From the NCBI RefSeq assembly GCF_001580995.1, contig NZ_LHZU01000146.1, positions 1 to 64,000 of the forward strand: DNA of 64,000 nt. Reading direction: 5' to 3'. The notes under the pieces were generated by a model. The model had not been told where the DNA came from and did no database searches. It saw nothing but the letters and a program-made list of their open reading frames with translations. Every line of letters starts with the position of its first letter. The first letter of the stretch is position 1. Source of the DNA: Acetobacter senegalensis (GTDB lineage: Bacteria; Pseudomonadota; Alphaproteobacteria; Acetobacterales; Acetobacteraceae). A program made the position numbers and the translations under genes. Of this stretch, positions 1 to 64,000 are shown piece after piece.

Positions 1-714
1 GAGCAGATGGAAGGCACGGTCAAATCCGATCAGGCGCTGGTTGATAACCAGAAGCTGCAGCTCACCTACTGTCATATCATCGCTCCGGTGGACGGGCGGA
101 TCGGTATTCGTGCGGTTGACCAAGGGAACTACGTTGCGGCAGGTCAGTCTGGCGGCCTCGCCATCCTGACGCAGATGCAGCCCATTTCCGTCATTTTCAC
201 ACTTCCGCAGGACCAGTTGCCGGACGTGGCGGAACAACTGCGCGCCAAGGGCTCCCTGCCAGTTGAAGCATGGGACAGTTCAAACACCCACAAGATTGCC
301 GATGGTACCGTCAGCACGCTTGATAGCCAGATTGACACCGCAACAGGCACCGTGCGCCTGCGTGCGCTCTACCCCAATACGGATGAACATCTCTTCCCCA
401 ACCAGTTCGTGAACGCACGCCTTCTGGTCAAAACGCTGGAAGACGTCATTCTTGTTCCCGCCACGTCTCTACAGACCGGCCCCTCCGGCCAGTTTGTGTA
501 TGTGGTGAAGGCAGACAACACGGTTGAAGTCCGCCCCGTGACGGTTGGCATTTCAGACGGCAACCGCACGGTTGTCAGCGGCGGCCTGAAAACCGGAGAC
601 CGCGTTGTGACGGATGGCACTGATCATCTGCGCGCTGGCATCAAAGTGACAATCCCGGCGGTTACTGAAACTGCCGAGAAATCTGACTCCTCATCAGGTG
701 CACCTGCCCCGTGA
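1..714 (+). CDS. mdtA: RND efflux periplasmic adaptor (MdtA-like), 5'-truncated by window edge
   Basis: This is the C-terminal ~237 residues of a membrane fusion protein that links the inner-membrane RND permeases to the outer-membrane channel. The reading frame is open from base 1, so the gene begins upstream of the window and the ATG at 7 is internal. Visible parts are the second half of the lipoyl domain ([18 protein letters not shown]), the beta-barrel ([11 protein letters not shown], then [11 protein letters not shown] and [13 protein letters not shown]) and the membrane-proximal domain. These segments resemble E. coli MdtA closely, as known from the family. The stop overlaps the next start (GTGA), which indicates translational coupling. 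The tail is rich in Ser and Ala. Confidence 0.93.
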
Positions 715-3700
715 ATCCCTCAGGTCTCTTTATCCGCAGGCCGGTCGCCACCACGCTGCTGATGCTCGCCATTCTGATGGCGGGCCTGCTTGGCTACCAT
801 TTCCTGCCTATCTCCGCCCTGCCGCAGGTTGATTACCCCACCATCACGGTAGAAACATTCTACCCCGGCGCAGGCCCGGATGTGATGGCGACCTCCGTTA
901 CCGCGCCGCTGGAAACACAGTTCGGCCAGATGCCCGGGCTGGATCAGATGACCTCCCGCTCCTCTGGCGGGGCTTCTGTCATTACCCTGCGGTTCAACCT
1001 GACCATGTCCATGGATGTGGCCGAGCAGGAAGTTCAGGCGGCCATCAATCAGGCCAACTCTCTCCTGCCGACTGACCTGCCTGCACCTCCCATTTATGCC
1101 AAGGTCAACCCGGCCGATACACCGGTGCTGACCTTGGGCATTACCTCCGCCACGGTGCCCCTGCCGGAGGTAGAGGACTATATCGACACCCGCCTTGCGC
1201 AGAAAATCAGTCAGATTTCAGGCGTTGGGCTGGTGACACTTTCAGGCGGCAACCGCAAGGCCATTCGCGTACGGGTGAACATTCCCAAGCTCACCTCCTA
1301 CGGGATTGATCTGGATACGCTGCGCACCACCATTGGCAACGTCAACGTCAACTCCCCCACCGGCACGTTTGATGGCGCAACCCGCGCCGCTACCCTGCGC
1401 GTGGATGGGCAGATCACCTCCATTGATACGTTGCTCAATCAGGTTATCGCTTATCAGAACAGTGGCCCCATCCGCATCCGGGATGTCGCGTCTGTTGTAA
1501 TCGGTGCGGAAAATACCCAGCTTGCTGCGTGGTCCAACCTCACCCCCGCCCTGATCATGAGCGTGCAGCGGCAGCCCGGCGCGAACGTGATTTCCGTGGT
1601 GGACAATATCAAGGCCACCCTGCCTGTCCTGCGCAAATCCCTGCCGCCAGGCATTGATATTGTGCCGCTGACAGACCGTACCACCACCATCCGCGCCTCC
1701 GTTGCGGATGTGGAGTTCGAGCTCTTTCTGGCGCTGGTGCTGGTTGTTGCCGTCATTTTTGTGTTCCTGCGCAATATCCCGGCCACCATCATCCCCAGCC
1801 TGTCCGTGCCGCTCTCCATCGTCGGCACGCTGGCCATCATGTATCTGCTCGGCTTCTCGCTGGATAACCTCTCGCTCATGGCGCTGACCATCGCCACCGG
1901 CTTCGTGGTGGATGATGCCATCGTGATGATCGAGAACATCTCCCGCTATGTGGAAGCTGGTGAAGACCGCATGACTGCCTCCATCAAGGGGGCCGGAGAA
2001 ATCGGGTTCACCATTATCTCGTTGACCATATCTCTGATCGCGGTGCTCATCCCGCTGCTGTTCATGGGCGATGTTGTGGGGCGTCTGTTCCACGAATTCG
2101 CCATGACACTGGCCATCACCATCATCCTGTCCGCCGTGGTGTCCCTTACGCTTGTGCCCATGATGTGCGCCCGTATCCTTACGGAACGCCCGCATGATGA
2201 AGCCAGCGCCACAACGGCGTTCCAGCGCTGGTCAGCCCGGATGGAAGTGGCCACGGAAAAGCTGATCGCCGCCTATGACCGCGCGCTGGATGTTGTGCTG
2301 GCGCACCGGGTGCTGACGTTGATGGTGGCCGTTGGCACGCTGGTGCTGACTGGGGTGCTGGCGTTTGTCATCCCCAAAGGGTTCTTCCCGGAGCAGGACA
2401 CGGGCGTCATCCAGGGCATTTCCGTTGCGGCCCAGTCCATCTCCTTTGAGAGCATGAAGACACACCAGCAGGATCTGGCAAAAGTTATCCTGCAAGACCC
2501 GGATGTGGTTTCCCTGTCCTCCTTTATCGGGGTGGACGGGCAGAATGCCACGCTCAATCAGGGGCGCTTTCTGATCAACCTGAAAGACCATGATTCCCGC
2601 TCCAGCAGTGCCGCGGAAATCGCGCGCCGCCTCTCGCAGGAAACGGCACAGGTTACGGGCATCAAGCTCTACATGCAGCCCATTCAGGACCTCTCTCTGG
2701 ATACAACCGTCACGGCCACCCAGTACCAGTTCCTGCTGGAAAACCCGGATTATGATGCGTTCAAGACGTGGATTCCAAAGCTTTTGGAAAAACTGAGGGC
2801 TGAACCCTCGCTCTCTGATGTCACGTCTGATCTTCAGGCTCAGGGGCTGGTGGCAAAAGTCACGCTCGACCGCACAACTGGCGCACGGTATTCCATCACG
2901 CCCCAGACCATTGATAACGTGCTCTATGATTCCTTTGGTCAGCGGCAGATTTCCACCATCTACACGCAATCCAACCAGTATCGTGTCATTCTGGAAGCTG
3001 ATCCCCGCTTCCAGAGCAGCCTGTATTCCCTCAACCAGCTTTATCTGCCCGGTATCAGCGGCAATTCCGGCGAAAGCGCATCCGGGCCCACCCGGTCTCC
3101 CACGTCCGGACTGGTGCCACTGGCGGCGGTCACCACGGTCTCGCATGAAACCGCACCGCTGCTGATCACCCATTTCGGACAGTTCCCGGCCACGACCATC
3201 TCCTTCAATCTGGCCAAGGGTTATTCGCTGGGTGACGCCACTGCCGCCATCCAGAAGGTGGAAAAGGACATCAACCTACCCGCCTCTTTCCAGACATCCT
3301 TTCAGGGAACAGCAGCCGCGTTTGAAGGCTCGCTGAGTAACGAACTGTTCCTTGTGGCTGCGGCACTGGTGGCGGTCTATATCGTGTTGGGCATTCTCTA
3401 CGAAAGCTTCATTCACCCTGTCACCATTCTGTCCACCCTGCCCTCCGCCGCCATTGGCGCATTGCTCACGTTGTGGGTGGCTGGCGCGGGTCTGGATGTC
3501 ATGGGCATTATCGGCATTGTGCTGCTGATTGGCATTGTGAAGAAAAACGCCATCATGATGATCGACTTCGCGCTTGAAGCCGAACGTGAACATGGCATGG
3601 ACTCTCTGCAATCCATCCGGCAGGCAGCCACCCTGCGTTTCCGCCCTATTCTCATGACCACCCTGGCGGCCATGCTGGGTGCGGTTCCCATGGTCATTTC

Positions 3701-3890
3701 GCAGGGCACGGGGTCTGAACTGCGTTACCCGCTGGGGCTGGCCATTATCGGGGGGCTGGCCCTGTCTCAGCTGCTCACGCTCTTCACCACTCCGGTTATC
3801 TATTACACGCTGGATACCTGGGCACACCGGTGGAACACGTGGCGGCAGCGCGGGCATACGCTTCCCCCTTCTGAGCAGACCGCACCGTGA
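711..3890 (+). CDS. mdtB: RND multidrug efflux permease, MdtB-like
   Basis: Inner-membrane proton/drug antiporter of the HAE1 RND family, 1059 residues (E. coli MdtB has about 1040). It opens with the typical [11 protein letters not shown] amphipathic start and TM1. The TM4 proton-relay pair Asp401-Asp402 sits in [14 protein letters not shown] second repeat carries [16 protein letters not shown] and [18 protein letters not shown]. The start is GTG within the 4-bp overlap with the adaptor stop. The loop just before TM7 holds a ~20-residue Ser/Gly/Pro insertion ([12 protein letters not shown]...) relative to my recollection of the family. MdtB and MdtC are known to form a heterotrimer, and the tandem arrangement here suggests the same. 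Confidence 0.95.
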
Positions 3891-6800
3891 ACTTCAGCCG
3901 GATCTTCATTGATCGGCCCGTCGCCACCATTCTGATGACTGTGGCACTCCTGCTTGCCGGAGCGCTGGGTTACAGAAGCCTGCCAGTGGCGGACCTGCCG
4001 AATGTCGATTTTCCCGTCATTCAGGTTCAGGCCCGTCAGGCTGGTGGCTCGCCGGAGGAAATCGCCAGTTCGGTGGCGGCCCCGCTAGAGCGGCATCTGG
4101 GCCAGATTGCAGACCTCACGGAAATGACGTCGCAATCGTCCCAGAACACCACGCGCATCACCCTTCAGTTTGCCTTGTCACGGGACATCAACGGGGCCGC
4201 GCGGGATGTTGAGGCCGCCCTTCAGGGCGCCCATGCAGACCTTCCCTCTTCTCTCCGCCAGAACCCCAGCTATTCCAAGGCCAACCCTAACGGCGCACCC
4301 GTTCTTATTCTGGCCCTGACATCGGACATCCATACGCAGGCGCAGCTCTACGATTATGCAACCAACGTTCTGGTGCAGCATCTTTCACAGATCCGCGGCG
4401 TTGGTCAGGTGGAAATCGGGGGCAGTTCGCTCCCGGCAGTACGTGTGGAAATCAATCCGCTGCCGTTGTACCGTTACGGGATCGGGTTTGAAGATATCCG
4501 TGCGGCCCTTGCTTCTGCCAATGCGCACGGCCCCAAAGGCATTATTGATCAGAACGGCACACGCTTTACCCTTGATACCAATGATCAGGCCAGAAGTGCC
4601 CAATCCTATCGGGATCTGATTATTGCGTGGCGTAACAGCCGCCCGGTACGGTTGTCAGATGTGGCAACTGTTGTGGACAGCGTTGAAGACCGTCGCAATG
4701 CTGGCTACTTCAATAGCGCTCATTCTGTTCTGGCCATTGTTTTTCCGCAGGCCGGGGCAAACGTTATTGAAACAGTTGATGAAATCAACGCCAAACTCCC
4801 CATGCTTCGCGCCGCCCTGCCCGGCGGTGTAGACCTGCATACGGGGCTGGACCGTTCACTGACCATTCGCGCTTCTCTGGCGGATACCCAACTCACCCTC
4901 GTTATTTCGGTCGTGCTGGTGGTGCTGGTGGTACTGGGGTTCCTTCATTCCGTCCGCATGACCCTTATCCCGGCCATTGTGGTGCCTACCTCCATTATCG
5001 CCACCTTCGGCGTCATGCGGTTTCTGGGCTACTCGCTGGACAATATGTCCCTGATGGCGCTGACGGTCTCCACCGGTTTTGTGGTGGATGATGCCATTGT
5101 GGTAATGGAAAACATTGCGCGCTACATTGAACAAGGCCTTTCCCCGCGTGATGCGGCGCTAAAAGGCAGTAATGAAGTTGCCTTTACAGTTATCTCAATT
5201 TCCATCTCGCTGATTGCGGTTTTCCTGCCCATCCTGCTTCTGGGCGGTCTGGCTGGACGCCTGTTTCATGAATTTGCCATGACAGTCTCCATCACCATTC
5301 TGATCTCCATGGTGTTGTCTCTTACCCTCACCCCCATGATGGCGGCGCAGCTTCTGAAACCCACAGCCCCGCATAAACCTTCAAACAAGGTAACGCAGTT
5401 TCTCATTACGCTGACCACAAACCTGCTGGACAGCCTGCAAAGAGGATATGAGCGCTCTCTGAATACTGCGCTGAAATACAGCAAGATTGTCATTCTCTCT
5501 CTGCCATTTACGCTTGTTGTCATTGTGGCGCTTTTCATCAGCATGCAGAAAGGGTTCTTCCCGACTGAAGACACCGGCCTGCTGATGGGTCATTTGCAGG
5601 GAGATCAGAACATCTCCTTTCAGGCGCTCTCCAAAAAACTGATAGAAGTGCAGAAGGTTATCAAAACTGACCCGGATGTGGAGAGCGTTGCCAGCTTCAT
5701 GGGGAGCCGCGGTTCATCCAACTCCGCCAACATGTTCCTGCAACTTAAAGACAAAAGCGAAAGAAGCGATACACCAACGGAACTGATTGCCCGCATTGAA
5801 AAAAAACTGAGTCATATGGTCGGGGCCCAGTTCTTTCTGATGCAGCCGGGTGCCGTGCGCGCAGGTGCGCGCCAGAGCAATGCGTCCTATCAGTACACCC
5901 TTGAAGGAGAAGATGCGTCCGAGGTTTACCAGTGGACGGACAAACTCCTCGCTGCGCTGGCCAAACATTCAGAACTGACTGAGCTGTCTTCAGATGTTCA
6001 GCAGGGTGGGTCCGCCATTGATGTGGATATTGATCGAGACACATCCTCCCGCGTCAGCATTACGCCGCAGCTTCTTTCCAACACGTTGTATGATGCATTT
6101 GGTCAACGTGCGGCGTCCGTTATCTATAACCCCTTGAACCAGTATCGCGTGGTTATGGAAGCCGACCCTACCTATTGGTCAAACCCCAACAGTTTGATGC
6201 AGGTGTGGGTCAGCGTATCCGGCGGCTCGGCCGCAGGCGGCACAGCCTCCAACACGGTACGCGTGCGCAATACAACTGGCCGGGATTCCTCTGGCAGCAG
6301 TTCCGCCTCAACGTTAAGCAGTGAATCCTTCAAGAACCAGATTGCTAACTCACTGGCTGGCGGAAACAGCGTGTCCACAGGGTCTGCCGTTTCCACATCG
6401 TCGTCCGCCATGGTGCCGCTTACGCTGGTTTCCAAACTCAGGCCGTCTCAAACGCCCCTCTCCGTCAACCATCAGGGGCAATCGGTCGCCTCGACCATTT
6501 CCTTCAATCTGGCCAACGGAGTTTCTCTCAGCGCTGCCACACGGATTATTCAGACAGCGCAGGTGGAACTACACATGCCGCCAACCATCCATGGCAGCTT
6601 CGCTGGCAACGCGGCGCAGTTTCAGAAAACCGTCAACAATGAACCCATTCTGATCCTGGCAGCACTGGCGGCGGTTTATGTGACACTTGGGGTTCTTTAT
6701 GAAAGCTATGTTCACCCCCTCACCATTCTTTCCACCCTGCCCTCCGCAGGTGTTGGGGCGCTGCTGGCCTTGCAACTGGCCGGAGAAGAATTTTCTCTGA

Positions 6801-7186
6801 TCGCCATGATCGGTGTTATTCTCCTGATCGGCATTGTGAAAAAGAACGCCATCATGCTTGTCGATTTTGCCATCGCAGCCGAACGGGAACATAATCTTTC
6901 TCCGCTTGAGGCCATCCACACAGCCTGCCTTCTGCGCTTTCGCCCGATCATGATGACGTCTCTGGCTGCTGCACTGGGCGCATTTCCGTTGATCATTGCC
7001 AATGGCTATGGGGCCGAACTTCGCAGGCCTTTGGGGATCGCCATTGTCGGTGGGTTGATCGTCAGCCAGGCGCTCACCCTCTATACAACGCCTGTGGTTT
7101 ATCTGATGTTGGATACCCTGCGCCTGCGCTTTAAACAGATAAAGATCCGGCCCTTTTTCTTCTCCCGTAACCCGCAAGATACCTGA
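3887..7186 (+). CDS. mdtC: RND multidrug efflux permease, MdtC-like, with Ser-rich periplasmic insertion
   Basis: Second RND permease of the operon, 1099 residues, clearly longer than MdtC homologues (about 1025). Core features are intact: [15 protein letters not shown] at the N-terminus, the TM4 acidic pair Asp401-Asp402 in [13 protein letters not shown], and [18 protein letters not shown] near the C-terminus. The extra length is mainly a Ser/Gly/Thr-rich low-complexity stretch at residues ~775-840, in the second periplasmic porter/docking loop. The start is GTG, overlapping the mdtB stop by 4 bp. It probably pairs with MdtB in a mixed trimer; that is inferred from gene order and family knowledge. 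Confidence 0.95.
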
Positions 7187-7195
7187 AGTTTTCCG

Positions 7196-8773
7196 ATGAA
7201 ACCCATCTTCTCCCGTCCGCTTTCTCGTCGCCTGGGTATCCTGCTGGCGCCTCTTGTTCTGACCGGTTGCATGGTGGGGCCTTCCTACAAACGGCCGACC
7301 GCTATTATATCCCCCAAATTCAAGGAACTGCGGCCTGCCCCCGGCTGGAACTACGCCAACCCCGCTCTGGCTGAAATTCCCAAAGGGACATGGTGGACCA
7401 TCTATAATGATCCCATCCTGAACCAGCTTGAGGCACAGGTTGAAATCAACAACCAAAACGTAAAGGAATATGAGGCGCGTTACCGCAGCGCGCGCGCCAC
7501 CATCAATTCCGTCCGCGCCCAACTTTATCCCACACTCAGCGGCTCGCTTTCCTTCAACAGGCAGAGCTCGGGACGTGGCTCCCGTTCCAGTGGCACGATC
7601 ATCAATTACGGGAGTGATGGGTCCTCCTCTTCTGGTTACACGCCTTCCAACACTACGGAAAACACGTACGGAATGGGGCCAACGGCTTCATGGGATCTTG
7701 ATCTGTGGGGTAAGATCCGCCGACAGATTCAGGCACAGGTTACGGAAACACAGGCCACTGCGGCTGATCTGGCGAATGCCAAACTGTCCTATCAGGCGCA
7801 GCTTGCCACGGCCTACTTCAACATGCGTTATCAGGACAGCCTTTATGATCTGCTTGAACGCAACGTAAAGTTTTACGAACGCTCCTATCAGATTACCCGC
7901 AACCAGTATGAAGCTGGCACGGCAGACCCGACCACCCTGCTTCAGGCCCAGACACAGCTTGAACAGACACGCGCGCAAGCCACCGCCACGCAGGCAAGCC
8001 GGGCACAGTATGAACACGCCATCGCTGTCCTGATCGGCAAGCCCCCCGCTGAAGTTTCCATTGCTCCCGGTGCCCTGCCCCGCGCCATTCCGGCCATACC
8101 GGTTTCCGTACCGGCCCAGCTTCTTGAACGCCGACCAGACGTTGCGGCGGCAGAACGCCGGATGGAAGAATATAACGCCCAGATTGGCGCAGCCATTGCC
8201 GCGTTCTATCCAGACGTTCAATTGACGGCTTCCTATTCCTACAGTGGTGACCCAGTTGGCACTCTGGTGCAGGTTGCCAACCGTATCTGGTCTCTTGGTG
8301 CTTCGGCTACGGAAACACTGTTCTCCGGCGGCAGCCGCACCGCCGCCGTGCATGAAGCGGATGCAACGTATGACAACTATGTTGCCACCTATCGCCAAAC
8401 CGTTTTGACAGCATTGCAGAATGTGGAAGATCAACTCTCCAACCTGCGCGTGCTGGCCCAGCAGGCTGACGAGCAGCAGGTTGCACTGGAAGCCGCCAAC
8501 CGAGCTGTTACCGTGGCCCTGAACCAGTATCTGGCTGGCACACAGATCTACACTACGGTTATCACATCGGAAGTCACCGCGCTTTCCAATGCAGAAACGG
8601 CCTTACAAATTCAACAGAACCGTATTCTGGATTCCGTCACGCTTATTCAAAATCTTGGCGGTGGCTGGAATGCTTCCGAACTGCCGAGCAAAAACTCCAT
8701 GCAGAAAGATAACCCCTTCCTGCCTTCTTTCATTCAGAAAGATAAAAACTTCCTCCCGAACGACCACAAATAA
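7196..8773 (+). CDS. Outer-membrane efflux lipoprotein, NodT/OprM family
   Basis: TolC-like outer-membrane channel, 525 residues, completing the MdtABC-type pump. The signal peptide ends in a lipobox (LVLTGC, Cys25), so the mature protein should be lipid-anchored, as usual for the NodT subgroup. Two OEP repeats are visible: LNQLEAQVEINNQNVKEYEARYRSARATI.. in the first half and the typical LLERRPDVAAAERRMEEYNAQIGAA with AFYPD in the middle. A Ser/Gly-rich insertion (SGRGSRSSGT.. to ..SSSSGYTPSN) lies in the first extracellular loop region. It starts 9 bp after mdtC and is followed by a strong terminator, so it is the last gene of the operon. Confidence 0.95.
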   Translation: MKPIFSRPLSRRLGILLAPLVLTGCMVGPSYKRPTAIISPKFKELRPAPGWNYANPALAEIPKGTWWTIYNDPILNQLEAQVEINNQNVKEYEARYRSARATINSVRAQLYPTLSGSLSFNRQSSGRGSRSSGTIINYGSDGSSSSGYTPSNTTENTYGMGPTASWDLDLWGKIRRQIQAQVTETQATAADLANAKLSYQAQLATAYFNMRYQDSLYDLLERNVKFYERSYQITRNQYEAGTADPTTLLQAQTQLEQTRAQATATQASRAQYEHAIAVLIGKPPAEVSIAPGALPRAIPAIPVSVPAQLLERRPDVAAAERRMEEYNAQIGAAIAAFYPDVQLTASYSYSGDPVGTLVQVANRIWSLGASATETLFSGGSRTAAVHEADATYDNYVATYRQTVLTALQNVEDQLSNLRVLAQQADEQQVALEAANRAVTVALNQYLAGTQIYTTVITSEVTALSNAETALQIQQNRILDSVTLIQNLGGGWNASELPSKNSMQKDNPFLPSFIQKDKNFLPNDHK

Positions 8774-8780
8774 CCGCACA

Positions 8781-8829
8781 GCCTCTTTGGAATGGTATTG
8801 CAAAAATACCTTACCAAAGAGGCTTTTTT
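8781..8829 (+). terminator. Intrinsic terminator of the mdtABC-channel operon
   Basis: A long stem is formed by GCCTCTTTGG (8781-8790) and CCAAAGAGGC (8814-8823), continued inside by GGTATT/AATACC around a short A-rich loop. A run of T residues follows at once (8824-8829). It begins 8 bp after the stop codon of the channel gene. Confidence 0.9.
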
Positions 8830-9539
8830 CTCTTCCCAAAAATAAACACGATAAAACAAAGACGCTGCTTATTGTAAGCGCGACATAGAACGCGGCTTCC
8901 TCGCCAAAAAAAGACTAAGAGCAAGCCATATTCCCACGCCAACGCGCGTCTGCTTCGCATCATTTCCCAATAGGGGCTGTAAGAGTAACCGGGCACACCT
9001 GCTCGCATAGATAGAGCCAAGCTCTTCTCCGGCGAACACGCTAATTGTTTCAGCGCCACTACTTAAAAGGGCTGTTTCAGCAGTCACTCGGAACAGTCGG
9101 CCCTATCTTTCGCGTCCTATGTGACTTCTTGCCCTCAAGTTACTGCAAGGTAACAACAAAGCACTTTTCCACCCCTAAAAGATGCTTAGCAGTCCTCTTC
9201 CCTGAATTCCCGAAACCGTCTTTTACCCTCTCACTGCATCTGCCGTGTCATTATAGGTCTCTTCTAAAGTCAGGACGAAAAAGCTCAATCCAGCAGGCTT
9301 AATTCGAGAGAGAGGCCGCAGCAAAGGATCGAATGCTGCTCGCTTTTATAGAATGCCACCCAGCATTTCTCATTATGTACGTTATTTTCCGAAATCATTC
9401 CGAAGCTTTTTTGAGTAGGCTGAAACATTAGAGAACTTCAGGTGATACAGATTTCTGCAAGTCTCTACCGAAATTTTCAATCATGCTTGGCTGATCGAGC
9501 CATTTTCACAACAACTTCACCTGGGAGCTTCAAAAAATC

Positions 9540-9562
9540 TGATTTTGATCACATCAAAATCA
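9540..9562. repeat. Perfect 9-bp inverted repeat, 5-nt spacer
   Basis: TGATTTTGA (9540-9548) and TCAAAATCA (9554-9562) around TCACA. It could be an operator-like palindrome or an RNA hairpin. There is no T-run, so it is not a typical terminator. No adjacent gene explains it. Confidence 0.5.
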
Positions 9563-9779
9563 TGCCCATTGATAGCACTCGTGACAAAAAGCTCGGCTAG
9601 GTTTTTTGATCCCCGCCACCTTGCATTACCGACTATATAGCTCGACATTTTTTCTTATAGCTTTTTTTCATAAATCTGATGATGGGGACTGGCGACATAT
9701 TCAGTGTCAAAAGAAACACCAGACTTCACCCCGGCGATATATGAACAGCCTATTATTTATTCTTTGAAAAATTTATTCT

Positions 9780-9804
9780 GGTGACTGGAATAGTTCCAAT
9801 CACC
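9780..9804 (-). terminator. Possible terminator hairpin downstream of the glycosyltransferase gene
   Basis: On the minus strand GGTGATTGGAA pairs with TTCCAGTCACC (one G-U pair, 3-nt loop) and is followed by AGAATAAATTTTTC. It lies ~110 bp past the stop of the converging minus-strand gene. The T-run is displaced, so this is a weak call. Confidence 0.4.
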
Positions 9805-9911
9805 CAAATCTCACACTAACTACACAAAACCAATGTGAGAGAAATCCACAGAAATAGGAACACCTCTGACTTTCTCAACGAAAAATCAGAGGCATCCCGA
9901 ACACGATAACT

Positions 9912-12900
9912 TTAGGCGAGAACGATGTCTTTCACTCGTTCAGCTATTTCTGCTGTAACGTCCTGAGTAAACAGGCTCTGCACCACACTATCTTTCAATT
10001 CCACAATAATGTTCAACGGCATCACGCCCACCGTGTCATTGACGATATTCACCAGTGACATGCGATAATTGCCATTCAACGGTTTTGAGAAACCGCTGTT
10101 GAAATTGATATTGGCCGTAAAGCCACAGCACAGAGGCGCATCAGAGAAAATGCCGCTGACATCATTGCGGATCGCACGCGTAGTGCGGAAATAAACGACA
10201 TCATCCTCGTCTTCACTCACGCAAGCCAGGTACACCTGCCCCGCCGCACGAAGATTATGCATGAAGGTCCAGCCCTTCATGTAAATGCCATTCCCATCAA
10301 CTTCCGGCGGCAGATCACCAATCAGATCACCGCAATTGTCGATAAAATACACCATATCGCTACTGTGGTCGCGTTCCAGAACATCCGTGTCGATATCAAC
10401 CATCTTGATGTTTCTGAGCTTACCATCGCGATGAGAAACCCGAGCAAAATCACTCAGGATCTGCTTGGTTGTCGGGTCTTCCTGTTCGATTTCAACAATT
10501 TTACCTTCTTTTACTGTAATCTGGCAGCTGGTTACAGCAAAGCTGGCTTTGGTGTTGATAACGTTCATCAGCGCAATGCGGTATGTGCCTTCACACCACT
10601 TCCCACGCAGAGCGGCCTGCCCGGCAAACCCGGAACGCCGCGGCGCATCCGGATAAACAGTCAGAACGTCGGGGCGAGATTCCCGGATACAGGGCAGGAA
10701 GATAATGGGCTGATCCTCATTACCAATCAGCACCGTATAAAGCGTTCCGGAAGCGTTGACGCGCGGCACTGCGTACCAACCACGAATATGGAATTCGTAG
10801 GCTTCTTCAAAATCAGATGGCTCGCTTTCCGCAAAGACCAGGAAGCAGACATCATCAATATAGAATTTGGCATCCTGAATGGAGAACCAGTCTGTAACAG
10901 GCTCGGGCAGCTCCACCGTAAGATCACGCGCTGTCGGCGGATCAAAGATATGACGGGGCGGAGCCTGATGGCGCCAGGACGGATGCGGTAGCAGATGCAC
11001 CTGTCCTGCATCAATCTGCATTTCCGAGAACCCAAGACGCGTAACCGGGGCAACCTCGTTATAGATTTCAAAGAGGCTGTCGCCATAGCTCTGCCCGTCA
11101 GGCCACAGATCAGGCGAGATATTGGCCATTATCTGCTGACGCAGGGGCTCTGAAGAACGGAGCAGTTCCAGACGCTCAAGCACTTTTGCCGGGCTATTGA
11201 GCTTCACAGCAAAGCCGTTCTCGCCGTCTATCACACGATCATGCAGCGCGCCAATGTCACTGACAATGGGAATAAGCCCCGTCTGCCAGGCTTCTGAGAG
11301 AGAAATGCAATAGGTTTCGGGCCATATGCTGAGATTGAGGGCAACATCAGCAATTTTCAGCTTATCAATATTCCCCATGGAATACTGACCATGAACCGTA
11401 ATGTTGGGCCGGTTCAGATCTGCCAGAACCTGTTTGTATTCCGGGTGAACGGCCCCAAAAATATGGAAATGGAAATGGTCGGGGTGCGCCAGTTCAAACA
11501 GGCTCAGAATAGTATCTGCCCCTTTGGTACGCAGGAAGTTCCCGACCACGGCAACGCCCAAGGGGCGACCATTCAACGGAGCATATTCTTTGGGTGTGAC
11601 CGGCAAGGTGCTTTCAGGAGACGGAATACCCAGGACAGAGCATTTTTTCGTCTCAACGACAGGATAGACTTCGCTGATCAGATTGTAAGAGTGTTCAGAC
11701 CCAAACAGGAAAGCGTCAACGGAATGCAGCATGTTTGCAATAAAGGCGCGACGGGTCTGCTCGCCCCCGAATTCAACATTTTCTGCATTTTTCAGAATAA
11801 TGTCATAGGCAACAACGGATTTTGCCTTTTCTTCATCATACTGAAAGCTCTGATCGAGCAGATTGTAGCGTGACGAGACCAGCCAGAAATCATGTGCGGA
11901 AAAGACCACCCCTGCCCCGCAGGACTTCGCGATAATCGGCAAAGACAACGCGTGGTGGCCAAGGTGCTGGAAATGCACAAGGTCAATATTATAATGGCTG
12001 ATGACATTGGAGAATGCCATTTCTTCCGGACCATCGCACATAGCGTCTGTCCAGCCGACTTCCGGCACATCAAAACGTTCGATTTCTTCCCCGTCGGCCG
12101 TCAGGAAGCGACATTTGTCCCCACGGCGCAGCCAGTAATAAAAATCGACCTTTCTTCCCAGCAGATTGCACAGGGTTTCCTGATAGACCTCAACCCCGCC
12201 CCAGGCCGCTTCATAAACGGTGGAATGCGTACACATCAGCACCTTGAGCCGCCGGTTTTCAGCAGGCAGTGCAGGCGGCTGGACGCGACCAAAATTGGCG
12301 CCCGAAACTTCCATAATCGTGCGAATGCGATTTTCATAAAGATGCTTGTTCTGAACATCTTTTTTCGCACTCTGTGCCGACCGCCTTCTCAGAGTGGGGT
12401 TGCTGAGCAGAGCATCAATGGCGGCGATCACATCGTCAACGTTACGGCACAGCATGGTGCCGTGCACATCGTCGAAATATTCCTTGCCCATCACCTCGGG
12501 GGCTTCAACCACCTGAGCCGTCCCTGCCAGCCCAAGTTCATAGAAACGCGGTCCCGGAGCAGTTGCCTGGCTGGTGTCCCCATGACTTGCATAGTCGCGG
12601 AACATGGTCAGCGTAACGGCACTCGCGTTGGCGAAATCAATAAACGCTTCATGACTGACCGGACGCTGAATGGCAATTTCAGCAAGATCGCTTGGCAGAG
12701 GCGGCAGATATTCGTTGCCCGGGCAGATCAGTTTCAGACGCGCATCAGGAAATGCGGTGATGACGTGCCGCAGGGTTTCCACACGGTTGGGCCACATGGT
12801 GCCCGCAAAGAAGATATCGTAATCAAGCTCATCCGCTTTCTTGATTTTACGATCATGCAGAGACACAGATGCAGCCAGCGGCAGATAATGGCCTTTACTG

Positions 12901-13238
12901 CCGTAAGCCTCCACGCATACGGGATCATTGGTAAAGACATGATCGAACAATCCTGCGTTCGCAGCATTGAATTCTTTCATGAACGGATCCTCGAATGTCC
13001 AGAGGATCATGGTTTTGAATGCCGGACGCACACGTTGCAGAAGAGGAATATTAATACGCTGCCCGTCTATGCAGATGAGCGTTTCATGCTCCCCTTTGGA
13101 AGCCAGCTCACCCAAGGAGCGGTTGTCTGCAACAACAACCTGATCCTTCCCCAGAATCTCCCGTGCGGCCCGCTCGATGGCGAGTGTCAGGTAGGCATTC
13201 GGGTTGTGCGTATAGTTTGTATTATAAATAACTGCCAT
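9912..13238 (-). CDS. Large multi-domain glycosyltransferase (CgeB-like + GT4 + duplicated C-terminal domain)
   Basis: 1108 residues, predicted cytoplasmic, with no signal peptide or membrane segment seen. Residues ~1-315 resemble the CgeB/YkvP glycosyltransferase-like family (LWTFEDPF.., HYLPLAASV, YDIFFAGTMWPNR) and are paralogous to the protein at 16423. Residues ~330-740 form a GT4-type module (AAWGGVEVYQETL.., VVGNFLRTKGADTIL, then IWPETYCISLSEAWQTGLIP with the family's donor-site glutamate). Residues ~783-914 and ~960-1087 are two copies of one domain with conserved GW, R-x-DV, DAPxxxGF and GxYR motifs. The likely role is glycan assembly on an O-antigen, exopolysaccharide or glycoprotein; acceptor and sugars are unknown. 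It is probably the last gene of a three-gene operon, 97 bp after its neighbour. Confidence 0.85.
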   Translation of the reverse strand: MAVIYNTNYTHNPNAYLTLAIERAAREILGKDQVVVADNRSLGELASKGEHETLICIDGQRINIPLLQRVRPAFKTMILWTFEDPFMKEFNAANAGLFDHVFTNDPVCVEAYGSKGHYLPLAASVSLHDRKIKKADELDYDIFFAGTMWPNRVETLRHVITAFPDARLKLICPGNEYLPPLPSDLAEIAIQRPVSHEAFIDFANASAVTLTMFRDYASHGDTSQATAPGPRFYELGLAGTAQVVEAPEVMGKEYFDDVHGTMLCRNVDDVIAAIDALLSNPTLRRRSAQSAKKDVQNKHLYENRIRTIMEVSGANFGRVQPPALPAENRRLKVLMCTHSTVYEAAWGGVEVYQETLCNLLGRKVDFYYWLRRGDKCRFLTADGEEIERFDVPEVGWTDAMCDGPEEMAFSNVISHYNIDLVHFQHLGHHALSLPIIAKSCGAGVVFSAHDFWLVSSRYNLLDQSFQYDEEKAKSVVAYDIILKNAENVEFGGEQTRRAFIANMLHSVDAFLFGSEHSYNLISEVYPVVETKKCSVLGIPSPESTLPVTPKEYAPLNGRPLGVAVVGNFLRTKGADTILSLFELAHPDHFHFHIFGAVHPEYKQVLADLNRPNITVHGQYSMGNIDKLKIADVALNLSIWPETYCISLSEAWQTGLIPIVSDIGALHDRVIDGENGFAVKLNSPAKVLERLELLRSSEPLRQQIMANISPDLWPDGQSYGDSLFEIYNEVAPVTRLGFSEMQIDAGQVHLLPHPSWRHQAPPRHIFDPPTARDLTVELPEPVTDWFSIQDAKFYIDDVCFLVFAESEPSDFEEAYEFHIRGWYAVPRVNASGTLYTVLIGNEDQPIIFLPCIRESRPDVLTVYPDAPRRSGFAGQAALRGKWCEGTYRIALMNVINTKASFAVTSCQITVKEGKIVEIEQEDPTTKQILSDFARVSHRDGKLRNIKMVDIDTDVLERDHSSDMVYFIDNCGDLIGDLPPEVDGNGIYMKGWTFMHNLRAAGQVYLACVSEDEDDVVYFRTTRAIRNDVSGIFSDAPLCCGFTANINFNSGFSKPLNGNYRMSLVNIVNDTVGVMPLNIIVELKDSVVQSLFTQDVTAEIAERVKDIVLA

Positions 13239-13335
13239 CGTGCTCTCTTCTGCGGGGAGGTGTTTACTGTGTCAAAATAACGTTAAAGCCAGTTCACCGG
13301 ATACCTTCTGAAAAATACTCTACTTTGAACTGATT

Positions 13336-16323
13336 TTATGACGTTACAGGAAAGCCTTCAACCTTATTGCCTGACCGTTGCGGGAATTGAGACAGAATAT
13401 TTCTGATCTCATGGGTATAAGCCTCAGCATTATTTTCGCGCGCTATCCGCCGCAAAGCATTATAGCGCAGCTTTTGCCACAACTCCCTTTCCTCATAAAG
13501 CGACACTATTGCGTCAGCGAAAGAGGCCGCATTTCCTGTAGCGGGTGCCAACATATCTTCACCAGCCTGCCAGCCCACCTGCTCACACAGGATGTCTGAC
13601 GCCACAATTGGCAAACCATGTGCTGCGGCCTCGTGAATTTTATACGGTATCCCACCGGCAAAACGCGTCGGCGCCACAAAGATACGATGCGTATCATAGT
13701 ACGGCGAGACTTCAGGCACGCGGCCGACAATCTCAACACGCGGATTGAGCAGCAGGCGCGACACATCAACTTCAGGATTCAGATAGCCGCAAATCCGGAA
13801 TTTTACATCTTGCGGTAATTTACCATCCAGCTTCGGCAGAACGTCGCTTACGAACCAGATCAGTGAATCCAGATTGGGAGAGTCTGTGTCGTGTATCGCC
13901 CCAACAAACAGGATATCCCGCCGCTCCTTGAAACCGGGTGTAAAGCGACGCGCCTGTTGTAAATGACCAAGCACATGCACATCACTATGCCCCAAACGGC
14001 GTAGGATGCTGGCATCTTTTTGGTTAACAGCCACAAACCTGTTCACATACCAGGCTGCGCGGAATTCCTTCTGAAGCAGTTCATCCAGGGTATGCTGTGG
14101 CGTTTCACCTTTCAGCACCCATTTCTGAAGTTCCCGCGGGGCGGCTACGGCCTCAGTGTCCAGAACAATCTTGCTTCCGGCCAGCGCCGCTGCGCATTCC
14201 GCAAACACCGGTGCCAGCCTGTCCAGATTATGCGTACGCGCTATCCAGATAACATCATAATATCCCGGACGGGAGTTGAGAAAGCCCGCCAGATCCTCAA
14301 GCCCCTTATTCCACATGACTTCCGCGCGGTCAGGAAAACCGGTGTATATATCTTCCGTCATGCCAAGAGGGCGGAAAATGGGGTATGCGGTAACATGACA
14401 ATTCAGATCCCGCACCATCACTGTCATGATGTCATTGGACCGGGTAAAGCCTGACCCCAGATGCCTGAACGGCAGGAAATCCTCCAGAAACAACACCCGC
14501 TTATCAAACGACCGCGCTGACCGCGCCAGAAGGTCTTTCTGGGCGTTCCGGGGATAACGGGACGCAATATAGTCTGCATTCTTCTCAATGAAGAGGCCCT
14601 GGTTCCTCTGCATCATGTGAACGCTTTCTATCGTGCCAGACGTTCCATATTCATAATGAAGAATCACAACACCGGGATCATAAATGACATCCCATCCATG
14701 CCTACGGATACGAACGCAAAGGTCCGTCTCCTCAAAATAAGCTGGGGCATAATCATCCAGAAACCCATTCAGGCTACGCAGCAGATCTGTTCTGACCATA
14801 AGGAAGGCACCAGAACAAAAATCCACGGAGCGAACATAGTTTGCTTCCGGGCAATCGGGGGATTCATCTCTCAAATAGCCGCAAACGGACCCATTTTTCC
14901 AGACAATGCTTCCTGCCTCCTGCAGAAGGCCGTTGGTGCGCACTAGTTTGGCACCCACCGCCCCTGCCTGAGGTTCTTTCACAAAGCGAGCCAGAGCCGT
15001 TTCTATGGCGCGCGGCATCAATTCAAGATCATTATTTAAATAGAGGGTAAAATCTGCCTGAACATGCTGTAGCGCAGCATTACACCCCTGTAAAAAACCA
15101 ACATTCCCTAATGTTCTAATAACATTGATGCCGCGAACATGGCGCTCAATATGCCGAATTTCATCCGATGAACCGGAATCAACAAGCACAACCTGAATCT
15201 GGCCGCCGAAATTCTCGCGCAAGGAATTAAGTGCTGTCATCGTCATGGCGAAATTATTATGCGCCACCATGATCACACTCAGTTCTGGGTGATCATACGA
15301 GAAATCGAGCCCGCCACGCAGGAGAAGAGGCAGGCGGATACGGCACATTTCCTGATAAACAGCCTTGGAAATAAACTCCCGTTCCTCTGAAGAATATCCT
15401 CCTTCTTCCACAACACCACCATGCACCATGTAATGAACAAAAAAACTGGGATACCGTTGTGACGCAATTTCACTTTTTACTTTGGGATTTTCTGCATACA
15501 CCCGGAGATTGACATCCCGGGCGGGCTGACGGAGTTCATACTGACCGTTTTTTACAAAATGCTCATAGCAGTTTCTGAACGCCCCATGCTTGACCGCGCC
15601 GGCCACATCTTCATAGGCCTGAGCGTAGAATTGCTCGGAGAAAAAAGCGTTGGGATTAAATGCTTCTGGCGTCGGGTTCGTCAGATAATGATGCAGCGGC
15701 CCCTGCCAGTGAACCGCAGCTTTCTCCAGATCAGGATAAGTCTCCAGATACCAGACAGGATCAAAATACCAGGATAGCTTTTTGTCGTGCAGGACATTGT
15801 CAGGAAACGCCTTGAGGAAGCTGATATACGCGCCCTCATCTGGCTCTACAACAAAGTCTGGGGCTTCTGCCAGGAAAACAACAGGGTCAAAAAAAGGCGA
15901 AGAGGGACAATTGAGACGGCTTCCCTGCTTCAGGTAATGGTCATACCCATTCCTGAACCCGTTTCTTTCAATGTCTTCTCGTGAAAAATCCAGAAACTTC
16001 CGCCGGTAATAGTCTTCATCAAATAGCCAATGAGGACTTTTATCCCAAAAGCCGACTTTGCAGTAATGATCAAACCCGGATTTGAACTGACCGGAACAAA
16101 CCTGTTCCCTGACATCAGCATACCGCTGTGTATACCATTGTTCATCAAAAAACGGGTTAGGGGAATGCTGTAAAGCGCCCCCAAAACGATCATAAAATTC
16201 TCTGACTTCGTCTTCCGATGTCGCATTTAAAAAATTCAGGACATGGTTATATTTTGTTTTATACCAATCGAAGTCGAATTCACTCCAATCAAAACTCTTT
16301 TTTGTGTCAGAGTGAACCATCAT
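13336..16323 (-). CDS. Glycosyltransferase with N-terminal FD-WY repeats, GT2 and GT4 modules
   Basis: 995 residues. The N-terminal ~300 residues contain at least five degenerate ~40-residue units of the type FFDexWYxxxYxDV...G.F.xgydHYxxxG (for example at residues 58, 99, 144, 186 and 227), a repeat known from several bacterial glycosyltransferases. A GT2 domain spans about 347-590, with LSVIMVAHNN, a DxD-like LYLNNDLELMP motif and FEETDLCVRIRRHGW. A GT4-like domain follows at about 640-985 (VIWIARTHNLDRL, DILFVGAIHDTDSPN, EAAAHGLPIVAS). One chain may therefore add two sugars. Two ATG codons stand in tandem at the start and the Shine-Dalgarno is poor. The gene lies between the other two glycosyltransferase genes and is probably cotranscribed. 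Confidence 0.88.
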   Translation of the reverse strand: MMVHSDTKKSFDWSEFDFDWYKTKYNHVLNFLNATSEDEVREFYDRFGGALQHSPNPFFDEQWYTQRYADVREQVCSGQFKSGFDHYCKVGFWDKSPHWLFDEDYYRRKFLDFSREDIERNGFRNGYDHYLKQGSRLNCPSSPFFDPVVFLAEAPDFVVEPDEGAYISFLKAFPDNVLHDKKLSWYFDPVWYLETYPDLEKAAVHWQGPLHHYLTNPTPEAFNPNAFFSEQFYAQAYEDVAGAVKHGAFRNCYEHFVKNGQYELRQPARDVNLRVYAENPKVKSEIASQRYPSFFVHYMVHGGVVEEGGYSSEEREFISKAVYQEMCRIRLPLLLRGGLDFSYDHPELSVIMVAHNNFAMTMTALNSLRENFGGQIQVVLVDSGSSDEIRHIERHVRGINVIRTLGNVGFLQGCNAALQHVQADFTLYLNNDLELMPRAIETALARFVKEPQAGAVGAKLVRTNGLLQEAGSIVWKNGSVCGYLRDESPDCPEANYVRSVDFCSGAFLMVRTDLLRSLNGFLDDYAPAYFEETDLCVRIRRHGWDVIYDPGVVILHYEYGTSGTIESVHMMQRNQGLFIEKNADYIASRYPRNAQKDLLARSARSFDKRVLFLEDFLPFRHLGSGFTRSNDIMTVMVRDLNCHVTAYPIFRPLGMTEDIYTGFPDRAEVMWNKGLEDLAGFLNSRPGYYDVIWIARTHNLDRLAPVFAECAAALAGSKIVLDTEAVAAPRELQKWVLKGETPQHTLDELLQKEFRAAWYVNRFVAVNQKDASILRRLGHSDVHVLGHLQQARRFTPGFKERRDILFVGAIHDTDSPNLDSLIWFVSDVLPKLDGKLPQDVKFRICGYLNPEVDVSRLLLNPRVEIVGRVPEVSPYYDTHRIFVAPTRFAGGIPYKIHEAAAHGLPIVASDILCEQVGWQAGEDMLAPATGNAASFADAIVSLYEERELWQKLRYNALRRIARENNAEAYTHEIRNILSQFPQRSGNKVEGFPVTS

Positions 16324-16422
16324 TCAAGCCCATATATAGAATACCCAACCTCAGATCACACGGTGCGCTTGCCCATTTATGCAGAGACCGGAGAGCACGC
16401 TTCGCTCTCCGGCTCCAGGCCC

Positions 16423-17412
16423 CTACGCGATGAGTTTTTCTTTCCGAAGAATGGAAAGAACATCATGAATGCGGTTGCCGTAGGTATGCTCATCCAGCGT
16501 CCGTTTCTGGGCCTGCTGAGCAACTTCCAATCTACGGTCCGGGTCATCCAGAAAGGTTTCAATCAGTTCATCAAAATCCCGCTTATTGGAAAATGTCGGG
16601 ATCTCATCGGCCGTGAAGTAGCGGCGAAGTTCATAGGTATCTTCATGGAAAATCTGAAATGCACCTGCCGCGGCCGCTTCAAATGTACGCGGGCCAGGCG
16701 TAGACGGAGAGATCATGAAGCGCTTGTTTTCAAAGTGCAGGGAGCGCCCCAAATTCAGCACAATTTTAGAGCGCTGATACAGTTCAACCAGTTGATGCTT
16801 TTCGATCCGGGCATCTGAAAATCCAACACCGAACTCCCCCCAACCCGGGCCGATGATGCGAATATTCAAACGCCGCAAAGACGGCATCAGGTTACGCACA
16901 ATGTCTTTACGGCTGGTAAAAGCGACCCCACAGAACAGGACATCAATATTCCTGTTGGTTTCATCCATGACAGGAGCGTAATGGAGTTCACGGCTGGCTG
17001 CCAAGGGAAGGTGATAGACCCTATCCCGCTGGTAAAAGTTTGAACCCCAGCGGTCACAGGAGAAAATGACGTCAAAATCGTCCGTAATGCGGTAGTTGGC
17101 GTCCTGTTCGTAAGGATCTTCTGTTGCCCAGAAAACGGTCGTCGCGCCGATCTTCTTGGCCTCACGACTGACTTCCCCAAAATAAATACTTTCCGGCAGA
17201 TAAGAGCCAATAGAAAAAACAATAGTTGGCTTAAGCTGAGCTATTGATGCTGCCGCCCCACTAATATGGACAGCCGTTACATTCTCCGCCCCAATACATT
17301 CGGCCCAACCATCCATAATAGATTCACGAATCTGGGCATTTGCCTGAGATTCATACCGACCACCACTACAAATCAAAACACGCTGGTCTGTTTCAAGGCC
17401 TGAGAATGTCAC
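16423..17412 (-). CDS. CgeB-family glycosyltransferase
   Basis: 329 residues from the GTG at 17412. I prefer this start because AAGGGG lies 6 nt upstream; an in-frame TTG 12 codons earlier (17448) lacks such a site. The sequence shows two Rossmann-like halves: VLICSGGRYESQ and VFWATEDPYEQD in the first, VLFCGVAFTSRKDIVRNL, RIIGPGWGEFG and GPRTFEAAAAGAFQI in the second. This matches the CgeB/YkvP glycosyltransferase-like family, known from spore-coat and surface glycan modification. It is the first gene of the glycosyltransferase set and resembles the N-terminal third of the 1108-residue protein at 9912. Confidence 0.85.
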   Translation of the reverse strand: MTFSGLETDQRVLICSGGRYESQANAQIRESIMDGWAECIGAENVTAVHISGAAASIAQLKPTIVFSIGSYLPESIYFGEVSREAKKIGATTVFWATEDPYEQDANYRITDDFDVIFSCDRWGSNFYQRDRVYHLPLAASRELHYAPVMDETNRNIDVLFCGVAFTSRKDIVRNLMPSLRRLNIRIIGPGWGEFGVGFSDARIEKHQLVELYQRSKIVLNLGRSLHFENKRFMISPSTPGPRTFEAAAAGAFQIFHEDTYELRRYFTADEIPTFSNKRDFDELIETFLDDPDRRLEVAQQAQKRTLDEHTYGNRIHDVLSILRKEKLIA

Positions 17413-17851
17413 GTTATTCCCCTTGAGAGATTTCACAAAAGCATCCAAACATAAATATAAATAAAAATCTCGGCTTTTTTACGCAGGCAGGGTATTTTTG
17501 TAAAGTTACATTCCGTGCACACATCGCGCCAGAAACCAGACCTGAATAGTTCTCATTGCGAATATAAAAATAAAAATTTTATTATTTATTTATTGAAATT
17601 CATAGATCGAACTATTCATCCAAAAAAAACAAGCGATCTATACCAAAAAATATAAAAAATATGTCCCTCGTTCTATTCTTTCATTTCTTTTTACTCAAAA
17701 AAAGCTTTCTATAGAAAAATCAAATATATGTTTTAAAAATAAAAACAATCCACGGGAAATACCCCACTCTTCCAAGTTAAATATTTATTACACAAGAATA
17801 AAATAGTGGCCGAATGCCAATACTATATCTCTCGACAGTTCAGAACAGGCA
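17413..17851. other. AT-rich non-coding spacer upstream of the glycosyltransferase genes
   Basis: No gene is seen. From about 17560 to 17830 the sequence is strongly AT-rich with many A and T tracts, in contrast with the flanking coding regions. It should carry the promoter of the minus-strand glycosyltransferase operon, but no pair of hexamers stands out because almost everything is AT. Such composition often accompanies acquired surface-polysaccharide loci and may bind a nucleoid silencer (inference). Confidence 0.6.
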
Positions 17852-17884
17852 GAAAAAAAGCTCTCGTCCTTTCAGACGAGAGCT
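17852..17884 (-). terminator. Intrinsic terminator after the DUF1328 gene
   Basis: A perfect 10-bp stem AGCTCTCGTC (17859-17868) / GACGAGAGCT (17875-17884) with a 6-nt loop is followed on the minus strand by seven T residues (A-run 17853-17859 on plus). It lies ~30 bp after the stop of the small gene at 17915. Confidence 0.9.
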
Positions 17885-17914
17885 TCGTTGCAAATAAGAA
17901 ATAAAGAGAGGCGG

Positions 17915-18091
17915 TTATCTCGTAAGTGAACGGCCCGCAAGCAACGCGACCACCAGAAACACCACGAATAGAACAATTGCGATAAAGAACAGAATCTTCG
18001 CCATCCCTGCGGCAGCAGAAGAAATTCCGCCGAACCCGAAGAGACCTGCAATAATAGAAATTACCAGAAAAAATAATGCCAGCTTTAACAT
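17915..18091 (-). CDS. Small DUF1328 (YtjA-type) membrane protein
   Basis: 58 residues, ATG at 18091, with GGGAG seven nt upstream. It begins [20 protein letters not shown], continues [19 protein letters not shown] and ends with a basic LLAGRSLTR. There are two hydrophobic segments separated by a Gly/Ala-rich turn, which is the hallmark of the DUF1328/YtjA family of tiny inner-membrane proteins. Function is not established; relatives are often found with stress genes. It lies 49 bp downstream of the ElaB/YqjD-like gene and ahead of a strong terminator, so the two probably share a transcript. Confidence 0.9.
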
Positions 18092-18140
18092 CTCTTACTC
18101 CCTTTCAACGCTAAAAAATTTTATGCAAAATCTCTAAAAA

Positions 18141-18377
18141 TCAGAGCTTTCTGGCAAGCAGCGCCCCAAGCAGAAACCCGCTGATCCAAGCCACCACAAC
18201 AGATGCGATAGGCTGATCAGCAATCACGTCGCGCACAGCTTCTACAGCACCGCAGCCTTTGTTACAGGCCAGATCTTCAATGGTATCAGATGCCTTGTCC
18301 CGCAGGCTTTCCGCGCCATCCTGCACGCGTCCAATACCTTCTTCCAGCTTATGCTGGATGTCGTTTTCATCACTCAT
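18141..18377 (-). CDS. ElaB/YqjD-like (DUF883) tail-anchored membrane protein
   Basis: 78 residues from the ATG at 18377, chosen because AGGAG lies 8 nt upstream; the GTG three codons earlier would overlap the ribosome site. The N-terminal two thirds are charged and helical (EEGIGRVQDGAESLRDKASD, resembling the DUF883 coiled segment). The last ~25 residues form one membrane helix (IASVVVAWISGFLLGALLARKL) with a basic end. E. coli members of the family (ElaB, YqjD) are tail-anchored ribosome-associated stress proteins. A CNKGCG cysteine pair precedes the helix; its role is unknown. Confidence 0.8.
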   Translation of the reverse strand: MSDENDIQHKLEEGIGRVQDGAESLRDKASDTIEDLACNKGCGAVEAVRDVIADQPIASVVVAWISGFLLGALLARKL

Positions 18378-18461
18378 CACGCACACTCCTTATCGTTACA
18401 CCTTTTAACGTCCCCTCATGCACAGGGATGCACTGACAAGGCAAATTTCTTACGGTTTGCG

Positions 18462-19280
18462 TTAAATTTCTGCAGAATGCCAGTAAGGAGCGCCACCGGG
18501 GTCCGGCTCCCCAGCGATCATGGCCCGCAGCCGGGCGGTATAGACCTTGAAAGCAGAAGAATTGGGGTCTTTCTGACTGTCTTCCACCCTTAGCTCTCCC
18601 GTAATCCCTGCCGGTGCGCCGGACAGCACCACGATACGGGTGGCCAACTTCAGAGCCTCTTCAATATCATGGGTCACGAAAAGAACTGTTTTGTGTGTCT
18701 GCTGCCAGATTTTCAGCAGTTCGTCTTGCAAAGCACCACGGGTTATAGGGTCCAACGCACCAAAAGGTTCATCCATCAGCAACAGATCGGGGTCCACAGT
18801 CAAAGCCCGTGCCACGCCCACACGTTGACGCTGGCCGCCAGACAGTCGCCGAGGCCAACGGCCTCCCTCCCCTTCAAGTCCAACCAACCGCAGAGCCGCC
18901 AAGGCACGCGCCAGTTTTTCTTCCCGCGTGAGCGCCAGCCCTTCCAAGCCGAACATGACATTACGCAACACACTGCGCCACGGCATCAACCGTGCATCCT
19001 GAAAGACCAGAGCCTGCGCACGGCGCTTCCCTGCCTCGCGCAGCCCTGCGGCCACACCTGCAACACTTTGGTTCGCGCCGGTTACACGGCCTTCCGTCGG
19101 TTTGCTTAGCCCCATAAACACACGCAGCAGGGTTGATTTGCCCACACCCGACGGACCGAGCAATGCGACAAACTCTCCTTGCTGCAAAGAAAGGCTGACA
19201 TGACGCAGTATGAAATTCTGCCCGCCATCATGAGAAAGCCCTACATCTTCAAGGCACGCAACACTACCGCTGCCGTTCAT
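18462..19280 (-). CDS. NitT/TauT-type ABC transporter, ATP-binding subunit
   Basis: 272 residues from the ATG at 19280, which overlaps the permease stop as ATGA; longer in-frame starts would lie inside the permease gene. All nucleotide-binding motifs are present: Walker A LLGPSGVGKSTLL, Q-loop region (ALVFQDARLMPW), signature LSGGQRQRVGVARAL, Walker B LLLMDEPFGALD and the switch histidine in LFVTHDIEEAL. The DEPFGALDP sequence is typical of the SsuB/TauB/NrtD group importing sulfonates, taurine or nitrate. It is the last gene of the three-gene importer operon. The substrate cannot be decided from sequence. Confidence 0.93.
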   Translation of the reverse strand: MNGSGSVACLEDVGLSHDGGQNFILRHVSLSLQQGEFVALLGPSGVGKSTLLRVFMGLSKPTEGRVTGANQSVAGVAAGLREAGKRRAQALVFQDARLMPWRSVLRNVMFGLEGLALTREEKLARALAALRLVGLEGEGGRWPRRLSGGQRQRVGVARALTVDPDLLLMDEPFGALDPITRGALQDELLKIWQQTHKTVLFVTHDIEEALKLATRIVVLSGAPAGITGELRVEDSQKDPNSSAFKVYTARLRAMIAGEPDPGGAPYWHSAEI

Positions 19281-20038
19281 GGCTGCCACCGCAAAATATA
19301 AGAACTTACAAAGCCAAACAGAAAATCGGTCAACGCATACAGCAACGCCATGGTGAGCATGTAAACCACCACGACATCTGTTGCCAGCAGACTGGATGCC
19401 TGCATCATGCGCGCGCCAATACCCGGCACGCCAAACAGTTCTGCCGCCACAACAGACATCCATCCCTGCCCTAGGCCGGTTCTCAATCCTGCCATCAGGC
19501 CGGGTGCTGAAGCAGGCAGCACGACCTTGAACAACCGTCCCCAGAAGCTACCGTGCCCGAAAGCGGCCGCCAGTTCATAAAACTCAGGGTCAACACTGCG
19601 CACTGCGGCATAGGCCGCGTAAAAATTGATCCAGAAGACGGATATGGCGATCACAAAAGTTGCACCCGCCGTATTGAGCCCGAACCACAAGATGGCAAAG
19701 GGTACCCATGCCAACCCCGGCACCGGACGCAGGAGTCTCACTATCCCTTCCAGCAAACCATCCACTACGGCCACCATGCCGCACAGCAGCCCCAGAAGCG
19801 CCCCGAATATTGAACCGACCAGCAACCCCAGACTGTAATGGCTCAGGCTGTCCACAATAGCCTGCTGCCAGAAACCACCGTGAACCTCGTCCAGCCACGC
19901 CTGCCATAAGGAGCTTGGGGCGGGCACCATCCCTGATGGGAGAAACCCGGTTCTGACGGAGGCTTCCCAAGCTCCAAAAAACACAAATAAACCGACTGCC
20001 GATAAAAGCAGCCGGTTCCGTTTAGACAAAGTCCGCAT
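19277..20038 (-). CDS. NitT/TauT-type ABC transporter, permease subunit
   Basis: 253 residues from the ATG at 20038, which overlaps the binding-protein stop (TGATG). It is an inner-membrane protein with about six hydrophobic segments (SAVGLFVFFGAWEASV near the N-terminus). The EAA loop that contacts the ATPase is seen at ELAAAFGHGSFWGRLFKVVLPAS..GLRTGLGQGW. The length and EAA motif fit the SsuC/TauC group. Tight overlaps on both sides show coupled translation with the binding protein and ATPase. Confidence 0.92.
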   Translation of the reverse strand: MRTLSKRNRLLLSAVGLFVFFGAWEASVRTGFLPSGMVPAPSSLWQAWLDEVHGGFWQQAIVDSLSHYSLGLLVGSIFGALLGLLCGMVAVVDGLLEGIVRLLRPVPGLAWVPFAILWFGLNTAGATFVIAISVFWINFYAAYAAVRSVDPEFYELAAAFGHGSFWGRLFKVVLPASAPGLMAGLRTGLGQGWMSVVAAELFGVPGIGARMMQASSLLATDVVVVYMLTMALLYALTDFLFGFVSSYILRWQP

Positions 20039-21078
20039 CACTGTTTCAGTTGCCGCCACAAATCGAGATCGAACAGATCATCCACCGGTTGAGCCTTACG
20101 AAGCAAGCCCTGTTCCACCTCGAAATCCTGCAACTGGCGCACACCGTCCACAATGCGGGTAGGATCACTAATAAAGCGGCTGGCCGACCGTTCCAGCGCC
20201 TTCTTCATGACATCCTCGTTCAAAATGCCCCCGCCAAGCGCCTTTGTGACAAACGGAGCCGCATCGTCCGGATGAGAGGAAAGCATTGTGGTCGCACGAA
20301 TAAACAGGGAGGCCAACTGCTTGGCCCATACCTGCCGATCAGGCGCATCCGGCTTGACAATCGCCAATACGGAACCTGGCTGATCGGGCAACAGATCATG
20401 GCCAGTCGCCAAGGTGCGCACATCAGGCAGACGACTGCGCACGACTGTCAGCGCAGGTTCACGCAAGACAGCCGCATCAACCGCGCTGGCAAGAAAAGCC
20501 TGTTGTGCGGCATCAATATCCACGCCCACAATACTGACGGCAGTCGGAAGAGACGCTATCCCCACCCGTTTCTGCAACCAGAAACGTAACAGGCTATCTG
20601 GCACGGAGCCTACAGGCTGCGCAGCAATACGCGGTAGACGCCCATTTTCCTTGCTGAACGCCGCGAACGTATTTTTCACGGTATCTGCAGAAAACCCACC
20701 GTCCTGATCTTTGGGAAGCTGTGCCGCTAATGCCCCGCGCGTTACAACCTCAAGCTCCTCAACCGAGGCCGCCGTAACCACCTTCACATCGGAGCCATGA
20801 GCGCGCGCCTGCAAAAGAGGTAATACCCCGGCCACGTAGGCATCAATCCGGCCAGAAACCAGAGCCTGAATAGCCTGAGGGCCTGACGTAAACCGCACAA
20901 GCTGTAAGTCCAGCCCGGCATCCTTCGCCCAGCCCTCGCCGTCCACCACAAAAAGCGCGGACGAACCCAGTACGGGAATATACCCCACCCGCACTGGAGT
21001 GCCCGCCTGTGCTGGCAGTGCTACCGCCGCAAGCGCCATGCCTCCCAGTATGATCAATCGGGAAAAGAGCCGCTTCAT
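20038..21078 (-). CDS. NitT/TauT-type ABC transporter, periplasmic substrate-binding protein
   Basis: 346 residues with a Sec signal peptide (MKRLFSRLIILGGMALAAVA..PAQA, cleavage after about residue 25). The mature part shows the NMT1/SsuA-like fold start: VRVGYIPVLGSSALFVVDGE, then FTSGPQAIQALVSGRIDAYV, a typical ligand-cleft signature. It is the first gene of the importer operon. Probable substrates are aliphatic sulfonates, taurine, nitrate or a related small anion; no catabolic gene (monooxygenase, dioxygenase) is adjacent to decide among them. Confidence 0.88.
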   Translation of the reverse strand: MKRLFSRLIILGGMALAAVALPAQAGTPVRVGYIPVLGSSALFVVDGEGWAKDAGLDLQLVRFTSGPQAIQALVSGRIDAYVAGVLPLLQARAHGSDVKVVTAASVEELEVVTRGALAAQLPKDQDGGFSADTVKNTFAAFSKENGRLPRIAAQPVGSVPDSLLRFWLQKRVGIASLPTAVSIVGVDIDAAQQAFLASAVDAAVLREPALTVVRSRLPDVRTLATGHDLLPDQPGSVLAIVKPDAPDRQVWAKQLASLFIRATTMLSSHPDDAAPFVTKALGGGILNEDVMKKALERSASRFISDPTRIVDGVRQLQDFEVEQGLLRKAQPVDDLFDLDLWRQLKQ

Positions 21079-21290
21079 TTCATCACCAATATAGAAAAGA
21101 GGGTTTAATCTATCTTCTTAAAGGTGATTAAATTCCAGGCAGTGTCAATATCACAGGCAAAAGTGGGATTGAATTTTCTACATACTATTCAAATCCGGAA
21201 AATACGATCAGCCAAAAGGTTGCCCCTATCGGCTCAAATCACCTTTCGCCTTTTAAGGCAGCCACGCAGAGTTACCTCATTGATCCAATA
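21079..21290. promoter_or_regulatory. Upstream region of the ABC importer operon, with inverted AAAGGTGATT repeats
   Basis: This non-coding stretch contains AAAGGTGATT near 21120 and its inverted copy AATCACCTTT near 21238, about 115 bp apart. A TTGACA hexamer is present on the minus strand (TGTCAA near 21145), but I see no convincing -10 at the right distance. It may hold regulator half-sites; this is tentative. Confidence 0.35.
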
Positions 21291-21325
21291 AAAAAGGTGC
21301 ATGGAGAACACCCCATGCACCTTTT
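21291..21325 (-). terminator. Terminator between polyol permease and ABC importer genes
   Basis: GGTGCATGG (21296-21304) and CCATGCACC (21313-21321) form a 9-bp perfect stem with an 8-nt loop, flanked by A-run and T-run on both sides. It would work in both directions; its function here is to end the minus-strand permease transcript. Confidence 0.88.
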
Positions 21326-21379
21326 TCTCGGTCAAACCTCAAAATAGCTTAACGCATCGGCGTCACCTGGCTGAGAAGT

Positions 21380-22708
21380 TTATTGACCCCCGGCAGCATG
21401 CATCGCTGCTTCCTTATCAAGCTGAGACGCTTCCAGTTCAGCCTGCCGGGTATAAGCCCGTGCCTCGGGAGAAACCGTAATCGCCATCGTCATGAGGGCG
21501 GAGAGCACATACAGACCGCTGAAGATCCAGATGACGCCCGCCGTGCCAACAGAACCCTGAAACCATGTGACAATGGCCGGACCAACCCATGTGCTCGCGC
21601 CAGCGCCGAGACCCAGAATAGAAAGTGCTGCTGCTTTTTCCTTGGGGCAAACCTGCGGCATCAATCCGGACAAGGGCACAAACGCGGCCAAAGATGCCCC
21701 GTACAAAACACCCATTGCAGCAGCAATCGGGAAGTTATGCGGCATGGACAACGGAACGTAATAGAAAAGCGGCACACAGATAGCGGCACCAAGACCACCA
21801 CCGACAGCCACAACAGTCCTTGGGCCCAGACGATCTGCCAGAATACCGGACAGCAGGTTGAAGATAATGTTGCTCAGGAACACGATGGACAGCAATTGCA
21901 GCCACTGTTCCAGAGAAAAACCAACCAGCTTGGTAAACACGCCCGGCATGATCACCAGAAAGGCGTATTCAGAAGACGTGTTGATCGTCCGCACAAGGCC
22001 CGCAATCGCAGTTTTTGGTTCACGCCAGATAATGCTGATAGAGCCGAACATGGCCTGCTTCAACGTTACATCCGGCGGGCTCAGACGCTTGGAACCGCTG
22101 GGTTCATGTGTGCACAGCAGAGCCACCAAACCACCCGCCATAACCAGTGCGAGGGAAGACCAGAACGTCCCCATTTCCCCAATGCGCGGAATAGCAAAGC
22201 TGGCGAACAGTGACCCTAATGTGGGCAACCCACCAGAAAACGCAAACCAGAACCAACCTGCGGCCGAGCCAAGCTGCCGTGCGGGAGTGGCGGCCGCAAT
22301 CCAGACCAGAAAACCATAAGCAAAAAGCGGATACCCAAGGCCACGAGCCGTGTAAGCCACAACCATCATATTGTAGTTGTTCGGCTGAAGCCCGAGGACC
22401 AGAAACAGGACTTCAAAAATGCCCCAGATCCACAGCCCTACCCACATAACCTTTTTTGGGCCCCACATGTCGGAGAGCGGGCCGGAAAGCCAGGAAGAGA
22501 TGGAAACAGCAACACCATAAACAGTAAACAGCAGAGCAACGCGTGTTGATGATTGCCCCTGACTTTCGAGAAACGGTGCCAGATACCCGGCTTCAACACC
22601 GTCCCCGATCATGAAGAGCAAAAGCCCAACAAAGCCCCAAAGCAAAGGGCGAGGTATACCTATTCGGTCTATAAGATTCTGCGGTTCCTGTTGCGTTGCT
22701 GTCTGCAT
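21380..22708 (-). CDS. MFS polyol permease (ribitol/arabinitol transporter family)
   Basis: 442 residues with ~12 hydrophobic segments. It matches the polyol permease family typified by Klebsiella RbtT/DalT: FMIGDGVEAGYLAPFLESQG at the start, ARGLGYPLFAYGFLVWIAA, AAGWFWFAFSGGLPTLGS, IPRIGEMGTFW, and LVRTINTSSEYAFLVIMPG. These blocks align with what I recall of RbtT. Predicted role is proton-coupled uptake of a pentitol or similar sugar alcohol across the inner membrane. No polyol dehydrogenase or kinase gene is adjacent, so the substrate is open. A GGAGAG ribosome site precedes the ATG. Confidence 0.85.
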   Translation of the reverse strand: MQTATQQEPQNLIDRIGIPRPLLWGFVGLLLFMIGDGVEAGYLAPFLESQGQSSTRVALLFTVYGVAVSISSWLSGPLSDMWGPKKVMWVGLWIWGIFEVLFLVLGLQPNNYNMMVVAYTARGLGYPLFAYGFLVWIAAATPARQLGSAAGWFWFAFSGGLPTLGSLFASFAIPRIGEMGTFWSSLALVMAGGLVALLCTHEPSGSKRLSPPDVTLKQAMFGSISIIWREPKTAIAGLVRTINTSSEYAFLVIMPGVFTKLVGFSLEQWLQLLSIVFLSNIIFNLLSGILADRLGPRTVVAVGGGLGAAICVPLFYYVPLSMPHNFPIAAAMGVLYGASLAAFVPLSGLMPQVCPKEKAAALSILGLGAGASTWVGPAIVTWFQGSVGTAGVIWIFSGLYVLSALMTMAITVSPEARAYTRQAELEASQLDKEAAMHAAGGQ

Positions 22709-22960
22709 CTACATGCTCTCCTTACATGCGATGATGGCACGCATATCCAGCACCTCATTGTGCCAGCTTCGGGCTCATCATCAACACGAACCATGGCGGG
22801 AGTGCTCACCCGGTCCGTCAGAAAAAGATTTTTGTTCGGGCACCGCATAAAAGCGGATTAGACAGATCTGGAAGATCTCACCCAACAACAAGGGACGGAG
22901 CCAAACTCGACATCCAGTGTTGTCTCAATCGTTCATACACATGAACGACAGGCATAAAAA
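22709..22960. other. Non-coding spacer between rplQ terminator and polyol permease
   Basis: About 250 bp with no gene recognised. It should contain the promoter of the minus-strand permease gene, but no hexamer pair can be assigned with confidence. Confidence 0.5.
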
Positions 22961-22988
22961 GGAAAAAGGGAGCCGCTGGGCGGCTCCC
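22961..22988 (-). terminator. Terminator of the ribosomal super-operon (after rplQ)
   Basis: GGGAGCCG (22968-22975) pairs with CGGCTCCC (22981-22988), with a 5-nt loop. On the minus strand it is followed by TTTTTCCTTTTT. It lies 20 bp after the rplQ stop. Confidence 0.92.
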
Positions 22989-23008
22989 TGCAAAACCGTC
23001 AGCTTGAC

Positions 23009-23434
23009 TTAAGCTGCCAGATCCTGCGTTTCCGTCACTTCCGGACGGGGGCCGCTGTCCTGGCCCTTCGCGCTAACATCGCGATCAACCAGTTCAATCA
23101 CAGCCATGTCTGCGGCATCGCCATAACGCATGCCGGCACGCATGACACGAGAGTAACCACCCGTGCGGCCTTTGTAACGTTCTGCAATAGCAGAAAACAG
23201 CTTCTTCACGATCACATCGTCACGCAGCATAGCAAATGCCTGACGACGAGCGTGCAGATCACCACGCTTGCCCAGCGTGATCAGCTTTTCCACAACCGGG
23301 CGAAGTTCTTTTGCCTTCGGCAGCGTGGTGGTGATCTGCTCGTGCTTGAGCAGAGCAACTGCCATGTTACGGAACATGGCAGCGCGGTGAGAAGAGGTAA
23401 CGCCGAGCTTTCGGCCGGCAATACGGTGACGCAT
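23009..23434 (-). CDS. rplQ: 50S ribosomal protein L17
   Basis: 141 residues. The conserved bacterial L17 start is seen ([20 protein letters not shown]) followed by [27 protein letters not shown] and [21 protein letters not shown]17 packs near the peptide exit tunnel of the large subunit. The last ~20 residues form an acidic, Ala/Gln-rich tail beyond the E. coli length. It is the final gene of the alpha operon, 29 bp after rpoA, and is followed by a strong terminator. Confidence 0.98.
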
Positions 23435-23463
23435 AGTTCAGTTCCTAGTCCTAAGAAGTGGGC

Positions 23464-24483
23464 TTAGAACGGCTCATCAAGCCGTTTTGCCAGATCTTCA
23501 ATATTTTCCGGCGGCCAAGCCGGCACATTCATACCGAGAGAAAGCCCCATGGAGGTCAGGACTTCCTTGATCTCGTTCAGAGACTTGCGGCCGAAGTTCG
23601 GAGTCCGCAGCATTTCCTGCTCGCTCTTCTGGACCAGGTCCCCAATATAGATGATATTGTCGTTCTTCAGGCAGTTTGCACTACGAACAGACAATTCAAG
23701 CTCATCAACCTTACGCAGCAGGTTACGGTTGAACGGCAGATCATCCTGCGGTTCTTCCGCCTGAACCGGGCGCGGCTCATCAAAGTTGATGAACAACTGT
23801 AGCTGATCCTGCAGGATTCGGGCAGCAAGTGCAACCGCATCTTCCGGCGTGATCGCACCGTTGGTTTCCACCGTCAGCAGCAGCTTGTCATAGTCAGTTA
23901 CCTGACCAACACGGGTCGGCTCAACCTTGTAAGACACGCGCTTAACCGGGGAATAGATAGCATCAACCGGGATAAGACCGATCGGCGCATCTTCCGGGCG
24001 GTTTGCAGCAGCAGGCACATAGCCCTTGCCCATACCAACCACAAATTCCATTCCCAGCTTCACACCGTCATCCAGCGTGCAGATTACCAGATCCGGGTTC
24101 ATGATTTCAACATCATGGCCTGTCTGGATCTGCCCGGCGCGAACCTCGCCAGGGCCGGTTGCCGTCAGCACCATGCGCTTCGGGCCTTCGCCATGCATAC
24201 GCAGCGCAAGCTGTTTGATGTTCAGGACGATGTCCGTCACATCTTCACGCACGCCAGCAACAGACGAGAACTCGTGCAGAACGCCATCAATCTGCACGGC
24301 GGTCACTGCTGCCCCTTGCAGGGAAGACAGAAGCACGCGACGCAGGGCGTTACCCAGGGTCATCCCGAAACCACGTTCCAGCGGCTCGGCAACAACCGTT
24401 GCAATACGTGTCGGCTCCACTCCGGATTCGACTTCAAGCTTTTCGGGCTTGATCAGAGATTGCCAGTTTTTCTGAAGGACCAA
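23464..24483 (-). CDS. rpoA: RNA polymerase subunit alpha
   Basis: 339 residues. The N-terminal assembly domain contains [22 protein letters not shown], the dimerisation and beta/beta' contact region. A linker near residue 240 leads to the C-terminal domain ([33 protein letters not shown]), which binds UP elements and activators. The start codon appears to be TTG at 24483 (AAGG 8 nt upstream); no nearby ATG fits the known N-terminus. It is preceded by a 112-bp spacer with a hairpin and followed 29 bp later by rplQ. Confidence 0.98.
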
Positions 24484-24560
24484 GGTACCGGCCTTTCAAT
24501 ATGAAAAACCACTGCTGAAGCAGCGATTTCTCTGAACATTAATAAACAAACCAAAAGACG

Positions 24561-24582
24561 GCGGTTACCATAAGATAACCGC
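24561..24582 (-). terminator. Possible attenuator hairpin between rpsK and rpoA
   Basis: GCGGTTA (24561-24567) and TAACCGC (24576-24582) form a 7-bp stem; on the minus strand it is followed by CGTCTTTTGGTTTG. The T-run is interrupted, so read-through must be considerable. It may lower rpoA relative to S11/S13 or mark an mRNA processing point. Confidence 0.35.
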
Positions 24583-24595
24583 GCACTTTCAATCC

Positions 24596-24988
24596 TTAGA
24601 CGCGACGACGCTTGCGCGGACGGCAGCCGTTGTGCGGCACCGGCGTCATGTCACGGATGGACGTGATGGAGAACCCAACTGCCTGCAGAGCACGCAGTGC
24701 GCTTTCACGGCCTGACCCAGGACCGGAAACTTCAATTTCCAGCGTTTCCATGCCGTGTTCGCGAGCCTTACGACCAGCGTCTTCAGCCGCAACCTGTGCA
24801 GCATACGGCGTGGACTTACGAGAGCCCTTAAACCCCTGAGCACCGGCGGAAGACCAGGAAATAGCATTCCCCTGGGCATCAGAGATGGTGATCATGGTGT
24901 TATTGAACGTGGACAGAACGTGTGCCACGCCGGAAATAATGTTCTTGCGCTCTTTTTTACGAATACGCGGTGTAGCGGCTTTCGCCAT
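24596..24988 (-). CDS. rpsK: 30S ribosomal protein S11
   Basis: 130 residues, the usual bacterial length. Typical segments are [39 protein letters not shown] and the C-terminal [17 protein letters not shown]11 sits on the small-subunit platform and helps shape the E site and mRNA exit. It lies 67 bp after rpsM and 112 bp before rpoA in the alpha operon; rpsD, found between them in E. coli, is absent here as in other Alphaproteobacteria. Confidence 0.98.
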
Positions 24989-25055
24989 AATTTTTCTACC
25001 TCAGTCCCTGCCCAGAAGCCCGCTAAAGCCATCCGGAAAACTTCAACAAATCGGA

Positions 25056-25433
25056 TTAGCGTGTGGCTTTCTTCTTGCCTGCAATCGCAACAGCCTTCCC
25101 CTTGCGGGTACGGGCGTTGGTGTGCGTCCGCTGACCATGCACAGGCAGGCCACGACGATGACGCAGACCGCGGTAGCAGCCCAGATCCATCAGACGCTTG
25201 ATGTTCATCGCCACTTCACGACGCAGATCGCCTTCAACGCGATACTGGGTATCAATCAGCTCACGCAGCTTCATGATTTCGTCGTCGCTCAGTTCATTCA
25301 CGCGCTTCGCTTCAGGAATACCAGCAGATTTACAAATCTGGTCAGCCTTGGTTGCGCCAATCCCGTAGATATACTGAAGCCCGATAACAACCCGTTTGTT
25401 TGTCGGGACATTCACGCCGGCAATACGTGCCAC
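25056..25433 (-). CDS. rpsM: 30S ribosomal protein S13
   Basis: 125 residues starting at a GTG. It opens [20 protein letters not shown], continues with the helix-two-turn-helix ([17 protein letters not shown]) and ends in the basic [20 protein letters not shown] region that contacts tRNA in the P site. It is the first ribosomal gene after adk; a 141-bp spacer with a good promoter precedes it, so it likely starts its own alpha-operon transcript. Confidence 0.98.
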
Positions 25434-25517
25434 GCCTTACACTCCTGTCGGGTTCACCCAAAAAGGGCGAACACTCATAGCCTCCGCCACCGGAAGCAGA
25501 TTTCACTCAGTGGCCGC

Positions 25518-25546
25518 GAAATATACCGGCCACCCGCACAAGTCAA
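25518..25546 (-). promoter_or_regulatory. Putative sigma-70 promoter for rpsM-rpsK-rpoA-rplQ
   Basis: On the minus strand TTGACT (25541-25546) is followed by TATTTC at 17 nt (25518-25523), overlapping a better hexamer TATATT at 15 nt. It sits ~85 bp upstream of the rpsM start. A short hairpin (25555-25572) stands between it and the adk stop and could end part of the upstream transcription. Confidence 0.5.
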
Positions 25547-25574
25547 CGAAAACGGATCACTTTTTCGTGATCGA

Positions 25575-26225
25575 TTACTGTCCAGCCATAACTGCTTCAA
25601 TTTGCGCAGTAACTTCGGCAGCCGGCAACATGCCGTTAATTTTATAAAGACGACCGGTTTTTTCGTAGAACGGAAGAATCGGCGCAGTCAGTTTCCGATA
25701 CTCCTTAAGACGCTCAACGACCGTCTCCCGCCGATCATCAGCCCGACGCTTGAATTCATGGCTCCCACATGCGTCACACTCACCTTCCTTCTTGGGAGGG
25801 TTGGAGACTTCATTGTAGGTCGCCCCACACTGCGCACACGTAAAGCGGCCAGAGATTCTATCCGCCAGAATGTCTTCATCCACATCCAGAAACAGAACGA
25901 CATCAATCTTCTTGTTGTCGGCCTTCAGCATTGTATCCAACGCTTCTGCCTGTCCGGTTGTGCGTGGGAATCCATCCAGGATGAATCCTTTCACACAATC
26001 TGGCTGCTCTATCCGTGACTTCAGCATGGCGATGATCAGCTCGTCTGGCACCAAGCGCCCGGCATCCATCAGGCTTTTGGCCTGCTTGCCGATATCGGAC
26101 CCACGCGCCACTTCTGCCCGCAGCATATCGCCAGTCGAGATCTGCACCAGCCCATACCGTTCTTCCAAACGTTTGGACTGGGTTCCCTTTCCTGCTCCGG
26201 GCGGCCCCAGAAAAATAATGTTCAT
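25575..26225 (-). CDS. adk: Adenylate kinase with zinc-type LID domain
   Basis: 216 residues. It interconverts AMP+ATP and 2 ADP in the cytoplasm. The P-loop is GPPGAGKGTQ (residues 7-16), the AMP-binding segment STGDMLRAE follows, and the LID carries four cysteines at 130, 133, 150 and 153, the zinc-binding form found in many long-type kinases. FPRTTGQAEALD and the RxDDRxETV arginine motif are present. Its start overlaps the secY stop by 4 bp (ATGA). The position between secY and rpsM is characteristic of Alphaproteobacteria. Confidence 0.98.
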   Translation of the reverse strand: MNIIFLGPPGAGKGTQSKRLEERYGLVQISTGDMLRAEVARGSDIGKQAKSLMDAGRLVPDELIIAMLKSRIEQPDCVKGFILDGFPRTTGQAEALDTMLKADNKKIDVVLFLDVDEDILADRISGRFTCAQCGATYNEVSNPPKKEGECDACGSHEFKRRADDRRETVVERLKEYRKLTAPILPFYEKTGRLYKINGMLPAAEVTAQIEAVMAGQ

Positions 26226-27580
26226 CGCCGGATGATCCTCTGTTTCTTACCGCCCCGAGAGCGACGCATCAGTCCCTGGTACTGATGCGCCACAAGATGC
26301 GACTGCACCTGCGTGACCGTATCAATCGTAACCGAGACGATAATAATCAGACTGGTCCCACCAAAGTAAAACGGCACATTGTAATGGCTGATGAGTATCT
26401 GCGGCAGAAGACAAACCAGCACCATATATGCCGCCCCGATTGTCGTCAGGCGGGTCAGAATCTTATCAAAGTAGGCGGCTGTGGCGGCTCCGGGCCGAAT
26501 TCCGGGAATGAAGCCTCCCTGCTTGCGCAGATTATCCGCCGTCTCCGTCGGATTAAACGTTACCGCCGCGTAAAAGTAAGAAAAGAAAACAATCATGGCG
26601 GCGTAGAACAGCATGTAAAGCGGCTGCCCCTGCCCGAGTTCCTCACCTAGGAAAGAGAGCCACCCCGGCATGGACTTACCGTTCATGAAACCCGAAATAG
26701 TGACCGGAATCAGCAGTACGGAAGACGCAAAAATCGGCGGGATAACCCCAGCTGTATTGACCTTCAGAGGCATATGAGTGGTATCGCCCCCAAACATCCT
26801 CTGTCCCATCTGGCGCTTGGGATACTGAATAACCACGCGACGCTGAGCCTGCTCCATGAACACGATGAACGTGATCGTGATAGCTGCCAGCACCAGAAAC
26901 ACCAGAACAAAGAAGGGTGAAAGCGCACCCGTATAACCAAGCTGGAACAAGCTCGCCAAAGCTTGCGGCAGGTTGGCCACAATCCCCGCAAAGATGATCA
27001 GAGAAATACCATTCCCTACCCCGCGCGATGTAATCTGCTCACCAAGCCACATCAGAAACATCGTGCCACCCACAAGGGTGATGACACAGGATGTAAGGAA
27101 GAACACACCTGGGTTCACCACTGCCGCACCGGCAGCGCTGTGCATATTTTCAAGCCCCACAGCTATGCCGTAAGCTTGAAACAAAGCAATAAAAACAGTC
27201 AGATAGCGCGTATACTGATTGAGCTTCTTACGCCCCTGCTCGCCTTCCTTCTTCAGCGCTTCGAGAGACGGAACCGCTGTAGACATCAACTGCACAATAA
27301 TGGATGCAGAGATATAAGGCATGATGTTCAGGGCAAAAACCGTCATACGGCCCAAAGCACCACCAGTAAACATATTGAACATGCCCAATATGCCTCCCTG
27401 ATGCTGCGCAAGCAGTTGCCCCATGACCGTGGCATCCACTCCTGGAACAGGAATGTACGTGCCAAGACGGTAAATAATCAGCGCACCAAGGGTAAACCAA
27501 ATCCGCTTTTTGAGTTCGGTTGCCTTGGCGAAGGAGCCCACATTAAAGTTGGCAGCCAACTGTTCGGCCGCGGAAGCCAT
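26222..27580 (-). CDS. secY: Protein translocase subunit SecY
   Basis: 452 residues, about ten transmembrane helices forming the protein-conducting channel with SecE and SecG. Typical segments: ELKKRIWFTLGALIIYRLGTYIPVPGVD in TM1 and the plug region, GGALGRMTVFALNIMPYISASIIVQL, and the cytoplasmic loops QYPKRQMGQRMFGG and LRKQGGFIPGIRPG that touch SecA and the ribosome. It stands 136 bp after rplO, with a terminator-like hairpin in between, and is translationally coupled to adk. secE was not found in this window. Confidence 0.98.
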   Translation of the reverse strand: MASAAEQLAANFNVGSFAKATELKKRIWFTLGALIIYRLGTYIPVPGVDATVMGQLLAQHQGGILGMFNMFTGGALGRMTVFALNIMPYISASIIVQLMSTAVPSLEALKKEGEQGRKKLNQYTRYLTVFIALFQAYGIAVGLENMHSAAGAAVVNPGVFFLTSCVITLVGGTMFLMWLGEQITSRGVGNGISLIIFAGIVANLPQALASLFQLGYTGALSPFFVLVFLVLAAITITFIVFMEQAQRRVVIQYPKRQMGQRMFGGDTTHMPLKVNTAGVIPPIFASSVLLIPVTISGFMNGKSMPGWLSFLGEELGQGQPLYMLFYAAMIVFFSYFYAAVTFNPTETADNLRKQGGFIPGIRPGAATAAYFDKILTRLTTIGAAYMVLVCLLPQILISHYNVPFYFGGTSLIIIVSVTIDTVTQVQSHLVAHQYQGLMRRSRGGKKQRIIRR

Positions 27581-27666
27581 GCATCCGTCCTTTCACACAA
27601 ACAGCGTCACCACATAATGCGGGACGCTGGCATGATAGTCTAAAAGTTAAACCAGAACATCTCTGG

Positions 27667-27708
27667 AAAAACAGACCAGAAGAGGACAGCTATGACCCTG
27701 CCCTCTTC
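27667..27708 (-). terminator. Terminator-like attenuator between rplO and secY
   Basis: On the minus strand GAAGAGGGCAG (27698-27708) pairs with CTGTCCTCTTC (27679-27689), 10 of 11 pairs with an 8-nt loop. It is followed by TGGTCTGTTTTT. It begins only 9 bp after the rplO stop and lies inside the spc operon, so it probably attenuates rather than stops transcription. Confidence 0.5.
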
Positions 27709-27716
27709 CATTCGCA

Positions 27717-28205
27717 TTAGGATGCGCTGGCTTCGGCTGCTTTCGGCGCAAGAATCTTTACAGATCCCCCTGCCTTTTCGACAGCTGCAACTGCGGAAGC
27801 AGAAGCGCCAGAGACTTCAAACGTGACAGCACGTGTCAGTTCGCCTTCTCCCAGAATGCGCACGCCAGCATATTTACCAGTGCCAACAAGACCAGCTTTC
27901 TTCAGCAGTTCTTCCGTCACCGCTGCACCGGCATCAAGCTTACCATCTGCAAGAGCCTTTTCAACTGCACCGAGGTTAACCGGCGCATAGACCTTGCGGA
28001 AGATGTTCTTGAAGCCACGCTTTGGCAGACGACGATAGATCGGCAGCTGACCACCTTCAAAGCCGTTCAGGGAAACGCCTTCACGCGCTTTCTGCCCCTT
28101 CACACCTTTACCGGAAGTCTTGCCCTTGCCGGAGCCGATACCGCGGCCAAGCCGCTTTTTACGATAACGAGCACCGTCGTTATCGCGAAGCTCATTCAGA
28201 TTCAT
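27717..28205 (-). CDS. rplO: 50S ribosomal protein L15
   Basis: 162 residues. The glycine-rich basic N-terminus is typical ([20 protein letters not shown], then [19 protein letters not shown]), as is the central [19 protein letters not shown]15 helps late assembly of the large subunit. It starts 1 bp from the rpmD stop and is followed by the spacer carrying the attenuator-like hairpin before secY. The C-terminus has an Ala-rich tail. Confidence 0.98.
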
Positions 28206-28206
28206 A

Positions 28207-28392
28207 TCAATCCTCCACCTTCACAAGGTGGGCCACTTTACGGACCATACCGCGTGTTGAAGGGGTGTCTTCAAGAACCCGCTCACGACCGATCTTGTTC
28301 AGGCCAAGACCAATCAGGGTTTCTTTCTGGCCAGGCTTGCGTCCGTTACCAGACGCAATCTGGACAACCTTGAAGGTTTTTGTCTCAGGCAT
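28207..28392 (-). CDS. rpmD: 50S ribosomal protein L30
   Basis: 61 residues from the ATG at 28392, which begins [20 protein letters not shown] as expected for L30; the frame is open further upstream but inside rpsE. The conserved [20 protein letters not shown] and [11 protein letters not shown] motifs are present. The start overlaps the rpsE stop by 8 bp, and rplO follows after 1 bp. Confidence 0.96.
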
Positions 28393-28963
28393 CTGCAGCC
28401 TCCCCAACTGAAGCGGCCTGATCGCGCTTGCCGAAGATTTCTGCAACCTTCTTGCCGCGACGGTTCGCTACTGAACGCGGGCTGGCACAGCGGGTGAGAG
28501 CATCAAACGTTGCCTTCACCATGTTGTGCGGGTTCCGGGTCCCGAGGGACTTCGCAACCACATCGTTGATGCCCAGGCTTTCAAAAACAGCACGCATCGG
28601 ACCACCAGCGATGATCCCGGTCCCGGCTTCAGCCGAGCGCAGCACAACCTTACCAGCCCCGAAGTGACCAGCAACATCGTGATGTAGGGTGCGGCCTTCC
28701 TTCATCGGCACGCGGATCATGCCACGCTTGGCACGTTCCGTAGCTTTACGGATCGCTTCCGGCACTTCACGTGCCTTACCTGCACCGTAGCCAACACGCC
28801 CCTTCTGGTCACCAACAACAACCAACGCTGCAAATGCAAAGCGCCGACCGCCCTTAACAACCTTCGCAACGCGATTGATGGTAACCAGCTTATCTACCAG
28901 TTCATCGCCTTCGCGTTCACGATCACGGCCGCCTCGACCGCCTTCTCTTGGTTCACGAGCCAT
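28385..28963 (-). CDS. rpsE: 30S ribosomal protein S5
   Basis: 192 residues. It contains the double-stranded RNA-binding N-terminal domain ([20 protein letters not shown]) with the loop known for spectinomycin resistance mutations, here unaltered ([18 protein letters not shown]). The C-terminal S5 fold follows ([34 protein letters not shown]). S5 supports decoding accuracy and mRNA unwinding. The N-terminus is Arg/Gly/Glu-rich. It sits 15 bp after rplR and overlaps rpmD by 8 bp. Confidence 0.98.
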
Positions 28964-28978
28964 TACGTGATCCTTTCC

Positions 28979-29341
28979 TCAGAAGGAGAGACCGCCCTCG
29001 CGGGCAGCCTCCGCCAGCGCCTTCACGCGCCCATGATAAAGATATGCCCCACGATCGAACACAACCTGAGAGACACCAGCGGCAACAGCACGCTGGGCAA
29101 CCAACTTACCAACAGCGCCAGCGCTGTCTTTGTTGGCACCTGTCTTCAGGCCTTCACGCAGCTCTTTATCCAGGCTGGAAGCAGCAGCGAGGGTACGCCC
29201 CTGCACGTCATCAATGACCTGCGCATAAATGTTCTTGCCAGACCGGAAGACCGACAGACGCGGACGACCACCAGCCTTGCGACGGAGCTGAAAACGGAGA
29301 CGATCCCGCCGCCGATTCCGCAGTTCCTGCTGAGTGCTCAT
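28979..29341 (-). CDS. rplR: 50S ribosomal protein L18
   Basis: 120 residues. It shows [20 protein letters not shown] and [20 protein letters not shown], then the C-terminal [21 protein letters not shown]18 binds 5S rRNA with L5 in the central protuberance. Its ATG overlaps the rplF stop by one base (TAATG), and rpsE follows after 15 bp. Confidence 0.98.
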
Positions 29342-29874
29342 TATTTCTTCTTGCCTTCCTTGCGGCGAATGGTTTCCGTCTCATAACGCACGCCCTTGCC
29401 CTTATAGGGTTCCGGCTTGCGGTAGCTGCGAATATCAAGAGCAACCTGCCCTACACGCTGCTTGTCGATCCCTTCGACAAGAATAGCGGTCGGACGCGGC
29501 GTGGAGATCTTGATGCCCTGCGGAATCGGATAGACCACGTCGTGAGAGAAACCGAGGTTCATCACAAGGTTGGAGCCCTGGACGGCAGCACGATAACCGG
29601 TGCCGTTGATTTCCAGAGCTTTCGAGAAGCCTTCAGACACACCCTTGACGGCCGTGGCGATCAAAGCGCGCGTGGTACCCCACATCATACGAGCCTGCGC
29701 AGCATCGTTCACCGGACGAACGGCGACCTTACCTTCTGCAATTTCAGCCTCGATGTGAGAAGACAGAGGAACGGAAAGTTCACCCAGCTTGCCCTTGGCC
29801 TTGAAAACACCGTCTGCAATCGAGACAGTCACACCCGCGGGAACGTCAACGGGATATTTGCCTACACGTGACAT
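29341..29874 (-). CDS. rplF: 50S ribosomal protein L6
   Basis: 177 residues from the ATG at 29874 ([20 protein letters not shown]), the usual L6 length; a longer open frame upstream runs into rpsH and is not used. Two related folds are present, the second with the conserved [20 protein letters not shown] and [20 protein letters not shown] plus [19 protein letters not shown]6 lies near the sarcin-ricin loop and the factor-binding site. It starts 10 bp after rpsH and overlaps rplR by one base. Confidence 0.98.
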
Positions 29875-29884
29875 GTATCCCTCC

Positions 29885-30283
29885 TCAGAACACGCGACAG
29901 AGGACTTCACCGCCAACATTGGCAGCGCGAGCCTCGACATCGGACAGAACACCACGCGGCGTGGACAGGATGGAAACACCCAGCCCGGCGCATACACGCG
30001 GCAGCTCCTTGATTTTGGAATAAACACGACGCCCCGGACGGGAAACGCGGTGAATTTCCTTAATAACCGGCTCACCTTCAGAGTATTTCAGTTCGATGTG
30101 AAGCTGAACGATACCCTTGCGCACTTCTTCGCGCTTGTAGCCACGAATATAACCTTCGCGCTGCAGAGCATCCAGAACGTTTGAACGCAGGTTAGAAGCC
30201 GGAGACACACAGGCAGCATGGCGCGCACGCTGTGCGTTACGGATACGGGTGAGCATATCACCCAGCGGATCAGAAAGTGACAT
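29885..30283 (-). CDS. rpsH: 30S ribosomal protein S8
   Basis: 132 residues. It begins [20 protein letters not shown] and ends with [20 protein letters not shown], the conserved 16S-binding segment. S8 is a primary 16S rRNA-binding protein and, in E. coli, the translational repressor of the spc operon; whether that control exists here was not tested. It is 9 bp after rpsN and 10 bp before rplF. Confidence 0.98.
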
Positions 30284-30292
30284 TGTGCGCCT

Positions 30293-30598
30293 TTACCAGC
30301 TAGCTTTAACCATGCCCGGAATCTGGCCACTTGAAGCCAGATCACGCAGTGCAATACGGCACAACTCAAACTTACGGTAGTTACCGCGAGACCGGCCCGT
30401 CAGCTTGCAGCGCAAACGCACGCGAACGCGTGACCCATTGCGCGGCAGCTCTGCCAGCTTCAAAGACGCATCAAACCGATCTTCCACAGGAAGCGAGCGG
30501 TCCATCACAATATTCTTCAGCGCCGCACGCTTTTCCTTGTCACGCGCAGACATGCGAGCCCGCTTGGCATTCCGCGTGATGGCAGAAGTCTTAGCCAT
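30293..30598 (-). CDS. rpsN: 30S ribosomal protein S14 (zinc-free type)
   Basis: 101 residues, the long C-minus form without CxxC zinc ribbons. It shows the [21 protein letters not shown] middle and the conserved [20 protein letters not shown] and [20 protein letters not shown] end. S14 sits in the head of the small subunit. It lies 83 bp after rplE and 9 bp before rpsH, the standard spc order. Confidence 0.98.
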
Positions 30599-30681
30599 AT
30601 ATTTTTATCCTCCGGAACCCTTCGAAAACCTTCGACGGTTTTCCAAGACAACAACACCTGATGACAGGTAAACGATTTCCC

Positions 30682-31251
30682 TTAGGCTGCAAAGGGAAGA
30701 TCAAACGCTTTCAGAAGCGCTTTAGCTTCCGCATCCGTTTTTGCGCTGGTCACGAACACAACGTCCATACCGCGGATTTCATCAACCTTATCATAGTCGA
30801 TTTCCGGGAAGACGATCTGTTCTTTCAGACCCAGGGCAAAGTTACCACGCCCGTCAAAACCCTTGTTAGCCGGCAGACCGCGGAAATCGCGAATACGCGG
30901 CATCGCAATCGTCACCAGACGATCAAGGAATTCATACATCTGGGCACGGCGCAGCGTAACCTTACAGCCAATCGGCAGACCTTCACGGATCTTGAAGCCC
31001 GCAATAGCCTTCTTGGCAACGGTTTTCACCGGCTTCTGACCAGCAATCAACGTCATTTCGGCAACTGCTGCATCAAGCTTTTTCTGGTCACCAGCAGCTT
31101 CACCAACGCCCATGTTCAGGACGATTTTTTCAAGCCGCGGCACTTGCATGACGTTTTTGTAGCCGAACTGCTCACGCAGCTTGGCACGCAGTTCGTTTTC
31201 ATAGCGTTCCTGAAAACGAGGAACGGAACGAACGCCCTTAGACTCACTCAT
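30682..31251 (-). CDS. rplE: 50S ribosomal protein L5
   Basis: 189 residues from the ATG at 31251, which has GGAGG 5 nt upstream; an in-frame start 7 codons earlier would overlap that site. Conserved parts are [59 protein letters not shown] and [20 protein letters not shown]5 binds 5S rRNA and contacts the P-site tRNA. rplX lies 10 bp upstream. Confidence 0.98.
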
Positions 31252-31261
31252 TCTCGCCTCC

Positions 31262-31582
31262 TCAGCCTTCAATCACTTCGCCGGTTGCCTTGGCAACACG
31301 AACTTTACGGCCATCTTCCAGCACACGGAAACCAACACGCGTCGGCTTCTTGGAAGCTGGGTCAACCAGCTTCAGGTTGGAAAGATGAACAGGCGCTTCA
31401 CGGGAAATGATCCCACCTTCTTCGCCCATACGGGTTGCTTTCTGGTGACGCTTCACAACAGCAACGCCACGCACGATGGCGCGGTTTTCTGCCGGACGCA
31501 CAGAAAGAACTTCACCTTCAACACCCTTGGAGGAGCCGCTGATGACAACAACCGTATCGCCTTTTTTAATACGAGCGGCCAT
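31262..31582 (-). CDS. rplX: 50S ribosomal protein L24
   Basis: 106 residues. The KOW motif is at the N-terminus ([20 protein letters not shown]), followed by the [20 protein letters not shown] segment. L24 is an assembly initiator of the large subunit. It starts 2 bp after rplN and precedes rplE by 10 bp. Confidence 0.98.
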
Positions 31583-31584
31583 TA

Positions 31585-31953
31585 TTATAGCACCTCCGGA
31601 GCCAGAGAGATGATCTTCATGAACTTGCGCGCACGAAGTTCACGAACAACCGGGCCGAAGATACGGGTACCAATCGGTTCCTGCTGCTTGTTGATCAGCA
31701 CAGCGGCGTTCTTGTCAAAGCGGATAGCACTGCCATCAGGACGACGCACCGGATAGGAAGTACGCACGATAACAGCTTGGTGGACGTCGCCCTTTTTCAC
31801 CTTCCCGCGGGGGATGGCTTCCTTGACAGATACGACGATCACGTCGCCGACCGAGGCGGACTTCCGCTTGGAGCCGCCCAGCACCTTGATGCACTGCACC
31901 TGACGCGCACCGGAGTTGTCGGCTACGTCGAGGTTGGTCTCGGGATGGATCAT
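31585..31953 (-). CDS. rplN: 50S ribosomal protein L14
   Basis: 122 residues, the usual length. It contains [40 protein letters not shown] and [20 protein letters not shown] followed by FGPVVREL, all highly conserved in L14. L14 forms part of the intersubunit bridges. It is the first gene of the classical spc group, but only 18 bp separate it from rpsQ, so it continues the S10 operon transcript. Confidence 0.98.
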
Positions 31954-31971
31954 GTTCTAGATATCCTTACC

Positions 31972-32244
31972 TTACGCCGACACGCCGACAGCAGAGGCAT
32001 CTACGGCCTCGCCATTGCGAGCAACCACAGCCCATGCCTTGCGCCGGGAAACCGGGGGGCACTCAATAATACGCACCGTGTCGCCAACTTTGCAGACGTT
32101 TTCTTCGTCGTGCGCCGCGTACTTCTTGGAGCGACGGATAAACTTCTTATACAGCGGATGCATGACGCGACGATCGACAAGAACTGTTACGGTCTTGTCC
32201 ATCTTGTCGCTGGTCACACGTCCGGTAAGGACGCGCCTTGGCAT
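31972..32244 (-). CDS. rpsQ: 30S ribosomal protein S17
   Basis: 90 residues from the ATG at 32244, which gives the typical [20 protein letters not shown] start; the open frame upstream is not coding. The OB-fold segment [20 protein letters not shown] and [20 protein letters not shown] are conserved. A short Ala/Val-rich C-terminal tail exceeds the E. coli length by several residues. It is 13 bp after rpmC. Confidence 0.97.
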
Positions 32245-32257
32245 CGTCCAACTCCCT

Positions 32258-32494
32258 TCAGGAAATGGCAGCAGATGTTTTCGCACCTGCCGCAGTCTTC
32301 TCATTTTGCGCCACAATCGTCTTGATGCGCGCAATTTCACGCCGGATCACCCGAACGCGGCTCTGGCCTTCGGTCTGCCCGGTTGCCTGCTGGAAACGCA
32401 GATTGAGCTGTTCACGCTTAAGCTCGATGAGCAGCGCATTCAGTTCGTCTGACGTCTTGGCACGCAGATCAGCTGGCTTTGTTGCCTTTGCCAT
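32258..32494 (-). CDS. rpmC: 50S ribosomal protein L29
   Basis: 78 residues from the ATG at 32494 ([20 protein letters not shown]), with a GGAG site upstream. The helical hairpin [20 protein letters not shown] and [15 protein letters not shown] is typical. L29 is at the polypeptide exit and helps dock chaperones and SRP. The gene is 1 bp from the rplP stop and has a short Ala/Thr/Ser tail. Confidence 0.97.
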
Positions 32495-32495
32495 C

Positions 32496-32912
32496 TCACG
32501 CATCTCCAATTCGGGTCACAAACTTGGTCTTGATCGGCAGCTTTGCTGCACCGAGAGCCAGCGCTTCACGCGCGACTTCGGGCGGCACACCTTCGATTTC
32601 GAACAGAATGCGACCAGGCCTCACACGGGCCACCCAGTATTCAGGTGATCCCTTGCCGGAGCCCATACGCACTTCTGCGGGCTTTGTCGAGACCGGAAGA
32701 TCCGGAAAAATACGAATCCACACGCGACCAGCACGTTTCATCGCTCTAGTAATGGCCCGACGAGACGCTTCGATCTGCCGTGCGGTGATGCGTTCGGGCT
32801 GAAGAGCCTTCAGACCGAACGTGCCAAAGTTGAGCGTGGTTCCGCTTTTGGCAAGACCGTGAATACGGCCTTTGTGCGCCTTGCGGAACTTAGTACGCTT
32901 TGGAGAAAGCAT
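32496..32912 (-). CDS. rplP: 50S ribosomal protein L16
   Basis: 138 residues. The N-terminus [20 protein letters not shown], the Arg-containing loop [20 protein letters not shown] and [20 protein letters not shown] are all standard. L16 helps form the A-site tRNA-binding region. It lies 18 bp after rpsC and abuts rpmC. Confidence 0.98.
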
Positions 32913-32930
32913 TGTCTTCTATCCTTCGCC

Positions 32931-33608
32931 TCAGCGCTGAGGGGCCTGTTCGGCCGCCCGGCGGTCCTGAGCCAGTGGGTCATGCGCCAGAATCTCACCT
33001 TTGAAGATCCATACCTTTACACCGCAGGTGCCATAGGTGGTCTTCGCAGTAGCTGTTCCGTAGTCGATATCGGCACGCAGAGTGTGAAGCGGCACTCGGC
33101 CTTCACGATACCACTCGATACGAGCGATTTCTGCACCACCCAGACGACCGGAACAGTTGATCCGGATACCCTGCGCACCAAGACGCATGGCAGACTGCAC
33201 AGCGCGCTTCATGGCGCGACGGAAGGCAACACGGCGTTCAAGCTGCTGGGCAATGTTGTCTGCCACCAGCGTTGCGTCGATTTCCGGCTTACGGATTTCA
33301 ACGATGTTGAGCGCCACTTCCGTGCCAGCCATACGGGTCAGCTCTTTACGCAGAGCGTCAATATCCTGACCCTTCTTGCCGATGACCACACCAGGACGTG
33401 CTGCATAGATCGTCACGCGCGGCTTCTTGGCCGGACGTTCGATCACAACACGAGACACACCAGCACCAGAAAGCTTGCGACGCAGAAACGCACGCAGCTT
33501 CAGGTCTTCGTGCAGCAGGCGAGAATAATCACCGTCAGCGTACCAGCGGCTGTCCCACGTGCGATTGATACCGAGCCGCAGCCCGATCGGATTGACTTTA
33601 TGTCCCAT
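32931..33608 (-). CDS. rpsC: 30S ribosomal protein S3
   Basis: 225 residues. It starts [20 protein letters not shown], contains the KH domain with [19 protein letters not shown] and ends with the typical [20 protein letters not shown] plus [11 protein letters not shown]3 lies at the mRNA entry tunnel and takes part in mRNA helicase activity. It is 3 bp after rplV and 18 bp before rplP. Confidence 0.98.
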
Positions 33609-33611
33609 ACC

Positions 33612-34022
33612 TCAGGCCGCCTTCTGCTCAGTAGAAGCTGCTTCAGGCTCGGGAGCCCGTTCGGCAACAACGATCTTCAGGTGGCTGAAGAATTTTTCCA
33701 CGCGGGCAGAACGACCACGACCACGTGCATGGAAGCGACGCATCACGATGGACTTCCCAACTTCAGCCGTCTTTACCACCAGCTGGTCAACATCCAGCTG
33801 GTGATTGTTCTCTGCATTCGCAATCGCGCTTTCCAGGGTCTTCTTGACCTGCTGGGCGATACGACGCTTGGAGAACGTAAGAGTGGCAACTGCCTGAGAC
33901 GCCGGCTTGTTGCGGATAAGACCCGCAACAAGGTTCAACTTGCGGGGACTAACCCGAATGTTGCGCGTAACGGCCTGCGCTTCAGTTTCCGCGAGCGTGC
34001 GCGGCTGTTTCGGCTTGCTCAT
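33612..34022 (-). CDS. rplV: 50S ribosomal protein L22
   Basis: 136 residues. The conserved body shows [20 protein letters not shown] and the hairpin that reaches into the exit tunnel, followed by [20 protein letters not shown]. An Ala/Glu-rich C-terminal tail is present. It lies 1 bp from rpsS and 3 bp from rpsC. Confidence 0.98.
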
Positions 34023-34023
34023 T

Positions 34024-34302
34024 TTAGCCCCGCTTCGACTTCTTGTCGGCCCCGTGCCCGTGGAATGTACGGGTGGGAGAAAATTCGCCGAACTTGTGCC
34101 CGACCATATTCTCCGTCACCTGCACAGGCAGGAACTTCTGACCATTGTAAACACCGAACGTCAGTCCAACGAACTGCGGAAGGATCGTGGAACGACGTGA
34201 CCAGATCTTGATCACTTCATTACGACCCGACGCGCGGGACGCTTCAGCTTTGCTTAGCAGATACCCGTCGACGAACGGGCCTTTCCAGACGGAACGTGCC
34301 AT
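34024..34302 (-). CDS. rpsS: 30S ribosomal protein S19
   Basis: 92 residues. [20 protein letters not shown], the [20 protein letters not shown] block and [20 protein letters not shown] are all conserved. S19 is in the small-subunit head and touches S13 and 23S bridges. It is 13 bp after rplB and nearly joined to rplV. Confidence 0.98.
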
Positions 34303-34315
34303 CTTCTATTGCCCC

Positions 34316-35146
34316 TTACTTGCCGGTCTTGCGACGACGGATAATCAGACTGTCCGTACGCTTGTTGACCCGAGTTTTGTAACCTTTGGTGGGCTTGCCC
34401 CACGGTGTGACCGGATGACGACCACCGGATGTCCGGCCTTCACCACCACCATGCGGATGGTCAACCGGGTTCATCACAACGCCGCGGTTATGCGGACGAC
34501 GCCCCAACCAACGAGCACGACCGGCTTTACCCAGATGCTGGTTCATGTTGTCCGGATTGGACACAGCACCGATTGTTGCCATGCATTCACCACGCACAAC
34601 ACGCAGTTCACCGGACTGCAGCTTGATCTGCGCGTAACCGGAGTCCTTACCAACGAGCTGGGCATATGTGCCTGCAGAACGGGCCAGCTTACCACCAGCG
34701 CCCTGCTTCAGTTCGATGTTGTGCACGATGGTGCCGACCGGGATAGAGGCCAGCGGCATCGCGTTACCCGGCTTAATGTCAACGCGCGTGCCAGCGATAA
34801 CGTTATCGCCAACTTTCAGACGCTGCGGAGCCAGGATGTATGCCAGTTCACCGTCTTCATACTTCACCAGAGCGATGAAGGCTGTACGGTTGGGGTCATA
34901 TTCCAGACGCTCAACCGTGCCGAGCACATCAAACTTGCGCCGTTTGAAGTCTACGTAACGATAAGACTGCTTGTGACCGCCACCACGGAAACGAGAAGTC
35001 GTACGGCCGTTGTTGTTACGACCACCCGTCTTGTTCTTGCCTTCCGTCAGCTGCTTGACCGGCTTGCCTTTCCACAGATCGGCGCGATCAATCAGAACCG
35101 TGCCGCGAAGGCTCGGCGTGACGGGATTAAAGTGCTTCAGTGCCAT
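34316..35146 (-). CDS. rplB: 50S ribosomal protein L2
   Basis: 276 residues. It opens [20 protein letters not shown] and contains [20 protein letters not shown], the OB and SH3-like folds, and the conserved [20 protein letters not shown] loop close to the peptidyl transferase centre. L2 is essential for subunit association and peptidyl transfer. It is 16 bp after rplW. Confidence 0.98.
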
Positions 35147-35162
35147 TTGTTCCTACCCCACG

Positions 35163-35498
35163 TCACGCCAGTTTGGCGGTCAGGTCAATGGACTGACCTT
35201 CCGCAAGCTGGACGAACGCCTTCTTGATGTCAGAACGCTGTCCCAGACGCCCTTTGAAGCGCTTGGTCTTGCCCTTCTGGACAAGGGTGTTCACACCAAC
35301 AACCTTGACGCCAAACAGTGTTTCCACTGCCACTTTGATTTCAGGCTTGGTGGCCGTAATGGCAACCTTGAAAACAACCTGATTTTTTTCAGAAAGCGCG
35401 GTTGCCTTTTCTGTGACCAGCGGCGCACGAACGATATCGTACATCGCCTCACGGGAAAGACGCTCAGCTTTCTTGCGCAGCGCAAGAATGTTGGTCAT
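35163..35498 (-). CDS. rplW: 50S ribosomal protein L23
   Basis: 111 residues. [20 protein letters not shown] and [20 protein letters not shown] are conserved, with the [20 protein letters not shown] end. L23 marks the tunnel exit and is the docking site of trigger factor and SRP. I take the ATG at 35498 because it overlaps the rplD stop as ATGA. This gives ~18 residues before the usual N-terminus; an internal ATG at residue 19 is possible but less likely. Confidence 0.96.
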
Positions 35499-36109
35499 GC
35501 CAGGCGCTCCTTCAGACCTTCGAGACCAGCCTGGGTAATGGCCAGAACCTCGTGGTTAAGAATATCGTAAACGTTGGCGCCGATCGTCGGAAGAACGTCG
35601 ATTTTGGGCAGGTTGCGCGCAGCGCGAACAAAGCCTTCATCAACAGCAGCGTCAACAATGAGGGCGGACTTCAGGCCGAGGGTCTTCAGCTTGACTGCCA
35701 GTTCGCTTGTGCGCGCCACACCGGAAGCAGACTGCAGAACAATCAGTTTGCCATCCTGAGCTTTCTGGGAAAGCGCAGAGATCAGGCCCAGACGACGCAC
35801 CTTCTTGGGCAGGTCATATCCGTGGTCACGGGACACCGGACCATGGACCACACCACCGGTACGATACTGCGGTGCACGCAAAGACCCCTGACGGGCGCTG
35901 CCTGTGCCTTTCTGGCGATACGGCTTCTTGGTAGTGCCAGACACGTCAGCCATGCCTTTTACCTGATGCGTACCTGCGCGGCGCTTTGCAAGCTGCCAAT
36001 GCACGACACGCGCCATGATATCTGCGCGCGGAGCGACTGCAAACAGTTCATCCGGCAGCGTAGCAGAACCAGCAGTGCCGTTATCAAGCGTTTTGATTTC
36101 GATTTCCAT
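35495..36109 (-). CDS. rplD: 50S ribosomal protein L4
   Basis: 204 residues. It shows the long extended loop ([40 protein letters not shown]) that lines the exit tunnel, and [20 protein letters not shown] with [20 protein letters not shown] at the C-terminus. In E. coli L4 also represses the S10 operon; not tested here. It is 4 bp after rplC and overlaps rplW by 4 bp. Confidence 0.98.
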
Positions 36110-36113
36110 GACC

Positions 36114-36797
36114 TCAGCCCTCCGCCGTCACGAGAGCGGCCGGATAAGGCGCATCGACATGGCGGGCTTTTTTGATCGCATCACGAATCAACACGGTGCC
36201 GTTTTTTGCTCCAGGAATGGAACCGCGCACCATGATCAGATTCTTTTCCGGATCGATCGCTGCAATTTCAAGATTCAGGGTGGTCACGCGTTCATCACCC
36301 AGATGGCCTGCCATCTTTTTGTTCTTGAAGGTTTTGCCGGGATCCTGACGGTTACCGGTAGAACCATGAGAACGGTGAGAAATAGACACACCATGTGTGG
36401 CTTCAAGACCAGCAAAGTTCCAGCGCTTCATGGCGCCTGCGAACCCTTTACCCTTGCTGGTGCCGGTCACGTCCACTTTCTGGCCTACAACAAAGTGAGC
36501 AGCGGAAAGGGATGCGCCAACCTCAAGCGCGGCATCTTCAGCCACGCGAAATTCGCGTACAACCTTTTTGGGCTCAACCTTTGTGCGGGCAAAATGGCCG
36601 CGGTTCGGCTTGGTGACATTTTTTACCTTGGCTTTGCCCAGACCCAGCTGAACAGCCGTATAGCCATCCCGCTCCTGAGTACGGACATCCACCACCTGCA
36701 CGTCATCAACATGCAGGACGGTAACAGGCACATGTGTGCCATCTTCCTTGAACAGTCGGGACATGCCCAACTTTTTTGCGATCAATCCGGTGCGCAT
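36114..36797 (-). CDS. rplC: 50S ribosomal protein L3
   Basis: 227 residues from the ATG at 36797 ([20 protein letters not shown]). Conserved segments include [40 protein letters not shown] and [21 protein letters not shown]3 reaches toward the peptidyl transferase centre. It is 10 bp after rpsJ and 4 bp before rplD. Confidence 0.98.
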
Positions 36798-36807
36798 CGT
36801 CTGGACC

Positions 36808-37116
36808 TTAAAGTTTGATCTCGACATCCACGCCAGCGGCGAGGTCGAGTTTCATGAGAGCGTCCACGGTCTGCGGAGTCGGCTCGACAATATCGAGCAG
36901 GCGGCGATGAGTCCGAATTTCGAACTGCTCGCGACTTTTCTTATCCACGTGGGGAGAACGGTTAACCGTAAACCGTTCGATATGCGTCGGCAGCGGGATA
37001 GGACCCCGAACCCGCGCACCCGTACGCTTCGCCGTGTTGACGATCTCCTTTGTGCTGTTGTCAAGCACGCGATGATCGTACGCCTTTAGGCGAATGCGGA
37101 TGTTCTGGTTGTCCAT
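36808..37116 (-). CDS. rpsJ: 30S ribosomal protein S10
   Basis: 102 residues: [40 protein letters not shown] and [20 protein letters not shown] are near-invariant. S10 is also NusE, partner of NusB in antitermination. It is first in the S10 cluster, 106 bp downstream of tuf; that spacer carries a hairpin that may end or thin tuf transcription. Confidence 0.98.
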
Positions 37117-37170
37117 TGTTTCTTAGTCCAACACTTTACTTGTCCGGGGAAACCCGGCCGCCAAGTAAGA

Positions 37171-37195
37171 CCCCGGCTGAAGGACTCAGCCGGGG
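37171..37195 (-). terminator. Hairpin after tuf
   Basis: A perfect 10-bp GC-rich stem CCCCGGCTGA (37171-37180) / TCAGCCGGGG (37186-37195) with a 5-nt loop stands ~28 bp after the tuf stop. On the minus strand only TCTTACTTGG follows, so the T-run is poor. Partial terminator or mRNA-stabilising 3' hairpin. Confidence 0.55.
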
Positions 37196-37222
37196 CCATA
37201 CAGTTCTTAGGCCTCTTACCGA

Positions 37223-38413
37223 TTACTCGGTGATGGAAGCCACAACACCTGCACCAACGGTGCGACCACCTTCGCGGATAGCGAAGCGCAGACCTTCATC
37301 CATGGCGATCGGTGCAATCAGTTCAACATCCATGGCGCAGTTATCGCCAGGCATGACCATTTCCGTGCCTTCCGGCAGGTGCACAACACCCGTCACGTCA
37401 GTCGTACGGAAGTAGAACTGCGGACGATAGTTGGTGAAGAACGGCGTATGACGGCCACCTTCTTCCTTCGTCAGGATGTAGGCTTCTGCCTTGAACTTCT
37501 TGTGCGGGGTGATGGAGCCCGGCTTGGCCAGAACCTGACCACGTTCAACATCTTCACGCTTCGTGCCACGCAGCAGCGCACCAATGTTGTCACCAGCTTC
37601 ACCGCGATCAAGCAGCTTGCGGAACATTTCAACACCGGTAACGGTCGTCTTGACGGTGTCTTTCAGGCCAACGATTTCAACTTCGTCACCAACGTTCACA
37701 GCACCACGTTCGACACGGCCCGTCACCACGGTCCCACGACCAGAGATGGAGAACACGTCTTCGATCGGCATCAGGAACGGACGGTCGATCGGACGTTCCG
37801 GCTGCGGGATGTATTCGTCAACAGCGTCCATCAGGTCTTTGACGCGGTTTTCGCCAACTTCCGGATCGCCATCTTCCAGCGTCACCAGAGCAGAACCCTT
37901 GATGATCGGAATTTCGTCGCCCGGGAACTGATAAGAAGACAGAAGTTCACGAACTTCCATTTCAACCAGTTCAAGCAGTTCCGGATCGTCAACCTGGTCA
38001 ACCTTGTTCAGGAAGACAACCAGAGCCGGCACACCAACCTGACGAGCAAGCAGGATGTGTTCACGGGTCTGCGGCATCGGGCCGTCAGCAGCGGACACAA
38101 CCAGGATCGCGCCGTCCATCTGAGCGGCACCCGTGATCATGTTCTTCACATAGTCAGCGTGTCCGGGGCAGTCCACGTGAGCGTAGTGACGCTTCGCGGT
38201 TTCGTATTCCACGTGAGCCGTGGAAATAGTGATGCCACGAGCGCGTTCTTCAGGAGCAGCATCGATCTGGTCGTATGCTTTGAAGTCAGCACCGCCGCTT
38301 TTTGCCAGCGTCTTCGTGATAGCAGCCGTCAGAGACGTCTTGCCATGGTCAACGTGGCCGATGGTGCCGATGTTGCAGTGCGGTTTATTCCGCTCAAATT
38401 TAGCCTTAGCCAT
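37223..38413 (-). CDS. tuf: Elongation factor Tu
   Basis: 396 residues from the ATG at 38413 ([20 protein letters not shown]); the open frame upstream is not used. The GTPase motifs are [17 protein letters not shown] and NKVD; domains 2 and 3 follow ([36 protein letters not shown]). It delivers aminoacyl-tRNA to the A site. It lies directly after rpsG (92-bp spacer) instead of after fusA, and before rpsJ. Confidence 0.98.
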
Positions 38414-38505
38414 TTTTCCACTCCATACCTCTCGAACCACTCAAGAGGCAGTTTCCAAATAAGTTTGCCACTTCCCTTACGGGCAAAAATGGCACCCTCG
38501 AATGA

Positions 38506-38985
<480 letters not shown>

Positions 38986-38996
38986 TTAACCTTCCC

Positions 38997-39368
38997 TTAC
39001 TTCGGACGCTTGGCGCCATAAAGCGAACGCCGCTGGCGACGCTTAGCGATACCTTGGGTATCGAGAACACCGCGAAGGATATGGTAACGCACACCCGGAA
39101 GGTCCTTCACACGACCGCCACGGATCAGCACGACACTATGTTCCTGAAGGTTATGGCCTTCACCCGGAATATAGCTAACCACCTCATAGCCGTTCGTCAG
39201 ACGCACCTTGGCAACTTTACGCAGTGCGGAGTTCGGCTTTTTGGGCGTCGTCGTATAAACACGGGTGCAAACACCACGTTTCTGGGGGCAACCCTGCAGT
39301 GCAGGCACTTTGTTGCGCTTGACCGCAGGCTTGCGCCCCTTGGCAATGAGCTGGTTGATGGTCGGCAT
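38997..39368 (-). CDS. rpsL: 30S ribosomal protein S12
   Basis: 123 residues. [20 protein letters not shown] carries Lys43 and [13 protein letters not shown] carries Lys88; both are the wild-type residues whose change gives streptomycin resistance. S12 monitors codon-anticodon pairing in the decoding centre. It is the first gene of the str cluster, behind a promoter at ~39571-39599 and a leader of about 195 nt. Confidence 0.98.
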
Positions 39369-39570
39369 GCGCCTTTCCCGATCCTTACACAGTTCGGCCG
39401 GCTAACCTTTTTATCGGCTGCCGACTTTCATTTGAAAATCCCACCAGGCACAACACCCGTATGGGGCTATGTTGACATCCGGCACCACTTCCTGCCGGAA
39501 GCCAACCGCATGCTTAACAGAGAATTACGATTTACCCCTGCTCCTGCAATGGAGCGGAGCTGAGGGCTGC
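39369..39570. other. Leader and upstream region of rpsL
   Basis: No gene recognised. On the minus strand this is the ~195-nt untranslated leader of the str operon. It contains a small GC hairpin near its 5' end (GCTCC...GGAGC around 39541-39557), which may serve regulation or RNA stability. Confidence 0.55.
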
Positions 39571-39599
39571 TACCTACCCCTGCACCTGGTTGAAGTCAA
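39571..39599 (-). promoter_or_regulatory. Putative sigma-70 promoter of the rpsL (str) operon
   Basis: On the minus strand TTGACT (39594-39599) and TAGGTA (39571-39576) are spaced by exactly 17 nt. The pair lies just downstream of the rpoC terminator and upstream of rpsL, which fits an independent promoter for the str-S10-spc transcript. Confidence 0.6.
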
Positions 39600-39640
39600 G
39601 CGGAGATGAACGATTCTCCGCAGTTTGCTTTGGCCCAGTG

Positions 39641-39680
39641 CAAAAAAGAAAGGGGGCAGGAATAACTCCCGCCCCCTTTC
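39641..39680 (-). terminator. Terminator after rpoC
   Basis: GAAAGGGGGC (39648-39657) and GCCCCCTTTC (39671-39680) form a 10-bp stem, followed on the minus strand by TTTTTT (A-run 39642-39647). It lies ~25 bp after the rpoC stop and ends the rplKAJL-rpoBC transcript. Confidence 0.92.
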
Positions 39681-39705
39681 CCGCCTACATCGAAGCAGAC
39701 ACGCC

Positions 39706-43884
<4,179 letters not shown>

Positions 43885-43977
43885 GTGCGGAAGCCCCCAA
43901 AGGGAAATGGGGCGCCGGAACTGCTGTTCCGGCTACCCCTTCAAAATAAGAACGGAGAATGGTGCTGAGCCTCACCT

Positions 43978-46900
43978 TTATTCTGCCCCCTGCTCCAGCT
44001 CAACATTCAGACCAAGAGACTTCAGTTCCTTGATCAGAACGTTAAAGCTTTCAGGAATACCGGCTTCAAAGTCATCCTGCTCACGCACAATGGCTTCATA
44101 AACCTTGGTACGACCGGATACGTCATCCGATTTCACCGTCAGCATTTCCTGCAGCGTATAGGCAGCGCCATAAGCTTCAAGCGCCCAGACTTCCATTTCC
44201 CCAAAGCGCTGACCACCAAACTGCGCCTTACCACCCAGCGGCTGCTGCGTAACAAGCGAGTAAGGCCCGATGGAACGCGCATGGATCTTGTCATCAACAA
44301 GATGGTGCAGCTTGAGCATGTAAATATAACCAACAGTGGTCTTACGCTCAAACGGCTCGCCCGTGCGGCCATCAATCAACTGGGACTGACCGGATTTGTT
44401 GACGCCCGCTTTTTCAAGCATGGCTTCAATATCCGGAATGGAAGCACCATCAAACACCGGCGTGGCGATAGGAACGCCCTTGCGCAGATTATTCGCCAGT
44501 TCAATGAGTTCATCATTGCTCATGTTAGCAATGTCGTCCTCATAGATCTTGTCGCCATACACGTCTTTCAGACGATCAAGCAGTTCCTGACGCTTCTCAC
44601 CCGTGCGCTGATAATCATCAACCAGATTACCAATATCACGGCCAAGATTTGCGCAGGCCCAACCCAGATGCGTTTCCAGAATCTGCCCCACGTTCATACG
44701 GGACGGCACACCCAGCGGGTTCAGCACGATATCAACAGACGTCCCATCTTCCAGGAACGGCATGTCTTCAACCGGCACCACGCGGGACACCACACCCTTA
44801 TTTCCGTGACGACCGGCCATTTTGTCACCCGGCTGAAGCTTACGCTTCACGGCAACAAACACCTTGACCATCTTCATCACGCCGGGCGGCAGTTCATCAC
44901 CGCGCTGCAGCTTCTCGACCTTGCTATCAAAGCGAGCCTGAATTTTCTGCACAGAGGCATCAAATTCACGACGCAGCGTTTCCAGCTCAGCCATGACCGC
45001 ATCAGAGGCCACAACAATGTTGCGCCATGCACCACGGGGCTGCTCATCCAGAACCGCGTCCGTGATTTCCGTGCCAGAACGGATACCCTTGAACCCGGCA
45101 CCGGCAATCTGACCCAGCAGTTTTTCACGCAGACGGCTGTAGAAGGAGCGTTCCTGAATACCGCGTTCATCGTCACGGTCTTTGGACAGGCGTTCGATTT
45201 CTGCCCGTTCAATCGCCATGGCGCGTTCATCTTTATCCACGCCACGACGGGAGAAGACGCGCACGTCAACAATGGTGCCGGTGGTGCCAGGCGGCAGACG
45301 CAGGGAGGTATCACGCACGTCAGACGCTTTTTCACCAAAGATGGCACGCAGAAGCTTTTCTTCCGGCGTCATCGGGCTTTCACCCTTTGGCGTGACCTTA
45401 CCGATGAGGATATCACCGGGGTTCACTTCAGCCCCAACGTAAACAATGCCAGCTTCGTCCAGGTTACGCAGCGCTTCTTCACCCACGTTGGGGATATCAC
45501 GCGTGATTTCTTCCTGACCCAGCTTGGTATCACGCGCCATGACTTCAAATTCCTCGATATGGATCGAGGTAAAGACGTCATCTTTCGCAATACGTTCGGA
45601 GATCAGGATGGAATCTTCGAAGTTGTAACCATTCCAAGGCATGAACGCGACCAGCACGTTACGGCCCAGAGCCAGTTCACCCAGTTCGGTGGACGGACCA
45701 TCCGCAATAATGTCCCCGGCCTTCACCTGATTGCCCACATGCACCAGCGGACGCTGGTTGATACAGGTGGACTGGTTGGAACGGGAATATTTACGCAGAC
45801 GATAGATATCGACGCCCTGCGTGGACCCATTGGCATCCGTTGCACGCACAACGATACGTGCCCCGTCAATCTGGTCCACAATCCCATCACGCTTGGCAAC
45901 GATGGTTGCACCAGAGTCATGAGCCACAGCAGCTTCCATGCCAGTGCCAACGAGCGGCGCATCGGAACGCACCAGCGGCACAGCCTGACGCTGCATGTTG
46001 GAACCCATCAGTGCGCGGTTCGCGTCATCGTTCTCAAGGAACGGAATGAGCGCGGCGGCAACGGAAACAAGCTGCTTGGGTGACACGTCACAGGCCGTCA
46101 CTTCAGTGGGGGGCACCAGACGGAAGTCCCCACCACGACGAACGGAGACCAGCTCGTCCGTCAGTGCGCCATCAGCACTCTGCTTGGCGTCAGCCTGAGC
46201 AACGATCAGCTTTTCTTCTTCCATGGCGGAAAGATATTTCCAGCCATCCTGAAGAACGCCGTCCTTCACCAGACGATACGGTGTCTCAATAAAGCCGTAC
46301 TTGTTCACCTTGGCATAGGTTGCCAGGGAGTTGATCAGACCAATGTTCGGGCCTTCCGGCGTTTCAATCGGGCAGATACGACCATAGTGAGTCGGGTGAA
46401 CGTCACGCACTTCAAAGCCTGCACGCTCACGGGTCAGACCGCCCGGACCCAGTGCTGAAAGACGACGCTTGTGCGTGACTTCAGACAGCGGGTTGGTCTG
46501 ATCCATAAACTGGCTGAGCTGGGAAGACCCGAAGAACTCGCGCACAGCAGCAGCAGCAGGTTTGGCATTGATCAGATCATGCGGCATGACCGTGTCGATA
46601 TCGACAGAGCCCATACGTTCACGGATAGCGCGCTCCATACGCAGCAGACCGACACGATACTGGTTTTCCATCAGTTCGCCCACAGAGCGGACACGACGAT
46701 TCCCCAGGTTATCAATATCGTCAATCTGGCCGCGGCCATCCTTGAGTTCACACATCACCTTGATGGTGCGCAGGATGTCTTCCTTACGCAGCACGCGCAC
46801 GGTATCCGGCACATCCAGATCAAGACGCATGTTCATCTTCACGCGACCAACGGAAGACAGATCATAACGGTCAGGATCAAAGAACAGGCCGTGGAACATG

Positions 46901-48150
46901 GCTTCGGCTGTTTCAGCCGTCGGCGGCTCACCCGGACGCATGACACGATAGATATCAATCAGCGCTTCATCACGAGAGCTGTTTTTATCAACGGTCAGCG
47001 TATTACGGATCCACGGGCCATTGGCAGCATCAATCGCCAGCAACGGCAGTTCCGTCACACCTGCTTCTTCAAGAGCAGCCAGACGCGCTTCCGTGATTTC
47101 CTCACCGGCTTCGCCGTAGATTTCGCCCGTGTCGTAATTGACAATGTCGTGCGCGATGAAACGACCGATCAGGTCAATGTCACCCACCAGCACTTCACGG
47201 GTTTTTTCCGCAATCTTACGCACCATGCGCGCGGTCAGCTTAGCTTCCGCTTCAGCAACCACTTCACCGGTTTCAGCATCCACCAGCGGTGCCAGCAGCT
47301 TCAGGCCACGGAAAGCATCAGCATCGAACGGACGCGCCCAACCCTTGGGGGTTTTGACGAACTTCACTTCACCGTAGAAGTAGGACAGGATTTCGTTGTC
47401 ATCCATACCCTTGATATCAAGGGCATCAACATCGCCGCCCTCGGCAGCCTTCGCCTTGCGGGCGGCTTCAGAAGCGGCACCTTCAAGGGCGTAAAGCAGC
47501 GTGGTGACCGGCAGCTTACGCTTACGGTCAATACGGACGTAAATCAGATCCTTAGCGTCAAATTCAAAGTCAAGCCAGGAACCACGATAGGGGATCACAC
47601 GCGCGGCAAACAGATACTTGCCGGAAGAATGCGTCTTGCCTTTGTCGTGATCGAAAAACACACCGGGAGAACGGTGCATCTGGCTGACAATAACACGCTC
47701 GGTGCCATTGATAATGAAGGTTCCGTTATCGGTCATCAGGGGCATGTCGCCCATGTACACCGGCTGCTCCTTGATATCGCGAATGGAGCGTGAACCTGTA
47801 TCTTCATCCACGTCCCACACAATGAGACGCAGGATAACCTTCAGCGGGGCGGAAAACGTCAGACCGCGCTGAATGCACTCTTCAACATCATATTTGGGTT
47901 CTTCGAATTCGTAACTGACGAATTCAAGCCGCCCCCGACCAGCAAAATCGTTAATCGGGAAAACAGACCGGAAGACCTCCTGCAAACCTGTTGGCGTGCG
48001 CGCATCAGGCGATACATTTGCCTGAAGAAACGTCTCGTAAGACGCGCGCTGCACATCAATCAGGTTCGGCATCGGAGCGATTTCGGGAATCCGCCCGAAA
48101 CTCTTGCGAATCCGCTTCCGTCCTGTGAACGATTTGGTGATTGCGTTCAT
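43978..48150 (-). CDS. rpoB: RNA polymerase subunit beta
   Basis: 1390 residues. The rifampicin pocket near residue 545 reads [20 protein letters not shown] then [10 protein letters not shown], that is, wild type at the common resistance positions. Further hallmarks are [13 protein letters not shown], the DGCxx-like [15 protein letters not shown] segment and the C-terminal [20 protein letters not shown] clamp region. It lies 226 bp after rplL; the leader carries a 17-bp hairpin. rpoC follows after 93 bp. Confidence 0.98.
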
Positions 48151-48177
48151 CGTCGCTCCTGCCCCGCCCTTAGTACT

Positions 48178-48220
48178 CGGACCATCAGGCCTGCCGCCTT
48201 ACCGCAGGCCTGATGGTCCG
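48178..48220 (-). promoter_or_regulatory. Strong hairpin in the rplL-rpoB leader
   Basis: A perfect 17-bp stem: 48178-48194 (CGGACCATCAGGCCTGC) pairs with 48204-48220, with a 9-nt loop. On the minus strand no T-run follows, so it is not a plain terminator. In E. coli the same gap holds an attenuator and an RNase III site; this hairpin could play the processing role (inference). Confidence 0.65.
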
Positions 48221-48376
48221 ACCTTTTGTTTCAGGCCGCTTAGCCCTACCGGAAAACCCGGCGTAACACCCTGCTTCGAAACAGAACCCGAAACAGGCAA
48301 ACGGGCAGAGGCGTTATACCTCCACCCGAAAACCTTTTCCATCACCTCACCGCAAAGCGGCGAAGCTATGGCGAAC

Positions 48377-48754
<378 letters not shown>

Positions 48755-48854
48755 GATTAGACTTCCTAATATAAACACTGGTTAGCAAAGCGCAACCCCC
48801 TCAGCAGGAAGGCCACGCTCAATTGAAAACACACCCTTTTGCAAGGATATGGCT

Positions 48855-49379
48855 TTAGGCGGCTTCCGCCTCACCCGTTTTGGCATAGGCCCCAAAAACC
48901 CGAGCAAGCTGGCCAGCCGGTGCCTGGGTAACGCCTGCAATGCGTGTAGCCGGCGTGGAGATAAGACCCACGAGCTGCGCACGAAGCGTATCCAGAGACG
49001 GCAGTTCGGCCAGAGCCTTGATTCCGTCGGCATTCAATACCTGAGAACCAAGAGCGCCGCCGAGCAGCACAAGCTTGTCATTGGTTTTGGCGAACTCGAC
49101 GATCACCTTTGCCACAGCCACAGGGTCTGCTGACCACGCAAGCGCGGTCGGCCCCTTCAGCAGCGGCGCGATGCCATCGAACTGGGTCCCATCCAGGGCG
49201 AGAGTTGCCAGCCGGTTTTTCGCGACTTTGTACGTCGCACCCGCTGCACGCACCTTGCGTCGCAGATCCGTCACATCAGCTACGGTCAGCCCGTCATTCC
49301 GGGTAACCACAACCATGGACGTTTCGGCAAACACGGCGGCAAGGGAAGCAACGAAGTCCCGCTTTTCCGTACGGTTCAA
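48855..49379 (-). CDS. rplJ: 50S ribosomal protein L10
   Basis: 174 residues from a TTG at 49379, preceded by GGAG at 7 nt and giving the expected [20 protein letters not shown] start. An in-frame GTG at 49409 lacks a ribosome site. Conserved parts: [20 protein letters not shown] and [20 protein letters not shown], then the C-terminal helix that binds L7/L12 dimers. L10 anchors the stalk and in E. coli represses its own mRNA. The 288-nt leader with a hairpin fits that control. Confidence 0.95.
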
Positions 49380-49436
49380 ATCCCGTCTCCGTCTTGTTCT
49401 GCCCAGCACGAAGCCGATCAGAACGGGTTGCCCTCA

Positions 49437-49461
49437 GGATTTCATGACCACCATGAAATCC
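49437..49461 (-). promoter_or_regulatory. Candidate L10-binding leader hairpin upstream of rplJ
   Basis: A perfect 10-bp stem GGATTTCATG (49437-49446) / CATGAAATCC (49452-49461) with a 5-nt loop, ~58 nt before the rplJ start. It sits in the 288-nt rplA-rplJ gap, where L10 leaders are known in other bacteria. Confidence 0.5.
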
Positions 49462-49542
49462 AGCTCGCCTGTCCTTGAACGGAATACCCGGAGCCTGCCG
49501 AACATACAGCCTGCAACCAGCATCCCCATCTTACCACCCGCA

Positions 49543-49556
49543 AGCCCCTAGGGGCT
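49543..49556. repeat. 14-bp perfect palindrome in the rplJ leader
   Basis: AGCCCCTAGGGGCT is fully self-complementary and has no loop, so it favours a DNA palindrome or an intermolecular RNA contact more than a hairpin. It lies mid-way in the rplA-rplJ spacer. The rest of that spacer shows no gene. Confidence 0.5.
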
Positions 49557-49667
49557 AATTACGGCCAAGCCGCGTGTGGTCTCGGACAGGTTCCGGAAGA
49601 ATAGCCAGATGACCATCCTTCCCATGGTGCTGCGCCAGACAGAGCCTGACACAGCAGCATTTCATAC

Positions 49668-50360
49668 TCAGCCAGCGAAAGCTGAGATATCCAACTGAAC
49701 ACCCGGCCCCATGGTGGAGGACAGCGCAGCCTTTTTCAGGTACGTGCCTTTTGCACCAGACGGACGAGCCTTCTGCACGGCATCAATGAATGCGCGGGCA
49801 TTTTCTTCCAGCTTGGCGGCGTCAAAAGAAGCCTTGCCAATGCCAGCATGCACGATACCTGCCTTTTCAGCGCGGTATTCAACCTGACCGGACTTGGCTG
49901 CTTCAATCGCACCCTTAACGTCCATGGTCACGGTGCCCAGCTTGGGGTTCGGCATCAGACCACGCGGACCGAGGATCTTACCCAGACGACCAACCAGAGC
50001 CATCATGTCCGGGGTGGCAATGCAGCGGTCGAAATTGATTTCGCCAGCCTGCACCTTTTCCATCAGATCTTCTGCGCCAACAACGTCTGCACCGGCAGCC
50101 TGAGCTTCTTCGGCCTTGGCACCACGTGCGAACACGCCAACGCGCAGGGTCTTGCCCGTGCCGTTCGGCAGGGACACGAAACCACGGACCATCTGGTCAG
50201 CATGACGGGGGTCAATGCCGAGGTTCAGGGAGATTTCAACCGTTTCGTCAAACTTGGCGGTTGCGTTGCTCTTTACCAGAGCAATTGCCTGATCCAGCCC
50301 ATAAGCCTGACCGTGCGTTACTTTTGCCTGCGCAGCGGCAAAACGCTTATTCTTGGCCAT
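49668..50360 (-). CDS. rplA: 50S ribosomal protein L1
   Basis: 230 residues. Typical segments are [40 protein letters not shown] and [21 protein letters not shown]1 forms the mobile stalk at the E site and in many bacteria represses rplK-rplA translation. The gene follows rplK after 4 bp and precedes a 288-bp leader before rplJ. Confidence 0.98.
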
Positions 50361-50364
50361 GCTC

Positions 50365-50796
50365 TCAGCCCTCCACCGTCAGACCCATGGAGCGAGCGGA
50401 ACCAACCAGCATCCGCACTGCACCATCGATATCGTTGGCGTTCATGTCTTTGAACTTCTGCTCAGCAATGTCACGCAGCTGATCCATGGTCACCTTACCC
50501 ACGGCGGCGCTCTTGCCTACAGTCTGGCTGCCCTTGGAAACCTTGGCGGCCTTCAGCAGGAAGTACGTGTTCGGCGGGGTCTTGGTGATGAAGCTGAACG
50601 TACGGTCTGCATAAGCGGTGATGACGACCGGAATCGGCATACCAGGCTCAAGACCCTGGGTCTTGGCGTTGAATTCTTTACAGAACTGCATGATGTTCAG
50701 ACCACGCTGACCGAGCGCGGGACCAACCGGCGGCGAAGGATTCGCCTTGCCAGCGGGAATCTGAAGCTTGATGTAGCCAACAACTTTTTTGGCCAT
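50365..50796 (-). CDS. rplK: 50S ribosomal protein L11
   Basis: 143 residues from the ATG at 50796 ([20 protein letters not shown]). [20 protein letters not shown] and the C-terminal rRNA-binding domain ([32 protein letters not shown]) are conserved. L11 is part of the GTPase centre and needed for RelA response. Upstream on the same strand, only 105 bp away, ends an efflux channel gene; nusG and secE, the usual neighbours, are not present. Confidence 0.98.
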
Positions 50797-50901
50797 ATCC
50801 GGGACTCCTCTTGTTGAACCCGGACCGCGGTTCATTCGACTCTTTTGCACCATGGATATGGCGCAGGAAGAACCTCCCGCGTTCCGATAGGAAAGGCGCG
50901 C

Positions 50902-52518
50902 TTACCGGGGTGTATCCGTTCTGTCAAGGGGCTGAGAGGTTTTTGATACCCCCTGCCCTGTCAGATCAGAGGATGCGGGATCGGCATTTGTATCAATACC
51001 GGCCAGCGGTTTGGCGTGGCGCAGATTGCCATATTGCAGCGGATGGAACGGCATAATCTTGTCCGGCTTGGGCAGTTCAGCACGAGACCAGCCGCCCCCC
51101 AATGCACGGATAAGCTGCACACGGGCATCCACCGCACGGGTTTCCACCTGCACCAGCGCAATGCGTGCCTGTAGCGCCGCCACCTGCGCAACCACCACAT
51201 CCAGATAGTTGGTCAGGCCGCCAGTATAGAGCGCCATGGTCATGCTCTGCGTGCGAAGCGCCGCATCAACCGCACCACTCTGTTGCTGTGCTTCCGTTTT
51301 CAGGCGCGAGGTACGGGTCAGGTTGTCTTCCACTTCCTGAAACGCATCCAGCACGGTGCTCCGATACAGATCCTCTTCCTGCCTGTATTGCGACCAGTTC
51401 CGTTGCAGTTCCGCACGCCGCAGACCGCCCTGGAAAAGGGGTAGAAGCGCCTGCACACCAAACTGGTACATGGAGTTGGAGAGCGACGCGAGATCGAACC
51501 CGTTATCCATGAACCCTGTCATGGCGTTGAACGTGATGTGCGGATAGAACGCCGCGCGGGACACACCAATCGCACGATTGGCCTGCGCCATCCGCCGCTC
51601 AGCCGCTGCAATATCCGGCCTGCGCTCCAGCAGGGTGGCCGGCAGCGCCACAGGAGGCTGCATTTCCGTAAAGTTGAGCCGGGTTGTCGGCGCGATATGG
51701 AAGGATGCCGGAGCCTCATTCACCAGCACGGCAATAGCATGTTCCATCACGTCCCGCTGGGCCTTGATGTCCGTCTCCTGCGCCTGCGTGGCGTAAAGCT
51801 GCGCCTCCGCACGCGAGACATCCATGCCGGGCGCAATGGCACCGGCAAGCCTCATTTTAGTGACCTGCACAGCGGTCTGATAATAGCGGATGGAGTCTTT
51901 ATAAACCGCGTCCTGCGCATCCAGCCCACGCAACAGAACGTAGTCACTCGCCAGTTCAGCCTGTAGGCTCAGCCGGGCCAGAGCATATTGTGCCGCAGCC
52001 TCCTGCGTGCGCTGTTTGCTCATCCGCACCTTGTTGCGGATGGCAGACCAGAAATCAGGCTCCCACGTTGCCGTTGCCGAATATTGCTCGGACGACATAT
52101 AGACCGGCCCCTGAGACCCGGCCCCACGCCAGAGCCTGTGCCGAGAGCCTTTGTATTTCTCTCCACCCGCCATGCCGTTGAGTTGCGGATAGAGGTGGGA
52201 TTTTGCCTCCATCGCCACATCACGCGCCTGCATGAAGGCCTCAGCCTGGGCCTGAAGGTCTGGGTTCAGGCGCATGGCCTGATCTTCCAACTGGTTGAGT
52301 TCCGGGTCCCCCAGCATGGTCCACCAGTCAGACCGGATGGCATCATCAGAAGGATGGGCCGCGCGCAGCACGCCTTGCTCGCCCCAGTTTTCCGGCAGCT
52401 TGAGGGGGGTAGGCTTGTAGCGGGGCGCCATATCGCAACCGGACAACATGGTTGCAAGAGACAGCCCTAGCAGAAACCCCGAACGCACCGTTTTACGAGA
52501 CGCCATCCGCACCGTCAT
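50902..52518 (-). CDS. Outer-membrane efflux lipoprotein, NodT/OprM family (second pump)
   Basis: 538 residues. The signal peptide ends at a lipobox (TMLSGC, Cys28). Two OEP repeats are seen, with the diagnostic TLLERRPDIAAAERRMAQAN and AFYPHITFN. It is the channel of the second tripartite pump: its ATG overlaps the adaptor stop by 4 bp. The C-terminal ~50 residues after GGGWSRAEL form a polar tail. Its stop is only 105 bp from rplK, and I see no terminator in between, so read-through into the ribosomal operon is possible. Confidence 0.95.
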   Translation of the reverse strand: MTVRMASRKTVRSGFLLGLSLATMLSGCDMAPRYKPTPLKLPENWGEQGVLRAAHPSDDAIRSDWWTMLGDPELNQLEDQAMRLNPDLQAQAEAFMQARDVAMEAKSHLYPQLNGMAGGEKYKGSRHRLWRGAGSQGPVYMSSEQYSATATWEPDFWSAIRNKVRMSKQRTQEAAAQYALARLSLQAELASDYVLLRGLDAQDAVYKDSIRYYQTAVQVTKMRLAGAIAPGMDVSRAEAQLYATQAQETDIKAQRDVMEHAIAVLVNEAPASFHIAPTTRLNFTEMQPPVALPATLLERRPDIAAAERRMAQANRAIGVSRAAFYPHITFNAMTGFMDNGFDLASLSNSMYQFGVQALLPLFQGGLRRAELQRNWSQYRQEEDLYRSTVLDAFQEVEDNLTRTSRLKTEAQQQSGAVDAALRTQSMTMALYTGGLTNYLDVVVAQVAALQARIALVQVETRAVDARVQLIRALGGGWSRAELPKPDKIMPFHPLQYGNLRHAKPLAGIDTNADPASSDLTGQGVSKTSQPLDRTDTPR

Positions 52519-53849
52519 TGACGCCCTCCAGCCTCAGGGCCGGGGCGTTCATCTTCGGGCATGGCCCGCGTATCATCCTTGTTGGTGTCTTCCGCAGCGG
52601 GCTTAGGCTTGGTGGCTGGCTTTTTGGACGGAAGATTGTAACCCGGCGTGCCTTTGACAATTCTGACTTCCTGCCCATCCAGCAGTCCGGCGGATGGGCT
52701 GTTCACCACGCGATCTGTTTTCTTCACCCCACTCAGAATTTGCACGGTCGTTCCCAGATTGGTGCCGACCGTTACATTGACCAGATGCACATGGTTGGAA
52801 TCATCCACCAGCGCCACCTGCGTTCCTTCTGCCCGGAATATGATGGCCCCTTCAGGCAGGATCAGCATGTCTTCATCACCCGGTGCGCTGAAATGCGCCG
52901 TGGCGTAGGAATTGGGCCATAGCTCGCCCGATTTGTTATCCAGCGTCAGTTCCGTTGTCACCGTGCGGGTTGAGGCATTGAAAGCCGACGCCGTGGCGAG
53001 GAACTTGGCCTTGAACGTGCGATCCGGATATTGCGGAATGCTCAGATCCGCCTCCAGCCGGGGGGAAATGATATCCGCGTAATCCTGTGGCACCGCCACA
53101 AACACGCGCATGGCATGCACATCCGCCACGCTGAACAGTTCGGTCGCGTTACCGTGGGCATCCACATCGCCGCGGCCGGCATTCACGTAGTCACCCACAT
53201 CTGCAAAACGCGACGTGACGACGCCATCAAACGGCGCGACGATTTTCTTGAACCCTTCAAGGGCCGCAAACCGCTCGACCTCATGCTCGGCCGCTTCAAC
53301 CTGCGCTTTCTGTGCCTCCGCATTGGCGGCCTGCACATCCACCTCCTGCTGAGAAACAGCCTGCGTGCCCTGCAACGCCTTCCAACGTTTGGCGGTAATC
53401 TGGGCCAGCTTGTAGCGGGCCTGCGCCACGTTCAGGTTGGCTTTGGCGGCAGCGTACTGAGCATCCAGACCCGGGGTGTCAATTTCTGCCAGCACATCGC
53501 CGGCCTTCACCACGGCGCCGAAGTCCTTGTACCACATTTTCACGTAGCCAGAGACCTGCGCGTAGATGGGTGCCTGATACCATGCTGCAATGTTGGCGGG
53601 CAGAGACAGCTTGCGCACGGATGGCCCCGGCTGCGGGTAGATCACCTGCACCGCTGGCGTGGCATCCCGCGCGGTTTCCTGCGCCAGATTCATGTAATTG
53701 GAATGACGCTCAACAATCCCGACCACGGCCAGAATGACCGCAGCGCCCCCTACCAGAGCAATCCCTAACTTACGGCGGGATGAGGAAGGCGCTGGCTGGG
53801 TATCATGACGCTCCGTGTGATCATGACCGCCCTCGTTCTGCGCGCTCAT
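52515..53849 (-). CDS. RND efflux periplasmic adaptor (second pump)
   Basis: 444 residues. A His-containing polar N-terminus precedes a single membrane anchor at about 27-46 (LGIALVGGAAVILAVVGIV). The lipoyl halves (YAQVSGYVKMWYKDFGAVVK and KKIVAPFDGVVTSRFADVGD) flank an alpha-hairpin, followed by beta-barrel and membrane-proximal domains. The last ~40 residues are an unusual Lys/Pro/Asp/Glu-rich tail. It bridges the permease at 53846 and the channel at 50902; both junctions overlap as ATGA. Confidence 0.94.
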   Translation of the reverse strand: MSAQNEGGHDHTERHDTQPAPSSSRRKLGIALVGGAAVILAVVGIVERHSNYMNLAQETARDATPAVQVIYPQPGPSVRKLSLPANIAAWYQAPIYAQVSGYVKMWYKDFGAVVKAGDVLAEIDTPGLDAQYAAAKANLNVAQARYKLAQITAKRWKALQGTQAVSQQEVDVQAANAEAQKAQVEAAEHEVERFAALEGFKKIVAPFDGVVTSRFADVGDYVNAGRGDVDAHGNATELFSVADVHAMRVFVAVPQDYADIISPRLEADLSIPQYPDRTFKAKFLATASAFNASTRTVTTELTLDNKSGELWPNSYATAHFSAPGDEDMLILPEGAIIFRAEGTQVALVDDSNHVHLVNVTVGTNLGTTVQILSGVKKTDRVVNSPSAGLLDGQEVRIVKGTPGYNLPSKKPATKPKPAAEDTNKDDTRAMPEDERPGPEAGGRQ

Positions 53850-56800
53850 GCGCTTTCTCCCTCTTCCGTCGTCACCGGCTTTTTTCGATTATGCAGCATT
53901 GCGAACACGCAGGGCACAAACAGCAGGGTGGCCACCGTGGCCACCATCAGGCCACCCATGACCGCCTTACCCAGCGGCGCGTTCTGTGAATTACTCAGAG
54001 ACATCGGCAACATACCGATAATCATGGCAGACGCCGTCATCAGCACAGGGCGGATACGTTCAAAACCGGCCTCAATGGCTGCCGCAATGGCGTCCCCATG
54101 CTCTTCCAGCCGTTCCCGCGCAAAGGATACCACAAGAATGGCGTTTGCCGTGGCAGTGCCCATGCACATGATAGCCCCCGTCAGTGCGGGCACGGACAGG
54201 GTGGTGTGGGTCAGGAACAGGCTCCAGGAAATACCCGCCAGCGCACCGGGCAGCGCGGTGATGATGATGAACGGGTCCAGCCAAGACTGGAAGTTGACCA
54301 CAATAAGCAGGTACACCAGCAGCACGGACATGGCCAAGCCACCCAGAAGCTGCGCGTAGGCACTGTTCATGGTCACAGCCTGACCGCGCACTTCCAGCGT
54401 GGAGCCACGCGGCAGATCAGGCCGCACTTCATCCACAATCCGCTCTACTTCACGCGAGACTGTGCCGAGATCTATCCCCTCATTGGAAGCATAGATATCA
54501 AACACCGGCATGATGTTGTAATGCGCCACTTCGCCCGGTGTGCCGATCTGCTCAATATGACTCAGACCACCCAGAATTTGCGGAGGCTGGCCCGTTGGGT
54601 TGCCGTCCCCCTTATCAATGGGCGTAATTTCCAGATCGTTCATGGTTTGCAGGAACGTGGCTGGGGTCTGGATATCAATCAGATGCGAAACGCCCGTTTT
54701 TGTATCCAGCCAGTACACCTGCCCGACCTGCGAGCTACCCGAGAGGGACACAAGCGCGTTGTTAGCAACGTCTGATTCCGTAATACCCGTACCCAGTGCG
54801 TATGTCCGGCGCGCGTTCACCCGCAGGGTGGGCGTGGTCATGGGCTGCTGGACGGACACATCTGTCAGACCCGTCACATGCCGCAGCCGGTCAGCCAGAC
54901 GGTTGGCAAAGCGGAAGTTGTCCGCAAGGTTACGCCCCACCACCTGCACATCAATCGGTGACGGCAGGCCGAAGTTCAGAATTTTGGCGGTCAGATCCCC
55001 CGGCAGGAAGGAAATCTGCGTGCCGGGAAATTTCTCCTTCAGGTTACGCCGCAGCATCTTCCGATACTCAGCCACCGGGGAATCCGGGTCCTTGAGGGAG
55101 ATGGTGAGATCGCAATCCTGCGTGCCAACTGTTGGTGTTGGAATGTACGCCTGATTCAGCGGGCTAAACGGTAAACCGCAGTTATCGACAATGCTTTCCA
55201 CCTGACCATTGAGCGTGCGTTCGATCTCATCATTGACCAACTGTGAAATCTTGCCTGCTTCTGAAAGCTTGGTGCCGAGTGGCGCACGCATATGAATGGC
55301 CATGGTGTCGGAATTGATTTCAGGGAAGAAATCCTGCCCGACAAAAAACAGCAGACCAAGCGAGCCGATGGAGCACAAAACAAATACCGGCACAAAGGTG
55401 CCACGCGTTGCCACCAGATGGGTCAGCAGATCCTGATACCCATGGCGGAACTGCTCGAACTTGCGTTCAAACCCTTTCTGGAACCGGCCGAAAATGGTTT
55501 TGGGCTGCTGCGGGCCATGGGCGTGTGCCGCCACCTGCGCTGCCAGCATGTATTTCGCCATGGTCGGCACAAGGGTTCGGGACAGGATGAACGAAGCGAT
55601 CATGGCGAAGATGATGGCTTCTGCCATGGGCATGAACAGCCAGCCCGCAACGCCCGTCAACTGGAACAGCGGCATCCACACAATACAGATGCACAGCGTG
55701 GACACGAAGGTCGGGATAACAATCTGGTTGGCCGCATCAATAATGGCGGTCTCCAGATCCTTGTCCATTTCAAGGTGAGCATCGATGTTTTCGATCATCA
55801 CCGTGGCGTCATCCACAAGAATACCAACGGCCAGCGCAAGACCACCCAGTGTCATGACGTTGATGGTCTGCCCAGCCCAGCCCAGCCCGATAATGGAGCA
55901 CAGCATGGCCAGCGGAATGGAGGTGGCAATAATGACCGTGGAACGCCAGGACCCCAGAAACAGCAGCACCACAAGACCCGTCAGACAGGCAGCGGTGAGC
56001 ATTTCACGCAGCACGTCCTGCACGGATTCCTTCACGAAGGTGGAGGCGTCATTCAGAACCTTGATGTCCACACCCGGCGGCAGGGTTTTGGTAATGCCCG
56101 GCAGCAGTTTCTTCACACCGGACACAACATCCAGCGTGGAGGCATCACCGCTTTTCATCACCACAATCAGCACGCCCTGCTGGCCTTTGACCAGCACGAG
56201 GTTTGTCTGCGGCGGGCCGCCCTGATGCACCCACGCCACATCCTGCAGGCGAACAACAGCATTCCCCACCTGCTTGATGGGCAGCATGTTCAATTCATCC
56301 AGCGCACGGGGCGAGGCGTTGGTCTGCACCATCCAGTCAAACGCGCCGATGCGCTGATCCCCGGCGGGCAGCACAATGTTCTGACTGTTCAACGCACGGG
56401 AGACATCAACAGGAGACAACTGGTGCGCCAGCAGCTTGATGGGGTCCAGATCCACCATCACGTTGCCGGGCTGCCCCCCATACGGGTTGGGAATGGCCGC
56501 CCCCGCTACGGAGACCAGCGCAGGCCGGATCAGGTTGGAGGACATGTCATAAATCTGTGAGGCCGTCATGGAGGTGGAAGACACCTGCAACGTGATGACC
56601 GGCACGGATGATGCATTATAGGCCAGAACCAGCGGCGGCGTGGAGCCGGTTGGCATCTGCTTGATGACTGTCTGGGAAACGGATGTGATCTGTGTCTGGG
56701 CAACAGCCGTATCGGTTCCGGGTTGGAAATAGATCTTAACAATTCCGCGCCCGTAATAAGACTGACTTTCTATGTGCTCGATATTATTGACCGTCGCTGT

Positions 56801-57016
56801 CAGGGCGCGTTCATAATAATACACAACACGGCCGGACATATCTTCTGGCATAAGGCCAGTATAAGTCCACACAACGGCCACAACGGGAATTTTGATACTC
56901 GGGAAGACGTCCGTTGGTGTCGTGAATACTCCCCTGATGCCGAACACCAGAATGAGGATCGACAGAACGACAAATGTGTATGGCTTTTTAAGCGCCGTAA
57001 CCACAATCTCATTCAT
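53846..57016 (-). CDS. RND multidrug efflux permease (second pump)
   Basis: 1056 residues from the ATG at 57016, with GGAGG 8 nt upstream; the open frame extends 8 codons further without a ribosome site. It begins MNEIVVTALKKPYTFVVLSI. The TM4 proton pair Asp402-Asp403 is in GILVDDATVMIEN. The second half contains VVNFQSWLDPFIIITALPGA and a truncated form of the usual late motif (GTATANAILVVSFARERLEE). It is HAE1-like but clearly different from the MdtB/MdtC pair at 0.7-7.2 kb. It is downstream of a two-component system that may control it. The substrate is unknown. Confidence 0.93.
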   Translation of the reverse strand: MNEIVVTALKKPYTFVVLSILILVFGIRGVFTTPTDVFPSIKIPVVAVVWTYTGLMPEDMSGRVVYYYERALTATVNNIEHIESQSYYGRGIVKIYFQPGTDTAVAQTQITSVSQTVIKQMPTGSTPPLVLAYNASSVPVITLQVSSTSMTASQIYDMSSNLIRPALVSVAGAAIPNPYGGQPGNVMVDLDPIKLLAHQLSPVDVSRALNSQNIVLPAGDQRIGAFDWMVQTNASPRALDELNMLPIKQVGNAVVRLQDVAWVHQGGPPQTNLVLVKGQQGVLIVVMKSGDASTLDVVSGVKKLLPGITKTLPPGVDIKVLNDASTFVKESVQDVLREMLTAACLTGLVVLLFLGSWRSTVIIATSIPLAMLCSIIGLGWAGQTINVMTLGGLALAVGILVDDATVMIENIDAHLEMDKDLETAIIDAANQIVIPTFVSTLCICIVWMPLFQLTGVAGWLFMPMAEAIIFAMIASFILSRTLVPTMAKYMLAAQVAAHAHGPQQPKTIFGRFQKGFERKFEQFRHGYQDLLTHLVATRGTFVPVFVLCSIGSLGLLFFVGQDFFPEINSDTMAIHMRAPLGTKLSEAGKISQLVNDEIERTLNGQVESIVDNCGLPFSPLNQAYIPTPTVGTQDCDLTISLKDPDSPVAEYRKMLRRNLKEKFPGTQISFLPGDLTAKILNFGLPSPIDVQVVGRNLADNFRFANRLADRLRHVTGLTDVSVQQPMTTPTLRVNARRTYALGTGITESDVANNALVSLSGSSQVGQVYWLDTKTGVSHLIDIQTPATFLQTMNDLEITPIDKGDGNPTGQPPQILGGLSHIEQIGTPGEVAHYNIMPVFDIYASNEGIDLGTVSREVERIVDEVRPDLPRGSTLEVRGQAVTMNSAYAQLLGGLAMSVLLVYLLIVVNFQSWLDPFIIITALPGALAGISWSLFLTHTTLSVPALTGAIMCMGTATANAILVVSFARERLEEHGDAIAAAIEAGFERIRPVLMTASAMIIGMLPMSLSNSQNAPLGKAVMGGLMVATVATLLFVPCVFAMLHNRKKPVTTEEGESA

Positions 57017-57145
57017 GTGTCCCACCTCCGGTAAAGACACACAAATGGCTGCATCCAGATGAATCAGTCATACCTACGTGAGATACAGATATCCTTCTCA
57101 AGCGCCAATAAAAATGCTTTTAATCAGGCCGTATAAATGCATTTG

Positions 57146-58504
57146 TCATTGAAATATAATCCTGAAGCAGGTGCCTCGCCCGCCTGCCCCTTCCTCCACC
57201 ACCACAGTGGCGTCATGCATATGCGCAATGGCTGAGACCAGACTGAGTCCAAGCCCGCTTCCGGGCACGTGTCGGCTTTTGTCAGAGCGATAAAAACGGG
57301 TCAGCACGGCTTCGCGCTCGCCTTGGGCTATCCCGATCCCGGTATCCGTAACCGCCAAAACGGCTTTGTCCGCCTGCCGCATGACGGCCACCGTCACCTG
57401 CCCGCCCTCCGGCGTGAACTTGATGGCGTTGTCCACCAGATTAGCCAGAAGCTCGATCAGCAGATGCCTGTCCCCATCTATCTGAACCGGTGTAGTGCCT
57501 ACCTGCGTGACAAGGTGGATTCCTTCCGTTTCCGCAATGGGCTCATACAGATCCACAACATCCGCCACCAGATCGGCCAGATTGAGGGAAGCAAAGCCAG
57601 CCCGACGACGGCTGCTTTCAATTTCAGCAATCCGCAGCAAAGCCGTGATAATTGCCAGACACTGGTCCAGATCATCCACTGCGCGGGAGACAGCCCCCTC
57701 CAGCGTATCGCGCGGGCCGCCGGTGGAAAGCGCCCGCTCCAGCTTGGCCCGCACGCGGGAGAGCGGTGTGCGCAGATCATGGGCGATATCGTTCCCCACC
57801 TCGCGCATGCCATTCATCAGGCTTTCCAGCCGGTCCAGCATGCGGTTCACACTTCCCGCAAGCCGTTCCAGATCATCACGCTCCTTGCCCGCCGGCAGGC
57901 GTTCATGAATATCGCCTGCCATAATCAGGTCTATCGCCTCATGCATGTCTTTCACACGGGAGAGGGCGCGGTGGCTGAGCACCATCCCCAGCAACAGCGC
58001 GAACAGCAAGGTCGGCACGGCCGCCAGCACCGTGGCATGCCGGAGCATAAGTTTCTGTTCTGCCAGAAGATGAAAGCTGCGCCCCAGCACCAGAATATTG
58101 CCATCCGCCAGCGTGACAGCCAGCAGGCGCAGCGGATAGGCGGCCCCTTCTTCCGGGTAGATTTCAATATTATGAGGTTTGCCGTCTGCTTTCAGGCCCC
58201 GAGGCCAGGACCGCAGATCACCCGTAATCAGGGCATGGCCGGGGTCAAACAGCCCCGCGCTGCTGATAACCAGCCGCATATCATCCGTCGCACGCTTCCG
58301 GATAACGTATTCCAGATGCTCCGGCGTCATTTCGGCAAGCAGTTTGGCTTCACCACGCAGCAGTTCAGTAGAACGATGAGATTCCACCGCCTCCATCTGC
58401 GTATATACCAGCGCGAACTGCATCACCATCACGCCCGCCATGGCGGCCAACGCCATAAGAGTGAGGCGGAATGCGGCGGTGCGGAAAAGCTCAGTCAGGA
58501 ACAC
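57146..58504 (-). CDS. Sensor histidine kinase with HAMP domain
   Basis: 452 residues. TM1 at ~13-35, a periplasmic sensor of ~120 residues, TM2 at ~157-179 and HAMP at ~180-232. The phospho-acceptor His242 lies in GNDIAHDLRTPLSRVRAKLE. The ATP-binding part has the N box (LLANLVDNAIKFTPEGG), G1 (VTDTGIGIA) and G2 (PGSGLGLSLVSAI). The start is GTG and overlaps the regulator stop by 14 bp. It is placed 129 bp before an RND pump gene, so it probably senses envelope or toxic stress and drives the pump; inference from position. Confidence 0.93.
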   Translation of the reverse strand: MFLTELFRTAAFRLTLMALAAMAGVMVMQFALVYTQMEAVESHRSTELLRGEAKLLAEMTPEHLEYVIRKRATDDMRLVISSAGLFDPGHALITGDLRSWPRGLKADGKPHNIEIYPEEGAAYPLRLLAVTLADGNILVLGRSFHLLAEQKLMLRHATVLAAVPTLLFALLLGMVLSHRALSRVKDMHEAIDLIMAGDIHERLPAGKERDDLERLAGSVNRMLDRLESLMNGMREVGNDIAHDLRTPLSRVRAKLERALSTGGPRDTLEGAVSRAVDDLDQCLAIITALLRIAEIESSRRRAGFASLNLADLVADVVDLYEPIAETEGIHLVTQVGTTPVQIDGDRHLLIELLANLVDNAIKFTPEGGQVTVAVMRQADKAVLAVTDTGIGIAQGEREAVLTRFYRSDKSRHVPGSGLGLSLVSAIAHMHDATVVVEEGAGGRGTCFRIIFQ

Positions 58505-59234
58505 GCAGCAGGAATCCGGTGCCGCGAATGCTCCTGATCAATGGTTCCTCACCTGGAGCATCAACCTTGCGACGCAGTTTACCGATATGCACATCCACCA
58601 GATTGGTGCGCGGAATAAAACGATACTGCCACACATCTTCCAGCAACATGGACCGGGTGAGCACCTGATCCGGCCTGCGCATCAGATATTCCAGAAGCCG
58701 GAACTCACGCGGCAGCAGTTCAATCTCTCGCCCATCCCGCCAGACGCGGCGCTCGATCAGATCCATCTCCAACGGCCCCACGCGCAGGCGCGTGCTGCGG
58801 GTATCATCCGGACGGCGCAGCAACGCCTCAACCCGTGCCAGCAGTTCTTCCATGGCAAAGGGCTTGGTCAGGTAATCATCACCGCCCGCCTTCAGGCCGG
58901 TGACGCGGTCATCCACGGCGGAGAGAGCAGACAGTACAAGAACAGGCGTGCGGATGCCGCGCTGACGCAGGGTTTCGATAACCGTCAGGCCATCCATGCC
59001 GGGCAGCAGACGGTCCACCACCATCACATCCACACCACCCGCCAGCGCCGCCGCAAGGCCAGCATCGCCTGTGGCGCGATGTTGCACATCCAGACCGTGG
59101 GCTGTCAGTTCCCCAACAATTTCTTCAGCAATGGTGCTATCGTCTTCTATCAGAAGAACCGCGCCACGGGGCTGATTTTCCTGCCCTATGCCGTTATCAC
59201 CCTGTGCTGTTTCCAATGCCGTTTCGTCATTCAT
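58491..59234 (-). CDS. OmpR/PhoB-family response regulator
   Basis: 247 residues. The receiver domain has the acidic pocket Asp31-Asp32, phospho-acceptor Asp74 (VVDRLLPGMDG) and Lys124 (DDYLTKPFAMEELL). The winged-helix output domain covers ~145-245 (LLPREFRLLEYLMRRPDQVL, VDVHIGKLRRKVD, SIRGTGFLLR). About 24 polar residues precede the receiver. It is coupled to the kinase downstream (14-bp overlap) and to rmuC upstream (ATGA). Likely target: the adjacent RND operon. Confidence 0.94.
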   Translation of the reverse strand: MNDETALETAQGDNGIGQENQPRGAVLLIEDDSTIAEEIVGELTAHGLDVQHRATGDAGLAAALAGGVDVMVVDRLLPGMDGLTVIETLRQRGIRTPVLVLSALSAVDDRVTGLKAGGDDYLTKPFAMEELLARVEALLRRPDDTRSTRLRVGPLEMDLIERRVWRDGREIELLPREFRLLEYLMRRPDQVLTRSMLLEDVWQYRFIPRTNLVDVHIGKLRRKVDAPGEEPLIRSIRGTGFLLRVPD

Positions 59235-60571
59235 ATCTGTTCTGATGCTGTCTTCTGTGGGGTTACGCCAGTAAATTCCATTTCAGAGTGAGAGACACCT
59301 GCTGGGGGAAGTCCCCCTTCTCCCTCTGGTTTCCGGGCCGTGCTTTCAGGCACCATACTCCCTTCCGTGTCTTCCGGGCCATCAAGTTCTCGCAAACGGC
59401 GGCTGACAACCCGCGTGCGTCGCCGCGCTTCCTCAATGGAGGAAGACATGGCCTGTGCATTTCGGGCCAGTTTTTCCAGCACGCCGTCCATCTTGATCAT
59501 TTCCTGACGGGTGGCCCCCAACAGCCGGGCTATTGTTTCCGTCCGGTCTTCCAGCGCGAGGGTCACATACCCCAGATGCACCGTGCGCAACATGGCGGGC
59601 ATCAGGGCTGGCCCCATGATCATGACACGGCAGGTCCGGCTGATTTCATCAAACAGGCCCGGAATACGCGCGGCCTCCGCATACAATCCATCGGTTGGCA
59701 GATAGAGCACGGCAAATTCAACCGTTCTGGGCGGTTGAATGTATTTGGCGGCAATTTTACGCGCTTCCAGCCGCATCGTGTTTTCAAGCGCCTTGCGTGC
59801 AGCCTTTTCCCCCACCGCATCCCCTTCTTCTGCCGCGTTCAGGAGGCGCTCGTACGCCTCGGTAGGGAATTTGCTGTCAATGGCCATAACGGGCGGCGTG
59901 CTGGCGCGCACCGGCATGCGGATGGCAAATTCAACCACATCATTCCCGGGCCCCAGCCGCACGTTTGACTCATACGCGCCTTCGGGCAGCACATCATCCA
60001 GAATGGCTTTGAGCTGCGCCTCCCCCCAGCCACCACGGGTCTTCACATTACTGAACAGACGTTTGAGATCACCAATCTGCGCTGTCATGGCGCGGACCTC
60101 CCCCATAGCCTTCTGCATGGCGGAAAACTGCTCCAGCACGCGCTGGAAAGAGGTCTGCATCTGGCGTTCAACAGCCTCATGCAACTGCTCTGTCACCGCT
60201 GTGCGAATGGCCCCCAACTGACGGGCAGAAGCCTCGGCCATTTCACGTAGAGCTTCCGACTGCGCTGCGCGGGCTTCGGCCTGCTCTCGCCCCATGCTGC
60301 CCGCTATGCCGCCCAGCCGTTCGGCCATTTCCGCGCGCATCTGTTCGATCCGCGCCATCATGCCCCGCTCCATTTCAGAGAGGGTGCCGCGTTGCTGCGC
60401 TACCTCCGATCGGCTGACTGCTGCCTCGCGCTCTATCAACACATACAGCTTGGCCAGCAGATCAGCATCCGCCCCGCCTTCCTGCGGGCGGGGACGCAAA
60501 AACAGGACCATCACCGCACCCAGCACGAGCGCCCCTACAGCAACGCCCACAAGCAGCACACTATTCTCCAT
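59231..60571 (-). CDS. rmuC: DNA recombination protein RmuC family
   Basis: 446 residues. One N-terminal membrane helix (LLVGVAVGALVLGAVMVLFL) is followed by a long coiled coil (~40-180) and the RmuC core: FSNVKTRGGWGEAQLKAILD, VEFAIRMPVRASTPPVMAID with SKFPTEAYERLL, and VEFAVLYLPTDGLYAEAAR. RmuC proteins limit inverted-repeat rearrangements in E. coli; the core resembles a nuclease fold. The stop overlaps the response regulator start (ATGA), an unexpected partner. It ends in a Ser/Pro-rich tail. Confidence 0.92.
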   Translation of the reverse strand: MENSVLLVGVAVGALVLGAVMVLFLRPRPQEGGADADLLAKLYVLIEREAAVSRSEVAQQRGTLSEMERGMMARIEQMRAEMAERLGGIAGSMGREQAEARAAQSEALREMAEASARQLGAIRTAVTEQLHEAVERQMQTSFQRVLEQFSAMQKAMGEVRAMTAQIGDLKRLFSNVKTRGGWGEAQLKAILDDVLPEGAYESNVRLGPGNDVVEFAIRMPVRASTPPVMAIDSKFPTEAYERLLNAAEEGDAVGEKAARKALENTMRLEARKIAAKYIQPPRTVEFAVLYLPTDGLYAEAARIPGLFDEISRTCRVMIMGPALMPAMLRTVHLGYVTLALEDRTETIARLLGATRQEMIKMDGVLEKLARNAQAMSSSIEEARRRTRVVSRRLRELDGPEDTEGSMVPESTARKPEGEGGLPPAGVSHSEMEFTGVTPQKTASEQI

Positions 60572-60740
60572 AAGCCCTTCTGATCACCCCGCCGGAAAAA
60601 AGGGGCATGCATGCAACATGTGATGATCCAATTCACTCTTATCACGACAATGCAATGACATCCCTTTGATAACAATGGTATGAGGTTTGCCGCGCAAATA
60701 GCTGCTTTACAAGAATAACGAACAAACAGGAAACTTACGC
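60572..60740. promoter_or_regulatory. Divergent promoter region of rmuC and dctA
   Basis: 169 bp between two divergent starts. It must carry promoters for the rmuC-regulator-kinase group on minus and dctA on plus. AGGA precedes the GTG of dctA at about 9 nt. I cannot assign a reliable hexamer pair. Confidence 0.45.
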
Positions 60741-62024
60741 GTGTCCCTGCCTAGCCATTCTTCTGCTTCCGGTCGCAGCCATTCTTTGTATCTTCAGGTT
60801 ATTATTGCTGTTGTTACAGGCATTCTGGTTGGATATTTTTTCCCCAATATCGGCGCATCGCTCCGCCCTCTGGGGGATGGTTTTGTCAAACTGATCAAGA
60901 TGGTGATCGCGCCAGTTATTTTTCTGACTGTGTGCACCGGCATTGCCGGTATGGCAGACCTGAAGCAGACAGGCCGCGTGGCAGGCAAGGCCATGGCCTA
61001 CTTCCTGTTTTTCTCCACTTTCGCGCTTGTTGTGGGCATGATTGTCGCCAACGTGGCGCGCCCCGGCGCCGGGCTGCATATCAAGCCGGAATCTCTGGAT
61101 GCTGGGTCCGTGGCCTCCTTTGTGAGTGAAGCCCACTCGCACTCGTTTACAGAATTCCTGATGCGCATCATCCCCGCCACAACGGCAGGGGCCTTCACAT
61201 CTGGCGAAATTCTTCAGGTTCTGCTGGTGGCCATCCTGTTTGGTATCAGTCTGGCCAAGATGGGGCCTGCGGGGGAAAAAGTGCTGACCCTGTTCCGCAG
61301 CCTGACGGAACTGGTGTTCGGCGTGGTGCGACTGGTGATGTATGTGGCGCCTATCGGGGCATTTGGCGCCATGGCGTTTACGGTCGGCAAGTTTGGTGTG
61401 GCGTCTATTGGCCACCTGATCGAACTGGTGCTGGCCTTTTACCTTACGGCCATTCTTTTTGTGTGCGGCATTCTTGGCATTGTCACCCGCCTGATGGGGT
61501 TCAGCATCCTGCGTCTGCTAAGCTACCTGAAGGAAGAACTGTTGATTGTGCTTGGCACCAGTTCTTCTGAATCTGCCCTGCCCGGCCTTATTTCCAAACT
61601 GGAAAACGCTGGCTGCCCGCAAGGAATTGTGGGGCTGGTAGTGCCCATGGGCTATTCTTTCAATCTGGATGGCACCAACATCTACATGACACTCGCCGCC
61701 CTGTTCATTGCTCAGGCCACAGATGTGCACCTCAGCCTTGGCGAGCAGACGGCGCTGCTGCTGGTGGCCATGGTCAGTTCCAAAGGGGCTGCGGGGGTAA
61801 CTGGTGCAGGCTTTATCACGCTGGCAGCCACCCTATCCGTTGTGCCAACCGTGCCTGTGGCGGGCATGGCGCTTATTCTGGGTATTGACCGCTTCATGTC
61901 AGAATGTCGGTCTCTCACCAATCTGGTGGGGAACGCGGTGGCCGCCATTGTCATTTCCCGGTGGGAAAATGCGCTGGATACAACCCAACTTCGTGCCGCG
62001 CTTGAAAACCGGAAAACCGAATAA
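60741..62024 (+). CDS. dctA: C4-dicarboxylate:cation symporter, DctA-like
   Basis: 427 residues, DAACS family. Sequence blocks: [40 protein letters not shown], the serine motif [24 protein letters not shown] and [14 protein letters not shown]. These are the helical-hairpin and substrate-binding motifs of DctA/GltP transporters. The N-terminal blocks resemble DctA more than glutamate carriers. Role: uptake of succinate, fumarate or malate with protons or sodium. The start is GTG. Two hairpins follow the stop. Confidence 0.9.
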
Positions 62025-62025
62025 G

Positions 62026-62050
62026 GGCAGACTGCTCCGTCCAGTCTGCC
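62026..62050 (+). terminator. Hairpin directly after dctA
   Basis: GGCAGACTG (62026-62034) pairs with CAGTCTGCC (62042-62050) with a 7-nt loop, starting one base after the dctA stop. It lacks a T-run, so it may protect the 3' end. Confidence 0.45.
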
Positions 62051-62078
62051 ACGCAACTTCTGCATCAGAACCGGCTTA

Positions 62079-62142
62079 GAGACTGTTTGAAATGTCTGTC
62101 AGGGCGCGTGGCTGCGCTTTTCAAACAGTTCTCAGGCTTTTT
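62079..62142 (+). terminator. Long imperfect inverted repeat between dctA and kgtP; terminator or IS-end relic
   Basis: GAGACTGTTTGAAA (62079-62092) and TTTCAAACAGTTCTC (62119-62133) are inverted copies differing by one inserted base, around 26 nt of GC-rich spacer. TTTTT follows at 62138-62142. It could terminate dctA transcription. The end sequence also recalls terminal repeats of insertion elements (impression, not verified). Confidence 0.5.
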
Positions 62143-62162
62143 AAAAACAACGGAGATCCGGA

Positions 62163-63461
62163 ATGACCACGGCGCAGCGTCTGCGTGGTATTCTGGCAGG
62201 GTCCGCCGGGAACCTGCTGGAATATTATGACTGGTATGTTTACTCCTCTTTCACCATTTACTTCGCACACGCCTTTTTCCCCCGTGGCAATGAAACCGCA
62301 GAACTTCTGAACGCTGCCGCCATTTTTGCCGTTGGCTTTTTCATGCGCCCCATCGGCGGCTGGCTGCTGGGCGTAGCGGCTGACCGCTATGGTCGTCGCT
62401 GGGCTTTGACACTTTCTGTTACCGCCATGTGCCTGGGCTCTCTCGCCATTGCCGTCTGCCCCACCTATACGCAGATCGGCCTGCTGGCGCCCGCCGTGCT
62501 GCTTGTGGCGCGCTTGGTGCAGGGCCTCAGCCTGGGGGGAGAATATGGAGCCTCCGCCACCTATCTGGCGGAGATGTCCAGCCCACAGAACCGCGGTTTC
62601 TGGTCCGGTTTTCTCTACGTCACGCTTGTCATGGGCCAGTTGCTCGCGCTCATTATCCTGCTGCTGATGCAGTATGTGTTTCTGACGCCCCATCAGATTG
62701 AAGTATGGGGCTGGCGTATTCCCTTCCTGCTGGGTGCTGCTGGTGCAGTGCTGATCTTCTGGCTTCGGCGGCAGATGCAGGAAAGTGAACGCTTTGAGCG
62801 CAGCCATGAAAAACATGAACAAGGCGGCCTGCGCGTTCTGCTCCAGCATAAGCGCTCCGTCCTGACCGTATGCGGCATGACGCTGGGTGGCACGGTGGTG
62901 TTCTATACGTACACCATCTACATGCAGAAATACCTCGCCAACACGCTTGGTTTCCCCAAGGACACCGCCACGCTGGTGTCCTCCGCGTCACTGCTTGCCT
63001 TCGCATTGATGCAGCCTGCGTTCGGGGCCTTGTCTGACCGGATCGGGCGTAAACCGCTTCTGCTTTATTTTGGCATTTGCGCAACGTTGGGCACTGTTCC
63101 GCTGCTGACACTCCTCTCCGGCGTCCATTCTCCATGGGCAGCCTTCGGGCTGATTACGGGAGCCCTGGGCATTGCCTCCGGCTATACATCCATCAACGCC
63201 ATCGTGAAGGCTGAACTGTTCCCTACGCAGGTCCGTGCATTGGGGGTGGCTCTGCCTTATGCCGTTACCGTTTCCCTGTTCGGGGGTACCACGGAGTATA
63301 TTGCGCTCTGGTGCCGTCAGGCCGGGCATGACATCTGGTTTGCCTATTATGTTTCCATCTGCGCGGCTGTCACATTGCTGACGGTGCTGACCCTGCGCAA
63401 AACCGATCGGCTCAGCGAAGAAAACGGCTCTTCCACGCCTCATACATTACAAAAAAATTAG
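62163..63461 (+). CDS. kgtP: MFS 2-oxoglutarate permease, KgtP-like
   Basis: 432 residues with twelve hydrophobic segments, metabolite:H+ symporter family. SAGNLLEYYDWYVYSSFTIY, GFFMRPIGGWLLGVAADRYG, ARLVQGLSLGGEYGASATYL, EVWGWRIPFLLGAAGAVLIF and KAELFPTQVRALGVALPYAV match what I recall of E. coli KgtP along the whole length. Role: proton-coupled uptake of alpha-ketoglutarate. It lies 138 bp after dctA, behind a hairpin, with a GGAG ribosome site, and serves a related organic-acid uptake role. Confidence 0.88.
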   Translation: MTTAQRLRGILAGSAGNLLEYYDWYVYSSFTIYFAHAFFPRGNETAELLNAAAIFAVGFFMRPIGGWLLGVAADRYGRRWALTLSVTAMCLGSLAIAVCPTYTQIGLLAPAVLLVARLVQGLSLGGEYGASATYLAEMSSPQNRGFWSGFLYVTLVMGQLLALIILLLMQYVFLTPHQIEVWGWRIPFLLGAAGAVLIFWLRRQMQESERFERSHEKHEQGGLRVLLQHKRSVLTVCGMTLGGTVVFYTYTIYMQKYLANTLGFPKDTATLVSSASLLAFALMQPAFGALSDRIGRKPLLLYFGICATLGTVPLLTLLSGVHSPWAAFGLITGALGIASGYTSINAIVKAELFPTQVRALGVALPYAVTVSLFGGTTEYIALWCRQAGHDIWFAYYVSICAAVTLLTVLTLRKTDRLSEENGSSTPHTLQKN

Positions 63462-63578
63462 GAAGCGGCCAAAATCGCCCGCAATGGGCCTTTAAATTGC
63501 CATGAGCGAGCGCATTATTTGAAAGCAGAGAAGAGGAGTGGTTCGCCTCTCCCTTCCCGTTTTCAGGAGGCATACATC

Positions 63579-63968
63579 ATGCGCCGTATGACAAAACTTC
63601 TTCTTGCTCTGCCCATTATTGCTGGCACTGCGCTGGCAAGCGTTCCGGCAGCCGAGGCGCATCCTGGCCCCAATTGGGGCGGTGGCCCGCGCTGGCATTC
63701 TCCGCCGCCGCCGCGTGGCTACTGGGGCGGTGGCCCCCGCGGCTGGCACCGGGGTGGAAATGGCGGAGCCATTGCCGGAGCCGTTATTGGTGGGCTGGCT
63801 GTTGGGGCTCTGGCCGGAGCCGCCCTTGGCAATGCAGCACCACCCCCGCCCGTGGCCTATGCGCCGCCGCCACCTCCGCCGCCGCCGGTTTATGCTGTCC
63901 CGGCTGTGCCAGTGGCACCTGCACCCGGCTATTATGCTGCTCCGGGTGGCTATTACTCCGGCTGGTAA
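63579..63968 (+). CDS. Small exported Gly/Pro-rich protein with glycine zipper
   Basis: 129 residues from the ATG at 63579, with AGGAGG 8 nt upstream; an earlier in-frame ATG has no ribosome site. A Sec signal (MRRMTKLLLALPIIAGTALA.. to AEA, residues 1-27) is followed by a Trp/His/Pro/Gly-rich region (GPNWGGGPRWHSPPPPRGYW), a glycine zipper (GGAIAGAVIGGLAVGALAGA) and a Pro/Val/Tyr-rich end. The family is not recognised; similar composition occurs in small outer-membrane or periplasmic proteins of acetic acid bacteria (impression). It is monocistronic as far as seen. Confidence 0.8.
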   Translation: MRRMTKLLLALPIIAGTALASVPAAEAHPGPNWGGGPRWHSPPPPRGYWGGGPRGWHRGGNGGAIAGAVIGGLAVGALAGAALGNAAPPPPVAYAPPPPPPPPVYAVPAVPVAPAPGYYAAPGGYYSGW

Positions 63969-64000
63969 GACCCAGCCGGTTTCCGACTTTTTCTTCCCCA

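Follow-up and report, generated by a model that had tools for sequence, protein, structure and literature searches.

The 1108-residue glycosyltransferase encoded on the reverse strand of this DNA (the window, meaning the whole stretch of 64,000 nucleotides which was analyzed) ends in two copies of one module. The question raised by the locus is whether these copies are truly related, what kind of domain they form and what such a pair might contribute to an enzyme which already has two catalytic heads.

A duplicated module behind two glycosyltransferase heads

The gene and its surroundings contain the following features, all on the reverse strand.

9912..13238, reverse strand: gene for the 1108-aa two-headed glycosyltransferase with the duplicated C-terminal module (ORF, Pfam, end-to-end conservation in Acetobacteraceae)
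12249..13238, reverse strand: CgeB-like GT-B head, residues 1-330 (Pfam Glyco_trans_1_2, 8.2e-15; weak DUF3880)
11049..12248, reverse strand: GT4 head with E641-x7-E649, residues 331-730 (Pfam Glycos_transf_1, 3.6e-19)
10893..11018, reverse strand: linker, residues 741-782, with the invariant run 758-768 (QAPPRHIFDPP) (alignment of 24 proteins)
10482..10892, reverse strand: module copy 1, residues 783-919, predicted Ig-like beta-sandwich, slower evolving
9966..10355, reverse strand: module copy 2, residues 962-1091, predicted Ig-like beta-sandwich, faster evolving, with a structural match to TarS C1
9857..9898, reverse strand: terminator-like hairpin just 3' of the 1108-aa gene (consensus scan)
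13336..16323, reverse strand: 995-aa neighbor with FDxxWYxxxYP-type repeats followed by GT2 and GT4 modules (Pfam, cassette loci)
16423..17448, reverse strand: 341-aa CgeB-like glycosyltransferase, upstream cassette member (Pfam, cassette loci)

The initial annotation had described a two-module glycosyltransferase, and two heads were indeed found ahead of the copies. The first belongs to PF13524 (Glyco_trans_1_2), matched at residues 157-310 with 55.5 bits (cut-off 25), a type which we take to bear the name CgeB; residues 1-314 of the full-length model matched GT-B enzymes, with a best Z of 21.6 over 300 residues. The second belongs to GT4 through PF00534 (Glycos_transf_1), matched at residues 560-705 with 69.4 bits (cut-off 26.4). 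The E-x7-E motif is a mark of the GT4 family, and both E641 and E649 were invariant in 24 of 24 aligned proteins, within a run of 14 invariant residues (636-649) covering this motif. Beyond residue 705 the protein had no Pfam match at E <= 0.1.

The linker ahead of copy 1 is strongly conserved in one place. Its 11 consecutive residues at 758-768 (window 10935-10967) did not vary in any of the 24 proteins and form the longest invariant run outside both heads; in the whole protein the run at the GT4 motif alone exceeds it, and a run in the first head (143-153) has the same length. The AlphaFold model of the full-length protein gave pLDDT < 50 for residues 733-777. The linker may serve as a hinge, or it may dock onto the GT4 head. 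The hairpin 3' of the gene is only suggestive as a terminator, since the consensus scan found 13 such hairpins in the region with 9.8 expected (sd 3.3).

The copies had been placed at about residues 783-914 and 960-1087. This location was right and the limits were slightly off, our own being about 783-919 and 962-1091; the correspondence of residues 783-1087 to positions 10892-9978 was correct. The motifs said to be common to both (GW, R-x-DV, DAPxxxGF and GxYR) are present as G820-W821, R855-P-D857-V858, D864-A-P-R-R-S-G870-F871 and G884-T-Y-R887 in copy 1, and as G989-W990, R1024-N-D1026-V1027, D1033-A-P-L-C-C-G1039-F1040 and G1056-N-Y-R1059 in copy 2, and the spacings are equal as claimed, with 37 residues from the G of GW to the D of DV and 13 from there to the G of GF in each copy. 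BLASTP aligned the two across 113 columns with 20% identity (50.8 bits, E 4e-13). The Smith-Waterman score was 123, which is 22 sd above the mean of shuffled sequences (27.9, sd 4.2) and was reached by 0 of 2000 shuffles, and family profiles of copy 1 and copy 2 built from the 24 proteins were matched by hhalign at 99.7% (E 6e-26). Chance similarity is ruled out by these three comparisons, and the duplication is real.

Predicted fold and distant relatives

An Ig-like beta-sandwich is an all-beta sandwich of two sheets with about 7-9 strands. AlphaFold, given 24 sequences of the C-terminal region, returned two matching beta-sandwiches (mean pLDDT 80.7, pTM 0.70) which belong to this type at the level of the fold, and each copy is therefore predicted to be an Ig-like beta-sandwich. 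The expectation of a beta-rich region was thereby borne out, and the likeness of the two copies extended to the model, where both copies, starting at the GW strand, show the same succession of strands and a single short helix. The full-length model (pLDDT 71.0, pTM 0.37) gave no placement of the modules with respect to the heads.

Plain Foldseek returned antibody and receptor chains (TM 0.14-0.17, rmsd 14-17), and viral models reached a TM of up to about 0.21 on query length. A second-look alignment to 999 chains was then considered, whose seven best rows came from two glycosyltransferases, TarS and RmlT, all against copy 2. The best of them was TarS entry 5u02 (Z 8.2, rmsd 2.9, 106 residues), with 5tz8 at Z 8.1, both falling on TarS residues 350-481, the C1 domain; RmlT, identified by PDB titles, contributed five entries at Z 7.2-7.5. 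The next rows were multi-domain alignments with rmsd >= 15, followed by individual Ig or FnIII domains with Z around 6, and the single-domain rows had an rmsd of 2.9-4.3 to Ig or FnIII-type domains. For copy 1 the best single-domain row was an IL-6 receptor chain (Z 6.3). The Z of 8.2 was seen for copy 2 only, and the tool describes values of this size as common in models that lack clear kin. The structural argument therefore lies in the fact that all seven top rows are glycosyltransferases, and not in the size of the score.

The copies are very probably non-catalytic. A confident match to a known catalytic or carbohydrate-binding family was looked for and none was found; no enzyme family matched the C-terminal region, in agreement with the initial annotation, and by titles and ranges the listed structural rows are sandwich domains, so a catalytic domain finds no support. 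The module had also been called impossible to assign to a named family, and it lies in no curated family searched: it had no match of worth in Pfam, NCBIfam, PHROG or PDB sequences (best E 0.19 or worse in the last). Among 37 Acetobacteraceae modules scanned at E <= 1, none (0/37) matched the bacterial Ig domain Big_7 (PF17957, cut-off 24.1 bits), and TarS_C1 (PF18674) and CBM families were likewise absent from the Pfam matches. A search of the genome with PF18674 gave no match at E <= 10, in a test where no control genome passed the family cut-off either.

More distant relatives were found with profiles. At the level of the class, a single-module profile (A2) matched 4 of 385 genomes: the source genome, two others from the family and one weak match (E 0.0095). 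At the level of the phylum it matched 6 of 398, namely the source genome, three family members, G842 and, weakly, a genome in which the frame is broken. Weak matches were set aside (G599, E 0.0095; G901, E 0.005, where the frame is interrupted by two stops). In G842 the match (E 3.3e-6, among the 398 phylum genomes) lies at the end of a 792-aa protein which matched no Pfam family and reads as a probable polytopic membrane protein. Its gene (L133:4520-6895:-) adjoins genes for UbiA, FAD_binding_4 and short-chain dehydrogenase proteins, a set which presumably resembles decaprenyl-phosphoryl-arabinose genes and looks as if lipid-linked sugar donors were involved. Among 99 genomes searched, the only other one with a relative of this protein was G1249 (L135), where a large protein with no catalytic Pfam match carries the module at its C-terminus.

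In G837 the module stands at the end of a PMT_2 protein. This genome first came up at E 0.0093 in a search of 203 genomes, a number in which chance alone should yield about two matches of that quality. It was accepted only because its tail has a family of its own (such tails occur in 35 of 131 genomes of the order, counting G837 itself) and because of profile comparisons, whose shuffled controls make no correction for the choice of G837. The window family was linked to the G837 type by hhalign at 90.4% (E 1.4e-6, score 40.6); none of 149 column shuffles scored above 18.2, and the reversed alignment scored 10.0. It was linked to G842 and G1249 together at 96.8%, and these two in turn to the G837 type at 86.1%. 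Profiles of single copies gave 5.8% (copy 1) and 31.4% (copy 2) against the G837 type, so this link depends on the pooled profile. Both G837-type proteins scanned whole or nearly so (G837 and G888) matched PMT_2, and all nine tails scanned matched Big_7 at E <= 1, three of them passing the cut-off. The order GW, x-DV, GF, G-x-h is shared by window-family modules and G837-type tails. On these sequence profiles, the module is judged to join single-copy tails of other proteobacteria through intermediates, some of which score as Pfam Big_7.

Conservation, cassette and age of the copies

A search with the C-terminal region matched 32 of 200 genomes in the family, and a second profile (A1) matched 91 of 395 genomes in the order. 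All 57 cassette loci fetched came from Acetobacteraceae, some of their genera being placed in this family on what we take to be their accepted classification. The three glycosyltransferase genes stood together in every one of the 57, a few as split frames, in the order 341-995-1108 in 5 loci and 1108-995-341 in 52. In the Gluconobacter frateurii representative the cassette comes after genes for EPSP synthase, cytidylate kinase and an S1-domain protein, which from their domains we read as aroA-cmk-rpsA. The FDxxWYxxxYP-type repeats at the start of the 995-aa protein matched no Pfam family at E <= 0.1. Frames of the 1108-aa homologue were split or broken in L041, L045, L048 and G126, which may reflect sequencing error in draft assemblies.

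Mean identity to the window protein was determined for 55 full-length relatives (L045 and L048 were omitted as split frames, and L058 is the window itself). Each of the two heads came to 69%, the stretch of copy 1 (residues 781-920) to 54%, and the stretch holding copy 2 together with its linker and tail (residues 921-1108) to 35%. Regular ORFs of 1040-1180 aa with both copies numbered 56, from the 55 loci and the window, and among matching ORFs of the enzyme type in this size range none had one copy only. The core motif of both copies was kept in 24 of 24 aligned proteins. Invariant residues in these amounted to 28 of 137 in copy 1 and 14 of 130 in copy 2, with 11 of the latter 14 coinciding with copy-1 invariants in our own pairing of alignment positions. 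Both copies tend to be acidic, with a net charge over the 24 proteins from -7 to +1 (mean -3.5) for copy 1 and from -10 to -2 (mean -5.9) for copy 2.

Some genomes of the group depart from this layout. The G130 protein has a single copy, which belongs to the copy-1 type and is followed by about 30 residues, so two copies are not essential; G086 has two. In G013 a module is found at the N-terminus of the counterpart of the 995-aa protein (L121:3717-7253:-, 1179 aa) and again at the N-terminus of a 476-aa paralogue (L120:6700-8127:-), in which the repeats are kept and the glycosyltransferase part is gone. This paralogue adjoins the housekeeping genes which mark the cassette site in other genera, the G013 cassette itself being elsewhere.

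A tree of 37 modules, rooted at its midpoint, was divided by its main split into copy-1 and copy-2 types with support of 98/97, which rules out a recent tandem duplication. The copy-1 side includes the single G130 copy and has the second G086 copy at its base, so a separate duplication in the G086 line is possible. The copy-2 side includes both N-terminal modules of G013, whose branches are long and whose placement is unsure. The simplest reading of the tree would be one duplication predating the sampled genera. Spread on plasmids or phages was considered and rejected, as the C-terminal region had no match in either collection and the G837-type tail was unmatched on plasmids.

Co-occurrence was followed in 38 Acetobacter genomes, 18 with the module and 20 without it, the latter being those among the genomes listed. 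A relative of the 995-aa protein was present in all 18 genomes with the module and, near full length, in 11 of the 20 listed genomes without it (one with an internal stop), with a partial match in one more. In five of these 11 module-less Acetobacter loci (L136-L140; 18 kb inspected in four and 3.7 kb in one) the other two cassette genes did not stand beside the 995-aa gene. The 995-aa enzyme can thus do without the 1108-aa enzyme. As to the two-headed core, 29 module-less genomes (20 Acetobacter and 9 others of the family) gave no clear copy at E <= 1e-20, and the positive control G216 was detected; one of the 29 had a frame of 1568 aa which matched weakly and in part (28% across 289 residues). 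The core was therefore unseen without its tail in the searches run, and the module keeps constant company with the two-headed enzyme in Acetobacteraceae. The combination of a CgeB-like GT-B head, a GT4 head and two modules appears, from sequence comparison, to be confined to Acetobacteraceae among the genomes searched.

Comparison with TarS and possible roles of the modules

The initial annotation had spoken of a new architecture. As regards the combination of a CgeB-like GT-B head, a GT4 head and two modules this appears to hold, and among the matches listed in literature searches no description of the 1108-aa protein was recognized. The kind of architecture is not new, since TarS has a tandem Ig-like tail and related single modules end other proteins. 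According to published work, TarS, the S. aureus wall teichoic acid beta-GlcNAc transferase, carries two tandem C-terminal Ig-like beta-sandwiches, C1 and C2, which form its trimer interface, and the 1108-aa enzyme shares this layout of tandem Ig-like domains (here of predicted fold) C-terminal to a catalytic part. The same work describes a single GT-A/GT2 head and basic grooves in C1 and C2, whereas the enzyme of the window is two-headed and its copies are acidic, which makes an anionic polymer ligand like that of TarS unlikely. No sequence kinship between TarS and the modules was detected (37 modules at E <= 1; genome at E <= 10). Truncation of TarS, as reported there, raised the Km for the acceptor polymer from 1240 uM for the complete enzyme to 2840 uM, left kcat/Km nearly unchanged and lowered intrinsic processivity, so that, as far as this account goes, the role of C1/C2 is modest even in TarS. 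RmlT, the L. monocytogenes rhamnosyltransferase, is similar in that the match to copy 2 reaches its residue 511 of about 600; RmlT itself is known here by PDB titles only, and no structure paper was found in literature searches. The Big_7 tails of the G837 type resemble the modules in motif order, in the profile link described above and in their C-terminal place, and differ in being single copies on a different enzyme (PMT_2).

We favor, with moderate confidence and by analogy with TarS, a reading of the copies as tandem, highly diverged Ig-like accessory modules which most simply stem from one old duplication and which may hold acceptor and/or partners. The modules would hold the glycan acceptor, or keep enzyme copies or cassette partners together, or both, and the two catalytic heads could in this way act repeatedly on the same growing surface glycan. 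Copy 1 would be the conserved contact surface, a part for which it is the likelier candidate because it has twice the invariant residues of copy 2, and copy 2 might be a freer spacer or self-association domain. Acceptor holding or oligomerization, an effect on processivity, a division of labor between the copies and a surface polysaccharide as the product are all suggested here from comparison.

The same observations can be read in other ways. It is possible, if somewhat unlikely, that the Ig-like copies bind no sugar and instead join the three cassette glycosyltransferases into one complex. The three genes staying together in 57 of 57 loci despite their differing order is consistent with such docking, as are the N-terminal modules of G013 on the 995-aa counterpart and its truncated paralogue, but the 995-aa enzyme does not need the 1108-aa partner, being found in 11 of the 20 listed module-less Acetobacter genomes and, in five loci, without the other cassette genes beside it. 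The G013 modules also indicate that the module moves among cassette members; that it is a movable docking tag, passing among the members of the cassette and assembling one multi-enzyme glycan synthase, is a bolder version which we consider doubtful. True carbohydrate-binding modules, with a defined sugar ligand and no part in oligomerization, are an unlikely reading. Copy 1 does have 17 invariants beyond the 11 shared ones (R867, R868, R878, W881 and R887 among them), and a pullulanase appeared among the lower structural rows (Z 5.3, but with an rmsd of 11.5); TarS C1/C2, the structural analogue, are likened to pullulanase CBM48/CBM68 in the TarS work. The copy-1 invariants may nevertheless serve the fold or a contact with the GT4 head, and none of the Pfam matches of the 37 modules at E <= 1 was to a CBM family. 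That the pair are spacers or passengers contributing little by themselves is very improbable: residues 921-1108 do evolve fast, at about half the mean identity of the heads in the 55 proteins, but the core motif persists in both copies of all 24 aligned proteins and every module-matched ORF of the enzyme type between 1040 and 1180 aa carries the two together.

The reading as TarS-like accessory modules would assign a fold and a testable role to a module which is absent from the family libraries searched and which acetic acid bacteria retain in a conserved enzyme. It would also tie together the tails of different glycosyltransferases, namely the two-headed GT-B enzyme, PMT_2 membrane enzymes (by sequence profile) and the GT-A enzyme TarS (by structure alone). 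Should glycan length or processivity depend on the tail in every one of these, the tail would represent a general device for the synthesis of bacterial surface glycans.

Elsewhere in the window, two RND-type efflux gene sets were observed at 711-8773 and 50902-57040, flanking rpoC and rpoB (39706-48150). AcrB-family pumps are encoded at 711-3890 and 53846-57040 and an outer-membrane efflux protein at 50902-52518, and the stretch 3887-8773 probably belongs to the first of these sets.
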